DNA of 36,732 nucleotides from a virus. Location: positions 1 to 36,732 of the IMG/VR virus record IMGVR_UViG_3300007234_000035. One strand, written 5' to 3'. The notes under the pieces were generated by a model, which worked only from the letters and a program-made list of their open reading frames with translations, was not told the DNA's origin and searched no databases. Positions within the stretch are counted from its first letter, which is position 1. Each line of letters starts with the position of its first letter. This document shows positions 1-36,732 of the stretch, in pieces. The translations under genes were made by a program, and so were the position numbers.

Positions 1-378
1 ACTAACTGGATGGGTCCGGTCGGGATGTGGTGGTATCGTGAGCGAAATCTTACCGTGACAAAGACTGTGGTTCAGAAAGAAGATTCTAAGTATACCAGAC
101 GTAAGAAGGGTGACATCTACCAGGTAGAGGAAGTAACTCAGCAATGGGGTGGTGGTCGTATTGATATCCGAGGTGAAGGCCTAGGTCCTTATGGCGACGA
201 GATGGGCTTGCCAATCATGCGAGGTGATTGTTACAGACGATTCAGCGAGTGGTTAAATACATTTGAAACAGATGATGTTTGGACTCTTGCTCAGTTGGTT
301 GAGATGTACGAAAAAGACAATCCTAAGATCATTTGGGCTGATGATGTTTTTGGGGATATGGAGAAAAACAATGGATGA
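1..378 (+). CDS. conserved phage protein, 5' end cut by window
   Basis: The reading frame is open from base 1; the codons before the first ATG (base 10) read T-N-W without a stop. The true start is therefore probably just outside the window, giving an N-terminus like (M)TNWMGPVGMWWY. About 125 residues are visible, with no signal peptide or membrane segment. The protein is rich in Trp, Gly and charged residues (QQWGGGRIDIRGEG near residue 45). I recall similar short proteins beginning TNWMGP in other phages, but no function. Its stop overlaps the ATG of the next gene (371), so it belongs to a translationally coupled string. Confidence 0.75.
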   Translation, partial: TNWMGPVGMWWYRERNLTVTKTVVQKEDSKYTRRKKGDIYQVEEVTQQWGGGRIDIRGEGLGPYGDEMGLPIMRGDCYRRFSEWLNTFETDDVWTLAQLVEMYEKDNPKIIWADDVFGDMEKNNG

Positions 379-553
379 ATTTAGTGATGGTAAAGCAATT
401 TTTTCAAACAACATGACAAAAGAAGACGTAAATCGAGAAAATGCTCAACAACAGAAAGAAGATATTGAGCATCAGAAAAAACAGATTGACGAGCAGGCAG
501 AAGAAATTAAGCGTCAGCAAGAACTAATTGAAAAGAGATTACGAGGCGAATAA
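371..553 (+). CDS. small coiled-coil protein
   Basis: A 60-residue protein. I chose ATG 371 because it overlaps the upstream stop (ATGGATGA), the coupling seen throughout this region, and because the longer frame starting at 263 would lie almost wholly inside the upstream gene. Residues 15-60 are Gln/Glu/Lys-rich with heptad-like spacing, predicting one amphipathic helix or coiled coil. No known domain is recognised. It is cytoplasmic by composition. Confidence 0.65.
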   Translation: MDEFSDGKAIFSNNMTKEDVNRENAQQQKEDIEHQKKQIDEQAEEIKRQQELIEKRLRGE

Positions 554-556
554 CAC

Positions 557-712
557 ATGACAAAAGAAGAAAAGATTGTAAATGCAGCATTGCAAGTACA
601 AGCTGGATGCTCTCTTAAAGATTTTCTTGATGATGATGAAATTGAAGAAGCAATATCCATGTTGGCTGATGTTTTGATAGCCACTGGTGTAAGATTGGAT
701 CCTGAAGAATGA
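557..712 (+). CDS. small acidic protein
   Basis: A 51-residue ORF starting MTKEEKIVNAAL and ending VRLDPEE. It is acidic (several Asp/Glu runs around residues 23-30) and mostly helical by composition. It starts three bases after the upstream stop, and its TGA overlaps the next ATG (709-712, ATGA), which supports it as a real coupled gene. Function unknown. Confidence 0.6.
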   Translation: MTKEEKIVNAALQVQAGCSLKDFLDDDEIEEAISMLADVLIATGVRLDPEE

Positions 713-1383
713 AAGTCTATATTGGCCCTTATAAAAATTGGTACGGTCCACATCAGCTGGCCAAGACGCTATGCTTTTGGGCTAAGAAGACCGTTGTCGA
801 TGAATACGGTATGAAGGACTATCCTGACTATGTCTTCAAGCTCGGTGAGTGGCTTGCATATGGCAAGTGGCGTGGGATTGATAACATTCCTATTGATTCT
901 AAGAATTTATTCATGTCAGTCGATGAGGAGAAGAAGACTTTTCTTTATCATCTGTTAGAATGGATCGAATCAAAGCGTGATCGTAAGATTAAGATTCGTA
1001 TTGACGAGTACGATACGTGGTCAATGGATCACACTTTGGCGTTGATTACACTTCCTATGCTTAAGCAATTGAAAGAGACTCAACACGGTTCTGCTCGGGT
1101 TGACTTGGAAGATGTACCGCCTGAGATGCAACTGGTCAGTACTGAAGACTGGGACGATCAACTGGTGTTCGACTTCTACAACAATCCTGAATCATCAAAG
1201 CAAAAAGTTCAATGCGATGTTCATGATCGTTGGAATTGGGTGCTGGATGAGATGATCTTTGCATTTGAGTTTATTGCAGATGACAACAAGCGCTATTCAG
1301 ATAAGTTCGATGAAGAGGCAAATGCCCGAGTAGCAAACGGGTTGAGGTTGTTTGGTAAGTACTATCAAGGATTATGGGATTGA
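709..1383 (+). CDS. conserved phage protein of unknown function
   Basis: A 224-residue soluble protein. A Trp/Tyr-rich N-terminus (MKVYIGPYKNWYGPHQLA) leads to a central segment around residues 96-125, KIRIDEYDTWSMDHTLA then LPMLKQLKETQHG. I recognise this layout from many tailed-phage genomes as a widely shared protein of unknown function. The C-terminal half (DRWNWVLDEMIFAFEF, then EEANARVANGLRLFGKYYQ) is helical. The start is fixed by the ATGA overlap with the upstream small gene. No catalytic motif is visible. Confidence 0.8.
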   Translation: MKVYIGPYKNWYGPHQLAKTLCFWAKKTVVDEYGMKDYPDYVFKLGEWLAYGKWRGIDNIPIDSKNLFMSVDEEKKTFLYHLLEWIESKRDRKIKIRIDEYDTWSMDHTLALITLPMLKQLKETQHGSARVDLEDVPPEMQLVSTEDWDDQLVFDFYNNPESSKQKVQCDVHDRWNWVLDEMIFAFEFIADDNKRYSDKFDEEANARVANGLRLFGKYYQGLWD

Positions 1384-1435
1384 TTATGGAATACAATAGA
1401 TTTGATTTAGAATGGATGATGGAGTTTTATACGAA

Positions 1436-1651
1436 ATGAACCAGAAAATGCGAGATATAGTTGCCGACTGTATGATTATGAACCCATCGAATATGACACT
1501 TCCGGCGGATAGGTTTGATTATGGTAAGTTCGCATCACAAATTATACAAGAATGTGCTAATATAGCATTTGAGTATTCTTTATCAGAACGTACTCGTATT
1601 GCCATATTGAACCTATTGAAAGATGAAAATGGAAACCAAAGAGATATTTAA
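1436..1651 (+). CDS. small hypothetical phage protein
   Basis: A 71-residue protein if it starts at ATG 1436 (MNQKMRDIVADCM); an in-frame ATG at 1412 would add eight residues. The 1436 start forms an ATGA overlap with a 17-codon ORF at 1387-1440 (MEYNRFDLEW...), which may be a leader peptide or chance. The C-terminal part (FASQIIQECANIAFEY) resembles small T4-like phage proteins ending in a helical 'F..IIQEC' stretch. No function known. Confidence 0.55.
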   Translation: MNQKMRDIVADCMIMNPSNMTLPADRFDYGKFASQIIQECANIAFEYSLSERTRIAILNLLKDENGNQRDI

Positions 1652-1769
1652 ATGGATTGGTATCGCAGTACTTGTATACCTGGTCTTTAACTTACTGATG
1701 GCGGCGATGACTTTCGGACAAGCAATGTTGTTTTTTGGATTGTTTAAAAGTCTAATCGCTACAATGTAA
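1629..1769 (+). CDS. small single-pass membrane protein
   Basis: A 46-residue ORF (MET KEIFKWIG...), with an in-frame ATG at 1623 as alternative start. Residues about 9-28 (IGIAVLVYLVFNLLMAAMTF) form a hydrophobic segment followed by a second hydrophobic stretch, so it is a small inner-membrane protein. It overlaps the end of the upstream gene, and its TAA overlaps the next ATG (TAATG). The pair with the following gene suggests two small membrane proteins made together. Role unknown. Confidence 0.55.
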   Translation: METKEIFKWIGIAVLVYLVFNLLMAAMTFGQAMLFFGLFKSLIATM

Positions 1770-1906
1770 TGTTCGAAGAATTTTTGTGGACGCTCAAAAT
1801 ATTAGGATGGAAAAATATACTCTTAATGTTTGTTGCATTCCTGTGCGAAATGTCTTTTATAGCGCTAATTATAATTTCGGCCGTACAGCTCGGAAACGCT
1901 GGATAA
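1769..1906 (+). CDS. small membrane protein
   Basis: A 45-residue ORF starting at the ATG of a TAATG overlap with the upstream membrane peptide. It begins MFEEFLWTLKILGWKN, followed by a hydrophobic segment at about residues 17-39 (ILLMFVAFLCEMSFIALIII). Nothing identifies the function; a role in host membrane takeover or superinfection control is only a guess. Confidence 0.5.
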   Translation: MFEEFLWTLKILGWKNILLMFVAFLCEMSFIALIIISAVQLGNAG

Positions 1907-1911
1907 GATAG

Positions 1912-1919
1912 AATAAATA
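1912..1919 (+). promoter_or_regulatory. T4-type late promoter box (AATAAATA)
   Basis: The octamer in GAATAAATAG is one base off the T4 late consensus TATAAATA. It lies 25 bases upstream of the ATG at 1945, in the only non-coding gap of this region. The same GAATAAATAG occurs on the minus strand upstream of the gene at 33521, which supports a shared signal. Confidence 0.45.
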
Positions 1920-1944
1920 GCAAACGAAACTTAAAGGGGTTTTT

Positions 1945-2316
1945 ATGACAGCAGAAGCAATACTACCAAGAGTAAAACCAGGAGACGAAGAATTACCAGG
2001 AGGTAGTAAATCGTCCCAAGGAAATACAATTATACCTAGACCAAGAACTCAAAAGGTTTGGTGCCGGCAATGTAATGAATTTCATTCGACTATGGATGTA
2101 CAGGCCACCGGAACAGAAGAAGAAGGTGACAACACCATACTCAAGTTTAGATGTTGGAATAACAACAATGATGGCCAGGTTAATTTGAAAGGCCTTTTGG
2201 TTGACGAACATGAAGAAAACACATACGATGAACTACCAATCGAACTAATCCACGAAGGACCAGTAGAGGGTGCCATACTGGACGGAGATGGTACACCAGC
2301 AACACCACAGGAGTAA
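1945..2316 (+). CDS. hypothetical protein with possible zinc-binding cysteines
   Basis: A 123-residue acidic soluble protein. Good ribosome site (AAAGGGG, about 6 bases before ATG). Residues 39-42 carry C-R-Q-C followed by N-E-F-H, and a further Cys sits near residue 70 (KFRCWNNN), possibly a degenerate zinc ribbon. The N-terminus is Pro/Gly rich (LPRVKPGDEELPGGSK) and the C-terminus is an acidic tail ending TPATPQE. It is preceded by a late-type promoter box and is likely the first gene of its transcript. Function unknown. Confidence 0.7.
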   Translation: MTAEAILPRVKPGDEELPGGSKSSQGNTIIPRPRTQKVWCRQCNEFHSTMDVQATGTEEEGDNTILKFRCWNNNNDGQVNLKGLLVDEHEENTYDELPIELIHEGPVEGAILDGDGTPATPQE

Positions 2317-2319
2317 AAT

Positions 2320-2439
2320 ATGAATGAATATGAAATTGATTATGAAAAACTTAATGAAACTGAATTGTATGTTACAATTAATCCAGAAGATGTAGAAACT
2401 CAATGGGAAATTTCAGATGAGAATTACTGGACTGAATAA
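2320..2439 (+). CDS. very small acidic protein
   Basis: A 39-residue ORF (MNEYEIDYEKLNETEL...), four bases after the upstream stop with GGAG overlapping that stop as ribosome site. Very acidic, no Cys. It overlaps the next gene by 23 bases in another frame. Function unknown; the evidence is spacing, ribosome site and clean packing. Confidence 0.5.
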   Translation: MNEYEIDYEKLNETELYVTINPEDVETQWEISDENYWTE

Positions 2440-2656
2440 AAACCAAGTTGAAATGTTGGAGATGATGTGGTCGTTCGAAACACAGGAAGAACTGGTGGAA
2501 TGGATGGACACACTTACGGAAAAAGAAGTTCGGCAAGTACAATCTCTATTGGAACTTGTTAGATTTGAATTAATCGAAGAACGAATTAATAGAGATGGTT
2601 GTTTTGATGCCATAGTTTACTTACAAAAATATAAATTGTATAATGACTTTCATTAA
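2417..2656 (+). CDS. small conserved phage protein
   Basis: A 79-residue protein, MRITGLNKNQVEMLEMMWSF, then EELVEWMDTLTEKEVRQVQSL. The pattern (Q-x-x-M-L-x-x-M-W followed by a helical E-E-x-x-x-W segment) is one I associate with a family of small T4-like phage proteins of unknown function. No strong ribosome site; the upstream gene overlaps, so coupling is likely. Confidence 0.65.
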   Translation: MRITGLNKNQVEMLEMMWSFETQEELVEWMDTLTEKEVRQVQSLLELVRFELIEERINRDGCFDAIVYLQKYKLYNDFH

Positions 2657-2813
2657 AAATCCTCCTTCAGAAGAAATATTAGAAGCCTATAAAAAATGGT
2701 GGTTTGAAAGAATGAATAATGCGAAATATAGGAATGATAATACAAAAATTCCTCTGCTTCCAGATTTTTTCGAAACATTTACAGCCGGCTGGGAAGCGAA
2801 AAAAAATAAATGA
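2643..2813 (+). CDS. small hypothetical protein
   Basis: A 56-residue ORF (MTFIKNPPSEEILEAYKKWW...), overlapping the end of the upstream gene by 14 bases and sharing an ATGA overlap (2810-2813) with the next gene. Aromatic-rich, ending in FFETFTAGWEAKKNK. Not recognised beyond a resemblance to other short phage proteins with a C-terminal A-G-W-E-A. Confidence 0.6.
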   Translation: MTFIKNPPSEEILEAYKKWWFERMNNAKYRNDNTKIPLLPDFFETFTAGWEAKKNK

Positions 2814-3208
2814 AACAAGAATATGATGGAATCTTTTTTACACCTAACCCCGATTCCGATGATGAAAATGAACTTAAACTTTCCTTTTTTGATTTTAAGG
2901 ACGAGTTCGCCAACAAAGAATCAATAGAGGGTACACAAATCGGCGATAAGTATTATGTTGCTTTTTTTCAACGTGATGAAGAAGGTGATGTTGAATTTGA
3001 TGGTTCTTTTGAGGCTATCTTTGCCGACCCTAAAGTTTATATACAAAGATTGGCTGGAACAAAAGTTTATGGCTGCATTGTTCGGAAAACAGAAAATTCG
3101 GGCGAATGGTTTCAAAATTACCTCACAAATGCTCTGGAAAAAGTTAAAATACGAAAATTGATGACATACTGTAAAGCAATTGTAGATGCCGAAGTGAAAA
3201 GGACATGA
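2810..3208 (+). CDS. hypothetical protein
   Basis: A 132-residue soluble protein, start fixed by the ATGA overlap with the preceding gene. The N-terminal half is acidic (TPNPDSDDENELKLSFFDF), the C-terminal half basic and helical. No motif, signal peptide or membrane segment is visible. It is followed immediately by the DUF2693-like gene. Function unknown. Confidence 0.65.
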   Translation: MKQEYDGIFFTPNPDSDDENELKLSFFDFKDEFANKESIEGTQIGDKYYVAFFQRDEEGDVEFDGSFEAIFADPKVYIQRLAGTKVYGCIVRKTENSGEWFQNYLTNALEKVKIRKLMTYCKAIVDAEVKRT

Positions 3209-3210
3209 TT

Positions 3211-3480
3211 ATGGAAAATTTTAACACGCCAAGAGGCAAAGAATGGATTCATAGCGTTCTAAAAATGCATGAAACCTCAATAGTGTTCACAAAAAAAGAC
3301 GGAACTGAGCGAAAAATGCTTTGTACACTCTTGGAAGACAAAATTCCGAGCGAAAAAATGCCAAAAAATTCAGGAAAAGCAAAAAATGAAGATTCTATTG
3401 CTGTTTTTGACTTGGAAAAGCAAGACTGGCGCTCATTCCGGTTTGATTCTGTGAAGGAAGTTAATTTTTCAATCGAATAA
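3211..3480 (+). CDS. DUF2693/SH3-barrel-like phage protein
   Basis: An 89-residue protein. I prefer ATG 3211 to ATG 3205 because AAGGA sits about nine bases before 3211 but too close to 3205. The sequence matches my memory of a small beta-rich phage family: VFTKKDGTERKMLCTL, an I-P segment, then VFDLEKQDWRSFRFDSV. The -FTKKDGTER- and -W-R-S-F-R-x-D-S- blocks are the recognisable parts. The family is common in T4-like phages and has no established function. Confidence 0.65.
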   Translation: MENFNTPRGKEWIHSVLKMHETSIVFTKKDGTERKMLCTLLEDKIPSEKMPKNSGKAKNEDSIAVFDLEKQDWRSFRFDSVKEVNFSIE

Positions 3481-3481
3481 A

Positions 3482-4156
3482 ATGAAAAAAGCAATATTCA
3501 CATATCACAATAGACAAATTTCGCCTAAAATTGTGACCTTACAACAAGAAGTCATTGCTAAATTTAGTTCAAAACTAGATATTGACTTTAAAAAGGCGTT
3601 TTATTCTGAACCGGATGGTGTAGTTTATCCGGATAATGTGATTGATGTATATTTGAATGAATTATTTTATGAACATGAGTATGATTCTGTTTTAATTTTA
3701 GACATTGATTGTATTCCATTGAATAATGATGCTCTAGAAACTACGTTTGAAATGATTTCACGCAATTGGTTGGTTGGAAATGCTCAGAGGTCACACCATT
3801 TAGATAATAATCAACACATTTTTTGTGGAGCTTCTTGTGTTGGAATTTCCAAACAACTTTATGAAGAATTGGGTAAACCTTCAGCTGAACCTAGTTCTAG
3901 GTCCGATATTTGTGAGGAATATACTTGGTTAGCTGAAGAAACAGGAAAAACTGTTAAATTTTTCAAACCATTAGGATATCAAAAACTTCCATATAATGAA
4001 ACAAAACCTTGGACACTAAATCATGAAATGAATTCTTATGGAATTGGCACAACTTTTTGTCACGATGATATTCCTTTCTATTATCATCTTTTCCAATCAA
4101 GATTAGGTTTATATGATGATTTGTTTATTAGAAAGTGTGAATCAATATTGAGATAA
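3482..4156 (+). CDS. putative GT-A type glycosyltransferase
   Basis: A 224-residue protein. Around residues 68-80, DSVLILDIDCIPLNND contains a D-I-D acidic motif after a hydrophobic strand, as in the metal/nucleotide-sugar site of GT-A glycosyltransferases. A late acidic/aromatic segment (DICEEYTWLAEETGK) would fit an acceptor-side helix. No membrane segment. It abuts the tRNA array downstream and lies just upstream of the ADP-heptose genes, which suits a role in transferring a phage-made sugar. Family assignment is tentative because the N-terminal Rossmann motif is weak. Confidence 0.55.
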   Translation: MKKAIFTYHNRQISPKIVTLQQEVIAKFSSKLDIDFKKAFYSEPDGVVYPDNVIDVYLNELFYEHEYDSVLILDIDCIPLNNDALETTFEMISRNWLVGNAQRSHHLDNNQHIFCGASCVGISKQLYEELGKPSAEPSSRSDICEEYTWLAEETGKTVKFFKPLGYQKLPYNETKPWTLNHEMNSYGIGTTFCHDDIPFYYHLFQSRLGLYDDLFIRKCESILR

Positions 4157-4158
4157 AA

Positions 4159-4234
4159 GCCGGTTTAGCTCATTTGGTAGAGCAACGCACTTGTAATGCG
4201 TAGGTGGTCAGTTCGAATCCGACAACCGGCACCA
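4159..4234 (+). tRNA. tRNA-Thr (UGU)
   Basis: A complete cloverleaf of 76 bases including encoded CCA. Acceptor stem GCCGGTT pairs with AACCGGC. The anticodon loop CTTGTAA between ACGCA and TGCGT gives UGU, reading ACA. T-loop TTCGAAT. First of six tRNAs, three bases after the stop of the glycosyltransferase-like gene, so probably co-transcribed and processed. Confidence 0.95.
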
Positions 4235-4253
4235 TATTAAAGGAGAAATAAAA

Positions 4254-4301
4254 ATGACAATTGAAGAATATTGGAAGTGGATACACGAAAACGTACAATA
4301 A
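4254..4301 (+). CDS. possible 15-residue peptide between tRNAs
   Basis: ATG at 4254 with a strong ribosome site (AAAGGAG, eight bases upstream) opens a 15-codon frame encoding MTIEEYWKWIHENVQ. It fills the gap between tRNA-Thr and tRNA-Leu. The strong Shine-Dalgarno in an otherwise empty 78-base spacer is the main evidence. It could be a true microprotein or the remnant of a longer gene. Confidence 0.35.
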   Translation: MTIEEYWKWIHENVQ

Positions 4302-4312
4302 AAATTTGTTAT

Positions 4313-4397
4313 GCGACTGTGGCGGAATAGGTAGACGCAACAGACTTAAAATCTGTCGGCTTAGGCCGTGCCGGTTCGATTCCGGCCAGTCGTACCA
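4313..4397 (+). tRNA. tRNA-Leu (UAA)
   Basis: An 85-base class II tRNA with a long variable arm and encoded CCA. Acceptor GCGACTG pairs with CAGTCGT (one terminal wobble). The anticodon loop CTTAAAA gives UAA, reading UUA, the leucine codon favoured by this AT-rich genome. T-loop TTCGATT. Confidence 0.93.
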
Positions 4398-4400
4398 ATT

Positions 4401-4477
4401 CTGACCATAGTTCAGCTGGATAGAACAACAGCCTTCTAAGCTGTGGGTCGGGGGTTCGAATCCCTCTGGTCAGGCCA
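4401..4477 (+). tRNA. tRNA-Arg (UCU)
   Basis: 77 bases with encoded CCA; acceptor CTGACCA pairs with TGGTCAG and the discriminator is G. The anticodon loop CTTCTAA between ACAGC and GCTGT gives UCU, reading AGA, an arginine codon rare in many proteobacteria but frequent here. Confidence 0.93.
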
Positions 4478-4480
4478 ATT

Positions 4481-4506
4481 CCTCGATAGCTCAGTTGGTA
4501 GAGCAG
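4481..4506 (+). pseudogene. truncated 5' half of a tRNA
   Basis: The segment CCTCGATAGCTCAGTTGGTA plus GAGCAG has the acceptor 5' strand, U8-A9 region and a full D-arm (GCTC..GAGC) of a tRNA. It stops before any anticodon stem and runs directly into the tRNA-Pro gene one base later. No matching 3' half is found downstream. It looks like a deletion or recombination scar within the array. Confidence 0.7.
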
Positions 4507-4507
4507 T

Positions 4508-4584
<77 letters not shown>

Positions 4585-4588
4585 TTAT

Positions 4589-4663
4589 GTGAATGTGGTC
4601 GAATGGTTAGGCACCGGATTGCAAATCCGGACTATGCAGGTTCGAATCCTGTCATTCACTCCA
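4589..4663 (+). tRNA. tRNA-Cys (GCA)
   Basis: 75 bases with CCA. Acceptor GTGAATG pairs with CATTCAC, discriminator T (U73, typical for tRNA-Cys). The anticodon loop TTGCAAA between CCGGA and TCCGG gives GCA. T-loop TTCGAAT. Confidence 0.93.
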
Positions 4664-4664
4664 G

Positions 4665-4740
<76 letters not shown>

Positions 4741-4751
4741 TATATATTATT

Positions 4752-5144
4752 ATGAAGAAAATACTTGTTAATGGAACTTTTGATATTTTACACATTGGTC
4801 ACATATCATTATTGAATTATGCTAAAGGCCTTGGTGATACTTTAACTGTTGCGATTGATGCTGATAAACGGGTAAAAGAAAAAAAAGGTGATAGCCGTCC
4901 AATAAATAATCAGTATGATAGAATGGTGATGTTAAATAATTTGAAATCTGTTGACAATGTTATTCTTTTTCATACTGATGAAGATTTGATAGATATAATT
5001 AAGAAACACGATGTTTTGGTTAAAGGCTCTGATTATAAAGGTAAAAGTATAATTGGAGAGAAATATGCTAAGGAATTGATTTACTATGACCGAATTGAAC
5101 CCTACTCAACAACAAAAACGATTGAATATATTGTGTCTAGGTGA
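4752..5144 (+). CDS. heptose-1-phosphate adenylyltransferase-like nucleotidyltransferase
   Basis: A 130-residue single-domain cytidylyltransferase-fold enzyme. The N-terminus MKKILVNGTFDILHIGH carries the HxGH nucleotide-binding motif (14-17), and KGSDY then a late STTK segment complete the fold. Size and motifs match the C-terminal (RfaE2/GmhC) domain of HldE, which joins AMP to heptose-1-phosphate; glycerol-3-phosphate cytidylyltransferase is the alternative. I start at 4752, after the tRNA-Ile2, because an upstream in-frame start would lie inside that tRNA. It overlaps the kinase gene by 59 bases, so what is one two-domain protein in many bacteria is two adjacent genes here. Confidence 0.78.
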   Translation: MKKILVNGTFDILHIGHISLLNYAKGLGDTLTVAIDADKRVKEKKGDSRPINNQYDRMVMLNNLKSVDNVILFHTDEDLIDIIKKHDVLVKGSDYKGKSIIGEKYAKELIYYDRIEPYSTTKTIEYIVSR

Positions 5145-5892
5145 TTCTTGTATTGACTCCTACCAATTTGGTAATGTCAAACGACTAAGTCCCGAAGCAC
5201 CTGTTCCAATTTTTGAACCAACTGAAAAAATTGTTTCACAAGGAATGGTTACAAATGTTGTAAATAATTTTTTGAAGTTAGGAGTTACGACTTGTTGTTT
5301 ATCTGGCCAAGATTATTCAGTTAAAAAAAGATTTATCGATTCTGCTACAAAAAAACATATAATGCGACTTGATGAAAATAAAATTAGTGACCCTATCAAA
5401 TTTGAAACTGTAGTTAGAAATTTGCAATTGATGAAACAAGTTGATGCTATTGTAATTTCCGATTATGACAAAGGTTCTATTTCAGATAAGTTATTAACGG
5501 ATTTAAGATTTCATCTTCCTAATGAATTTCATTGTCCGGTTTTTATTGATACGAAGAAAAAAGATTTGGCACGGTTTGATGATTGGTTTGTTAAAATAAA
5601 CAAAAGAGAATTTGATTCTGCAACATCCACTTGTAAAAATTTAATTGTAACTTTAGGTGAAAAAGGTACTTTGGTTTGGAATGACACAAAAACTGTACCA
5701 ACCAAAAAAGTTGATGTTATTGATGTATGTGGTGCCGGCGATACTTATTTGGCTGCGTTTACTTACAAATACTTATTGACTAAAGATGTTTATGAAGCTG
5801 TAAATTTTGCACATAAAGCAGCAGCTGTTACAGTACAAAAAATTGGAGTTTATGCGCCGACATTGGAGGAAATAAATGTACATAACTGGTAA
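5086..5892 (+). CDS. PfkB-family kinase, HldE N-domain (heptose-7-phosphate kinase) type
   Basis: A 268-residue ribokinase-fold enzyme. LCLGDSCIDSYQFGNVKRLSP then EAPVPIFEP (about 16-45) is the recognisable RfaE/HldE N-domain signature. DVCGAGDTYLAAF (about 213-225) is PfkB signature 2 with catalytic Asp219. Some 50 residues shorter than the bacterial domain. AAGGA nine bases before ATG 5086 supports this start. It should phosphorylate heptose-7-phosphate at C1; the neighbouring adenylyltransferase would then make ADP-heptose. Substrate is inferred from signature and neighbours. Confidence 0.78.
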   Translation: MTELNPTQQQKRLNILCLGDSCIDSYQFGNVKRLSPEAPVPIFEPTEKIVSQGMVTNVVNNFLKLGVTTCCLSGQDYSVKKRFIDSATKKHIMRLDENKISDPIKFETVVRNLQLMKQVDAIVISDYDKGSISDKLLTDLRFHLPNEFHCPVFIDTKKKDLARFDDWFVKINKREFDSATSTCKNLIVTLGEKGTLVWNDTKTVPTKKVDVIDVCGAGDTYLAAFTYKYLLTKDVYEAVNFAHKAAAVTVQKIGVYAPTLEEINVHNW

Positions 5893-6232
5893 AATTGATA
5901 AAGGTTGGGGACACGAAGACATTTGGGTTTCTAATGAAAAGTATTGCAGCAAGTTTTTACATTTTAAAAAAGACGCAAAATTTTCAATGCACTTTCATGC
6001 TGAAAAGGAAGAAACTTGGTATATAATGAGTGGTGAATTTTTATTGCGAGTAATTGATTTGGATGATGCTAGTCAATACGAATTTGTTTTGACTAAAGGT
6101 GAAGTGTGGCACAATAAAAAATTACAACCACATCAATTGGTTTGTGTTGAAGAAGGAACTATTTTAGAAGTTTCTACTCCAGATTCTACTGAAGACAACT
6201 ATAGGATTTTACCCGGAGATTCTCAAACGTGA
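5876..6232 (+). CDS. single-domain cupin, sugar-isomerase-like
   Basis: A 118-residue cupin. SMHFHAEKEETWYIMSGE (37-54) supplies metal ligands His39, His41 and Glu45 or 46; the second motif KLQPHQL supplies His86. This is close to the C-terminal cupin of mannose-6-phosphate isomerases. It overlaps the kinase by 17 bases and the epimerase by 4, so it belongs to the sugar operon and may provide the isomerase step, since no GmhA-like gene is in the window. That step is inference. Confidence 0.72.
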   Translation: MYITGKIDKGWGHEDIWVSNEKYCSKFLHFKKDAKFSMHFHAEKEETWYIMSGEFLLRVIDLDDASQYEFVLTKGEVWHNKKLQPHQLVCVEEGTILEVSTPDSTEDNYRILPGDSQT

Positions 6233-6999
6233 AGATACTCGTAACTGGTTATAAAGGCTTTATTGGTTCACATATGGCTAGTTCGTTGAGTGAGCATGAT
6301 GTTGAAGTTTATGATTGGGAACAACCTTATCCTGGTGTTATGGATTATGATTGGGTTATTCACATAGGAGGAATTTCATCAACAACTGAACGTAATATTG
6401 AAAAGATATTGCGGCAAAATTATGATTTTTCTTGCCGACTGTTTGATGATTGCAAAACTTTCGGAGTCAATTTTCAATTCGCTTCATCTGCTTCTGTATA
6501 TGGATTAGGATTAGATTTTAGAGAAAATTCACCACCAGACCCAAGAACGCCTTATGCTTGGTCTAAATATCTTTTTGAACGATATGCTATGAAAAATTTA
6601 GGCGGCAACATTGTTCAAATATTTCGTTATTTTAATGTGTATGGTCCTGGTGAAGAACACAAAGGAGACCAAGCCAGTCCATTTACACAATTTGAGAGAC
6701 AGGTTAAGAAAACCGGTCAGGTTAAAGTTTTCCGTGGAAGTGACGAATTCCGTAGAGACTTTATTCATGTTGATAAAATAGTATCTTTACATAAAAGTTT
6801 TTTGAATATACCGGAAAGTGGCATATGGAACTTTGGTACAGGCCGAACCATGAGTTTTATGGAAATAGCCAAAAAATTTACTGATAATATAGTTGAAGTG
6901 GATGTACCGGAAAAATTAAAAGATAGTTATCAAAGATACACCTGTGCTGACCCAGCAAAGTTAAAATTGACTTTGAGGACATATAGTTCGACTAAATAG
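6229..6999 (+). CDS. HldD-type NAD(P)-dependent sugar epimerase
   Basis: A 256-residue short-chain dehydrogenase-type epimerase with GTG start overlapping the cupin stop (GTGA). GYKGFIGSH (7-15) is the Rossmann glycine motif; FASSASVYG then YAWSK is the S/T-Y-x-x-x-K catalytic set. KGDQASPF and KVFRGSDEFRRDFIHV match the ADP-L-glycero-D-manno-heptose 6-epimerase family better than UDP-glucose epimerases. It is shorter than E. coli HldD (about 310), mostly at the C-terminus. Last gene of the sugar module. Confidence 0.8.
   Translation: MKILVTGYKGFIGSHMASSLSEHDVEVYDWEQPYPGVMDYDWVIHIGGISSTTERNIEKILRQNYDFSCRLFDDCKTFGVNFQFASSASVYGLGLDFRENSPPDPRTPYAWSKYLFERYAMKNLGGNIVQIFRYFNVYGPGEEHKGDQASPFTQFERQVKKTGQVKVFRGSDEFRRDFIHVDKIVSLHKSFLNIPESGIWNFGTGRTMSFMEIAKKFTDNIVEVDVPEKLKDSYQRYTCADPAKLKLTLRTYSSTK
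6991..6998 (+). promoter_or_regulatory. possible T4-type late promoter box (ACTAAATA)
   Basis: ACTAAATAG at the end of the epimerase gene, 63 bases upstream of the exported protein at 7062. Two mismatches to TATAAATA, but the same octamer occurs just before the tmRNA (23583-23590). Position before a structural/lysis-type block fits late transcription. Confidence 0.35.
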
Positions 7000-7061
7000 A
7001 TAGTGCCTTTAAATTATTTCTCTTTGATTTTACTATTTTTTAAAAAAGGGGAAATAATCAA

Positions 7062-7856
7062 ATGAGAAAACTTTTAGTCGCAATCGCAATGGTTACGGCT
7101 TGGTCTGGTGTTTACGCTCAGACTTACGATAGCACTACACTTGTAGATACCAATAATAATTCTACATCCACAAGTACGGTCACGAGCACGAATACAAACA
7201 CCAACACTAATACGAATGTCAATACAAATGACACAACGGTGAATAGCACCTCTACGGCTACGAATACTAACAATAATACAAACACGAACACCAGCACCTC
7301 TACGTCTACAAACACCAATAATAGTACCAATACAAATACTAATACATCTACCAGTACCAACACAAATACTAACACGAACCAAAACGTGAATACTGGTGAC
7401 ATGACGAATCGGAACATTAACGATACGAAGATGGAACAAACCATCAAATCTCCACCACCTACAGCTGTTGCACCTTCAATGATGAGTGGCGGTGGAAATG
7501 ATTTGTGTACGACTGGTGTAAGCGGTGCTGTACAAACACAAATACTAGGTATCTCTGGTGGTTCTACTGTAAGAGATTTGAATTGTGAAAGATTGAAGTT
7601 ATCTAAAACTCTTTATGATATGGGAATGAAAGTGGCAGCTGTATCTGCATTGTGTCAAGACCGCCGTGTTTTTGATGCAATGTGGAATGCAGGCACACCT
7701 TGTCCGTTTGAAGGCATGATTGGTAATGCTGCTAAATTGGCTTGGGAGGCACACCCAAATAAAATTCCTGAATACGAAACGAAGAAAGAAGATGACACTT
7801 TCCAAAAGATTGGCATTGGGTTTGGCGTTGCTGCTGTGCTCGGTGTCTTATTCTAA
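7062..7856 (+). CDS. exported Thr/Asn/Ser-repeat protein, conserved in tailed phages
   Basis: A 264-residue protein with signal peptide MRKLLVAIAMVTAWSGVYA. Residues about 30-125 are low-complexity T-N/S-T repeats, flexible and probably exposed. The C-terminal domain (about 148-230) carries cysteines in LCTTGVSGAVQTQI, LNCERLKL, SALCQDRRVFDAM and GTPCPFEG, then a terminal hydrophobic helix (FQKIGIGFGVAAVLGVLF). I recognise this C-terminal domain from other aquatic phages, where its function is unknown. Ribosome site AAAGGGG. It overlaps the next exported gene by 65 bases. Confidence 0.78.
   Translation: MRKLLVAIAMVTAWSGVYAQTYDSTTLVDTNNNSTSTSTVTSTNTNTNTNTNVNTNDTTVNSTSTATNTNNNTNTNTSTSTSTNTNNSTNTNTNTSTSTNTNTNTNQNVNTGDMTNRNINDTKMEQTIKSPPPTAVAPSMMSGGGNDLCTTGVSGAVQTQILGISGGSTVRDLNCERLKLSKTLYDMGMKVAAVSALCQDRRVFDAMWNAGTPCPFEGMIGNAAKLAWEAHPNKIPEYETKKEDDTFQKIGIGFGVAAVLGVLF
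7139..7390 (+). repeat. low-complexity AAYACN-type coding repeat
   Basis: About 250 bases of degenerate 6-base units (variants of AATACG/AACACC) that encode the Thr-Asn and Thr-Ser run of the exported protein. The unit sequence drifts while keeping the T-N code. The run leaves long open frames on the minus strand, which are by-products. Confidence 0.8.
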
Positions 7857-9186
7857 CGCACAAGTAAGCACTACTGGTAACCTAATCCAAAACAATGCTT
7901 GGACAGGTTGTTGGACACCTACGGCCGATGGCTTTTGGGGTGGGACTTCTGGTGGACCATGTCCTGGTATTAGTAATGATGGGTATGATGGTAGTAATCA
8001 AATCATCTTTAGTTATCAACAACAAACGATAAGTCAGACCACTGCTCTGGCAAATGCCTTGCCTAACTCTGGTACTGGTTTACAAGTGAATGGTTATAAC
8101 TGGCATTGGCACGCAAAGAACTCAAACATCAATGATGGACAGCCTGGTGGTTATGATACTACTGCCTACATTACTGTTGACTTGTTGAATGCTTCAGGCT
8201 CTATTCTTGAGTCTGACAAGTATGATTATGGTTATAGGATATCGGATTGGATCAATCCAAGTGGCACAAGGACATACACAAACCCATACAGTTTATCTAC
8301 GGCCGATTCAATTCGTTTAAGTGTAACTGGTAAAGATGATGGGTTCTGGGCCGGTTACTGGGGTCCAGAGTTCATGCACGTTACTTTAAATGTTAATTAT
8401 TCAGTAGATCCATGTTATGATAATCCTTTATACTCTCCAACCTGTTCAGGTTTTGCCGCTGCTCTTGCTTCTTTGACGGAAACATCTACAGCAGGAACAA
8501 CCGATGCAGTCGATGGTGTATCGCAAACTGTTACACCTACTACTGTAGAAATAGTTGAAGAAACAAGTAATGCAGCGGCACCCACTATTGATGCTGGTGG
8601 TATTGAAGTGTCCACTACAGGCGAATTATCTGTACCCGATGGCATTCCTGCCGTTGTGAAAGAAACTAAAAAAGAAGAAGAAAAAGAGAAAAAAGAAATC
8701 AATTATAGTTTGATTGCAATGGTTGTCAGACAGGCAACTGATTTAACAAATGTAATGAGTGTTGTAAATCAAAGTATCATGCAGTCATCAAGTGTTGCCT
8801 CAAATCCAATAACAACAGAACAAGAAGAAGCGATTATTGAACAGGCAACAACAAGTCAAACAACAACGACAACTGCAACAACACAACAACAAGAAAATAC
8901 AAATCAAACTGTAACGACAGAAACGACAACAGAAAAACCAAAACAACAAACAACGGTTGCTGCTAAAAAACAAGATAATGAAGCAGCAAGCGGTGGTGTT
9001 AGTATGAATGACTTTGCTAAAGTACCTTCTGGTTTTGACGCATATCAAACTCAAATGAGAGATGTAGCATTTTATGCACCAAAAGAAATTTACAAAGGTC
9101 AAACTAATGTTGATAATCGTAGAGCTATGAGAGCACTTGGATCTGATAGGTTACACCAAGAAATGGTGAGGCAACAATACAAATGA
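7792..9186 (+). CDS. exported protein with lectin-like N-domain and Thr/Gln-rich tail
   Basis: A 464-residue protein starting at ATG 7792 with signal peptide MTLSKRLALGLALLLCSVS (cleavage near YSNA|QVS). A frame extension upstream to 7720 lacks a signal sequence and sits deeper in the preceding gene. Residues about 24-215 are beta-rich and aromatic (TGCWTPTADGFWGG, NGYNWHWHAKN, DDGFWAGYWGP), resembling a carbohydrate-binding jelly roll. A Cys motif follows (DPCYDNPLYSPTCSGF), then a Lys/Glu stretch and a long Thr/Gln-rich linker. Probably a secreted or virion-surface protein; the lectin idea rests on composition. Confidence 0.72.
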   Translation: MTLSKRLALGLALLLCSVSYSNAQVSTTGNLIQNNAWTGCWTPTADGFWGGTSGGPCPGISNDGYDGSNQIIFSYQQQTISQTTALANALPNSGTGLQVNGYNWHWHAKNSNINDGQPGGYDTTAYITVDLLNASGSILESDKYDYGYRISDWINPSGTRTYTNPYSLSTADSIRLSVTGKDDGFWAGYWGPEFMHVTLNVNYSVDPCYDNPLYSPTCSGFAAALASLTETSTAGTTDAVDGVSQTVTPTTVEIVEETSNAAAPTIDAGGIEVSTTGELSVPDGIPAVVKETKKEEEKEKKEINYSLIAMVVRQATDLTNVMSVVNQSIMQSSSVASNPITTEQEEAIIEQATTSQTTTTTATTQQQENTNQTVTTETTTEKPKQQTTVAAKKQDNEAASGGVSMNDFAKVPSGFDAYQTQMRDVAFYAPKEIYKGQTNVDNRRAMRALGSDRLHQEMVRQQYK

Positions 9187-9196
9187 GAGGACCATT

Positions 9197-9649
9197 ATGT
9201 TAGCAGAATTAGCCGCTATCAATGCCGCATATGGTGTTATTAAAGAAGTCGTTGGTAATGGTCAAGAATTGTATGCTGCTGGCCAACATATAGCACAATT
9301 TTTTAATAGTAAACATGAGTTGCAGAAAAAATTAAATGAGAAACCACCTGACCAAAGAAATCAATTGGAAGAATTTTTTGCATTAGAGGAAATAAAAGCA
9401 AGAGAACAAGAATTAAAAGATTTGATGATTATATCTGGCCGACCAGGTATGTGGGATGATTGGTTAAAATTCCAAGCTGACCAAGCTAAAGCTCGGCGTG
9501 AAGAAATTGCAAAATTGGAAAGACAAGCTTATTTGAGGAGACAAAAAATTAAAAAATATTTTGATTATTTTTTAATAGCATTTGTTTCGACAGCTGTTGT
9601 TGCTGGTATAACATGGTTAATAATTTTTATTTCAACATATAATAATTAA
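9197..9649 (+). CDS. C-tail-anchored coiled-coil membrane protein
   Basis: A 150-residue protein with an Ala/Gly-rich N-terminus, a charged helical middle (about 45-118, Glu/Lys/Gln-rich) and one membrane segment at about 123-147 (FLIAFVSTAVVAGITWLIIF). Ribosome site GAGAGGA. The cluster of three small membrane proteins followed by an endolysin suggests a lysis role, but a phage-head or membrane scaffold role cannot be excluded. Confidence 0.65.
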   Translation: MLAELAAINAAYGVIKEVVGNGQELYAAGQHIAQFFNSKHELQKKLNEKPPDQRNQLEEFFALEEIKAREQELKDLMIISGRPGMWDDWLKFQADQAKARREEIAKLERQAYLRRQKIKKYFDYFLIAFVSTAVVAGITWLIIFISTYNN

Positions 9650-9661
9650 AGGGAGAAAAAT

Positions 9662-10075
9662 ATGAGTAATGAACTTACACAAGCGGGTTGGCATCCGGCA
9701 GACACAAACGGAGATGGCCAAGTTGATGATTATGAAAGACAGATGTATCTAGAATTCAAACGTAAAGAACTTGAAGACGCTGATGCACAACGTGATGCCA
9801 TGCGTAAAATGACTTGGTTTGCATTATTTGGAATGTTGTTATATCCAACAACAATTTTTATCACATCAGCATTTGGACTTGATAAAGCTGCTGCTATTAT
9901 TGGAGATATTGCACCAACATATTTTGTTGCAATTTCTGCTTTAGTTGCTGCTTTTTTTGGTGCCAATGCTTATTCTAACAATAAAAAATCGACAGGTACA
10001 CCGCCTCCTGCGGCACCATCAGCACCAAGTGTACCTAAACCTTCAGTACCTTCGGTTTCAGTACCAAAACTATAA
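9662..10075 (+). CDS. holin-like membrane protein with EF-hand-like loop
   Basis: A 137-residue protein. Residues 14-25 (DTNGDGQVDDYE) form a canonical-looking 12-residue EF-hand calcium loop. Two hydrophobic segments follow (about 50-68, FALFGMLLYPTTIFITSAF; about 80-100, APTYFVAISALVAAFFGA) and a Pro/Ser/Val-rich tail ends VSVPKL. Good ribosome site AAAGGGAG. Two helices just upstream of the endolysin fit a holin. Calcium binding is inferred from the loop only. Confidence 0.62.
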   Translation: MSNELTQAGWHPADTNGDGQVDDYERQMYLEFKRKELEDADAQRDAMRKMTWFALFGMLLYPTTIFITSAFGLDKAAAIIGDIAPTYFVAISALVAAFFGANAYSNNKKSTGTPPPAAPSAPSVPKPSVPSVSVPKL

Positions 10076-10084
10076 GGATAAAAA

Positions 10085-10636
10085 ATGTCTAAAAATTTGG
10101 ATGACCAAGTAGACAAATTGGAAAACGCAGTTGACCCCAATACTGTAATTAGTATTGGGGGATTTAACTTTACTCCAGCAAAAATTATGATTGCTGGAGG
10201 TATATTATCTACTGTATTAGGCGGCCTTTATGGTGCATTTGAAGTCTATAAAGACTATATGGATATGAAAGAGGCAATACAATCATATGTTACTCCTGAT
10301 TTGAGTGATATAAATAAAAATATGGCTGTGTTGAAAGAACAAATGGAAGCAACCTCAAAAGAGGTAACTGTCATTAAAGGTTCAGTTGCTGAGACTGCAC
10401 AATATACACAAGAAATTAAGAATGATTTAAAAGGTGATATTCGTGGTATCGAGAAAGTAGTAGAAGGTATTGAAAGGTCAACCAAAGAACAACAGAGACA
10501 AGTTGACGCCGATTTAAAAACGGCAAGAAATGAAATGAGGGATTTACAGAAAGAAACCGATAAAGGAATCAAAGAAGTAAAAGCCGAAATGGATAAAAAA
10601 ATTAAAGAAGCGCTTGATAACCCGCTTGCAAATTAA
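10085..10636 (+). CDS. membrane-anchored long coiled-coil protein
   Basis: A 183-residue protein with one hydrophobic segment (about 30-52, AKIMIAGGILSTVLGGLYGAF). Residues about 60-178 are charged and heptad-like (LKEQMEATSKEVTVIKGSV, then EVKAEMDKKIKEAL), predicting a long coiled coil. Ribosome site AAGGA. Located between the holin-like gene and the endolysin; a spanin-like or membrane-tether role is possible but unproven. Confidence 0.62.
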   Translation: MSKNLDDQVDKLENAVDPNTVISIGGFNFTPAKIMIAGGILSTVLGGLYGAFEVYKDYMDMKEAIQSYVTPDLSDINKNMAVLKEQMEATSKEVTVIKGSVAETAQYTQEIKNDLKGDIRGIEKVVEGIERSTKEQQRQVDADLKTARNEMRDLQKETDKGIKEVKAEMDKKIKEALDNPLAN

Positions 10637-10650
10637 TATAGGAGCAAAAA

Positions 10651-11277
10651 ATGTCTTTTGATTTTGAATTTACGCAAGATAAACTTGCACAAATTATTCC
10701 AAATGCTGCTTATGGAGTTGATGTTTGGTTTAATGAACTAAATGAACTTTTACCCGTATTTGAAATTAATACGGCACCAAGAGTTGCCGCTTTTATTGCA
10801 CAGACAGCTCACGAATCCGGAGGATATCGTGCTCTTTCAGAAAATTTAAATTATTCTGGTGATGCTCTTTGCCGAGTTTGGCCAAGACATTTCAATGAAG
10901 AAAATAAAGAACAGTATCACCGTAATCCTGAAGCAATTGCAAATCGTGCCTATCGTAATCGTATGGGTAATGGTGATGAAGAATCCGGTGAAGGCTGGGC
11001 TTATCGTGGTCGTGGACTCATTCAATTGACAGGTAAAGATAATTATAGTAGATTTGCTGCATATGCTGAAATGGCTGTTGAACAGGCACCAGAATATATT
11101 GAAACTCCCCGTGGTGCGGTCCATTCAGCTTGCTGGTTCTGGTATTCTAATGACTTAAACACTTTTGCTGATGCTGGTGATTTTACTGGCATGACTAAAC
11201 GTATTAATGGTGGTACTATTGGTTTGGAAGACCGTATTAAACATTATGAAGAAGCATTACACCTTTTTGGAGCGTAA
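10651..11277 (+). CDS. GH19 endolysin (chitinase/lysozyme family)
   Basis: A 208-residue single-domain glycoside hydrolase family 19 enzyme. FIAQTAHESGGYRALSENLNY (from residue 48) includes catalytic-type Glu55, and GWAYRGRGLIQLTGKDNY is the GH19 substrate-cleft signature. Phage members cleave the peptidoglycan sugar backbone. No signal peptide, so it needs a holin to reach the wall, consistent with the small membrane proteins just upstream. Ribosome site AGGAG, 15 bases after the preceding stop. Identification is firm. Confidence 0.93.
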   Translation: MSFDFEFTQDKLAQIIPNAAYGVDVWFNELNELLPVFEINTAPRVAAFIAQTAHESGGYRALSENLNYSGDALCRVWPRHFNEENKEQYHRNPEAIANRAYRNRMGNGDEESGEGWAYRGRGLIQLTGKDNYSRFAAYAEMAVEQAPEYIETPRGAVHSACWFWYSNDLNTFADAGDFTGMTKRINGGTIGLEDRIKHYEEALHLFGA

Positions 11278-11278
11278 T

Positions 11279-11509
11279 ATGAAATATATTTTAGGACTAT
11301 TCATTGCTCTTTCGTTGGCATTTCCAGGTTATGCTGCAACGAAAACTCCCGTTAAAGTTGATTGTTCGGTAAAGAAAAACGCTAAAAAATTGGAATGTAA
11401 AGAAGCACCAAAAACCAATGTGAAGGTTGAAGTTAAAAAACCAAAAAAGGTTGATAGAAAAGCACCAAAAAAAGTAGAAAAAAAAGCTGAAGAAAATAAT
11501 AAAAAATAA
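11279..11509 (+). CDS. small exported Lys-rich protein
   Basis: A 76-residue protein from ATG 11279, one base after the endolysin stop codon. Signal peptide MKYILGLFIALSLAFPGYA, then a strongly basic mature part of Lys-Val/Lys-Ala-Pro repeats with two Cys. Longer in-frame starts upstream lie inside the endolysin gene and lack a signal sequence. The position after the endolysin suggests a lysis accessory; a basic periplasmic peptide could bind peptidoglycan or LPS. No family recognised. Confidence 0.65.
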   Translation: MKYILGLFIALSLAFPGYAATKTPVKVDCSVKKNAKKLECKEAPKTNVKVEVKKPKKVDRKAPKKVEKKAEENNKK

Positions 11510-11541
11510 TTGCCGCAAAGTTACATGAATTGTGTTATACT
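11510..11541 (+). promoter_or_regulatory. promoter TTGCCG-N20-TATACT
   Basis: TTGCCGCAA at 11510 and TATACT at 11536-11541, preceded by TTGTGT (extended -10 character). An identical arrangement with the same 20-base spacing occurs at 11626-11657. The spacing is long for sigma70, so recognition may use the TGTG-extended -10. It lies eight bases before a small ATG ORF (11550). Confidence 0.55.
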
Positions 11542-11549
11542 ACGAACAA

Positions 11550-11624
11550 ATGTTTGATGTTTTTGTACACTTTTGGGTAGAGTTTTATTATTTGCCGTAT
11601 AGAATTATGGGTAAATTTGGATAG
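11550..11624 (+). CDS. possible 24-residue leaderless peptide
   Basis: ATG 11550 opens a 24-codon frame (MFDVFVHFWVEFYYLPYRIM, then GKFG) that exactly fills the space between two promoter copies. There is no room for a ribosome site: the upstream -10 box ends at 11541, so a transcript would begin at about the ATG. Very aromatic and hydrophobic. May be a true leaderless micro-ORF or a transcribed spacer. Confidence 0.3.
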   Translation: MFDVFVHFWVEFYYLPYRIMGKFG

Positions 11625-11625
11625 A

Positions 11626-11657
11626 TTGCCGCAATAAATATCATTTTGTGATATACT
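11626..11657 (+). promoter_or_regulatory. promoter TTGCCG-N20-TATACT (second copy)
   Basis: TTGCCGCAA at 11626 and TATACT at 11652-11657 with TTGTGA before it. The spacing and both boxes match the copy at 11510. The ATG of the RNase H gene is nine bases after the -10 box, implying a leaderless or nearly leaderless message. Confidence 0.6.
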
Positions 11658-11666
11658 GATGAAACT

Positions 11667-12515
11667 ATGATTATATTTGACTTTAACCAGGTAGCAATAT
11701 CAAATTTAATGGAACAAATAGGTTCTTCCAAAACTCAGGTCGAGGAGGGGCTTGTTCGTCACATGATATTAAATACCATTCGCACCTATGTGAAAAAATT
11801 TAAGCAATCACATGGACCTGAAGTTGTCATTGCTTGTGACAATAAAAATTATTGGCGCCGAGAAATATATCCACATTACAAAGCTTCACGAAAAAAAGCG
11901 AGGGAAGCTTCTGGACATGATTGGAATACTATTTTCGAATGCCTGAATAAAATTCGTGATGAACTAAAGGAATTTTCTCCCTATAAAGTTGTTGATGTTC
12001 ATACCTGTGAAGCAGATGATATTATTGCTACGTTGGTGATGAAACATTCAGCAACACAAAAGGTTATGATTCTTTCCTCCGACAAAGACTTTGCTCAACT
12101 ACAGAAATACCCTAATGTTGAACAATATTCTCCAATATTAAAGAAATTTATTAAAGAACCTCTGCCTTCAATGCAGTTGAAGCAGTTGATTATTCGTGGA
12201 GATAAAGGTGATGGAATTCCAAATATTCTTTCGGCCGATGATACGTTTGTTACTGGTACTAGGCAAAAACCTATTACTGAAACAAAAATTATCAAGTGGA
12301 TGAATCAGGACGCTAAGGAGTTTTGTACTGAAGATATGTACCGTAATTTTATTCGGAACGAAACTTTAATTGACCTTTCAAAAATACCCGAAAATTTGAC
12401 GCAAGAGATTCTAAATAAGTATGAAAATAGTGTAGTTCATTCTAAGTCTGAATTTATGAACTACATGATTAGTAACCGACTAAAAAATTTAATTGAAGTG
12501 ATTGATGAGTTTTAA
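11667..12515 (+). CDS. T4-RNase-H-like 5'-3' nuclease
   Basis: A 282-residue FEN/5'-nuclease family enzyme. Acidic metal-site motifs appear in order: MIIFDFNQ (Asp5), VVIACDNKNYWRREIYPHYK with the basic KASRKK helix, EADDIIATL, SSDKDFAQLQ, and the helix-hairpin-helix start RGDKGDGIPN. Length and motif order match T4 RNase H, which removes RNA primers and flaps during lagging-strand synthesis. It has its own promoter and appears leaderless (see 11626-11657). Directly followed by the DUF6433-like gene without a gap. Confidence 0.9.
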   Translation: MIIFDFNQVAISNLMEQIGSSKTQVEEGLVRHMILNTIRTYVKKFKQSHGPEVVIACDNKNYWRREIYPHYKASRKKAREASGHDWNTIFECLNKIRDELKEFSPYKVVDVHTCEADDIIATLVMKHSATQKVMILSSDKDFAQLQKYPNVEQYSPILKKFIKEPLPSMQLKQLIIRGDKGDGIPNILSADDTFVTGTRQKPITETKIIKWMNQDAKEFCTEDMYRNFIRNETLIDLSKIPENLTQEILNKYENSVVHSKSEFMNYMISNRLKNLIEVIDEF

Positions 12516-12932
12516 ATGATAAAAGGTAAATTATACACCGAAATTATTTCGGAATTTGAATCGTGTGAAACAAAAAAAGATAGGATGTCTATATTGCAAA
12601 AATATGATACTCCTAGGTTTAGAAGTTTTTTAAACTATGTATTGGATGAATCTGTAGAATTCGATGTGCAAATTCCAAACTATCGACCTGCATTAGAACC
12701 TGCTGGATTAAACTATACATATCTTGATAATGAAATTCCTAAACTTTACAGATTCATAAAAGGTCATCCTCAACGACCTACTGGACTAACTCCCAAAAAA
12801 CAAGAACAACTGCTGGTTGTTATTTTAGAATCTTTATATAAAGATGAAGCTGAAATGCTTTGTAAATTAATACAACGAAAATTAAAAATCCCACATTTAA
12901 CAAATAAATTTATTAAAGAAACTTATAATTAA
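12516..12932 (+). CDS. DUF6433-like T4-like phage protein
   Basis: A 138-residue soluble helical protein starting at the base after the RNase H stop. The N-terminal half (ESCETKKDRMSILQKYDT) and the Y-L-D-N-E-I-P-K-L-Y/F-I-K-G-H-P segment at about 70-85 resemble a family found next to replication genes in T4-like phages, which I recall as DUF6433. No catalytic motif. Neighbourhood suggests replication or recombination support, but function is unknown. Confidence 0.65.
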   Translation: MIKGKLYTEIISEFESCETKKDRMSILQKYDTPRFRSFLNYVLDESVEFDVQIPNYRPALEPAGLNYTYLDNEIPKLYRFIKGHPQRPTGLTPKKQEQLLVVILESLYKDEAEMLCKLIQRKLKIPHLTNKFIKETYN

Positions 12933-12935
12933 TAT

Positions 12936-13706
12936 ATGAAAGTAGCTGTGATTACTCCAACTATTGGAGCAAACACATTATCTCAATGTGTTGAATCTGT
13001 ACAAAATCAAACCTATGAAAATTTAACCCATTACATTTATTTGGATGGCGAACAACATTATGACAAAATTCATCCTATACTTGGCGAACATTCAGGCCGA
13101 AGAACTATCAAAACTACCTCTCTGGAAGAAAATGTTGGTAAAGGTTGGTATGGCCATCGTGTCTATGCTGCTTGTTCCTTTCTCGTTAATGCTGATGTTA
13201 TATGTTACCTCGATGAAGATAATTTTTATGAGCCTAATCACGTTGAGGGGTTGGTTTCTAAAATTAAAGAAGGCGCTGAATGGGCCTATTCATTAAGGAA
13301 AATTTATGATAAACAAGGAAACTATCTCTGTGAAGACAATTGTGAATCGATTGGTAAATGGCCTGTCTATTTTAATGATGAAGTATTTCACATTGATACA
13401 TCTAGTTTTGCCATACGCCGTGATATTGCTGTTCGGATTGGCCATGCTTGGTACGGCAAATGGGGAGCAGATAGACAATTTTTTGGCACACTAAAACATC
13501 ACTTTAAAGATTTTGAATGTTCTGGAGAATATACACTTTGTTATAGACTTGATGGTAATGAAGGTTCTGTGAATGAAGAATTTTTCGAAAAGGGTAACAA
13601 AATTCAATCGGAAAAGTATGACAATAAATTTCCATGGAAAAAAGAATTTTATAAAAACAATGAAAGAGGACATACGATTGGACCAGGAATCAAAATTGTC
13701 CCCTGA
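12936..13706 (+). CDS. family 2 (GT-A) glycosyltransferase
   Basis: A 256-residue enzyme. MKVAVITPTIGANTLSQCVE is the GT2 N-terminal strand/loop, SVQNQTYENL the following helix, and ICYLDEDNFY (about 90-99) carries the D-x-D metal motif. The later GKWGADRQFF segment fits the acceptor/base region. No membrane segment, so it acts in the cytoplasm. It overlaps the GalE-type gene by about 47 bases, which may supply its nucleotide sugar. Target (virion protein, DNA base or host glycan) is unknown. Confidence 0.82.
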   Translation: MKVAVITPTIGANTLSQCVESVQNQTYENLTHYIYLDGEQHYDKIHPILGEHSGRRTIKTTSLEENVGKGWYGHRVYAACSFLVNADVICYLDEDNFYEPNHVEGLVSKIKEGAEWAYSLRKIYDKQGNYLCEDNCESIGKWPVYFNDEVFHIDTSSFAIRRDIAVRIGHAWYGKWGADRQFFGTLKHHFKDFECSGEYTLCYRLDGNEGSVNEEFFEKGNKIQSEKYDNKFPWKKEFYKNNERGHTIGPGIKIVP

Positions 13707-14640
13707 TAAAAAAACAGCTTTTGTCACCGGCGCCGCAGGATATCTAGGAAGTCATTTGTGTAAGGCCTTGAAAAATGATGGGTGGAATGTTGTAGGTTTT
13801 GGCCATAGAAGATATACAAAAAATCCATATATTGATATAATGCACTATGGAGATATTCGTGACCAAGAGTCTTTATATTATATTTTTGATAAGGTAAAAA
13901 TTGACACCGTTTTCCATTTGGCGGGCAGAATTGAATCAGGCATATCTTTTGCGGAGCCAACAGAGTTTTATTCTGTTAATGCGGGTGGTACCACAATATT
14001 ATTGAATGTTATGAAAAAATATGATATTGAGAATATTGTGTTTTCATCAACTGCTGCCGTATACAAAACAAAAAACACTCCTATCAAAGAAGATGATGAG
14101 AAAGATGATAATTCTCCTTACGGTTATTCAAAACTTTTTGCTGAAAAAGCTATTGAGGCTTCTGGTTTAAATTATGTAATTTTTAGATATTTCAATTTAA
14201 CAGGTGCCGACCCATCTGGAGAATTTGGTGAAGCTCATGAACCAGAAACACATTTGATACCTAGACTCATATTAAATTCTGAAAATTTTGAGATTAATGG
14301 TAACGACCATGAAACAATAGACGGAACTTGTGTCAGAGATTATGTCCATGTTTCAGACGTTTCGGATATACATTCTAAAGCAGGAAATTATTTAATGTCT
14401 GGAAATAAATCTGTAATTTTAAACATAGGTACAGGCAAAGGATACTCTATATTGGAAGTGGTCTCAGAACTTGAAAAAATTATAGATAAGAATATACCAA
14501 TAAAATTTTTACCTAAAAGACCGGGTGATGCTTCTAGTTTAATTGCCGATATTACTCTTGCCCAAAAGATATTGAATTACCAGCCAAAACATGATATAAT
14601 CTCAATGTTAAAAACAGCACACAGATGGTATAAAAAATGA
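13660..14640 (+). CDS. UDP-glucose 4-epimerase-like (GalE type)
   Basis: A 326-residue extended short-chain dehydrogenase. TGAAGYLGSH is the NAD-binding motif; VFSSTAAVY and YGYSK give the Ser and Tyr-x-x-x-Lys catalytic set; RYFNLTGADPSGEFGEAH and ETHLIPR are typical of GalE. I use ATG 13660; a TTG at about 13695 with AGGA upstream is a reasonable alternative and would remove a non-conserved N-terminal tail. It should interconvert UDP-glucose and UDP-galactose (or N-acetyl forms) for the adjacent glycosyltransferase. Confidence 0.85.
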   Translation: MKEDIRLDQESKLSPDKKTAFVTGAAGYLGSHLCKALKNDGWNVVGFGHRRYTKNPYIDIMHYGDIRDQESLYYIFDKVKIDTVFHLAGRIESGISFAEPTEFYSVNAGGTTILLNVMKKYDIENIVFSSTAAVYKTKNTPIKEDDEKDDNSPYGYSKLFAEKAIEASGLNYVIFRYFNLTGADPSGEFGEAHEPETHLIPRLILNSENFEINGNDHETIDGTCVRDYVHVSDVSDIHSKAGNYLMSGNKSVILNIGTGKGYSILEVVSELEKIIDKNIPIKFLPKRPGDASSLIADITLAQKILNYQPKHDIISMLKTAHRWYKK

Positions 14641-15206
14641 TAATGATGGAAAAAAATGATGATATTATAACTGCTGAAGATAAAATATCTTTGGAGTTTT
14701 TGGAAAACCATGTACATTTCATAAACGGTGACATTAACGAAGATACTGTAGGGAAAGCTATTCGTTGGATTATCTATGAAAATCTAAAAGGTTCTGCTGC
14801 TTTGACTTTGTACATCAATTCTGATGGTGGTAATTTACCTGATGCTTTTGCTTTAATTGATGTTATGCGTATGTCTAAATGCCCGGTTCGAACAATAGGA
14901 ATTGGCTCTATTTGTTCCGCTGCATTTTTGATTTTTGCAGCTGGCACTACCGGACAAAGATTGATTGGAAAAAACACTCAAATAATGTGTCACCAATTTT
15001 ATACCGATAGTGAAGGTAAATATCACGATTTGAAAACTAAAATTAAAGAAGATGATAGAATGAACAAGAGAATGGTTGATTTACTTGTTTATTGTTCATC
15101 ATTGACAGAAAAAGAAGTGAAAAATAAACTTTTACCCGCAAGCGATGTTTGGTTGTCAGCTGAAGACCTTTTATCATTTCATTTAGCAGATAACATTATT
15201 TTTTAG
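14637..15206 (+). CDS. ClpP-like serine protease
   Basis: A 189-residue crotonase-fold protease. LTLYINSDGGNLPDAFAL is the ClpP substrate-strand motif; GIGSICSAAF places nucleophile Ser94 where ClpP has G-Q-A-A-S; IMCHQFY supplies His119. Cys93 directly before the nucleophile is unusual. The length is near that of bacterial ClpP. Phage ClpP-like enzymes act either as prohead proteases or with host ClpX/ClpA; no scaffold or portal gene is next to it here, so it may be a regulatory protease. ATGA overlap with the epimerase gene. Confidence 0.85.
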   Translation: MIMMEKNDDIITAEDKISLEFLENHVHFINGDINEDTVGKAIRWIIYENLKGSAALTLYINSDGGNLPDAFALIDVMRMSKCPVRTIGIGSICSAAFLIFAAGTTGQRLIGKNTQIMCHQFYTDSEGKYHDLKTKIKEDDRMNKRMVDLLVYCSSLTEKEVKNKLLPASDVWLSAEDLLSFHLADNIIF

Positions 15207-15224
15207 GAAGGAAGGAAAATAAAT

Positions 15225-15386
15225 ATGATTTCTGGTGGTAAAAAATACCAAAAAACTATTAAAACAAAGTACAAAAAAAATGAAGCCGACCAATCGGTAT
15301 TTGAAAAAGAAAAAAATAAAAAAAGACATCACGATAAATCATATTATAGATTAATGAGAGAGGAGAAAGAAGATTATGCCCTCTGA
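15225..15386 (+). CDS. small very basic protein
   Basis: A 53-residue ORF with strong ribosome site (GGAAGGAAGG), starting MISGGKKYQKTIKTKYKKN. About a third Lys/Arg/His, so probably binds nucleic acid. It overlaps the next gene by 11 bases. Not recognised. Confidence 0.55.
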   Translation: MISGGKKYQKTIKTKYKKNEADQSVFEKEKNKKRHHDKSYYRLMREEKEDYAL

Positions 15387-15561
15387 AGAAATAAAACCAA
15401 CAATTCAAGTTCCTAGTGAAAAAAAATCTGTAATTATGGAATCAATTAGAGAGAAACAAAGTAAATTATTTAAAGCAAGATTGGAACATATGAATCCGGA
15501 TTTGAATATCAAATCTAAATTAACAAGTTTAAATTTAAAAAAATATGTTAAGGACGAATAA
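15376..15561 (+). CDS. small hypothetical protein
   Basis: A 61-residue ORF with ribosome site GAGGAGAAAG about six bases upstream. Polar, Lys/Ser-rich, with no motif. Sits between two other tiny genes and overlaps the basic protein upstream, one base from the next ATG region. Confidence 0.5.
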   Translation: MPSEEIKPTIQVPSEKKSVIMESIREKQSKLFKARLEHMNPDLNIKSKLTSLNLKKYVKDE

Positions 15562-15562
15562 T

Positions 15563-15733
15563 ATGAATTCTTACCGAAAAGAGTTGAAACTGAAAATTAG
15601 TGAGTTGGAAGAAAAAATTCTGAATGATGTTGGTGAAAAACAAAAATTGGAATTAGAATTAGCTAGACTCAAATTGGCAGAATTTGAAGAAGATTTGGTC
15701 GAAAGTAAAAACCAACAATTATTGAATGGTTAG
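15563..15733 (+). CDS. small coiled-coil protein
   Basis: A 56-residue ORF. I start at ATG 15563, preceded by AAGGA, rather than at 15545 inside the upstream gene. Almost the whole chain is a Leu/Glu/Lys heptad pattern (LKLKISELEEKILNDVGEKQ, then LELELARLKLAEFEEDL), so a short coiled-coil dimer is likely. Its stop lies inside the hairpin at 15728-15745. Confidence 0.6.
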   Translation: MNSYRKELKLKISELEEKILNDVGEKQKLELELARLKLAEFEEDLVESKNQQLLNG

Positions 15734-15766
15734 TAAGCACTAACCTACTGTTGTTTTTATACAACA
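15728..15766 (+). terminator. two tandem hairpins after the small-gene operon
   Basis: GGTTAGT-AAGC-ACTAACC (15728-15745, perfect 7-bp stem) overlaps the stop codon of the preceding gene. A second hairpin TGTTGT-TTTTAT-ACAACA follows (15749-15766), with the T-run in its loop. A promoter starts eight bases later. Probably terminates or insulates the upstream operon; a similar hairpin precedes the promoter at 17280. Confidence 0.5.
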
Positions 15767-15773
15767 AATACGC

Positions 15774-15801
15774 TTGACATTTCCATTGGTTGTGTTATAC
15801 T
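15774..15801 (+). promoter_or_regulatory. sigma70-like promoter TTGACA-N16-TATACT
   Basis: TTGACA (15774-15779) and TATACT (15796-15801) with TTGTGT immediately before the -10. The -35 sits in GCTTGACA, shared with the promoter at 16239. The ATG at 15811 follows the -10 by nine bases, again suggesting a leaderless message. Confidence 0.75.
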
Positions 15802-15810
15802 CCAAGAACT

Positions 15811-16242
15811 ATGGAAATTTTAAAAGAAATTACTAATTGGCAAGTCGATTATCGGCAGCCAAATCATACTTATTTAATTAATAATAAAAATCAAATAATT
15901 GCCTATGCAAAATGGCATTCAAATGATATTATGATATTTAAAACCAGAAGTGTTTTGAATAAACGATATCGCAAATTTGAAAAAGTTAATCATTCTGGAT
16001 TATCTAAATTAATTAATCAATTTAAATCAGAAGATAATAAATCTGAAAACAAAAGTACTACTTTTACTAAAAGTATTAATACTCGTATATTTAAAGTTAA
16101 ATCTAAAGATAAAGAATATAATGTAGAATATAATACTTTAGGTCACTATTTTGTCTGTTCTTGTGTAGGTTTTGGTTACAGACGAAAGTGCCGCCATGTT
16201 GATGCTGTTGCAAAAAAGATACAGCCCACAAAAAACGCTTGA
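15811..16242 (+). CDS. SWIM zinc-finger protein
   Basis: A 143-residue protein with start ATG 15811; an upstream in-frame extension would run across the -10 box. The C-terminal region HYFVCSCVGFGYRRKCRHVD fits the SWIM signature C-x-C-xn-C-x-H. SWIM domains bind nucleic acid or protein. The N-terminal 80 residues are basic and Asn/Lys-rich with no motif. Its stop codon lies within the -35 box of the next promoter. Could be a regulator or nuclease accessory. Confidence 0.7.
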   Translation: MEILKEITNWQVDYRQPNHTYLINNKNQIIAYAKWHSNDIMIFKTRSVLNKRYRKFEKVNHSGLSKLINQFKSEDNKSENKSTTFTKSINTRIFKVKSKDKEYNVEYNTLGHYFVCSCVGFGYRRKCRHVDAVAKKIQPTKNA

Positions 16243-16266
16243 CAATTTTGCCTAAACCTGTATAAT
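16239..16266 (+). promoter_or_regulatory. sigma70-like promoter TTGACA-N16-TATAAT
   Basis: Perfect consensus boxes: TTGACA at 16239-16244 (in ACGCTTGACA) and TATAAT at 16261-16266. It overlaps the end of the SWIM-protein gene and drives the gene at 16298. Confidence 0.82.
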
Positions 16267-16297
16267 CCATTCCATGATGATTGAAAAGGAAATTGAA

Positions 16298-16528
16298 ATG
16301 ACCGAATTCGAAACCAAGTGCTACGGTATGTCAGAGCAAGATATCCGTGAGCAGTACATGAAATCCATCACTGCTAAGTGCTCCGGTCTGGAGATGGTTG
16401 TTGCTAGCATTCTGTCCGACTGCCAGGAAATGTTGGTCTGCGGTGATGATCGTGAAGATATTCGTAAGCAGTTAAATGTTGCAAAATTCATTTTGTTTGA
16501 GATGAGCGATGCAAAGGAGTCTGTATGA
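16298..16528 (+). CDS. small hypothetical protein
   Basis: A 76-residue acidic protein. I start at ATG 16298 because AAAAGGA lies eight to ten bases upstream; the in-frame ATG at 16274 is only seven bases after the -10 box and would be leaderless. Sequence MTEFETKCYGMSEQDIREQY, later QEMLVCGDDREDIRKQ. Helical, four Cys. Unlike its neighbours, its first half uses more GC-ending codons. ATGA overlap with the next gene. Confidence 0.62.
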   Translation: MTEFETKCYGMSEQDIREQYMKSITAKCSGLEMVVASILSDCQEMLVCGDDREDIRKQLNVAKFILFEMSDAKESV

Positions 16529-16719
16529 AAAAAATTGACAATTTTGTAATTTCTTCTGTTGTAAAAAATATTGTTGAAATGGATGATGAGCAGATTTACT
16601 GTTTAGCGGAACTATTAATTGATTATCCGCAAAAAGCTGAACGACTATCGAATTCAATTAATTTTGCATTTATGGACCGTCAGTTAACCGCTGTTGAAGT
16701 ACAAGAACCTATTTGTTAA
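16525..16719 (+). CDS. small hypothetical protein
   Basis: A 64-residue protein with ribosome site AAAGGAG seven bases upstream and ATGA overlap with the preceding gene. Acidic and helical (NIVEMDDEQIYCLAELLIDY). Function not recognised. Confidence 0.58.
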   Translation: MKKIDNFVISSVVKNIVEMDDEQIYCLAELLIDYPQKAERLSNSINFAFMDRQLTAVEVQEPIC

Positions 16720-16728
16720 GGATTTATT

Positions 16729-16887
16729 ATGTTTTTGGTTTGCCTTGGTTTCATGTTGGTGTTTGGTGCTGTGGGCGGCATGGAAACCGACCTTTCGGGT
16801 CAATACTTTGCCTCACAATTAGTTTTTGCTGTGTTAGGATTGGTATTGATGTATGTTGGTACCGTTCAAATCAATAACAAACAATGA
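16729..16887 (+). CDS. two-helix small membrane protein
   Basis: A 52-residue ORF with two hydrophobic segments: FLVCLGFMLVFGAVGG at 2-17 and LVFAVLGLVLMYVGTV at about 31-46, separated by a short polar turn. Ribosome site AAGGA. It overlaps the next gene by four bases (ATGA). Too small for a typical holin, but a membrane role is clear. Confidence 0.6.
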   Translation: MFLVCLGFMLVFGAVGGMETDLSGQYFASQLVFAVLGLVLMYVGTVQINNKQ

Positions 16888-17225
16888 TTATTTACACCCG
16901 ATTCAAAAAAAGCAAAAAGAAGAAGCCTACTGCTAAGCAGCGTGAGCTTCAAGCTTCTTGGGAAGAATTGATTAAAAAAACTGCTTTGAAAACCGTGGCT
17001 AAGCCACCGGTAGGTTTGACGCCATATACAGAACCAAAAATTTATCGGCGTGAAACTCAAAATTACCCAAGTTTAGATACCGGCGCTGGGTTATGCACCA
17101 AGCCAATTCATGGCAAAGTATACACTGGTACTGCTATGAAAGGTATTGGCACTTTGCATAAATCCAATGCCGTTCCAATTTTCTCCGATGAAGAAGCTCG
17201 AGACCAGGCTGCAATGCGGAGGTAA
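16884..17225 (+). CDS. hypothetical basic protein
   Basis: A 113-residue protein. The N-terminal 30 residues are very basic (FKKSKKKKPTAKQRELQ), then a Pro/Thr-rich middle (KPPVGLTPYTEP) and a C-terminal EEARDQAAMRR. I recall phage proteins with this shape but no function. Its stop codon sits within a strong terminator hairpin (17222). Confidence 0.62.
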   Translation: MIIYTRFKKSKKKKPTAKQRELQASWEELIKKTALKTVAKPPVGLTPYTEPKIYRRETQNYPSLDTGAGLCTKPIHGKVYTGTAMKGIGTLHKSNAVPIFSDEEARDQAAMRR

Positions 17226-17245
17226 TACTAAAGTATTACTTTTTA
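17222..17245 (+). terminator. Rho-independent terminator
   Basis: Perfect inverted repeat GTAATACT-AA-AGTATTAC followed by TTTTT. The two-base loop means the inner pair opens, leaving a 7-bp stem. It overlaps the preceding stop codon and ends the operon that starts at 16239. Confidence 0.8.
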
Positions 17246-17279
17246 ATGGTTGTATTTTTACAACATTACCAAAAAATGC

Positions 17280-17307
17280 TTGCCTTTTTCTGTGGATTTG
17301 ATATAAT
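17280..17307 (+). promoter_or_regulatory. sigma70-like promoter TTGCCT-N16-TATAAT
   Basis: TTGCCT (17280-17285, within ATGCTTGCC) and TATAAT (17302-17307). A small hairpin GTTGTA-TTTT-TACAAC lies at 17249-17264 upstream, as before the promoter at 15774. Drives the GP88-like gene at 17341, which has a normal leader and AAGGA site. Confidence 0.75.
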
Positions 17308-17340
17308 CCTTCCATAGAGAGTTGAGAAGGAAACAAGATT

Positions 17341-18090
17341 ATGAAACTGCTGTCAACCGGTAACCCAAAAGTTTTAAAAGGACTAAAACAAGGTTTTAAT
17401 ACTTATATCTTACATTTGGCACCAGCTAGTGTATCTGGTTATGAGACTTGTCCAAAACGGACTGCTGGTTGCACCTCCGCTTGTTTGAATACTGCTGGTC
17501 GTGGTGGTATGTTCAAAAAAGGCGAAAACACCAATGCAATTCAAAAAGCTCGTATTCGTAAGACCAAAATGTTTTTCGAAAACCGTGTTGAGTTTTTCTC
17601 ACAATTGGTAAAAGATATTGAATTGGCGATTAAACAATCTGCCAAAAAAGATTTGACTCCCGTTTTTCGTTTGAATGGTACCAGTGACCTTGCTTTCGAA
17701 AAATATGAAGTGGTTCGAAATGGTAAAATGTTTCGCAATATTTTCGCTGCGTTCCCTGAAGTCCAATTTTATGATTACACTAAGGTGCTAGGTCGCAAAG
17801 TGAATCAAATTGAAAATTATCAATTGACTTTTTCTGCCGCTGATGGCAATGATGCTGATGTGACAAAAGCAATTGCTCAAGGTTATAATGTTGCTGTCGT
17901 GTTTGGTCTGAAAAAGACTGAAGCGATGCCTGAAAATTATCTTGGTATGCCAGTTTTCAATGGTGATGAAAGTGACCTACGTTTTCTGGATCCAAAAAAT
18001 GTTGTAGTTGGTTTGTATGCCAAAGGTAAAGCGAAAAAAGATACCTCTGGTTTTGTGAAATATCCTACTTTTATGTTGAAAGCTGCTTAA
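17341..18090 (+). CDS. GP88-like phage protein
   Basis: A 249-residue protein. YILHLAPASVSGYETCPKRT, then AGCTSACLNTAGRGG, holds a conserved Cys set (C-P-x5-C-x3-C-L) followed by ARIRKTKMFFENR. This matches my memory of the phage 'gene 88' family (first named in mycobacteriophages). The cysteines could bind a metal or Fe-S cluster. Later motifs RLNGTSDLAFEK and FYDYTK fit the family. Function is not established. It has its own promoter, a clean AAGGA ribosome site and more GC-ending codons than the neighbouring genes. Confidence 0.75.
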   Translation: MKLLSTGNPKVLKGLKQGFNTYILHLAPASVSGYETCPKRTAGCTSACLNTAGRGGMFKKGENTNAIQKARIRKTKMFFENRVEFFSQLVKDIELAIKQSAKKDLTPVFRLNGTSDLAFEKYEVVRNGKMFRNIFAAFPEVQFYDYTKVLGRKVNQIENYQLTFSAADGNDADVTKAIAQGYNVAVVFGLKKTEAMPENYLGMPVFNGDESDLRFLDPKNVVVGLYAKGKAKKDTSGFVKYPTFMLKAA

Positions 18091-18094
18091 TATA

Positions 18095-18319
18095 ATGACT
18101 GAATTTGAAGGTATTGAATATGATGATAGGCACGGCGGCCCGTTTGACCGTGGTGCTGCTGATAGTTGGTACAATCGTGGAATCAATCCGCACTTTTATG
18201 TAGGCGACACGGGTTCAAGCACTCGTATTGAAATTACAAACTATGATTCGGATGCATATGAATCCTACATTGCTGGTTATAATTGGAATGAACAGTTTGG
18301 TGGAAAGAAGGAGTGGTAG
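18095..18319 (+). CDS. conserved small phage protein (GGPFDRG family)
   Basis: A 74-residue acidic protein. DRHGGPFDRGAADSWYNRG then PHFY at about 11-35 is a striking block I have seen in other phage small proteins without assigned function. It starts four bases after the GP88-like stop and is presumably co-transcribed with it. Confidence 0.65.
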   Translation: MTEFEGIEYDDRHGGPFDRGAADSWYNRGINPHFYVGDTGSSTRIEITNYDSDAYESYIAGYNWNEQFGGKKEW

Positions 18320-18320
18320 G

Positions 18321-18491
18321 ATGTACGAAGAAGTAAATTTTGAATTGCAACTTTTGGCTGATGAAGTTAAATTACAAAATGAAGAAGAAATTTATAATGA
18401 TATGATTGACCAAATGTGTGCTGAACACGATATGCAAATGTATGCTTGTTATTCATATGATTTAGACGCAGAATTTTATGGAGTGAATTAA
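18321..18491 (+). CDS. small acidic protein
   Basis: A 56-residue protein from ATG 18321 with ribosome site AAGGAG; the longer frame reaching back to 18228 lies inside the upstream gene. Very acidic, helical, with a His/Met/Cys segment (MCAEHDMQMYACYSYD) that could bind metal. Unknown function. Confidence 0.6.
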   Translation: MYEEVNFELQLLADEVKLQNEEEIYNDMIDQMCAEHDMQMYACYSYDLDAEFYGVN

Positions 18492-18492
18492 C

Positions 18493-18729
18493 ATGAATTT
18501 AAAATATTATCGTTCACCTATTCAAGAAATGTCTTTCTATAAAAATATTCCAATGACTAAATGTAACAAACAGTCATTGGATGTGATTAGACGGATTTTG
18601 GACTTTCCAATCCGAATCCGCTATCGTGGGCCTCGACCATTTGATGGGAGAAGTTCACTAAATCGGCAATCCACTTGTCTCAAAAAGTATGCTACAAGCT
18701 TTGCCGTTTATGCTGACTATTCTCGGTAA
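18493..18729 (+). CDS. small basic conserved phage protein
   Basis: A 78-residue basic protein. The C-terminal half (RIRYRGPRPFDGR, SSLNRQSTCLKKYATSFAVY) resembles a small phage protein family, the -R-Y-R-G-P-R-x5-R-S- block being the most recognisable part. It may bind nucleic acid. Starts one base after the preceding stop. Confidence 0.6.
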   Translation: MNLKYYRSPIQEMSFYKNIPMTKCNKQSLDVIRRILDFPIRIRYRGPRPFDGRSSLNRQSTCLKKYATSFAVYADYSR

Positions 18730-18744
18730 ACATAAAAAAAGTGC

Positions 18745-18773
18745 TTGCCAAATGGTCTTGTTTGTGTTAGAAT
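18745..18773 (+). promoter_or_regulatory. sigma70-like promoter TTGCCA-N17-TAGAAT
   Basis: TTGCCA (18745-18750, within GTGCTTGCC) and TAGAAT (18768-18773) preceded by TTGTGT. Fits the GCTTG(A/C)C promoter series of this region. Drives the gene at 18806. Confidence 0.65.
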
Positions 18774-18805
18774 TATGTCCTCTAAATTAATTAAGGAGTT
18801 TTATT

Positions 18806-19231
18806 ATGGCTCGTGGTAAATCTACGAAACTGAAACCTTTCGAAAAGCTGTTGACCGTTATGGTCTCTGGCAAACCGGTGACGCTTGAAGAAATTGAAGC
18901 AACACTCGGCAACGAAATTCATATGTATCGAATTTCAACCTATATTTGGCATATTAAAACATTTGCCAATGGCGTTGTAAAGGCTATCAAAGATGGCCGA
19001 AAAGTTACTGCTTATCAGGTCACAAATGTTGACAAGATTAAGGAGTATTTCCGTATTACTGGTATTGACCCTAGCAAATTTGTTCCTGGTCAAGCCGACA
19101 AGATTGTTCGTGCTAAGAAAAAAGTTGTTTCTAGCAAAGTGAATAAACTTGTAGATTTGAAGGCGAAGCCTCAACAAAAAAATGTTGTTGAAACCGAGGA
19201 CATTGAAGTCGTTGAGGTTACTGAGCAATAG
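18806..19231 (+). CDS. possible winged-helix DNA-binding protein
   Basis: A 141-residue protein with strong ribosome site AAGGAG. Residues 10-65 (FEKLLTVMVSGKPVTLEEIE, then ISTYIWHIKTFANGVVKAIK) read like a winged helix-turn-helix seen in phage regulators, followed by a basic linker (RAKKKVVSSKVNKLVDLK) and an acidic tail. GC-rich codons compared with the surrounding genes and its own promoter suggest strong expression. The structured RNA candidate follows directly, probably on the same transcript. Confidence 0.65.
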   Translation: MARGKSTKLKPFEKLLTVMVSGKPVTLEEIEATLGNEIHMYRISTYIWHIKTFANGVVKAIKDGRKVTAYQVTNVDKIKEYFRITGIDPSKFVPGQADKIVRAKKKVVSSKVNKLVDLKAKPQQKNVVETEDIEVVEVTEQ

Positions 19232-19235
19232 ACGT

Positions 19236-19408
19236 TCCGCTTTGTTAGCGGATACTATGACCCGTAGGATGAGAAGTGGGGTGACTCCCAAGGGTGGTTC
19301 CAGTCTTACCAAACTGGCGCTGGCAATGCGAGAACGGTCCCTGTCGGGGAGCGGGTGGAAGGAGCGTATGCTCTATAATTACCGCCGGGGGACGCAGAGC
19401 ATTTTTTT
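19236..19408 (+). ncRNA. candidate structured RNA, GC-rich, ends in a terminator
   Basis: A 170-base segment between two genes with about 57% GC over 19261-19380, far above the rest of this region. It contains several hairpins: TCCGCT-TTGTT-AGCGGA (19236-19252), CCAGT..ACTGG (19300-19317), a GGTCCC-TGT-CGGGGA type stem near 19336-19351, and a terminator at its end. Short open frames cross it but lack good ribosome sites and resemble nothing. It may be a small regulatory RNA or a 3' UTR-derived RNA of the gene at 18806. It does not match tRNA, tmRNA, SRP or RNase P motifs I can check by eye. Confidence 0.55.
19368..19408 (+). terminator. terminator ending the structured RNA
   Basis: ATGCTCT (19368-19374) pairs with AGAGCAT (19396-19402), a 7-bp stem with a 21-base GC-rich loop that can itself fold, then a run of six T. 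Followed 12 bases later by the MazG start. Confidence 0.65.
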
Positions 19409-19419
19409 ATAGGGTTGTT

Positions 19420-19722
19420 ATGAACGAAAAACAAGAAGAAGTTTTACGAATAGCACAAGAGGAATGCGCTGAAGTGATACAGGCTATTTCCAAAGTGTTT
19501 AGATTTGGATTGCACACAGAACATAATGGCAAAACAAACCAATCAAGCTTGACTGATGAAGTTGGCGATTTACTTTGTATGATTGAATTATTTTCCGAAT
19601 TTGGTGTTTTGGATAAAAACAGAATTAAATTTTGTGCTTTGAAGAAACGTGAGAAACTGGAAAAGTGGTCGAGTATTTTTAAAAATGAAATTGAAGAATA
19701 TCGTGCCGCCGGCGTTATCTAA
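19420..19722 (+). CDS. MazG-like nucleotide pyrophosphohydrolase
   Basis: A 100-residue protein starting at ATG 19420. AQEECAEVIQAISKVFRFG (12-30) gives the first E-x-x-E pair and SLTDEVGDLLCMIELF (43-58) the E-x-x-D pair of the MazG fold, which hydrolyses NTPs or (p)ppGpp-like nucleotides. Phage MazG proteins are often linked to host nucleotide-pool or stringent-response control. An in-frame upstream extension to 19294 crosses the structured RNA and is rejected. Overlaps the exported gene downstream by 38 bases. Confidence 0.78.
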   Translation: MNEKQEEVLRIAQEECAEVIQAISKVFRFGLHTEHNGKTNQSSLTDEVGDLLCMIELFSEFGVLDKNRIKFCALKKREKLEKWSSIFKNEIEEYRAAGVI

Positions 19723-20434
19723 AATCACATTATCTCTGTTGTTTGTTTCTGGTGTTTCTATGGCATCAGAAACTTTTGGTTCTGGTGAATACCGATTTGG
19801 TCCGGATACATCGGAGAATTTTGCTTGTGAGATGGCCGAAATAAAAGCTAAAGAAAATGCCATATCAAACTTTTTAGGCGAGACTGTAGAGTTTTCCTCA
19901 CAGAGAAGTTGTATAAATGCACATTGTGATTTTAATGACCAAATTGTTTTGGATTCAAAAGGTGTTATAAAGAGTGTTTCAAGCTTACACAAAACAGTTC
20001 TGGTAAGAGAAGGTTATAAAAATTGTGTCGTTAAAGTTAAGGCTGATGTTGTAGAAATAAAATCAAATATTAAATTTCGGGTTGATGGTAAACTGGATTA
20101 TTTTTATGGTGATTTAGTTGATTTTTCTTTGATGTCGAATAAACCTGGCCACGTTTATATTTTTAATTATTTTTCCGGCGAATACACACATATAATCAAT
20201 GCTCAAATTTTTAGACAAAATACCGCAATACCAATCAATCAATTGACAGCATATTTACCAAAATATTTGGATTATTCAAAAGAACTTATGGTTTTTGTTT
20301 TTACCGAAAAACCAATTAGGCAAATAAAATACAAGTATGCCGCAAATGAAATGAAAAATATGATACTATCCATACCTGTAGAAAGTAGGAAAGTTGTTTA
20401 TCGTTATTTAACTATACGCAGGAAAGTAAAATGA
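19685..20434 (+). CDS. exported DUF4384-like protein
   Basis: A 249-residue protein from ATG 19685 with an atypical signal peptide (MKLKNIVPPALSKITLSLLF, then VSGVSMA|SE). A GTG at 19649 would add 12 residues. The N-terminal half is a helical domain with Cys pairs (NFACEMAEIKAKENAISNF), the kind found in LPP20-like proteins. The C-terminal half (VDFSLMSNKPGHVYIFNYFS, then IPINQLTAYLPKY) resembles DUF4384, a domain of exported bacterial proteins. It forms an ATGA pair with the lipoprotein gene, as expected for partners. Unusual cargo for a phage. Confidence 0.62.
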   Translation: MKLKNIVPPALSKITLSLLFVSGVSMASETFGSGEYRFGPDTSENFACEMAEIKAKENAISNFLGETVEFSSQRSCINAHCDFNDQIVLDSKGVIKSVSSLHKTVLVREGYKNCVVKVKADVVEIKSNIKFRVDGKLDYFYGDLVDFSLMSNKPGHVYIFNYFSGEYTHIINAQIFRQNTAIPINQLTAYLPKYLDYSKELMVFVFTEKPIRQIKYKYAANEMKNMILSIPVESRKVVYRYLTIRRKVK

Positions 20435-21012
20435 AAAAAACTCTTATTGTATTACCTCTAGTCCTTGCCATGACGGCTTGTTCTAGTTTAAAATACTCAC
20501 AAGATATTGCAATTGAAGCACCAAAAATCGGAACATCTCCCGGTGATGAAGTGAAATATCCTGATTGGTATGTTGCTAGTGTTGATGACAAGGCCTTGTA
20601 TTCCGTTGCTACTGAATATTCTTCTGATATGCAATTTGCTGTTGATAAAGCAATGTTATCCGGCAAACGTGAATTGGCTTCTAATTTCTCGTCACATATT
20701 AATGGTATGTTGAAAGATTATGCAGCTGAAGTTGGCGATTCTAGTGATTCTGTGATTAGAGATATTGACCGAACGACAAAGATGGTCGTTTCTCAAGTGA
20801 ATCTAATTGGCGTACAAAGAACCAATTTTAAAATTGTACATGAAAAAACTGGTTATCGTGCTTTCGTAAAACTCCGTTATGCAACTGATGATTCTAACCG
20901 AGTTTTGCTGTCAGAAATTAAAAAGAACTCAAAATTGAAAGCCAAACTTCAAGGTTCAAAATCATTTAAAGAGATGGAAGAATCCATAGAAAAAATTGAA
21001 AGTACTAATTAA
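20431..21012 (+). CDS. LPP20-like lipoprotein
   Basis: A 193-residue lipoprotein. MKKTLIVLPLVLAMTACSS is a signal peptide with lipobox M-T-A-C, lipidated Cys17. YPDWYVASVDDKALYSVATE (47-66) and the following AVDKAMLSGKRELASNFSSH match the LPP20/FlgP-type fold of P-D-W-Y followed by a helix rich in A-x-x-x-A. Ribosome site AGGAAAG. It would sit in the outer membrane. Paired with the DUF4384-like gene, it could form a surface assembly or block receptors. Confidence 0.7.
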   Translation: MKKTLIVLPLVLAMTACSSLKYSQDIAIEAPKIGTSPGDEVKYPDWYVASVDDKALYSVATEYSSDMQFAVDKAMLSGKRELASNFSSHINGMLKDYAAEVGDSSDSVIRDIDRTTKMVVSQVNLIGVQRTNFKIVHEKTGYRAFVKLRYATDDSNRVLLSEIKKNSKLKAKLQGSKSFKEMEESIEKIESTN

Positions 21013-21184
21013 TTATCTCAAGTATTCCGGTATATGGGTTGGGTTTGTTCTTAACCCATATCATTGGGAATTTAAGTATCAAACAAAATCAAAAGAGTTT
21101 CCGGACAACTACAACTTATTCGATAATTGCATTTATTGTGGTCCAGTTTGGATTCGTTTAGTCATTGATGATGGGAGATGGTAG
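20996..21184 (+). CDS. small conserved phage protein (LNPYHWEF family)
   Basis: A 62-residue protein with likely TTG start at 20996, overlapping the lipoprotein end. LNYLKYSGIWVGFVLNPYHW, then CGPVWIRLVIDDGRW, closely resembles small proteins I recall from T4-like phages. Aromatic and hydrophobic. Function unknown. Overlaps the next gene by seven bases. Confidence 0.6.
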   Translation: MKVLINYLKYSGIWVGFVLNPYHWEFKYQTKSKEFPDNYNLFDNCIYCGPVWIRLVIDDGRW

Positions 21185-21450
21185 TGAAAAAAAGTATAGA
21201 TAAGATTTTTGATTTAGAACAATCAATCATGCAATGTTGGAATGTAATTGATGACATTAAATTGGTTACACAACAAGTTTATGACCGGCCAAAACCACTT
21301 ACAGAAGATGAATTAGGAAATCTTTTGATTGGTTTAGAATCAATGTATCAATTAAAATTCGAAAAACTTTGGAGCGAGTTTGAAGATATTTGTAAAGATT
21401 ATCATAAATATCGAAAAATTGCTGAGTCCGTTCAGGATGATATGAAGTGA
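21178..21450 (+). CDS. hypothetical helical protein
   Basis: A 90-residue acidic protein, MVVKKSIDKIFDLEQSIMQCW, then FEKLWSEFEDICKDYHKYRK. Almost entirely helical. A GGGAGATG context before ATG 21178 supports the start. The stop overlaps the GTG of the next gene. Not recognised. Confidence 0.6.
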   Translation: MVVKKSIDKIFDLEQSIMQCWNVIDDIKLVTQQVYDRPKPLTEDELGNLLIGLESMYQLKFEKLWSEFEDICKDYHKYRKIAESVQDDMK

Positions 21451-22040
21451 ATATTTTTTATCTTGACGCCAACCCTAAAATCTGTGCTGAAATGCATTGT
21501 GATAAACATTGTGTAAAGATGATTATCGAATATGCACAACTTATGTCAACAGCACACCGCATACTCGATGGTCAAGAATATATGGGTTTGACGGCCAATG
21601 GTCGTAAGATTCGGCGCTGGCGTATGGATGATGAAAAACTAGAAAATGGTTTGATGAAGGCATCACACATAAATCATCCGTCAAACATCTGGCTTCGTCA
21701 AAGTGGTGAAAACTATGATTGGCTTTTAAAGATGTGGTTGCATTTGATTTCTGAATACACACATCGTTATGGTAAACAACACGCTTGTGAAAAGTATATT
21801 GATTTTTTGTATTTCAAACCAAAAAATATTCCAAACGGAAAATTTACTGAGCCGACGCCAGCAATGCCAGATGACTGTAAGATTACCAATGATTCTATAG
21901 CGTCCTATCATAAATATTACATAGACAAGAAAATTTCTTTCGCAAAGTGGACTAAACGTGAAGTTCCACTTTGGTTTAAAAATGGAATTGGAATAAATAT
22001 TAATAATGCCAACTTACAGTTTCTACAACAATCAAACTAA
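21447..22040 (+). CDS. conserved T4-like phage protein of unknown function
   Basis: A 197-residue protein with GTG start overlapping the upstream stop (GTGA). The N-terminus NIFYLDANPKICAEMHCDKH then CVKMIIEYAQLMSTAHR and the middle segment HPSNIWLRQSGENYDWL are strongly conserved in a phage family I recognise (D-x-x-P-x-x-x-A-x-x-H-x-D-K-H), without known function. Conserved His/Asp/Cys residues near the N-terminus suggest a metal site or enzymatic role. Confidence 0.72.
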   Translation: MNIFYLDANPKICAEMHCDKHCVKMIIEYAQLMSTAHRILDGQEYMGLTANGRKIRRWRMDDEKLENGLMKASHINHPSNIWLRQSGENYDWLLKMWLHLISEYTHRYGKQHACEKYIDFLYFKPKNIPNGKFTEPTPAMPDDCKITNDSIASYHKYYIDKKISFAKWTKREVPLWFKNGIGININNANLQFLQQSN

Positions 22041-22299
22041 TGAATCGTTTGATGCCTTCATGAAAATAAGTGAGAGAGAAGATTACTTAAAAAATAATCC
22101 TCATATCACTTCAATAGTCTCTGCACCCGCCTTGGTCTCGGGTGTATCTACAACAAACAAAGTTCCCGATGGTTTTAAGGATGTGCTTGCTAAAACAGCA
22201 GAAGCACATCCTTCTTCACCATTGGCACAGAAATATGGTAAAAAATCCTCCAAACAAATAAAGACGGAAAGTATCGTCAAAAAACATTTAGGAATTTGA
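22006..22299 (+). CDS. conserved small phage protein, FmdB-like N-terminus
   Basis: A 97-residue protein beginning MPTYSFYNNQTNESFDAFMK, the beta-hairpin start of FmdB-type zinc ribbons but without the Cys pairs. The second half (VPDGFKDVLAKTAEAHPSSP) is a block shared with a T4-like phage family of unknown function. Overlaps the upstream gene by 35 bases. Confidence 0.65.
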   Translation: MPTYSFYNNQTNESFDAFMKISEREDYLKNNPHITSIVSAPALVSGVSTTNKVPDGFKDVLAKTAEAHPSSPLAQKYGKKSSKQIKTESIVKKHLGI

Positions 22300-22340
22300 G
22301 TGTATTTGTTATGATATTTTTTAACAAAAAGGAGAAGCCT

Positions 22341-22565
22341 ATGGCCAAGCGTTCAATGCAAAAGAAAGTAGCATTACTTCAACAGAAATGGGATGGTGAT
22401 TTAAAAGATAAGGAGGAAGAAGACCCAAGATGGAGTAATCAAGAAGTTGCAAAGAACCGACAAAAAGCCATATATGAACAGAACCCATGGTTAGAATATA
22501 ACATGACTTGTTCAGAGTGGTATGAAAAAATAATTAAACCAACATTAATGAAGGAAGCTGCTTAG
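22341..22565 (+). CDS. small hypothetical basic protein
   Basis: A 74-residue protein from ATG 22341, chosen for its AAAAGGAG ribosome site; an in-frame extension to 22296 has none. A possible -10 box (TATGAT) lies near 22309. Sequence MAKRSMQKKVALLQQKWDGD, later NPWLEYNMTCSEWYEKIIKP. Not recognised. Confidence 0.6.
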   Translation: MAKRSMQKKVALLQQKWDGDLKDKEEEDPRWSNQEVAKNRQKAIYEQNPWLEYNMTCSEWYEKIIKPTLMKEAA

Positions 22566-22572
22566 TAATATT

Positions 22573-23238
22573 ATGAATTTTTGTCATGTTAAATTGGATG
22601 AGTTGAATTTCGAAATGGAATCAGAAACCACGGAAAGGGGTAGAGTCTATAAAGTTCCAGGAGGAGGACTCTACCCTTCTATCACAACAGTATTATCATC
22701 ATACAATAAAAAAGCTCTGATGGAATGGCGCAAAAGAGTTGGTGAAGAAGAAGCTAATCGTGTAGCTAAAGCTGCATCTGGTCGTGGAACCAGATTACAC
22801 AATACGGTTGAGAAATATCTCCTTAATGAGTTGACTGACGTTAAAATAAAAACTATGATGCCTGACATTAAGGAAATGTTTTTCGATATGCGTAAAATCA
22901 TTGATGAGAATATTGGTGATATTTATGGTATTGAACAACCACTTTATTCCCACAAATTAAGACTCGCAGGCCGTTGTGATTGTATTGCGGAATGGAATGG
23001 ACAGTTATCAATCGTGGACTGGAAGACCGCAAGTAGAGCCAAAGACAAAGAACATATAAAGAACTATTTTATGCAGGCTACGGCTTATGCAGAAATGTTT
23101 GAAGAACTGACCGGAAAGGCAATAGACACAATTGTTGTGGCGATAGCTGTGCAAAGTGAATCTCCGCAGGTGTTCATTGAGAGTAAGTATAAATACCTTC
23201 TCCCTTTAAATGAATATAACGAAAGGTACCAGAGATGA
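22573..23238 (+). CDS. RecB-type PD-(D/E)XK nuclease
   Basis: A 221-residue nuclease. GLYPSITTVLSSYNKKAL is the N-terminal family block, GRGTRLHNTVEKYL gives a metal-site His76/Glu80, LAGRCDCIAEW (131-141) supplies Asp136, and LSIVDWKTA (145-153) the Asp149-x-Lys151 catalytic pair. The late QATAYAEMFEEL helix with Q completes the RecB-family signature. Phage members process DNA ends in recombination or degrade host DNA. ATG 22573 follows eight bases after the preceding stop. ATGA overlap with the next gene. Confidence 0.85.
   Translation: MNFCHVKLDELNFEMESETTERGRVYKVPGGGLYPSITTVLSSYNKKALMEWRKRVGEEEANRVAKAASGRGTRLHNTVEKYLLNELTDVKIKTMMPDIKEMFFDMRKIIDENIGDIYGIEQPLYSHKLRLAGRCDCIAEWNGQLSIVDWKTASRAKDKEHIKNYFMQATAYAEMFEELTGKAIDTIVVAIAVQSESPQVFIESKYKYLLPLNEYNERYQR
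23188..23195 (+). promoter_or_regulatory. perfect T4-type late promoter box TATAAATA
   Basis: An exact TATAAATA followed by C, inside the end of the nuclease gene and 39 bases upstream of the ATG at 23235. Identical in form to the box at 30744. In T4, gp55-containing polymerase reads this element. Confidence 0.65.
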
Positions 23239-23597
23239 AAAGTATACTGGCAGCGCTTTTGATTATGTTGCCGGTGATTGGTTTTGCTGAACCAAAAAAG
23301 AAAGAAGAATCTAAGCCGTTAATGATGAATGTGGAAACAATGTGCAATGATTCATCATTATTAGATTTGGTTATGTTTAAATATGGTGAAATGCCTGTTA
23401 TAAAAATGGAATCAATTCGTAGTTTAACTAAAGGAGATGATACTACGTCATTTGTTTCAGTTTTATTTGTTAATCAAAAAACAAGAAGTTGGACTTTGAT
23501 TGAAGAACGAGGACCCTTATATTGTGTTATTGGTGTTGGAGTGAACATTCGAATTTTTTCTGATAAACAATCTGAGGAACAAACTAAATATTATTGA
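23235..23597 (+). CDS. small exported protein
   Basis: A 120-residue protein with signal peptide MKSILAALLIMLPVIGFA|EP. The mature part starts with a Lys/Glu stretch, has two Cys (METMCNDS-like and LYCVIG) about 70 residues apart that could form a disulfide, and a beta-rich middle. It carries a late promoter upstream and precedes the tmRNA. No family recognised. Confidence 0.65.
   Translation: MKSILAALLIMLPVIGFAEPKKKEESKPLMMNVETMCNDSSLLDLVMFKYGEMPVIKMESIRSLTKGDDTTSFVSVLFVNQKTRSWTLIEERGPLYCVIGVGVNIRIFSDKQSEEQTKYY
23583..23590 (+). promoter_or_regulatory. possible late promoter box of the tmRNA
   Basis: ACTAAATA, the same octamer as at 6991-6998, ends ten bases before the first hairpin of the tmRNA acceptor piece. 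If used, transcription would begin right at the precursor's 5' end. Two mismatches to TATAAATA and overlap with the upstream gene keep the confidence low. Confidence 0.3.
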
Positions 23598-23600
23598 TAT

Positions 23601-23910
<310 letters not shown>

Positions 23911-23911
23911 G

Positions 23912-23947
23912 GGGAGGTTTTGACTTGGCAACAGAATAAAACTTCCC
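23912..23947 (+). terminator. hairpin closing the tmRNA transcript
   Basis: GGGAGGTTTT (23912-23921) pairs with AAAACTTCCC (23938-23947), ten pairs with one G-U, 16-base loop, then TTTATAATT. The T-run is imperfect, so it may be a terminator, the last tmRNA pseudoknot stem, or both. Confidence 0.5.
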
Positions 23948-23956
23948 TTTATAATT

Positions 23957-24547
23957 ATGTACTCAATATTAGAAGATTGTAGTCCTTACTACATTAAATT
24001 TAGATATGATAATTTAGAAAATGATTTGGCTCTGATCAAATCATATATTCCAGACACATCTAAATTTACTCGTGGATTTACACATCACGCATTACCAGAG
24101 AGTGATGGCGAACGAATCCTTAGTGCTCTTCCTATGTCACAATCATTACGATTGAGAAAAGAAAGAGTATCATTCTTCATTACAAAACCTGGATATTATT
24201 ACCGCGCACATAAAGACGGTCTTAATACTCGTATCAGCATTAATTATATGTTACGCGTTGAAGATACCGATTGTCTTACAAGTTGGTATCCAGACAATAT
24301 TGCTGGGTTATATAATATGGATTATGAAGGTGGGCACTCTAGGGAACTCGTTGATTTTGATCCTAGAACTCACGAACCATTAAAAAGATTAAACTTTAAA
24401 CAAGACGAATTAGTATTATTCAACACAGAGATATACCACGATTTTGATAATAGTAAATCTAATAATGAAAGAATCGTTTTAACTCTTAGATCATATGAAT
24501 ATGATACGTTATATTTTGATAAAGCAAGAAAAAGGCTTTTTGGGTGA
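23957..24547 (+). CDS. Fe(II)/2-oxoglutarate oxygenase-like protein (island gene 1)
   Basis: A 196-residue double-stranded beta-helix protein resembling aspartyl/asparaginyl hydroxylases. SFFITKPGYYYRAHKDGLNT gives the iron ligands His85 and Asp87; ELVLFNTEIYHDFDNS gives the distal His161; ERIVLTLR supplies the 2-oxoglutarate-binding Arg172. First gene of the metabolic island, with no Shine-Dalgarno before ATG, just after the tmRNA hairpin. Overlaps the GNAT gene by four bases. Substrate unknown. Confidence 0.7.
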   Translation: MYSILEDCSPYYIKFRYDNLENDLALIKSYIPDTSKFTRGFTHHALPESDGERILSALPMSQSLRLRKERVSFFITKPGYYYRAHKDGLNTRISINYMLRVEDTDCLTSWYPDNIAGLYNMDYEGGHSRELVDFDPRTHEPLKRLNFKQDELVLFNTEIYHDFDNSKSNNERIVLTLRSYEYDTLYFDKARKRLFG

Positions 24548-25053
24548 TTACGCATAAAATACGAGACGATTCAAATGAATACGTTATGGACTTATTAGCC
24601 GATGGGTTAATGGATACTGCTGAAGTAAATTATAATCCTCTTTATGAAAATTTATCCCAAAACTTATTTAAAAAAATAAGATCAGGGATCTTTAAAAATA
24701 GTTCCTATATCGTATTGGAAGATGACAATGGTTATGTTGGTAGTTCTGGGTGGTATGAGTATGATGAAAATACAGCAATAGTATTTGTTAGAACATATTT
24801 AAGAAAAGATATGAGACAAAAACATTTATTGTCTAAATATTTCTTGCCTGAATTCTTTAGTCTTAAATATAAAAAATTATGGATTACAGTAAACGAACAC
24901 AATAAAGCACTTGTTAATGGATTTACACGTGTTGGTAAAAGTAAAGGTTCATCCGTTGGCTTTAGTTGGAATAAAGAATATGCAAAATTCAAACCCATTG
25001 GGACTAAATATATAAATGGACTTGAACAATATATTATAGAATATGAAAAATGA
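24544..25053 (+). CDS. GNAT-family acyltransferase-like (island gene 2)
   Basis: A 169-residue protein with GTG start overlapping the upstream stop. The pattern YIVLEDDNGYVGSSGWYEY, then VFVRTYLRKDMRQKHLLSKY matches GNAT strands beta2-beta4 and the acetyl-CoA loop region, although the canonical Q/R-x-x-G-x-G/A is degenerate (RKDMRQKHL). ITVNEHNKALVNGFTRVG fits the C-terminal strand/helix. It likely transfers an acyl group to an amine; substrate unknown. Confidence 0.62.
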   Translation: MITHKIRDDSNEYVMDLLADGLMDTAEVNYNPLYENLSQNLFKKIRSGIFKNSSYIVLEDDNGYVGSSGWYEYDENTAIVFVRTYLRKDMRQKHLLSKYFLPEFFSLKYKKLWITVNEHNKALVNGFTRVGKSKGSSVGFSWNKEYAKFKPIGTKYINGLEQYIIEYEK

Positions 25054-25976
25054 ATTATACCCAAAATAACCACATCTATTACACAATTGGTAATAGAAAA
25101 TTTGGTTATAGAAATTCCTCAATAGAAAGATATAACGTACATGTTGGAAAGATAGATCCTGACATTTATCGCACGAGTTCTTTTAGACAGGAATTAAACA
25201 AAACTGCCGATTCAGTTTATAGGGAATATGGAAAAGATTTAGTCGTATTCTTTAGTGGGGGAACTGATAGCGAAATTGTTCTTCGTAATTTTATTGATAT
25301 AGGAATTAAACCCAAGGTAGCAATTATATCATTTAAGGATAAATCTAACTTCGAGGATGTTACATACGCATTAAATGTTACAAAAGAACTTGGTATTAAA
25401 CCAGATGTAATCACACATGACATGCAAGAGTTTTATTACTCTGGCAACGCAGAGGAATTTGCACAGGAAATTCACTGCACACAACTTGCGTATCTTAATG
25501 TTTATTATACAGCAAAGCAAATTGCCGCGCCAACCGTAATGGGCGGTGAGTTATTATTGCGAAAACACTTCACAACACCGTCTGAGTATTATTGGTATTA
25601 TGTACTTCGTGAAAACGAGGATTGTAGTGCAATGAGATTCTCAGAGAAGTATAAAATACCCATCGTTAATGAATGGTTCAGCTATACACCAGAGTTAATG
25701 ATGTATTACCTGGAGCATCCGATGATTCAAAAGCTTACACAAGAACAAAATCATAAATTGGCTTCTGTAAGCACAAAGAATCAAGTATTGAAGGAATTAT
25801 ATCCAGAGGTGAAATACAGAAAAAAGACACACGGTTTTGAGCATTTAATAGCATTTAATTACACAGCGTATACGAATTTGCGAAATAAGATGATACCAAG
25901 ATTTACTGGTGATATTGATGGTATTAAATTAACCGACATGATTGAATGGATAAAAAATGGAAATAGTAAAACTTAA
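25050..25976 (+). CDS. PP-loop ATP-pyrophosphatase-like enzyme (island gene 3)
   Basis: A 308-residue N-type ATPase. DLVVFFSGGTDSEIVLRNFI (63-82) is the S-G-G-x-D-S PP-loop that binds ATP and adenylates a substrate, as in asparagine synthetase and related amide- or thiolation-forming enzymes. No glutaminase domain is present. The second half carries APTVMGGELLLRKHF and EDCSAMRFSEKY. It is probably the activating enzyme of the pathway; ammonia or another amine could be supplied from elsewhere. ATGA overlap upstream, 20-base overlap downstream. Confidence 0.75.
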   Translation: MNYTQNNHIYYTIGNRKFGYRNSSIERYNVHVGKIDPDIYRTSSFRQELNKTADSVYREYGKDLVVFFSGGTDSEIVLRNFIDIGIKPKVAIISFKDKSNFEDVTYALNVTKELGIKPDVITHDMQEFYYSGNAEEFAQEIHCTQLAYLNVYYTAKQIAAPTVMGGELLLRKHFTTPSEYYWYYVLRENEDCSAMRFSEKYKIPIVNEWFSYTPELMMYYLEHPMIQKLTQEQNHKLASVSTKNQVLKELYPEVKYRKKTHGFEHLIAFNYTAYTNLRNKMIPRFTGDIDGIKLTDMIEWIKNGNSKT

Positions 25977-26514
25977 TTCATCACATGCGGATTTGGTTGA
26001 GCATTTATTCTTTGAGAATAATAAGTTTATGGAAGAAAAAACCCTGGATTATGAAACCAGATTTATTCACTATATGCAATTCTGTGAAACATATCTCAAA
26101 GATTTACCTAATCATCACGCGTATGGTATCATTAAAGATAATTTAGTAACTGCGTATATTTCTTTTTACGAAAGCGTGGAAGAACCAAGTTGGTATTGCA
26201 CGATGATTAGAAGTGATAGCGAAATAAAAATAAAACATTTATTGGACGCAGCAATAAAACATAATGAGGAAAAGAATAGATATAAATTTTATACCCTGAT
26301 GAACGCTCGACATAAAAACAATGAATACATGAGAAGATTTATCTTTAGTGATTGGGCTAAAGAACGATATGATTATTTCGATGAATACGTTGTAGAGAAA
26401 CATAATAAGTCGATTTTTAATCATCATTTTGAAATTCTTTTTAACCGTAGCCTTTTACCTGTTGATACCGTTGTGCGTTGTACATTTCTAAAAAAACAAT
26501 ATCGGATATTATGA
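25957..26514 (+). CDS. GNAT-like protein (island gene 4)
   Basis: A 185-residue protein. The N-terminal half (EIVKLNSSHADLVEHLFFEN, then HAYGIIKDNLVTAYISFYES) follows the GNAT order, but the acyl-CoA loop is not recognisable. The C-terminal half (ERYDYFDEYVVEKHNKSIFN, then VDTVVRCTFLKKQYR) is aromatic and basic and is a block I associate with phage proteins of this kind. It overlaps the PP-loop gene by 20 bases and the desaturase by four. Confidence 0.5.
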   Translation: MEIVKLNSSHADLVEHLFFENNKFMEEKTLDYETRFIHYMQFCETYLKDLPNHHAYGIIKDNLVTAYISFYESVEEPSWYCTMIRSDSEIKIKHLLDAAIKHNEEKNRYKFYTLMNARHKNNEYMRRFIFSDWAKERYDYFDEYVVEKHNKSIFNHHFEILFNRSLLPVDTVVRCTFLKKQYRIL

Positions 26515-27275
26515 AAAATATACCACTAAGTTTTTTTGTACATTTACCAGCAATTGTTTTTGGTCTAATTAGTCTTTTATCTTTTTGTATGGGGTTTGTG
26601 CCAATTGAATATCTTTGGTTAAGCTTTGCGATGTGGATTTTTATTTCCGGTCTTGGAATTGCTGTTGGTTATCATAGAGTTTTTAGCCATAAAACACATA
26701 CGTTACCGGTATGGAAAGAGAACATTATTCTTTTCTTTGCTATATTTGCCGCACAAGGTTCTAGTATTTTTTGGGCAGCAGTTCACCGTGGCATACATCA
26801 TCGCCATACTGATACGGATAAAGATGTTCACAGTCCAAATACAAAAAGCTTTTGGGAATCATTTTTATTTTGGCATTATAGATTAAATAAAGAAAGTTTA
26901 AATCTTAAATACGCCGTAGATTTACTTAAAAAACCAAATCACGTTTGGTTTCACAAATACTATGTTCACATACTCTGGTTCGTTCCAATACTAGTAGCTT
27001 TATATAGTTTACCATTATCAATGGCGCTGTTTGGTTTACCGATGCTTTTTTGTAATTTACAGGATAACTTAGTTAATGTAATAGGTCATAAAAAGTGTTT
27101 AATCGGTTATCGTAACTTTAATACTACGGACAAAAGCTATAACAATCCTATTTTTGGATTTTTAACCTGGGGACAGGCCTGGCATAATAACCATCATCAC
27201 GATCCAAAAAAATTTAACTTTGGTGTAAAATGGTGGGAATTCGACCCATGCAGGATATTTCTATATGTACTATAA
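26511..27275 (+). CDS. membrane fatty-acid desaturase, stearoyl-CoA (delta-9) type
   Basis: A 254-residue membrane di-iron enzyme starting in an ATGA overlap at 26511. All three histidine boxes are present: GYHRVFSHKTH, VHRGIHHRHTD and WHNNHHHDP, in the order and spacing of acyl-CoA/acyl-lipid delta-9 desaturases. Several hydrophobic segments (about 9-28, 34-56, 75-90, 155-185) place it in the inner membrane. It should insert a double bond in a fatty acyl chain and needs an electron donor, which is not seen in the window. Somewhat shorter than bacterial homologues. Confidence 0.9.
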   Translation: MKNIPLSFFVHLPAIVFGLISLLSFCMGFVPIEYLWLSFAMWIFISGLGIAVGYHRVFSHKTHTLPVWKENIILFFAIFAAQGSSIFWAAVHRGIHHRHTDTDKDVHSPNTKSFWESFLFWHYRLNKESLNLKYAVDLLKKPNHVWFHKYYVHILWFVPILVALYSLPLSMALFGLPMLFCNLQDNLVNVIGHKKCLIGYRNFNTTDKSYNNPIFGFLTWGQAWHNNHHHDPKKFNFGVKWWEFDPCRIFLYVL

Positions 27276-27801
27276 ACAATTTGAAATATCAGCAAAAAGT
27301 GAAATATCTGAATTTGATATAGAATATTTTAAGGGTAATTTTCTTAGATCATACGGCGATAAAATATTTCATTACGATATTGCTGATTATGATTATTTAA
27401 ATTTATTTTTTCACCACTTAAAATTTAAACATAAACCTGATTTTATTTGGTATAATGAAATATACCCTACTAATTATTTGGGTGCTCATATTGATCATGG
27501 ACCAGAATGTTCTCTGAATTATTATATTCAGTGTGGGGAGGCAGTGACTTCGTTCTATGAAGTTATTAATAACAACCCAATAAAAGCACAGTGTACCGCA
27601 CCAATTAATACTAATAATCTATATTTTGAAGAAGATTTATTATTAGTAGATTCTTTTAAAGCACGAGATAATACCTCATTTTTACTTAACGTATCCAAAG
27701 TTCACAGTGTAAAAAATATACAAACAACTCGTAAATTTATATCATGGAGTTGGAAAGATATAACATTTAACGAAATAGCTGAAGGCATATACACCATTTA
27801 A
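27265..27801 (+). CDS. Fe(II)/2-oxoglutarate oxygenase-like protein (island gene 6)
   Basis: A 178-residue protein. YLGAHIDHGPECSLNYYIQC supplies His75 and Asp77; SFLLNVSKVHSVKNIQTTRK supplies the distal His147 and basic Arg156. Between them a beta-helix of suitable length. N-terminal helical extension (about 45 residues) of unknown role. It overlaps the desaturase by 11 bases; together they could hydroxylate and desaturate a shared acyl substrate. Confidence 0.62.
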   Translation: MYYKQFEISAKSEISEFDIEYFKGNFLRSYGDKIFHYDIADYDYLNLFFHHLKFKHKPDFIWYNEIYPTNYLGAHIDHGPECSLNYYIQCGEAVTSFYEVINNNPIKAQCTAPINTNNLYFEEDLLLVDSFKARDNTSFLLNVSKVHSVKNIQTTRKFISWSWKDITFNEIAEGIYTI

Positions 27802-27803
27802 AA

Positions 27804-28406
27804 ATGAAAATATTAAATCAAATAGAAAATATATGCTATAACATTCCAATTCAATGTAATATTGATATTGCGCTTCTTGATTTGGATAATTTATTTTATC
27901 AACTAGGTATTACAGAAGATTACATTGAAAAAAATAGAACGATAAATTTATCTCATTTACCAGAATTAAAAAATGAAGATAGATGGAAAAAATATTCCGG
28001 TAATCATTTCACTGTCTCTAATGATAATAAGAGAGAAGGTGATTTTGTAAAATTTCTTGATGAATTAACCGGATCATATCTAAAGGAAATCATAGATAAA
28101 ATTTATGATTATCATTTAAAAAAATTCGACGCTCCCTTTGCCGGCAGAGCTCAATTAATCACTCTACCACCTGGCGTGTGTTATACATTGCATAGAGATT
28201 TGCACACAAAACATCGATATCATATACCATTAAAGACACACAAGGATATAGTTTGGATGTTTAAAAATGATAATGAAGATCCAAAGTTACTGCATATGCC
28301 TGCCGATGGTAATATCTGGTATCTAGATCCAATTACCATCAAACACACTGTGATGAATATGTCACCAATTCACAGATGGCATATCCTATTGACGAGTGAA
28401 AAATGA
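27804..28406 (+). CDS. aspartyl/asparaginyl-hydroxylase-like oxygenase (island gene 7)
   Basis: A 200-residue protein. ITLPPGVCYTLHRDLHTKHR gives His130-Arg-Asp132 as iron ligands; WYLDPITIKHTVMNMSP gives His181; HRWHILL gives Arg191. The block PPGVCYTLHRD is typical of the Asp/Asn beta-hydroxylase group of 2-oxoglutarate enzymes. No Shine-Dalgarno; ATGA overlap with the TauD-like gene. Confidence 0.7.
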   Translation: MKILNQIENICYNIPIQCNIDIALLDLDNLFYQLGITEDYIEKNRTINLSHLPELKNEDRWKKYSGNHFTVSNDNKREGDFVKFLDELTGSYLKEIIDKIYDYHLKKFDAPFAGRAQLITLPPGVCYTLHRDLHTKHRYHIPLKTHKDIVWMFKNDNEDPKLLHMPADGNIWYLDPITIKHTVMNMSPIHRWHILLTSEK

Positions 28407-29248
28407 ATATAGAAAACATAAGAGAAAAATGGGGGACAAGTATTCGTGCATCATATGACGAGATAATTGATGCCGGGCCTGTGTTTTGGAAAGAACTAGG
28501 TTATAAAAGAAGTTTTATATTATTTAAAGATCTGGGTAGATTACCACCAATACAATACTATAACATAATAAGTCTTTTTGGTCGGCCTTGGTCTAAAGAG
28601 GAATATTTCTATTCACAAGAAGGTGGTTATAATATTGAGCCTGGTAAAGCGTTATCAATATTTAGCAATATTATTTCACCCAGACTAGGTGAAAATCCAA
28701 TGCCCTGGCACTCGGACATACCTAATCATGGCGAAGGATCATTTCCGTGGCGATCGCTGTATTTAACTAAAAATCCAAATCCAAAAGCCGGTCTAACTAC
28801 CTGGTTAAATTTAGAATTGGATATTATAGAACCTGACGAGGATGATTTTAATCTTTATTCAAATATAGAAATATTAAATCAAAGTTGGTATCGTAAGGAT
28901 GAGGAAATAAATCTACAATCTTTTATAAAAACACATCCTATTACCGGTAAAAAATCTTTAAGGGCTAATTATTTTGTGCACGGCAATAACATCGATGATA
29001 AACCGTGGATAAAAGAAACGTATTTAAAGGGTGTGAAAATTGAACCCTATGAATTACTTGGGCCAATATATAAAAAACTTTCAATAAGAGAAGATCTCAC
29101 CTATACACATACTTGGGATTTATATGATTTAATTATCTATGATAATTGGAATTTTGTACACCGTCGATCTCATTTACAATTAAAAAGTGGTGAAGAAAGA
29201 TCATTTCTTAGAGCAAATATAGCACATGATACCAGTACGAATACTTGA
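28403..29248 (+). CDS. TauD/TfdA-family dioxygenase (island gene 8)
   Basis: A 281-residue enzyme of the taurine-dioxygenase type. MPWHSDIPNHGEGSFPWRSL supplies His103 and Asp105; the C-terminal IIYDNWNFVHRRSHL supplies His253, followed by Arg267/Arg270 for 2-oxoglutarate. The D-N-x-x-x-x-H-R arrangement is the TauD signature. This family is used for sulfonate/phenoxy cleavage and, in natural-product pathways, for side-chain hydroxylation. Overlaps the next oxygenase gene by 23 bases. Confidence 0.78.
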   Translation: MNIENIREKWGTSIRASYDEIIDAGPVFWKELGYKRSFILFKDLGRLPPIQYYNIISLFGRPWSKEEYFYSQEGGYNIEPGKALSIFSNIISPRLGENPMPWHSDIPNHGEGSFPWRSLYLTKNPNPKAGLTTWLNLELDIIEPDEDDFNLYSNIEILNQSWYRKDEEINLQSFIKTHPITGKKSLRANYFVHGNNIDDKPWIKETYLKGVKIEPYELLGPIYKKLSIREDLTYTHTWDLYDLIIYDNWNFVHRRSHLQLKSGEERSFLRANIAHDTSTNT

Positions 29249-29801
29249 TAAAATACCTACTGATATTTTTACTCATTGTAAAGATGAAATAAAAAATATC
29301 AATTGGGATTCAGTACAGGATTTAAGAAAAACAAATTCTGTATTTTCAACAAGTACAGCAATTCATCTTAGAGTACATGATGCACCAGACGGCACACCTC
29401 ACACAGTTAAGGATATGTCACAATATGTTGAGTGTAGAGATACTGCTTTTAGAAAAGAATTTCCCAACACAAACACTCTTATAGAATGTGTATATAATAT
29501 GGTAACCGGTTGTAAACTTGGTCGTATAATGATTGTAAAACTATTACCTGGTGGGGAAATAACAGAACACATTGACCCAGGTAAATATTTTCAATCATAC
29601 CATAGATTCCATGTTCCAATCATTACAAATAGTGATGTGAAATTTTTTGGACCCAATGGTACAAATGCTACACATATGCCAATTGGATTTTTATCTCAAC
29701 TTAATAATAGACAATTACACTCAGCAAGTAATAAAGGCGCTGATTATAGAGTTCACATTATAGTTGATATTAACTCTGCAGATAAAAAATACAATTTTTA
29801 A
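29226..29801 (+). CDS. aspartyl/asparaginyl-hydroxylase-like oxygenase (island gene 9)
   Basis: A 191-residue protein. IMIVKLLPGGEITEHIDPGK gives His115 and Asp117, QSYHRFHVPIITN the following strand, RQLHSASNKGADYRVHIIV the distal His165 and Arg175. This complete H-x-D...H...R set identifies the Asp/Asn beta-hydroxylase-type fold. Its stop overlaps that of the convergent minus-strand gene by four bases. Confidence 0.75.
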   Translation: MIPVRILDKIPTDIFTHCKDEIKNINWDSVQDLRKTNSVFSTSTAIHLRVHDAPDGTPHTVKDMSQYVECRDTAFRKEFPNTNTLIECVYNMVTGCKLGRIMIVKLLPGGEITEHIDPGKYFQSYHRFHVPIITNSDVKFFGPNGTNATHMPIGFLSQLNNRQLHSASNKGADYRVHIIVDINSADKKYNF

Positions 29802-30733
29802 GTCATAATAGGATATTCAATATCATACTTTTTGCAATGTGTTATAGTTGCTTCAATATATTCATCTGTTCTATCTATCTTATCTTCAAAAAATTGAGAG
29901 GAAATAAATTTATAATTATTTAATGGAACTTGATGTATATTATGACCATTAAATCCACCCCAATACGGAAGATGTTCGTCACAAAAATAATTCAAATAAT
30001 TATCAGTAAAAAGATTCCAGTCTATTAAATCTTTCCAATATTTTAGTTCTGGATATTCTTCAATTAGATTAAAATGTGGTTCTGGAAATTCAAGCCAAAC
30101 ATACTTATTTTCTCTGTGTTTACTGGCAAAATAACCTTTACCCCCTAATAGATGAATTTCTCTATATAATTCAAAATCCCAAGGACACATATGAATTTGA
30201 CGATAACATCGATCTTTTAAAAAATTTTGAGCAAATACTATAGCTTCATAACATTTTTTTAAATGATATGGTTCACTATAACATGTTTCATAATAATTTC
30301 TTTTTACAGTAGGATATGCTGGTCCGGTAGAATAAAATCTAAAACCAGAATCTACAACATTTCCGTCTAATCCATATGTTCGATAAAAAGATAATTCGTT
30401 TTGAACATGTGGCGGCAGTTTTTCTTTTTCAGGGAATTGAATGTCTTTATTATGTTTAGTGCTATCAAAATGAAGGTCTATTCTATCCACTGGGGCCCAA
30501 TGAATTATTACAGTCGTTTCTTTATCAATGTAATTTTGATTTGTAAGTAAAGCATTAATAGGCCATTCATTTCCGGTGCCATTAATGCCTAATGATTTTA
30601 CTTCACACTGCGTTATATTTTGAATTATATCTTGAAAGGAATGGTCGTCAAGTTTATTTTCGTCCCCATATATTCTTCCGTTTAAATAGCTAGGATTAAA
30701 AAAACTACCACCAATTAAAATTACTTTTTTCAT
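29798..30733 (-). CDS. SGNH-hydrolase-like protein
   Basis: A 311-residue protein. The N-terminus MKKVILIGGSFFNPSYLNGR resembles the G-x-S block I of SGNH/GDSL hydrolases, and a late DEHLPYWGGFNGHNIHQVPL resembles the catalytic Asp-x-x-His region; the central SLGINGTGNEWPI is block-II/III-like. SGNH enzymes hydrolyse or transfer ester-linked acyl groups. The catalytic triad is not certain. It is the first minus-strand gene and has its own late-type box on the minus strand (30758-30765). Confidence 0.5.
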   Translation of the reverse strand: MKKVILIGGSFFNPSYLNGRIYGDENKLDDHSFQDIIQNITQCEVKSLGINGTGNEWPINALLTNQNYIDKETTVIIHWAPVDRIDLHFDSTKHNKDIQFPEKEKLPPHVQNELSFYRTYGLDGNVVDSGFRFYSTGPAYPTVKRNYYETCYSEPYHLKKCYEAIVFAQNFLKDRCYRQIHMCPWDFELYREIHLLGGKGYFASKHRENKYVWLEFPEPHFNLIEEYPELKYWKDLIDWNLFTDNYLNYFCDEHLPYWGGFNGHNIHQVPLNNYKFISSQFFEDKIDRTDEYIEATITHCKKYDIEYPIMT

Positions 30734-30743
30734 ATTTAAAGTT

Positions 30744-30751
30744 TATAAATA
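30744..30751 (+). promoter_or_regulatory. perfect late promoter box TATAAATA
   Basis: Exact TATAAATA followed by C, 34 bases upstream of the ATG at 30786, in a 52-base divergent intergenic space. Same form as the box at 23188. Confidence 0.65.
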
Positions 30752-30757
30752 CATATC

Positions 30758-30765
30758 TATTTACA
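30758..30765 (-). promoter_or_regulatory. late promoter-like box TGTAAATA (minus strand)
   Basis: Read on the minus strand, TTGTAAATAGATATG lies 24 bases upstream of the SGNH-like gene. One mismatch to TATAAATA. With the plus-strand box it makes a divergent late promoter pair. Confidence 0.4.
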
Positions 30766-30785
30766 AATAATGAAAGGCTATCCAA

Positions 30786-31025
30786 ATGAAAAACAAGATT
30801 AACCATTTAGAAGATCACACAATGACTTACTGGGAACATTGGAAGCACGGCATGAAGCTTTCAGTTCGACTTTCTAAAATGGTTTTTAAAAGTACTGTCC
30901 ATGCATTTTTTCCCAATACTTTTGCAGAAGATGGTCCAATTGAAGTCTATAATATCTATAATGAAATTAAAGATTTACCAAATGTAGAAAGACTTTATAA
31001 AAATCTTTCTGCGTCAAATAGATAA
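30786..31025 (+). CDS. DUF6356-like small protein
   Basis: A 79-residue protein with ribosome site GAAAGG and its own TATAAATA box. MTYWEHWKHGMKLSVRLSKM then VFKSTVHAFFPNTFAEDGP matches my memory of DUF6356 (H-x-x-x-x-x-x-x-x-Y-x-x-H, then H-A-x-x-P-x-x-F), a small bacterial/phage family of unknown function with a membrane-proximal amphipathic helix. Its 3' end overlaps the convergent minus-strand gene by 12 bases. Confidence 0.62.
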   Translation: MKNKINHLEDHTMTYWEHWKHGMKLSVRLSKMVFKSTVHAFFPNTFAEDGPIEVYNIYNEIKDLPNVERLYKNLSASNR

Positions 31026-32246
31026 ATTAAAATTTAATTCTTTTGCATCTGGGATATATAAATTTTTATTATCTTTCATAAATGAAGTTTCATGTCCTAT
31101 TGATCTAGGGTATATGTGAACTTTAAGACTATTTGATAAAGGGTTTATATATTTTGGGTGTATTAGATTTTTAATTGAATTAATATCTGATTTGATCATT
31201 TCAGCTAATTTTGTTTGCCCATGCAAATTAAAAAACCAGGAATCGTGTGCTAATTCAGTAAAATTTCTAAAAGATTTAAAAGTTTGAAATGGGTTTCTTC
31301 CTTCTAACATAGGATATACAATGGGTATATTAGCTCTATGAAACATAGAAAATCTTATTTCGTTTTGATTCCATTTATCACCACCTCGCACATCAGCCAT
31401 TAATGATTTAATTTTTAAATTTTCAGGCGAATACAACCATCGGGCCAAGACATGTGACTGTTTAATCATGATCTCAGGCATATCTGGTGTTAAATAAAAA
31501 TATACAGTTTCTAAATTAGGATATTCTTCTGAGCTTGATTTTTGTATTCCAACTTGACACGAGACGTCTATTATGGAATTATAAATTTCACCTTTTTCAT
31601 TTCTAATTAGAAATGGTTTATCTGCTCCAAATATTTTTGCAATTTTCTTTCCAGATTCTGCTAAATTTTTAATATGGGAATATCTTTCAAAACTATATCT
31701 AGAAACAGTTGCATGTATCCAATGGCCACCATGAAGCATCCAATCCCCATCTTTATAAGAAATCATATCCTCAAAAAAATCATGGATTGTTACTTTAACA
31801 TTAGGCCACTTTGTTTTTATTTCATCCGCTAAAGGCAATAAGGCGTATTTTGTTTCACTAATTAAATTACTACTACTAAGGTCTGTATTGCTCCAATTAA
31901 AGTTTTTAAGACCACTTAGAGGTGCTCCCATAAATACTTCGTCTAAATGAATACCATTTTTTAAAAATGAATATATTATATTGGTACTATCAGCACCACC
32001 CGAAGCCATTACTATAATATAATCATATTCTTCTCTTAATTGTTTTGCTCTTTTAAGATATAAATCATTTAAACTTGTGTCTGGTTCTACAGTCCAGTCA
32101 TATGAATCTAGTATTTCATTATTAAAATACCAATCAATATCTGATAATCTTTGTTGGGCGTGTAATACTGCATCTAGTTTTCCGTAAAATTTATTACCAT
32201 TTACAGTATAATAGCCTAATTTATCATTAGGTAATTCAATTTTCAC
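31014..32246 (-). CDS. second PP-loop ATP-pyrophosphatase-like enzyme
   Basis: A 410-residue protein with GTG start and ribosome site AAGGAAT. YDYIIVMASGGADSTNIIYS (75-94) contains the S-G-G-x-D-S PP-loop. The remainder has no glutaminase or tRNA-binding domain that I recognise; LHGGHWIHATVSRYSF and ARWLYSPENLKIK are notable blocks. It is not a close copy of the enzyme at 25050 apart from the PP-loop, so the two probably activate different carboxylates or act in sequence. Confidence 0.7.
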   Translation of the reverse strand: MKIELPNDKLGYYTVNGNKFYGKLDAVLHAQQRLSDIDWYFNNEILDSYDWTVEPDTSLNDLYLKRAKQLREEYDYIIVMASGGADSTNIIYSFLKNGIHLDEVFMGAPLSGLKNFNWSNTDLSSSNLISETKYALLPLADEIKTKWPNVKVTIHDFFEDMISYKDGDWMLHGGHWIHATVSRYSFERYSHIKNLAESGKKIAKIFGADKPFLIRNEKGEIYNSIIDVSCQVGIQKSSSEEYPNLETVYFYLTPDMPEIMIKQSHVLARWLYSPENLKIKSLMADVRGGDKWNQNEIRFSMFHRANIPIVYPMLEGRNPFQTFKSFRNFTELAHDSWFFNLHGQTKLAEMIKSDINSIKNLIHPKYINPLSNSLKVHIYPRSIGHETSFMKDNKNLYIPDAKELNFNLSI

Positions 32247-32256
32247 TTTTATTCCT

Positions 32257-33213
32257 TTATTTGGCTCTAGATATGTTTATTTTTGAGAATGCCCTCTTTT
32301 TTCTATATTTAAAATATCCAATAGGATCATCAATTAAAAAATCATCCTGACGATTGTAATAATCTTCTAATGATTCTTCTAAAAAAATTTCCTCAGCTGA
32401 TGTTAATTTTCTATTTAATGTATCGCTATATGCTTTTTTAAATATATTAGAATTATTCTCAGGTAAATGACTAAATGGAAGTAACGCATCAGAATTTTCA
32501 TTAATAAGTTTTGGATAATTAATTTTTGATTTTTTAAAATTTAAATATTTTAAATTTGGTGGTTCTTCATCTATTATCTTAAAAAGATCAATTAAATTTG
32601 CATAAACCAATAAAATTCTGACACTTATATAGAAAAATAGATCATTATACTCATCACTCATTCTATTTTTAAATATTTCTTCAGCATCAATATCATCACC
32701 TAAAATTTCTTTAAGTTGCAATCCTAAATGATATGATAATCTATGTTTGAACCATTCCCAAAGATCTAAAGAAATAGGAATATTTTTTTCATCAGCCAAA
32801 AACACCTTATTAACTTGCATTAATATGCTCATTAATTTTTCTTCTGGTGTATATGTAGTAATTGATAGAATTCTACAATTTGGGAAATGTTTTTTATATG
32901 ATGGTAGGTTTGTAAAATCGTGTGTCCAAGTTATGATTCTTTTTGGTTCTGTGTATTCTTTTTTAATTTGTTCTATATAATACTTTTCTTTTTCTTCAAT
33001 TGAAGAAAAATGTTCATTTTCTTCAGCAACAGTACCAAATGCTATACTATCTTTATTTTCTCTCTTACCACTATCCAATATGTGATAACTACCATATTTG
33101 TTAATTGGTAAATGAGTTAGGTCACCATTCACTATTTTTTTCATTACTGCGGTTACAAAGTTTCCACCTGAACCTTGAGCAAACGCAACAAAAACATGAT
33201 CTAAATTAAACAT
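32257..33213 (-). CDS. P-loop/sulfotransferase-like protein
   Basis: A 318-residue protein. The N-terminus DHVFVAFAQGSGGNFVTAVM resembles the 5' PAPS/phosphate loop of sulfotransferases (hydrophobic strand, then G-S-G-x-N/x), followed by an alpha/beta domain (RIITWTHDFTNLPSYKKHFP, then CRILSITTYTPEE). The C-terminal 100 residues are helical and charged. Sulfotransferase assignment is tentative. Its start overlaps the upstream minus-strand stop (TAATG), so the two are coupled. Confidence 0.45.
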   Translation of the reverse strand: MFNLDHVFVAFAQGSGGNFVTAVMKKIVNGDLTHLPINKYGSYHILDSGKRENKDSIAFGTVAEENEHFSSIEEKEKYYIEQIKKEYTEPKRIITWTHDFTNLPSYKKHFPNCRILSITTYTPEEKLMSILMQVNKVFLADEKNIPISLDLWEWFKHRLSYHLGLQLKEILGDDIDAEEIFKNRMSDEYNDLFFYISVRILLVYANLIDLFKIIDEEPPNLKYLNFKKSKINYPKLINENSDALLPFSHLPENNSNIFKKAYSDTLNRKLTSAEEIFLEESLEDYYNRQDDFLIDDPIGYFKYRKKRAFSKINISRAK

Positions 33214-33521
33214 TATGGTGTTTCTTCTTCAAACCCCGTTGTGTATGTAATATTATTTTCTTGCATATAAGCATGGCACTTATTGATTAGATTGTTAACA
33301 ACTACAGGATCACTCATAAAATTATCTAGTGCTTCTTTACTTGCCCATACTGTAGTTTTTGTTAGTGTTAAACCATCTTCGCTTATTGTGGTTTCTGAAT
33401 CAAGAACATTATGTTGATGATTTTGGCCAATGTGAACAAAGGTTTCTGCCGCTATGCCTTGGTTTGTCCAAAATGCAACTGATACAGAAGGTCTCGTTTG
33501 GGTTTTTGTTATGGTATGCAT
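33213..33521 (-). CDS. small dimeric alpha/beta-barrel-like protein
   Basis: A 102-residue protein with ribosome site AAGGAGC and a minus-strand late-type box 32 bases upstream. MHTITKTQTRPSVSVAFWTN, then LTKTTVWASKEALDNFMSD, has the strand-helix-strand layout of small ferredoxin-like dimeric barrels (the ABM/monooxygenase superfamily), but no active-site residue is evident. Next to a P450 gene, it could be an accessory oxygenase or cyclase-like protein. Confidence 0.45.
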   Translation of the reverse strand: MHTITKTQTRPSVSVAFWTNQGIAAETFVHIGQNHQHNVLDSETTISEDGLTLTKTTVWASKEALDNFMSDPVVVNNLINKCHAYMQENNITYTTGFEEETP

Positions 33522-33542
33522 GTTACTATTAGCTCCTTATTG

Positions 33543-34700
33543 CTAAATATTACTATTTATTCTTCTAATAAAGATTTTATCAATAACATCATTATTACCA
33601 CTTGCTGTTACGATATAATCAAAATCTTTTGTCACAACTTCATAATTACCTATAATATCAAGAAATGGTGTGAGGAAAGCACCAAGTGCCGACTTTGCAA
33701 TTGCTTGTCCTGCACACGCATGTGGTCCCGCACCAAAAGGTGTGCTCTTTGCCAAGTTTTCACGATGCATGTTAAATGTGTTCGGATCCGGAAATACTTT
33801 CGGATCCCTCATTGCCGCATCCAAACAAACACCCACAACATCATCAGGTTTTAAATCAATGCCATTGAGTGTCATTGGCTCAGTTACCGTTCTTCTAAAC
33901 TTACCCGTTGTTGCAGTAAATCTTAAATCCTCGTCAAGAGCTTTTGATTCAAGTTCTCTATTTGCTAATAGTTCGGGTAACACACCTTCATTTGCCAGGT
34001 TGATAACCAAGAATTGTAATGCACTGATTAGAGAATAACACCCAGAGATTGCTGGACCAATGAATAGTGAGAGTGATGTGTCCTTATCACGTTTCTGCAT
34101 AAACTCTTGGTATATTCCATCACCCTCGTGTATTACTTTTCTACTTACGAGATCACGTATAATAGCAACTAGTTCATCATAATCAGTGTTATCGTGATTG
34201 TGCAAAACTGTCCAACTGGAATATAATTGGATTGCTACAAGTAATTCAGCAATATAATTTTTATTAAAAGGTAGATTCAAAGTCTCTGCAATCATATGAG
34301 CGGCGATTGTTCTTACGATGTCAGAGATTTCTATTTCATCAGAGTCTTTTTCTAACTCAAGCAATTCAATTGTCTTATTTCTAACAACTTCATTAATCGC
34401 GTCAATACGTGATTTACTGTAAGCGTCCTTAACAATTGAACGCATATGATCGTGTGCTTTTCCATCACTTGCGCCAGGTGTGCGACCAAAGCGTTCAGGT
34501 ACTTCTTTAATTAAATTACCTTTACCTGAAATAAACTTAGCGGGATTTGTGAGTATATATCGCACATCGTCGTAGTTAACGTAGATGTACATTTTATATT
34601 TTTCAGACCAATACGCAGTATTAAGGTTTCTGATCTTTTCATAATAATCGTATCTATTTCGCAACCATTCTTTGTCAAATGGATCATAAAGTTCAGTCAT
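33543..34700 (-). CDS. cytochrome P450
   Basis: A 385-residue bacterial-type P450 from ATG 34700 (GGAAT upstream), preferred over 34727. TPFGAGPHACAGQAIAKSAL holds the F-G-x-G-x-H-x-C-x-G heme loop with Cys329; EDLRFTA is the E-x-x-R motif; the KFRRTVTEPMTLNGIDLKPD beta region and AAMRDPKVFPDPNTF meander are typical of class I P450s. The I-helix segment (FIGPAISGCYSLISALQF) lacks the usual acid-alcohol pair, which may alter oxygen activation. No ferredoxin or reductase gene is seen, so host redox partners would be needed. A phage-borne P450 is rare. Confidence 0.92.
   Translation of the reverse strand: MTELYDPFDKEWLRNRYDYYEKIRNLNTAYWSEKYKMYIYVNYDDVRYILTNPAKFISGKGNLIKEVPERFGRTPGASDGKAHDHMRSIVKDAYSKSRIDAINEVVRNKTIELLELEKDSDEIEISDIVRTIAAHMIAETLNLPFNKNYIAELLVAIQLYSSWTVLHNHDNTDYDELVAIIRDLVSRKVIHEGDGIYQEFMQKRDKDTSLSLFIGPAISGCYSLISALQFLVINLANEGVLPELLANRELESKALDEDLRFTATTGKFRRTVTEPMTLNGIDLKPDDVVGVCLDAAMRDPKVFPDPNTFNMHRENLAKSTPFGAGPHACAGQAIAKSALGAFLTPFLDIIGNYEVVTKDFDYIVTASGNNDVIDKIFIRRINSNI
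33554..33561 (-). promoter_or_regulatory. late promoter-like box AATAAATA (minus strand)
   Basis: On the minus strand, GAATAAATAG lies 32 bases upstream of the start at 33521 and inside the 3' end of the P450 gene. Same sequence as 1911-1920. Confidence 0.4.
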
Positions 34701-34750
34701 TTTAATTCCATAAATTAGCTTATACATAATATATATCCACGGAGAATGCG

Positions 34751-35257
34751 ATGGAAATTAGTAATTATTTTGAACATGTATGGCAACCAAACACCGATAA
34801 GTACAAATACTCTGGTTGGCAATTATTAAGAATAGATCCAACTAAAAAAATACTTGATGTTGGCTGTGGTTACAATCCGTTTAAAGAGTTTTTTAAAGAT
34901 AATTTATTAGGTATTGATCCATATAATGACGCGGCAGATATTAGAATAAGCATTGAGGATTTTGAAACCGAAGAGTTATTTGATGTTGCATTTTGTTTGG
35001 GATCAATAAACTTTGGTAATGAGGATGTTATCTTAAAACAAATCGAAAAGGTTGTATCGCTCATTAAACCGGGTGGTATGATTTATTGGAGACAAAATCC
35101 TGGTTTGCAAGATCATAATAATGAAGAGTGTAAGTCCATAGACTTTTTTGATTGGTCATTTGAAAAAAATTTAGATTATGCCAAACGCTTTGGGTGTCAC
35201 GTCCATATGTTGGTTTGGGATACTGATAATAGAATATATTCGGAATGGAAGCGTTAA
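34751..35257 (+). CDS. SAM-dependent methyltransferase
   Basis: A 168-residue class I methyltransferase. TKKILDVGCGYNPFKEFF is motif I (G-x-G-x-N), LLGIDPYNDAADIR carries the acidic SAM-ribose-binding residue, ELFDVAFCLGSINFGNED is motif IV and VSLIKPGGMIYWRQNP motif V/VI. Short relative to typical 230-280-residue enzymes, so the acceptor lid is reduced. Ribosome site CGGAG. Divergent from the P450 gene across a 50-base gap; overlaps the transporter gene by 13 bases. Confidence 0.82.
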   Translation: MEISNYFEHVWQPNTDKYKYSGWQLLRIDPTKKILDVGCGYNPFKEFFKDNLLGIDPYNDAADIRISIEDFETEELFDVAFCLGSINFGNEDVILKQIEKVVSLIKPGGMIYWRQNPGLQDHNNEECKSIDFFDWSFEKNLDYAKRFGCHVHMLVWDTDNRIYSEWKR

Positions 35258-36678
35258 TACTCATAATTGGAATACTTTACGGTTTTATATTTGGCGTAAT
35301 TCCTGTAGCAGGTGCAACAACTGCACTTATTACAATTTATGGTTTTATAAGCTATTTTTATTCCGACCCCTACTTATTGGTAATATTTACTACTGCGGTG
35401 GTGGTGTCATCATCTATTGGTGATAGTTTCTCCAGTATAATGATGAACATACCTGGTGCTGGTGGAAGCGCGGCAACGATGATTGATGGATTCCCTATGG
35501 CAAAGCGGGGTGAAGGCGCGCGGGCATTATCTGCAGCAATTACAACATCAACGGTAAATGGATTAGTCTGGGGTGCATTAGTATTTTTTCTCTTACCGTA
35601 TTATTCCTCCATAGTATTGAGTTTTGGCATACCAGAGATGTTGTGTTTTTTATTATTAGCATTTGTATCCATAGTGTTTATTACAAATCAATATTGGATA
35701 AGGGGTCTTATCGCTCTTTGTTTTGGTTTATTTTTAGGCCTCGTTGGGCAAGATCCACTTACCGGCGCGGCACGTTATACATTGGGTTGGAATTATTTAG
35801 AAGATGGAATCCAACTCGCGCCACTTATGGCAGGTATTTTTGCTTTCCCAGAATTGTATGAATCATATAAATCATCCTGGGTTGTTAATGAAACAAAAAA
35901 TAAATGGCAACAGATAATTACGGGCGTTAAGGATAGTTGGACCCATAAATGGGATGGTTTACGCGGCGGTGTGATTGGTGCAGTAATTGGTGCAGTACCG
36001 GGAATTGGTGGTAATATCGCCGATTGGTTGGCGTATGGGCAAACGATTGCATTAAATAAAAATGAAGAATTCGGCAACGGTAATGTAAAAGGCATCATCG
36101 GCTGTGAAGGTGCTAACAATGCACAAAAGGCCACATCATATGTGCCGACAATATTATTTGGAATTCCCGGCGCACCATTTGAAGTTATCATAATTAGTCT
36201 CTTCGCCGTAGTAGGGTTAGAACTAGGCACACCAGAGCTTTTGTTAAATGCTCAGTTTATAAATTCGATTACATCAAGTTATATGGTGTCAATTTTTCTT
36301 AGTTTCTTCCTTGCAATATTCTTTATCCGTTACGCAACGAATATAACTAAGATACCATTTAAATATTATTTTTGGTCCATTATGGCTTTATTACTTTGGG
36401 CTTCGGTCCAATATACTGGTCTTTGGATGGATTATGTGTTTTTCTTTTTAATGTGCGCGTTAGGTTTAATTATGAAAAAATTAAAATTAAGCAGAGCAGC
36501 ACTGGTTATTGGATTCATATTAGCAAGTAAGTTGGAATCTATATTTTTACAATTTACTACGTTATATACATATGATATCATCATTATGAGACCGATAGCA
36601 CTATTGCTTTTTGTTTTGATAGTGATTGGTATTGTTTATGGCATATTTTTTAATAAATCTAGGATTAATTATGTTTAG
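35245..36678 (+). CDS. TctA-family tricarboxylate transporter membrane subunit
   Basis: A 477-residue polytopic membrane protein of usual TctA length. IFGVIPVAGATTALITIYGF, then FSSIMMNIPGAGGSAATMID (about 63-82) with GFPMAKRGEGARALSAA, and the second copy GAVPGIGGNIADWLAYGQTI and LFGIPGAPFEVI are the paired TctA signature loops. With TctB and a periplasmic TctC it imports di/tricarboxylates or related acids using ion gradients. No TctB-like ORF precedes it; the next gene starts at 36671 and may be the binding protein. Unusual cargo for a phage. Confidence 0.9.
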   Translation: MEALILIIGILYGFIFGVIPVAGATTALITIYGFISYFYSDPYLLVIFTTAVVVSSSIGDSFSSIMMNIPGAGGSAATMIDGFPMAKRGEGARALSAAITTSTVNGLVWGALVFFLLPYYSSIVLSFGIPEMLCFLLLAFVSIVFITNQYWIRGLIALCFGLFLGLVGQDPLTGAARYTLGWNYLEDGIQLAPLMAGIFAFPELYESYKSSWVVNETKNKWQQIITGVKDSWTHKWDGLRGGVIGAVIGAVPGIGGNIADWLAYGQTIALNKNEEFGNGNVKGIIGCEGANNAQKATSYVPTILFGIPGAPFEVIIISLFAVVGLELGTPELLLNAQFINSITSSYMVSIFLSFFLAIFFIRYATNITKIPFKYYFWSIMALLLWASVQYTGLWMDYVFFFLMCALGLIMKKLKLSRAALVIGFILASKLESIFLQFTTLYTYDIIIMRPIALLLFVLIVIGIVYGIFFNKSRINYV

Positions 36679-36732
36679 GAAATTATTGTTCTTAACTTTA
36701 TTTGTTACATCAGTAGCGCGAGCCGACTATAC
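36671..36732 (+). CDS. start of an exported protein, cut by window end
   Basis: ATG 36671 overlaps the TctA stop by eight bases. The 20 visible codons form a signal peptide (MFRKLLFLTLFVTSVARA|DY). Its place directly after TctA and its signal sequence suggest a TctC-type periplasmic binding protein, but too little is visible to call the family. Confidence 0.55.
   Translation, partial: MFRKLLFLTLFVTSVARADY

Follow-up and report, generated by a model that had tools for sequence, protein, structure and literature searches.

The question raised by this locus is whether a long run of enzyme genes on a viral contig constitutes a pathway carried by the phage itself. The window, by which we mean the whole 36,732-nucleotide stretch analyzed, comprises positions 1 to 36,732 of the IMG/VR virus record IMGVR_UViG_3300007234_000035. 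Its left part contains phage genes identified by homology search (head maturation protease, endolysin, and exonucleases) and, as far as position 23798, is almost the same sequence as G001, a near-complete 172-kb sibling phage with 259-bp terminal repeats (11 difference sites over 23.9 kb). On the basis of its structural and replication genes and their homologues in this near-complete relative, the window belongs to a large, aquatic tailed phage of the G001 clade. Seventeen ORFs fill positions 23957-36678, packed tightly at a coding density of 0.99, with nine plus-strand genes whose ends mostly overlap followed by genes on mixed strands. The enzyme-gene block that the initial annotation had placed at 23957-36732 is confirmed, and most of its genes are as named there:

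23957-24547, plus strand: i1, 2-oxoglutarate (2OG)/Fe(II) oxygenase-like protein (HKD motif); a homologue adjoins the cassette in contig L260
24544-25053, plus strand: i2, GNAT-like acyltransferase; the L260 homologue is fused to a phosphopantetheine (ACP) domain
25050-25976, plus strand: i3 (PP1), PP-loop N-type ATP pyrophosphatase (SGGTDS motif); hallmark of the cassette
25957-26514, plus strand: i4, GNAT-like protein of about 200 aa (putative fold), between PP1 and the desaturase
26478-27275, plus strand: i5, membrane fatty-acid desaturase (Pfam fatty acid desaturase, 1e-16, above cut-off)
27265-27801, plus strand: i6, 2OG oxygenase-like protein (HID motif)
27804-28406, plus strand: i7, 2OG oxygenase related to i9 (match 1e-5)
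28403-29248, plus strand: i8, TauD/TfdA-family 2OG oxygenase (TauD, 2e-9, above Pfam cut-off); the L262 homologue is 51% identical
29226-29801, plus strand: i9, Asp_Arg_Hydrox (PF05118) 2OG oxygenase (1e-11, above Pfam cut-off)
29798-30733, minus strand: i10, ORF without assigned function
30786-31025, plus strand: i11, DUF6356 protein (8e-8, above Pfam cut-off)
31014-32246, minus strand: i12 (PP2), second PP-loop protein (SGGADS motif)
32257-33213, minus strand: i13, ORF without assigned function
33213-33521, minus strand: i14, small protein; homologues adjoin PP2 in 5 loci
33543-34727, minus strand: i15, cytochrome P450 (Pfam, 1e-22), closest to the CypX / cyclodipeptide-associated type; haem Cys present
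34751-35257, plus strand: i16, weak methyltransferase match, below the Pfam cut-off
35245-36678, plus strand: i17, TctA-family tripartite tricarboxylate transporter membrane subunit (Pfam TctA, 2e-94)

All five proteins called 2OG oxygenase-like held up: i8 and i9 match the families listed, and i1, i6, and i7 contain an HxD motif and later His/Arg residues. The i9 protein (45 bits against a cut-off of 22.6; HID at 115) has the Asp_Arg_Hydrox domain with HxD...H of an LpxO/OlsC-like hydroxylase, and its putative substrate is a lipid. The two PP-loop enzymes, the desaturase with all three His boxes intact, the carboxylate transporter, and the P450 with intact FGxGxHxCxG and ExxR motifs (FGAGPHACAG at 331, EDLR at 266) were also named correctly. 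Of the two GNAT assignments, that of i2 stands through a sub-threshold Acetyltransf_7 match (0.001) of one homologue, and that of i4 found no support; neither protein matched a Pfam family above the cut-off, and Acetyltransf_5 (OlsB-type ornithine lipid synthase) matched neither them nor their homologues. The methyltransferase is unproven at its below-cut-off match, and the SGNH-like (i10) and sulfotransferase-like (i13) calls received no profile or PDB match. Neither TctB nor TctC was present in the window, whose end lies 54 bases past i17. The PP1 family profile matched NH3-dependent NAD+ synthetase (1e-5) and GMP synthase, with weak matches to QueC and LarE, and its alignment to known PP-loop families was confined to the generic ATP-binding core. 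The window contains no chain-building core enzyme of the PKS, FAS, NRPS, or RiPP type, as a classical biosynthetic gene cluster would, and no ketoacyl synthase (KAS), ACP, or AcpS gene. Two structure predictions made without an alignment were unusably poor (pLDDT 37 and 38).

The near-identity to G001 ends inside an RNA gene, and past position 23798 G001 has a different gene content altogether. The features of this junction are:

22573-23238, plus strand: phage exonuclease (phrog_298), the upstream anchor; by synteny, the tmRNA comes next after it across the clade
23603-23949, plus strand: permuted (beta-type) tmRNA gene found with ARAGORN (Rfam RF04321, 126.5 bits; RF01850, 96.4 bits)
23799-23949, plus strand: divergent tmRNA 3' half, starting where identity to G001 breaks (23799)

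The covariance-model score over gathering, the tag reading frame (ANDERFALAA; tag codons 23858-23890), and the permuted order identify the gene as a tmRNA, which the initial annotation had overlooked. It forms the junction of the phage backbone with the cassette, and i1 begins directly 3' of it (23957). Genes for tmRNA are well known as targets of integration (PMC11915505), and what lies behind this one varies: 63 relatives have other genes there, spanning 0-3 kb. Because the G001 identity ends inside the tmRNA and other genes follow, the possibility of a chimera was tested thoroughly.

Loci anchored on PP1 were counted in IMG/VR (80 loci). The desaturase was present in 73, i4 in 68, i2 in 45, i9 in 36, and i8 in 33; rarer partners were i12 (23), i7 (17), i1 (12), and i6 (6). 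PP1, i4, and the desaturase, defined here as the conserved cassette, are consecutive genes in the window (25050-27275) and in 50 of the 80 loci, and this order was kept in 22 of the 27 groups obtained by clustering the loci at 70% identity; i2 and i3 were consecutive in 41. Among 105 control loci of the clade the desaturase was the sole cassette gene, found in 4, and the adjacency of PP-loop, GNAT-like, and desaturase genes exceeds chance. Together with its 2OG partners, the run i2-i3-i4-i5 was conserved at 30-60% identity in divergent viruses. Dozens of viral contigs combine this core (i2-i5) with i1, i7-i9, and i12, frequently in matching order, which argues for a viral pathway and not an assembly accident. 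In two independent phage contigs, L335 and L262, the cassette again directly follows a tmRNA. The L335 proteins are 65% (i2), 57% (PP1), 57% (i4), and 61% (desaturase) identical to those of the window, and phage genes flank that cassette on both sides; in the window they bound it on the left, and the right boundary lies past the contig end. The earlier proposal of a phage-borne, apparent pathway rather than a single auxiliary gene is supported for the core, and the neighborhood comparison speaks against its genes being random single cargo.

These relatives were reached by alignment searches only, single-protein pattern scans being insufficient: direct scans with PP1, PP2, and the P450 singly found nothing in viral contigs, and a scan with TctA found nothing in genomes, so the uniqueness that these scans suggested was misleading. 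BLAST searches of annotated phages gave no match for PP1, PP2, the P450, i1, i10, or i13, and weak matches only for i9, TctA, and the desaturase. The best PP2 match in sampled bacterial genomes was on inspection a protease, a chance match rather than a homologue. No full-length relative of PP1 was found among 321 Gammaproteobacteria genomes, which yielded core PP-loop matches only. Homologues of the P450, TctA, DUF6356, i10, and i13 were found in none of the 80 PP1 loci. The P450/methyltransferase-like/TctA end, which the initial annotation had included in the same pathway, has no counterpart in any relative, so contiguity alone backs its membership, and it may be a lineage-specific add-on.

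Additional proteins of related cassettes include ketoacyl synthase, ACP, AcpS-like, Rieske, and radical-SAM proteins. Ketoacyl synthases are present in the L335 and L262 cassettes; AcpS-like, ACP-like, desaturase, and KAS genes lie behind the G001 tmRNA; and L197, L198, and L200, in which no tmRNA was detected, carry AcpS-like, desaturase, and KAS genes at the corresponding place. The ACP domain of the L260 i2 homologue matched PF00550 above the cut-off, the fusion occurring in that one contig only.

We conclude that the island is probably a conserved, mainly viral acyl- or lipid-tailoring cargo cassette whose insertion site lies immediately 3' of the permuted tmRNA of the phage itself. The genes, their packing, their recurrent order, and their tmRNA linkage are direct observations; we infer that the proteins form a single pathway that works on acyl chains while the host is infected. 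The co-inherited core comprises a GNAT, a PP-loop ATPase, a GNAT-like protein, and a membrane desaturase, joined by PF05118/TauD oxygenases and in many cases by a second PP-loop protein. The proposed substrate is an ACP-bound acyl chain, related cassettes having a ketoacyl synthase, a gene for an ACP-like protein, or an ACP domain. Chains borne on ACP would undergo desaturation and hydroxylation, the GNAT would join the acyl chain to an amine, and the PP-loop enzyme would activate a carboxylate or carbonyl by adenylation, leading to an amide-type bond. The product may be either an altered lipid of the host membrane or a small molecule bearing an acyl group. We suggest tentatively, as a possibility, that aquatic phages possess an undescribed, mainly virus-specific pathway of this kind, with a PP-loop ligase, GNATs, a desaturase, and ACP-bound acyl substrates, encoded by a mobile cassette that can lie immediately 3' of the phage tmRNA and yielding a product (modified membrane lipid or acylated signal) that cells are not known to make.

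The island would instead be cellular if a G001-like contig had been joined at the conserved tmRNA to a bacterial chromosome, or if the junction were one of ssrA integration. The break at 23799 within a classic integration site fits such a join, as do the cellular appearance of the P450 and TctA and the shift in composition (GC of 31.7 against 35.0% in G001; tetranucleotide correlation with G001 of 0.50, against 0.58-0.83 for its own segments), which is as expected for acquired DNA but also for a foreign contig. Codon usage is borderline relative to the range within G001 and therefore gives no verdict on origin. However, the 3' half of the tmRNA scores 189 against G001, 137-150 against other clade phages, and no more than 100 against permuted tmRNAs of cellular origin; it ends in an extended 3' stem without the terminator found at the end of those of Burkholderiaceae genomes; and its T-arm allele (GGTGTCTTGG) is that of L335 and L262, which carry the cassette behind a phage tmRNA, and not that of G001. 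A host-chromosome origin was tested through the Burkholderiales tmRNA comparison and searches of sampled Pelagibacterales, Alpha-, and Gammaproteobacteria, in which no island proteins were found save two chance-level matches. For the left part of the island a bacterial-chromosome chimera is largely refuted, and we regard this origin as very improbable. If the assembly had instead switched at the tmRNA from one sibling phage to another, the cassette would still be phage-borne but would belong to a relative of the left-side G001-like phage. This would suit the abrupt change to wholly different gene content after so few differences, as well as the upstream neighbors of the L335 and L262 tmRNAs, which are homologues of G001 43682/44340 in place of the exonuclease of the window. 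Yet the tmRNA intervening sequence (23648-23798), although highly variable within the clade, is identical in the window and G001, so the partner would necessarily be a very close relative, and homologous recombination at the tmRNA accounts for the same pattern; such a switch is rather unlikely.

Even with the cassette accepted as phage-borne, the target of its enzymes might be phage DNA or nucleotides, giving hypermodified bases, and not lipids. PP-loop and 2OG enzymes serve base modification in phages, and the matches of PP1 to QueC and LarE would agree with such a role, but PP1 aligns over the generic ATP-binding core only, the constant neighbor is a membrane fatty-acid desaturase, and KAS, ACP, or AcpS-like genes accompany related cassettes, all of which makes this role quite improbable. 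It is unlikely, too, that the genes are independent auxiliary functions gathered in a cargo hot spot without a single pathway: the variable site behind the tmRNA, the differences in gene order and outer genes among cassettes, and the unique P450 and TctA would be in keeping with such a collection, whereas the retention of the i2-i5 block with its 2OG partners across divergent viruses is not.

Overall, the earlier interpretation is partly supported. The tmRNA site offers a handle for finding further cassettes of this type, and the small four-gene core (i2-i5) makes the question directly testable. The lack of a full-length relative of the hallmark PP-loop protein in the sampled bacterial genomes points to chemistry that the viruses themselves sustain.

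Searches of the open-access literature found no account of this cassette, and to that extent it is undescribed, as had been claimed. A cultured large phage, Pelagibacter phage Mosig EXVC030M (MT647606, 49.7-70.3 kb), has an analogous annotated accessory cluster, which its genome announcement does not discuss. As in the window, that cluster is a contiguous block; its genes are annotated Asp_Arg_Hydrox, FA_desaturase, TauD, N-acetyltransferase, methylase, and oxidoreductases. It differs in that homologues of PP1, i4, and PP2 were not found, the desaturase is only 30% identical, the cluster adjoins tail fibres and not a tmRNA, and it has enzymes of its own (MoaA, carbamoyltransferase, and aminotransferases). 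Among bacterial enzymes, PF05118-type 2OG hydroxylases (OlsC, LpxO) have acyl lipids as substrates, and acyltransferases of GNAT type (OlsB) draw on acyl-ACP. The ornithine-lipid (OlsB/OlsC) and LpxO lipid-A enzymes resemble the cassette in these two activities but differ in the Acetyltransf_5 (OlsB) family, which i2 and i4 do not match, and no PP-loop enzyme is known in either pathway. Cyanophage lipid desaturases (Roitman et al. 2018, cited in PMC8224337 and PMC11480375) are phage-encoded PF00487 proteins presumed to change host lipids, as here, but they are described as desaturase genes and not as a PP-loop/GNAT/desaturase/2OG cassette. Roseobacter prophage fabG-acpP-fabF cassettes likewise bring phage-borne ACP and KAS genes together, but with standard FabG/FabF/ACP proteins in temperate phages and without PP-loop, GNAT, 2OG, or desaturase genes (PMC8224337). 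The 2OG-Fe(II) oxygenases are a common auxiliary category of marine phages, reported in pelagiphages with ferrochelatase, outside such a cassette (PMC11561400). Whereas phage auxiliary genes are usually described as single and host-borrowed, the locus analyzed here is a multi-gene enzymatic cassette whose order is kept across divergent viral contigs.

The window, a complete IMG/VR virus record of 36,732 bases, carries phage genes at 1-23,600 (a head maturation protease, an endolysin, exonucleases, a DNA-binding protein and six tRNA genes), and at 23957-36678 an island of 17 ORFs (i1-i17) with a coding density of 99%. ORFs 1-9 all lie on the plus strand with mostly overlapping ends, the later ORFs are on mixed strands, and phage genes do not reappear before the window ends. 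Profile searches confirmed the desaturase (i5), TauD (i8), a PF05118 oxygenase, DUF6356, the P450 and the TctA permease, and motifs supported three more 2-oxoglutarate (2OG) oxygenases and two PP-loop proteins (PP1, i3; PP2, i12). The initial annotation's desaturase, P450, carboxylate transporter, five 2OG oxygenases and two PP-loop enzymes agree with these results, and no support for its SGNH-like and sulfotransferase-like identities was found in searches of the island proteins. The desaturase belongs to the membrane acyl type, and its His boxes are intact; no chain-building enzyme was found within the window. Segments 5876-6232, 6229-6999 and 13573-14640 of the phage backbone gave PHROG matches, one cysteine-dioxygenase-like and two to nucleotide-sugar epimerases.

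Other contigs carrying the island's gene block were first found through an alignment of phage desaturases. An alignment search with PP1 then returned 90 relatives, of which 80 were kept as loci. Homologues of the desaturase were present in 73 of these, of the GNAT-like i4 in 68, i2 in 45, i9 in 36 and i8 in 33, with lesser counts for PP2 (23), i7 (17), i1 (12), i6 (6), i14 (5) and i16 (1); none of the 80 held a homologue of the P450, TctA, DUF6356, i10 or i13. PP1, i4 and the desaturase were consecutive in 50 of the 80 loci and in 22 of 27 groups (PP1 clustered at 70% identity), an outcome of the gene-neighbourhood comparison that the initial annotation had proposed. As a control, 105 exonuclease-anchored loci (1.2 Mb) of this phage clade were compared, and the desaturase was the sole cassette gene detected, in four of them. 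At least one homologue of a non-cassette gene of the sibling phage G001 (IMGVR_UViG_3300025889_000073; 171,728 bp with 259-bp terminal repeats) occurred in 57 of 79 PP1 loci; the full records G1369, G1375 and G1376 share many further G001 genes and G1367 several. Terminase_6N matched only 1 of 13 records tested, and the viral status of several contigs therefore rests on IMG/VR classification and shared genes. PP1 would be a mainly viral family on the basis of 321 Gammaproteobacteria genomes, which gave core PP-loop matches only and no full-length relatives, and 197 Pelagibacterales genomes, in which a single-sequence search gave no match. In related cassettes of L268 (12974-14047) and L269 (12355-13266 and 14327-15598), more PP-loop proteins were recognized by motif, together with a GARS-like ATP-grasp enzyme (Pfam 1.8e-26); this suggests that viral ligase clusters form a wider family.

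The P450/methyltransferase-like/TctA end is contiguous with the island, and because no counterpart was found elsewhere we do not count it as part of the conserved cassette. Of the genes that have cassette relatives, PP2 (31014-32246) lies nearest to this end, and i14 follows just past it. The apparent pathway of the initial annotation is supported for the core with its recurrent order and not supported for the P450/methyltransferase-like/TctA end.

A conserved RNA is a natural spot for an assembly chimera. tmRNA genes are also common integration sites (PMC11915505), and for both reasons the gene at the junction matters:

23603-23949, permuted tmRNA gene, tag ANDERFALAA, between the phage part and the island

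As far as 23798, nine small difference sites separate the nearly identical sequences of the window and G001, and divergence then starts inside the tmRNA. Downstream, G001 has AcpS-like (motif only), ACP-like (weak profile matches), desaturase and ketoacyl synthase (KAS) genes, and the island is not there. In 63 relatives having a tmRNA and a recognizable downstream core gene, the spacing between the two was 0 to 3.0 kb, G001 being the largest; no insertion seen was longer than that of the window, which is at least 12.7 kb. Genes 69-82% identical to the AcpS-like, desaturase and KAS genes of G001 occur together at the equivalent position in L197, L198 and L200, where no tmRNA was detected; in G001 the four-gene cassette, which includes the ACP-like gene, lies at 11408-14081 of locus L001. 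A permuted beta-type tmRNA is usual in this phage clade: 66 of 105 clade contigs carry one, in most cases behind the exonuclease gene, and the tags vary (ANDERFALAA, ANDEKFALAA, ANDERFLMAA and others). In contig L262, one phage region around the tmRNA (2809-19394) holds six desaturases along with a Rieske oxygenase, a ketoacyl synthase and, judged by inspection, a PstS-like protein. An isocitrate lyase gene (Pfam ICL 1.8e-101; L042 6969-8201, record 26969-28201) is also present in G001. Next to it lie a second desaturase, a PF05118 oxygenase and genes resembling those for thioredoxin and ribonucleotide reductase.

Bacterial chromosome joined to a phage contig at the tmRNA is a very unlikely source of the island on several grounds. 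The divergent tmRNA 3' half of the window scored highest against G001 (189), then other clade phages (137-150), with 100 for the best cellular permuted tmRNA. In the Burkholderiaceae genomes examined, permuted tmRNAs end in a terminator. The window and G001 lack one; what they have in common is an extended 3' stem, after which the first ORF follows immediately. In L335 (3300044513_002437), the tmRNA is followed by i2 (65% identical), PP1 (57%), i4 (57%), the desaturase (61%) and a ketoacyl synthase, and phage genes flank this block on both sides. In L262 (3300006802_013340), a contig with many genes in common with G001, the tmRNA is followed by GNAT, desaturases, a Rieske protein, PP1, i4, a desaturase, TauD and two PF05118 enzymes. 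The T-arm allele GGTGTCTTGG is common to the window, L335 and L262 and absent from G001. The phage-like 3' half and these two contigs agree with the description of the island as phage-borne. A switch at the tmRNA from one sibling phage to another is possible, since the upstream neighbors of this gene in L335 and L262 differ from those in the window.

A profile of the PP1 family gave matches to NH3-dependent NAD+ synthetase, GMP synthetase and TtuA that cover the ATP-binding core, which makes an adenylating, amide- or thio-forming enzyme likely. LpxO and OlsC, two lipid hydroxylases of bacteria, are PF05118 enzymes. Together with these matches, the desaturase, the PF05118 enzyme, fusion of the i2 homologue in L260 to a phosphopantetheine domain, and the KAS, AcpS-like, ACP-like, radical SAM and Rieske proteins of related cassettes favor chemistry on ACP-bound acyl chains. 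Such chains would be desaturated, hydroxylated and used for N-acyl transfer, with an ATP-driven amidation in the pathway. We infer the step order and the product, which may be a modified membrane lipid or a secreted acyl compound. DNA modification by the island enzymes remains a rival to acyl-chain chemistry, as does a collection of loosely related auxiliary genes.

Desaturase genes and ACP/FabF genes of phages are known one at a time or as small sets (PMC8224337), and we found no description of a PP-loop/GNAT/desaturase cassette in the open-access literature, which misses much published work. Of the published analogues, the accessory cluster in Mosig EXVC030M, a cultured phage, comes closest; the genome announcement of this phage does not discuss it. 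There (L258, MT647606, 49.7-70.3 kb), MoaA-like, carbamoyltransferase, aminotransferase and nitroreductase genes adjoin desaturase/TauD genes in a large block.
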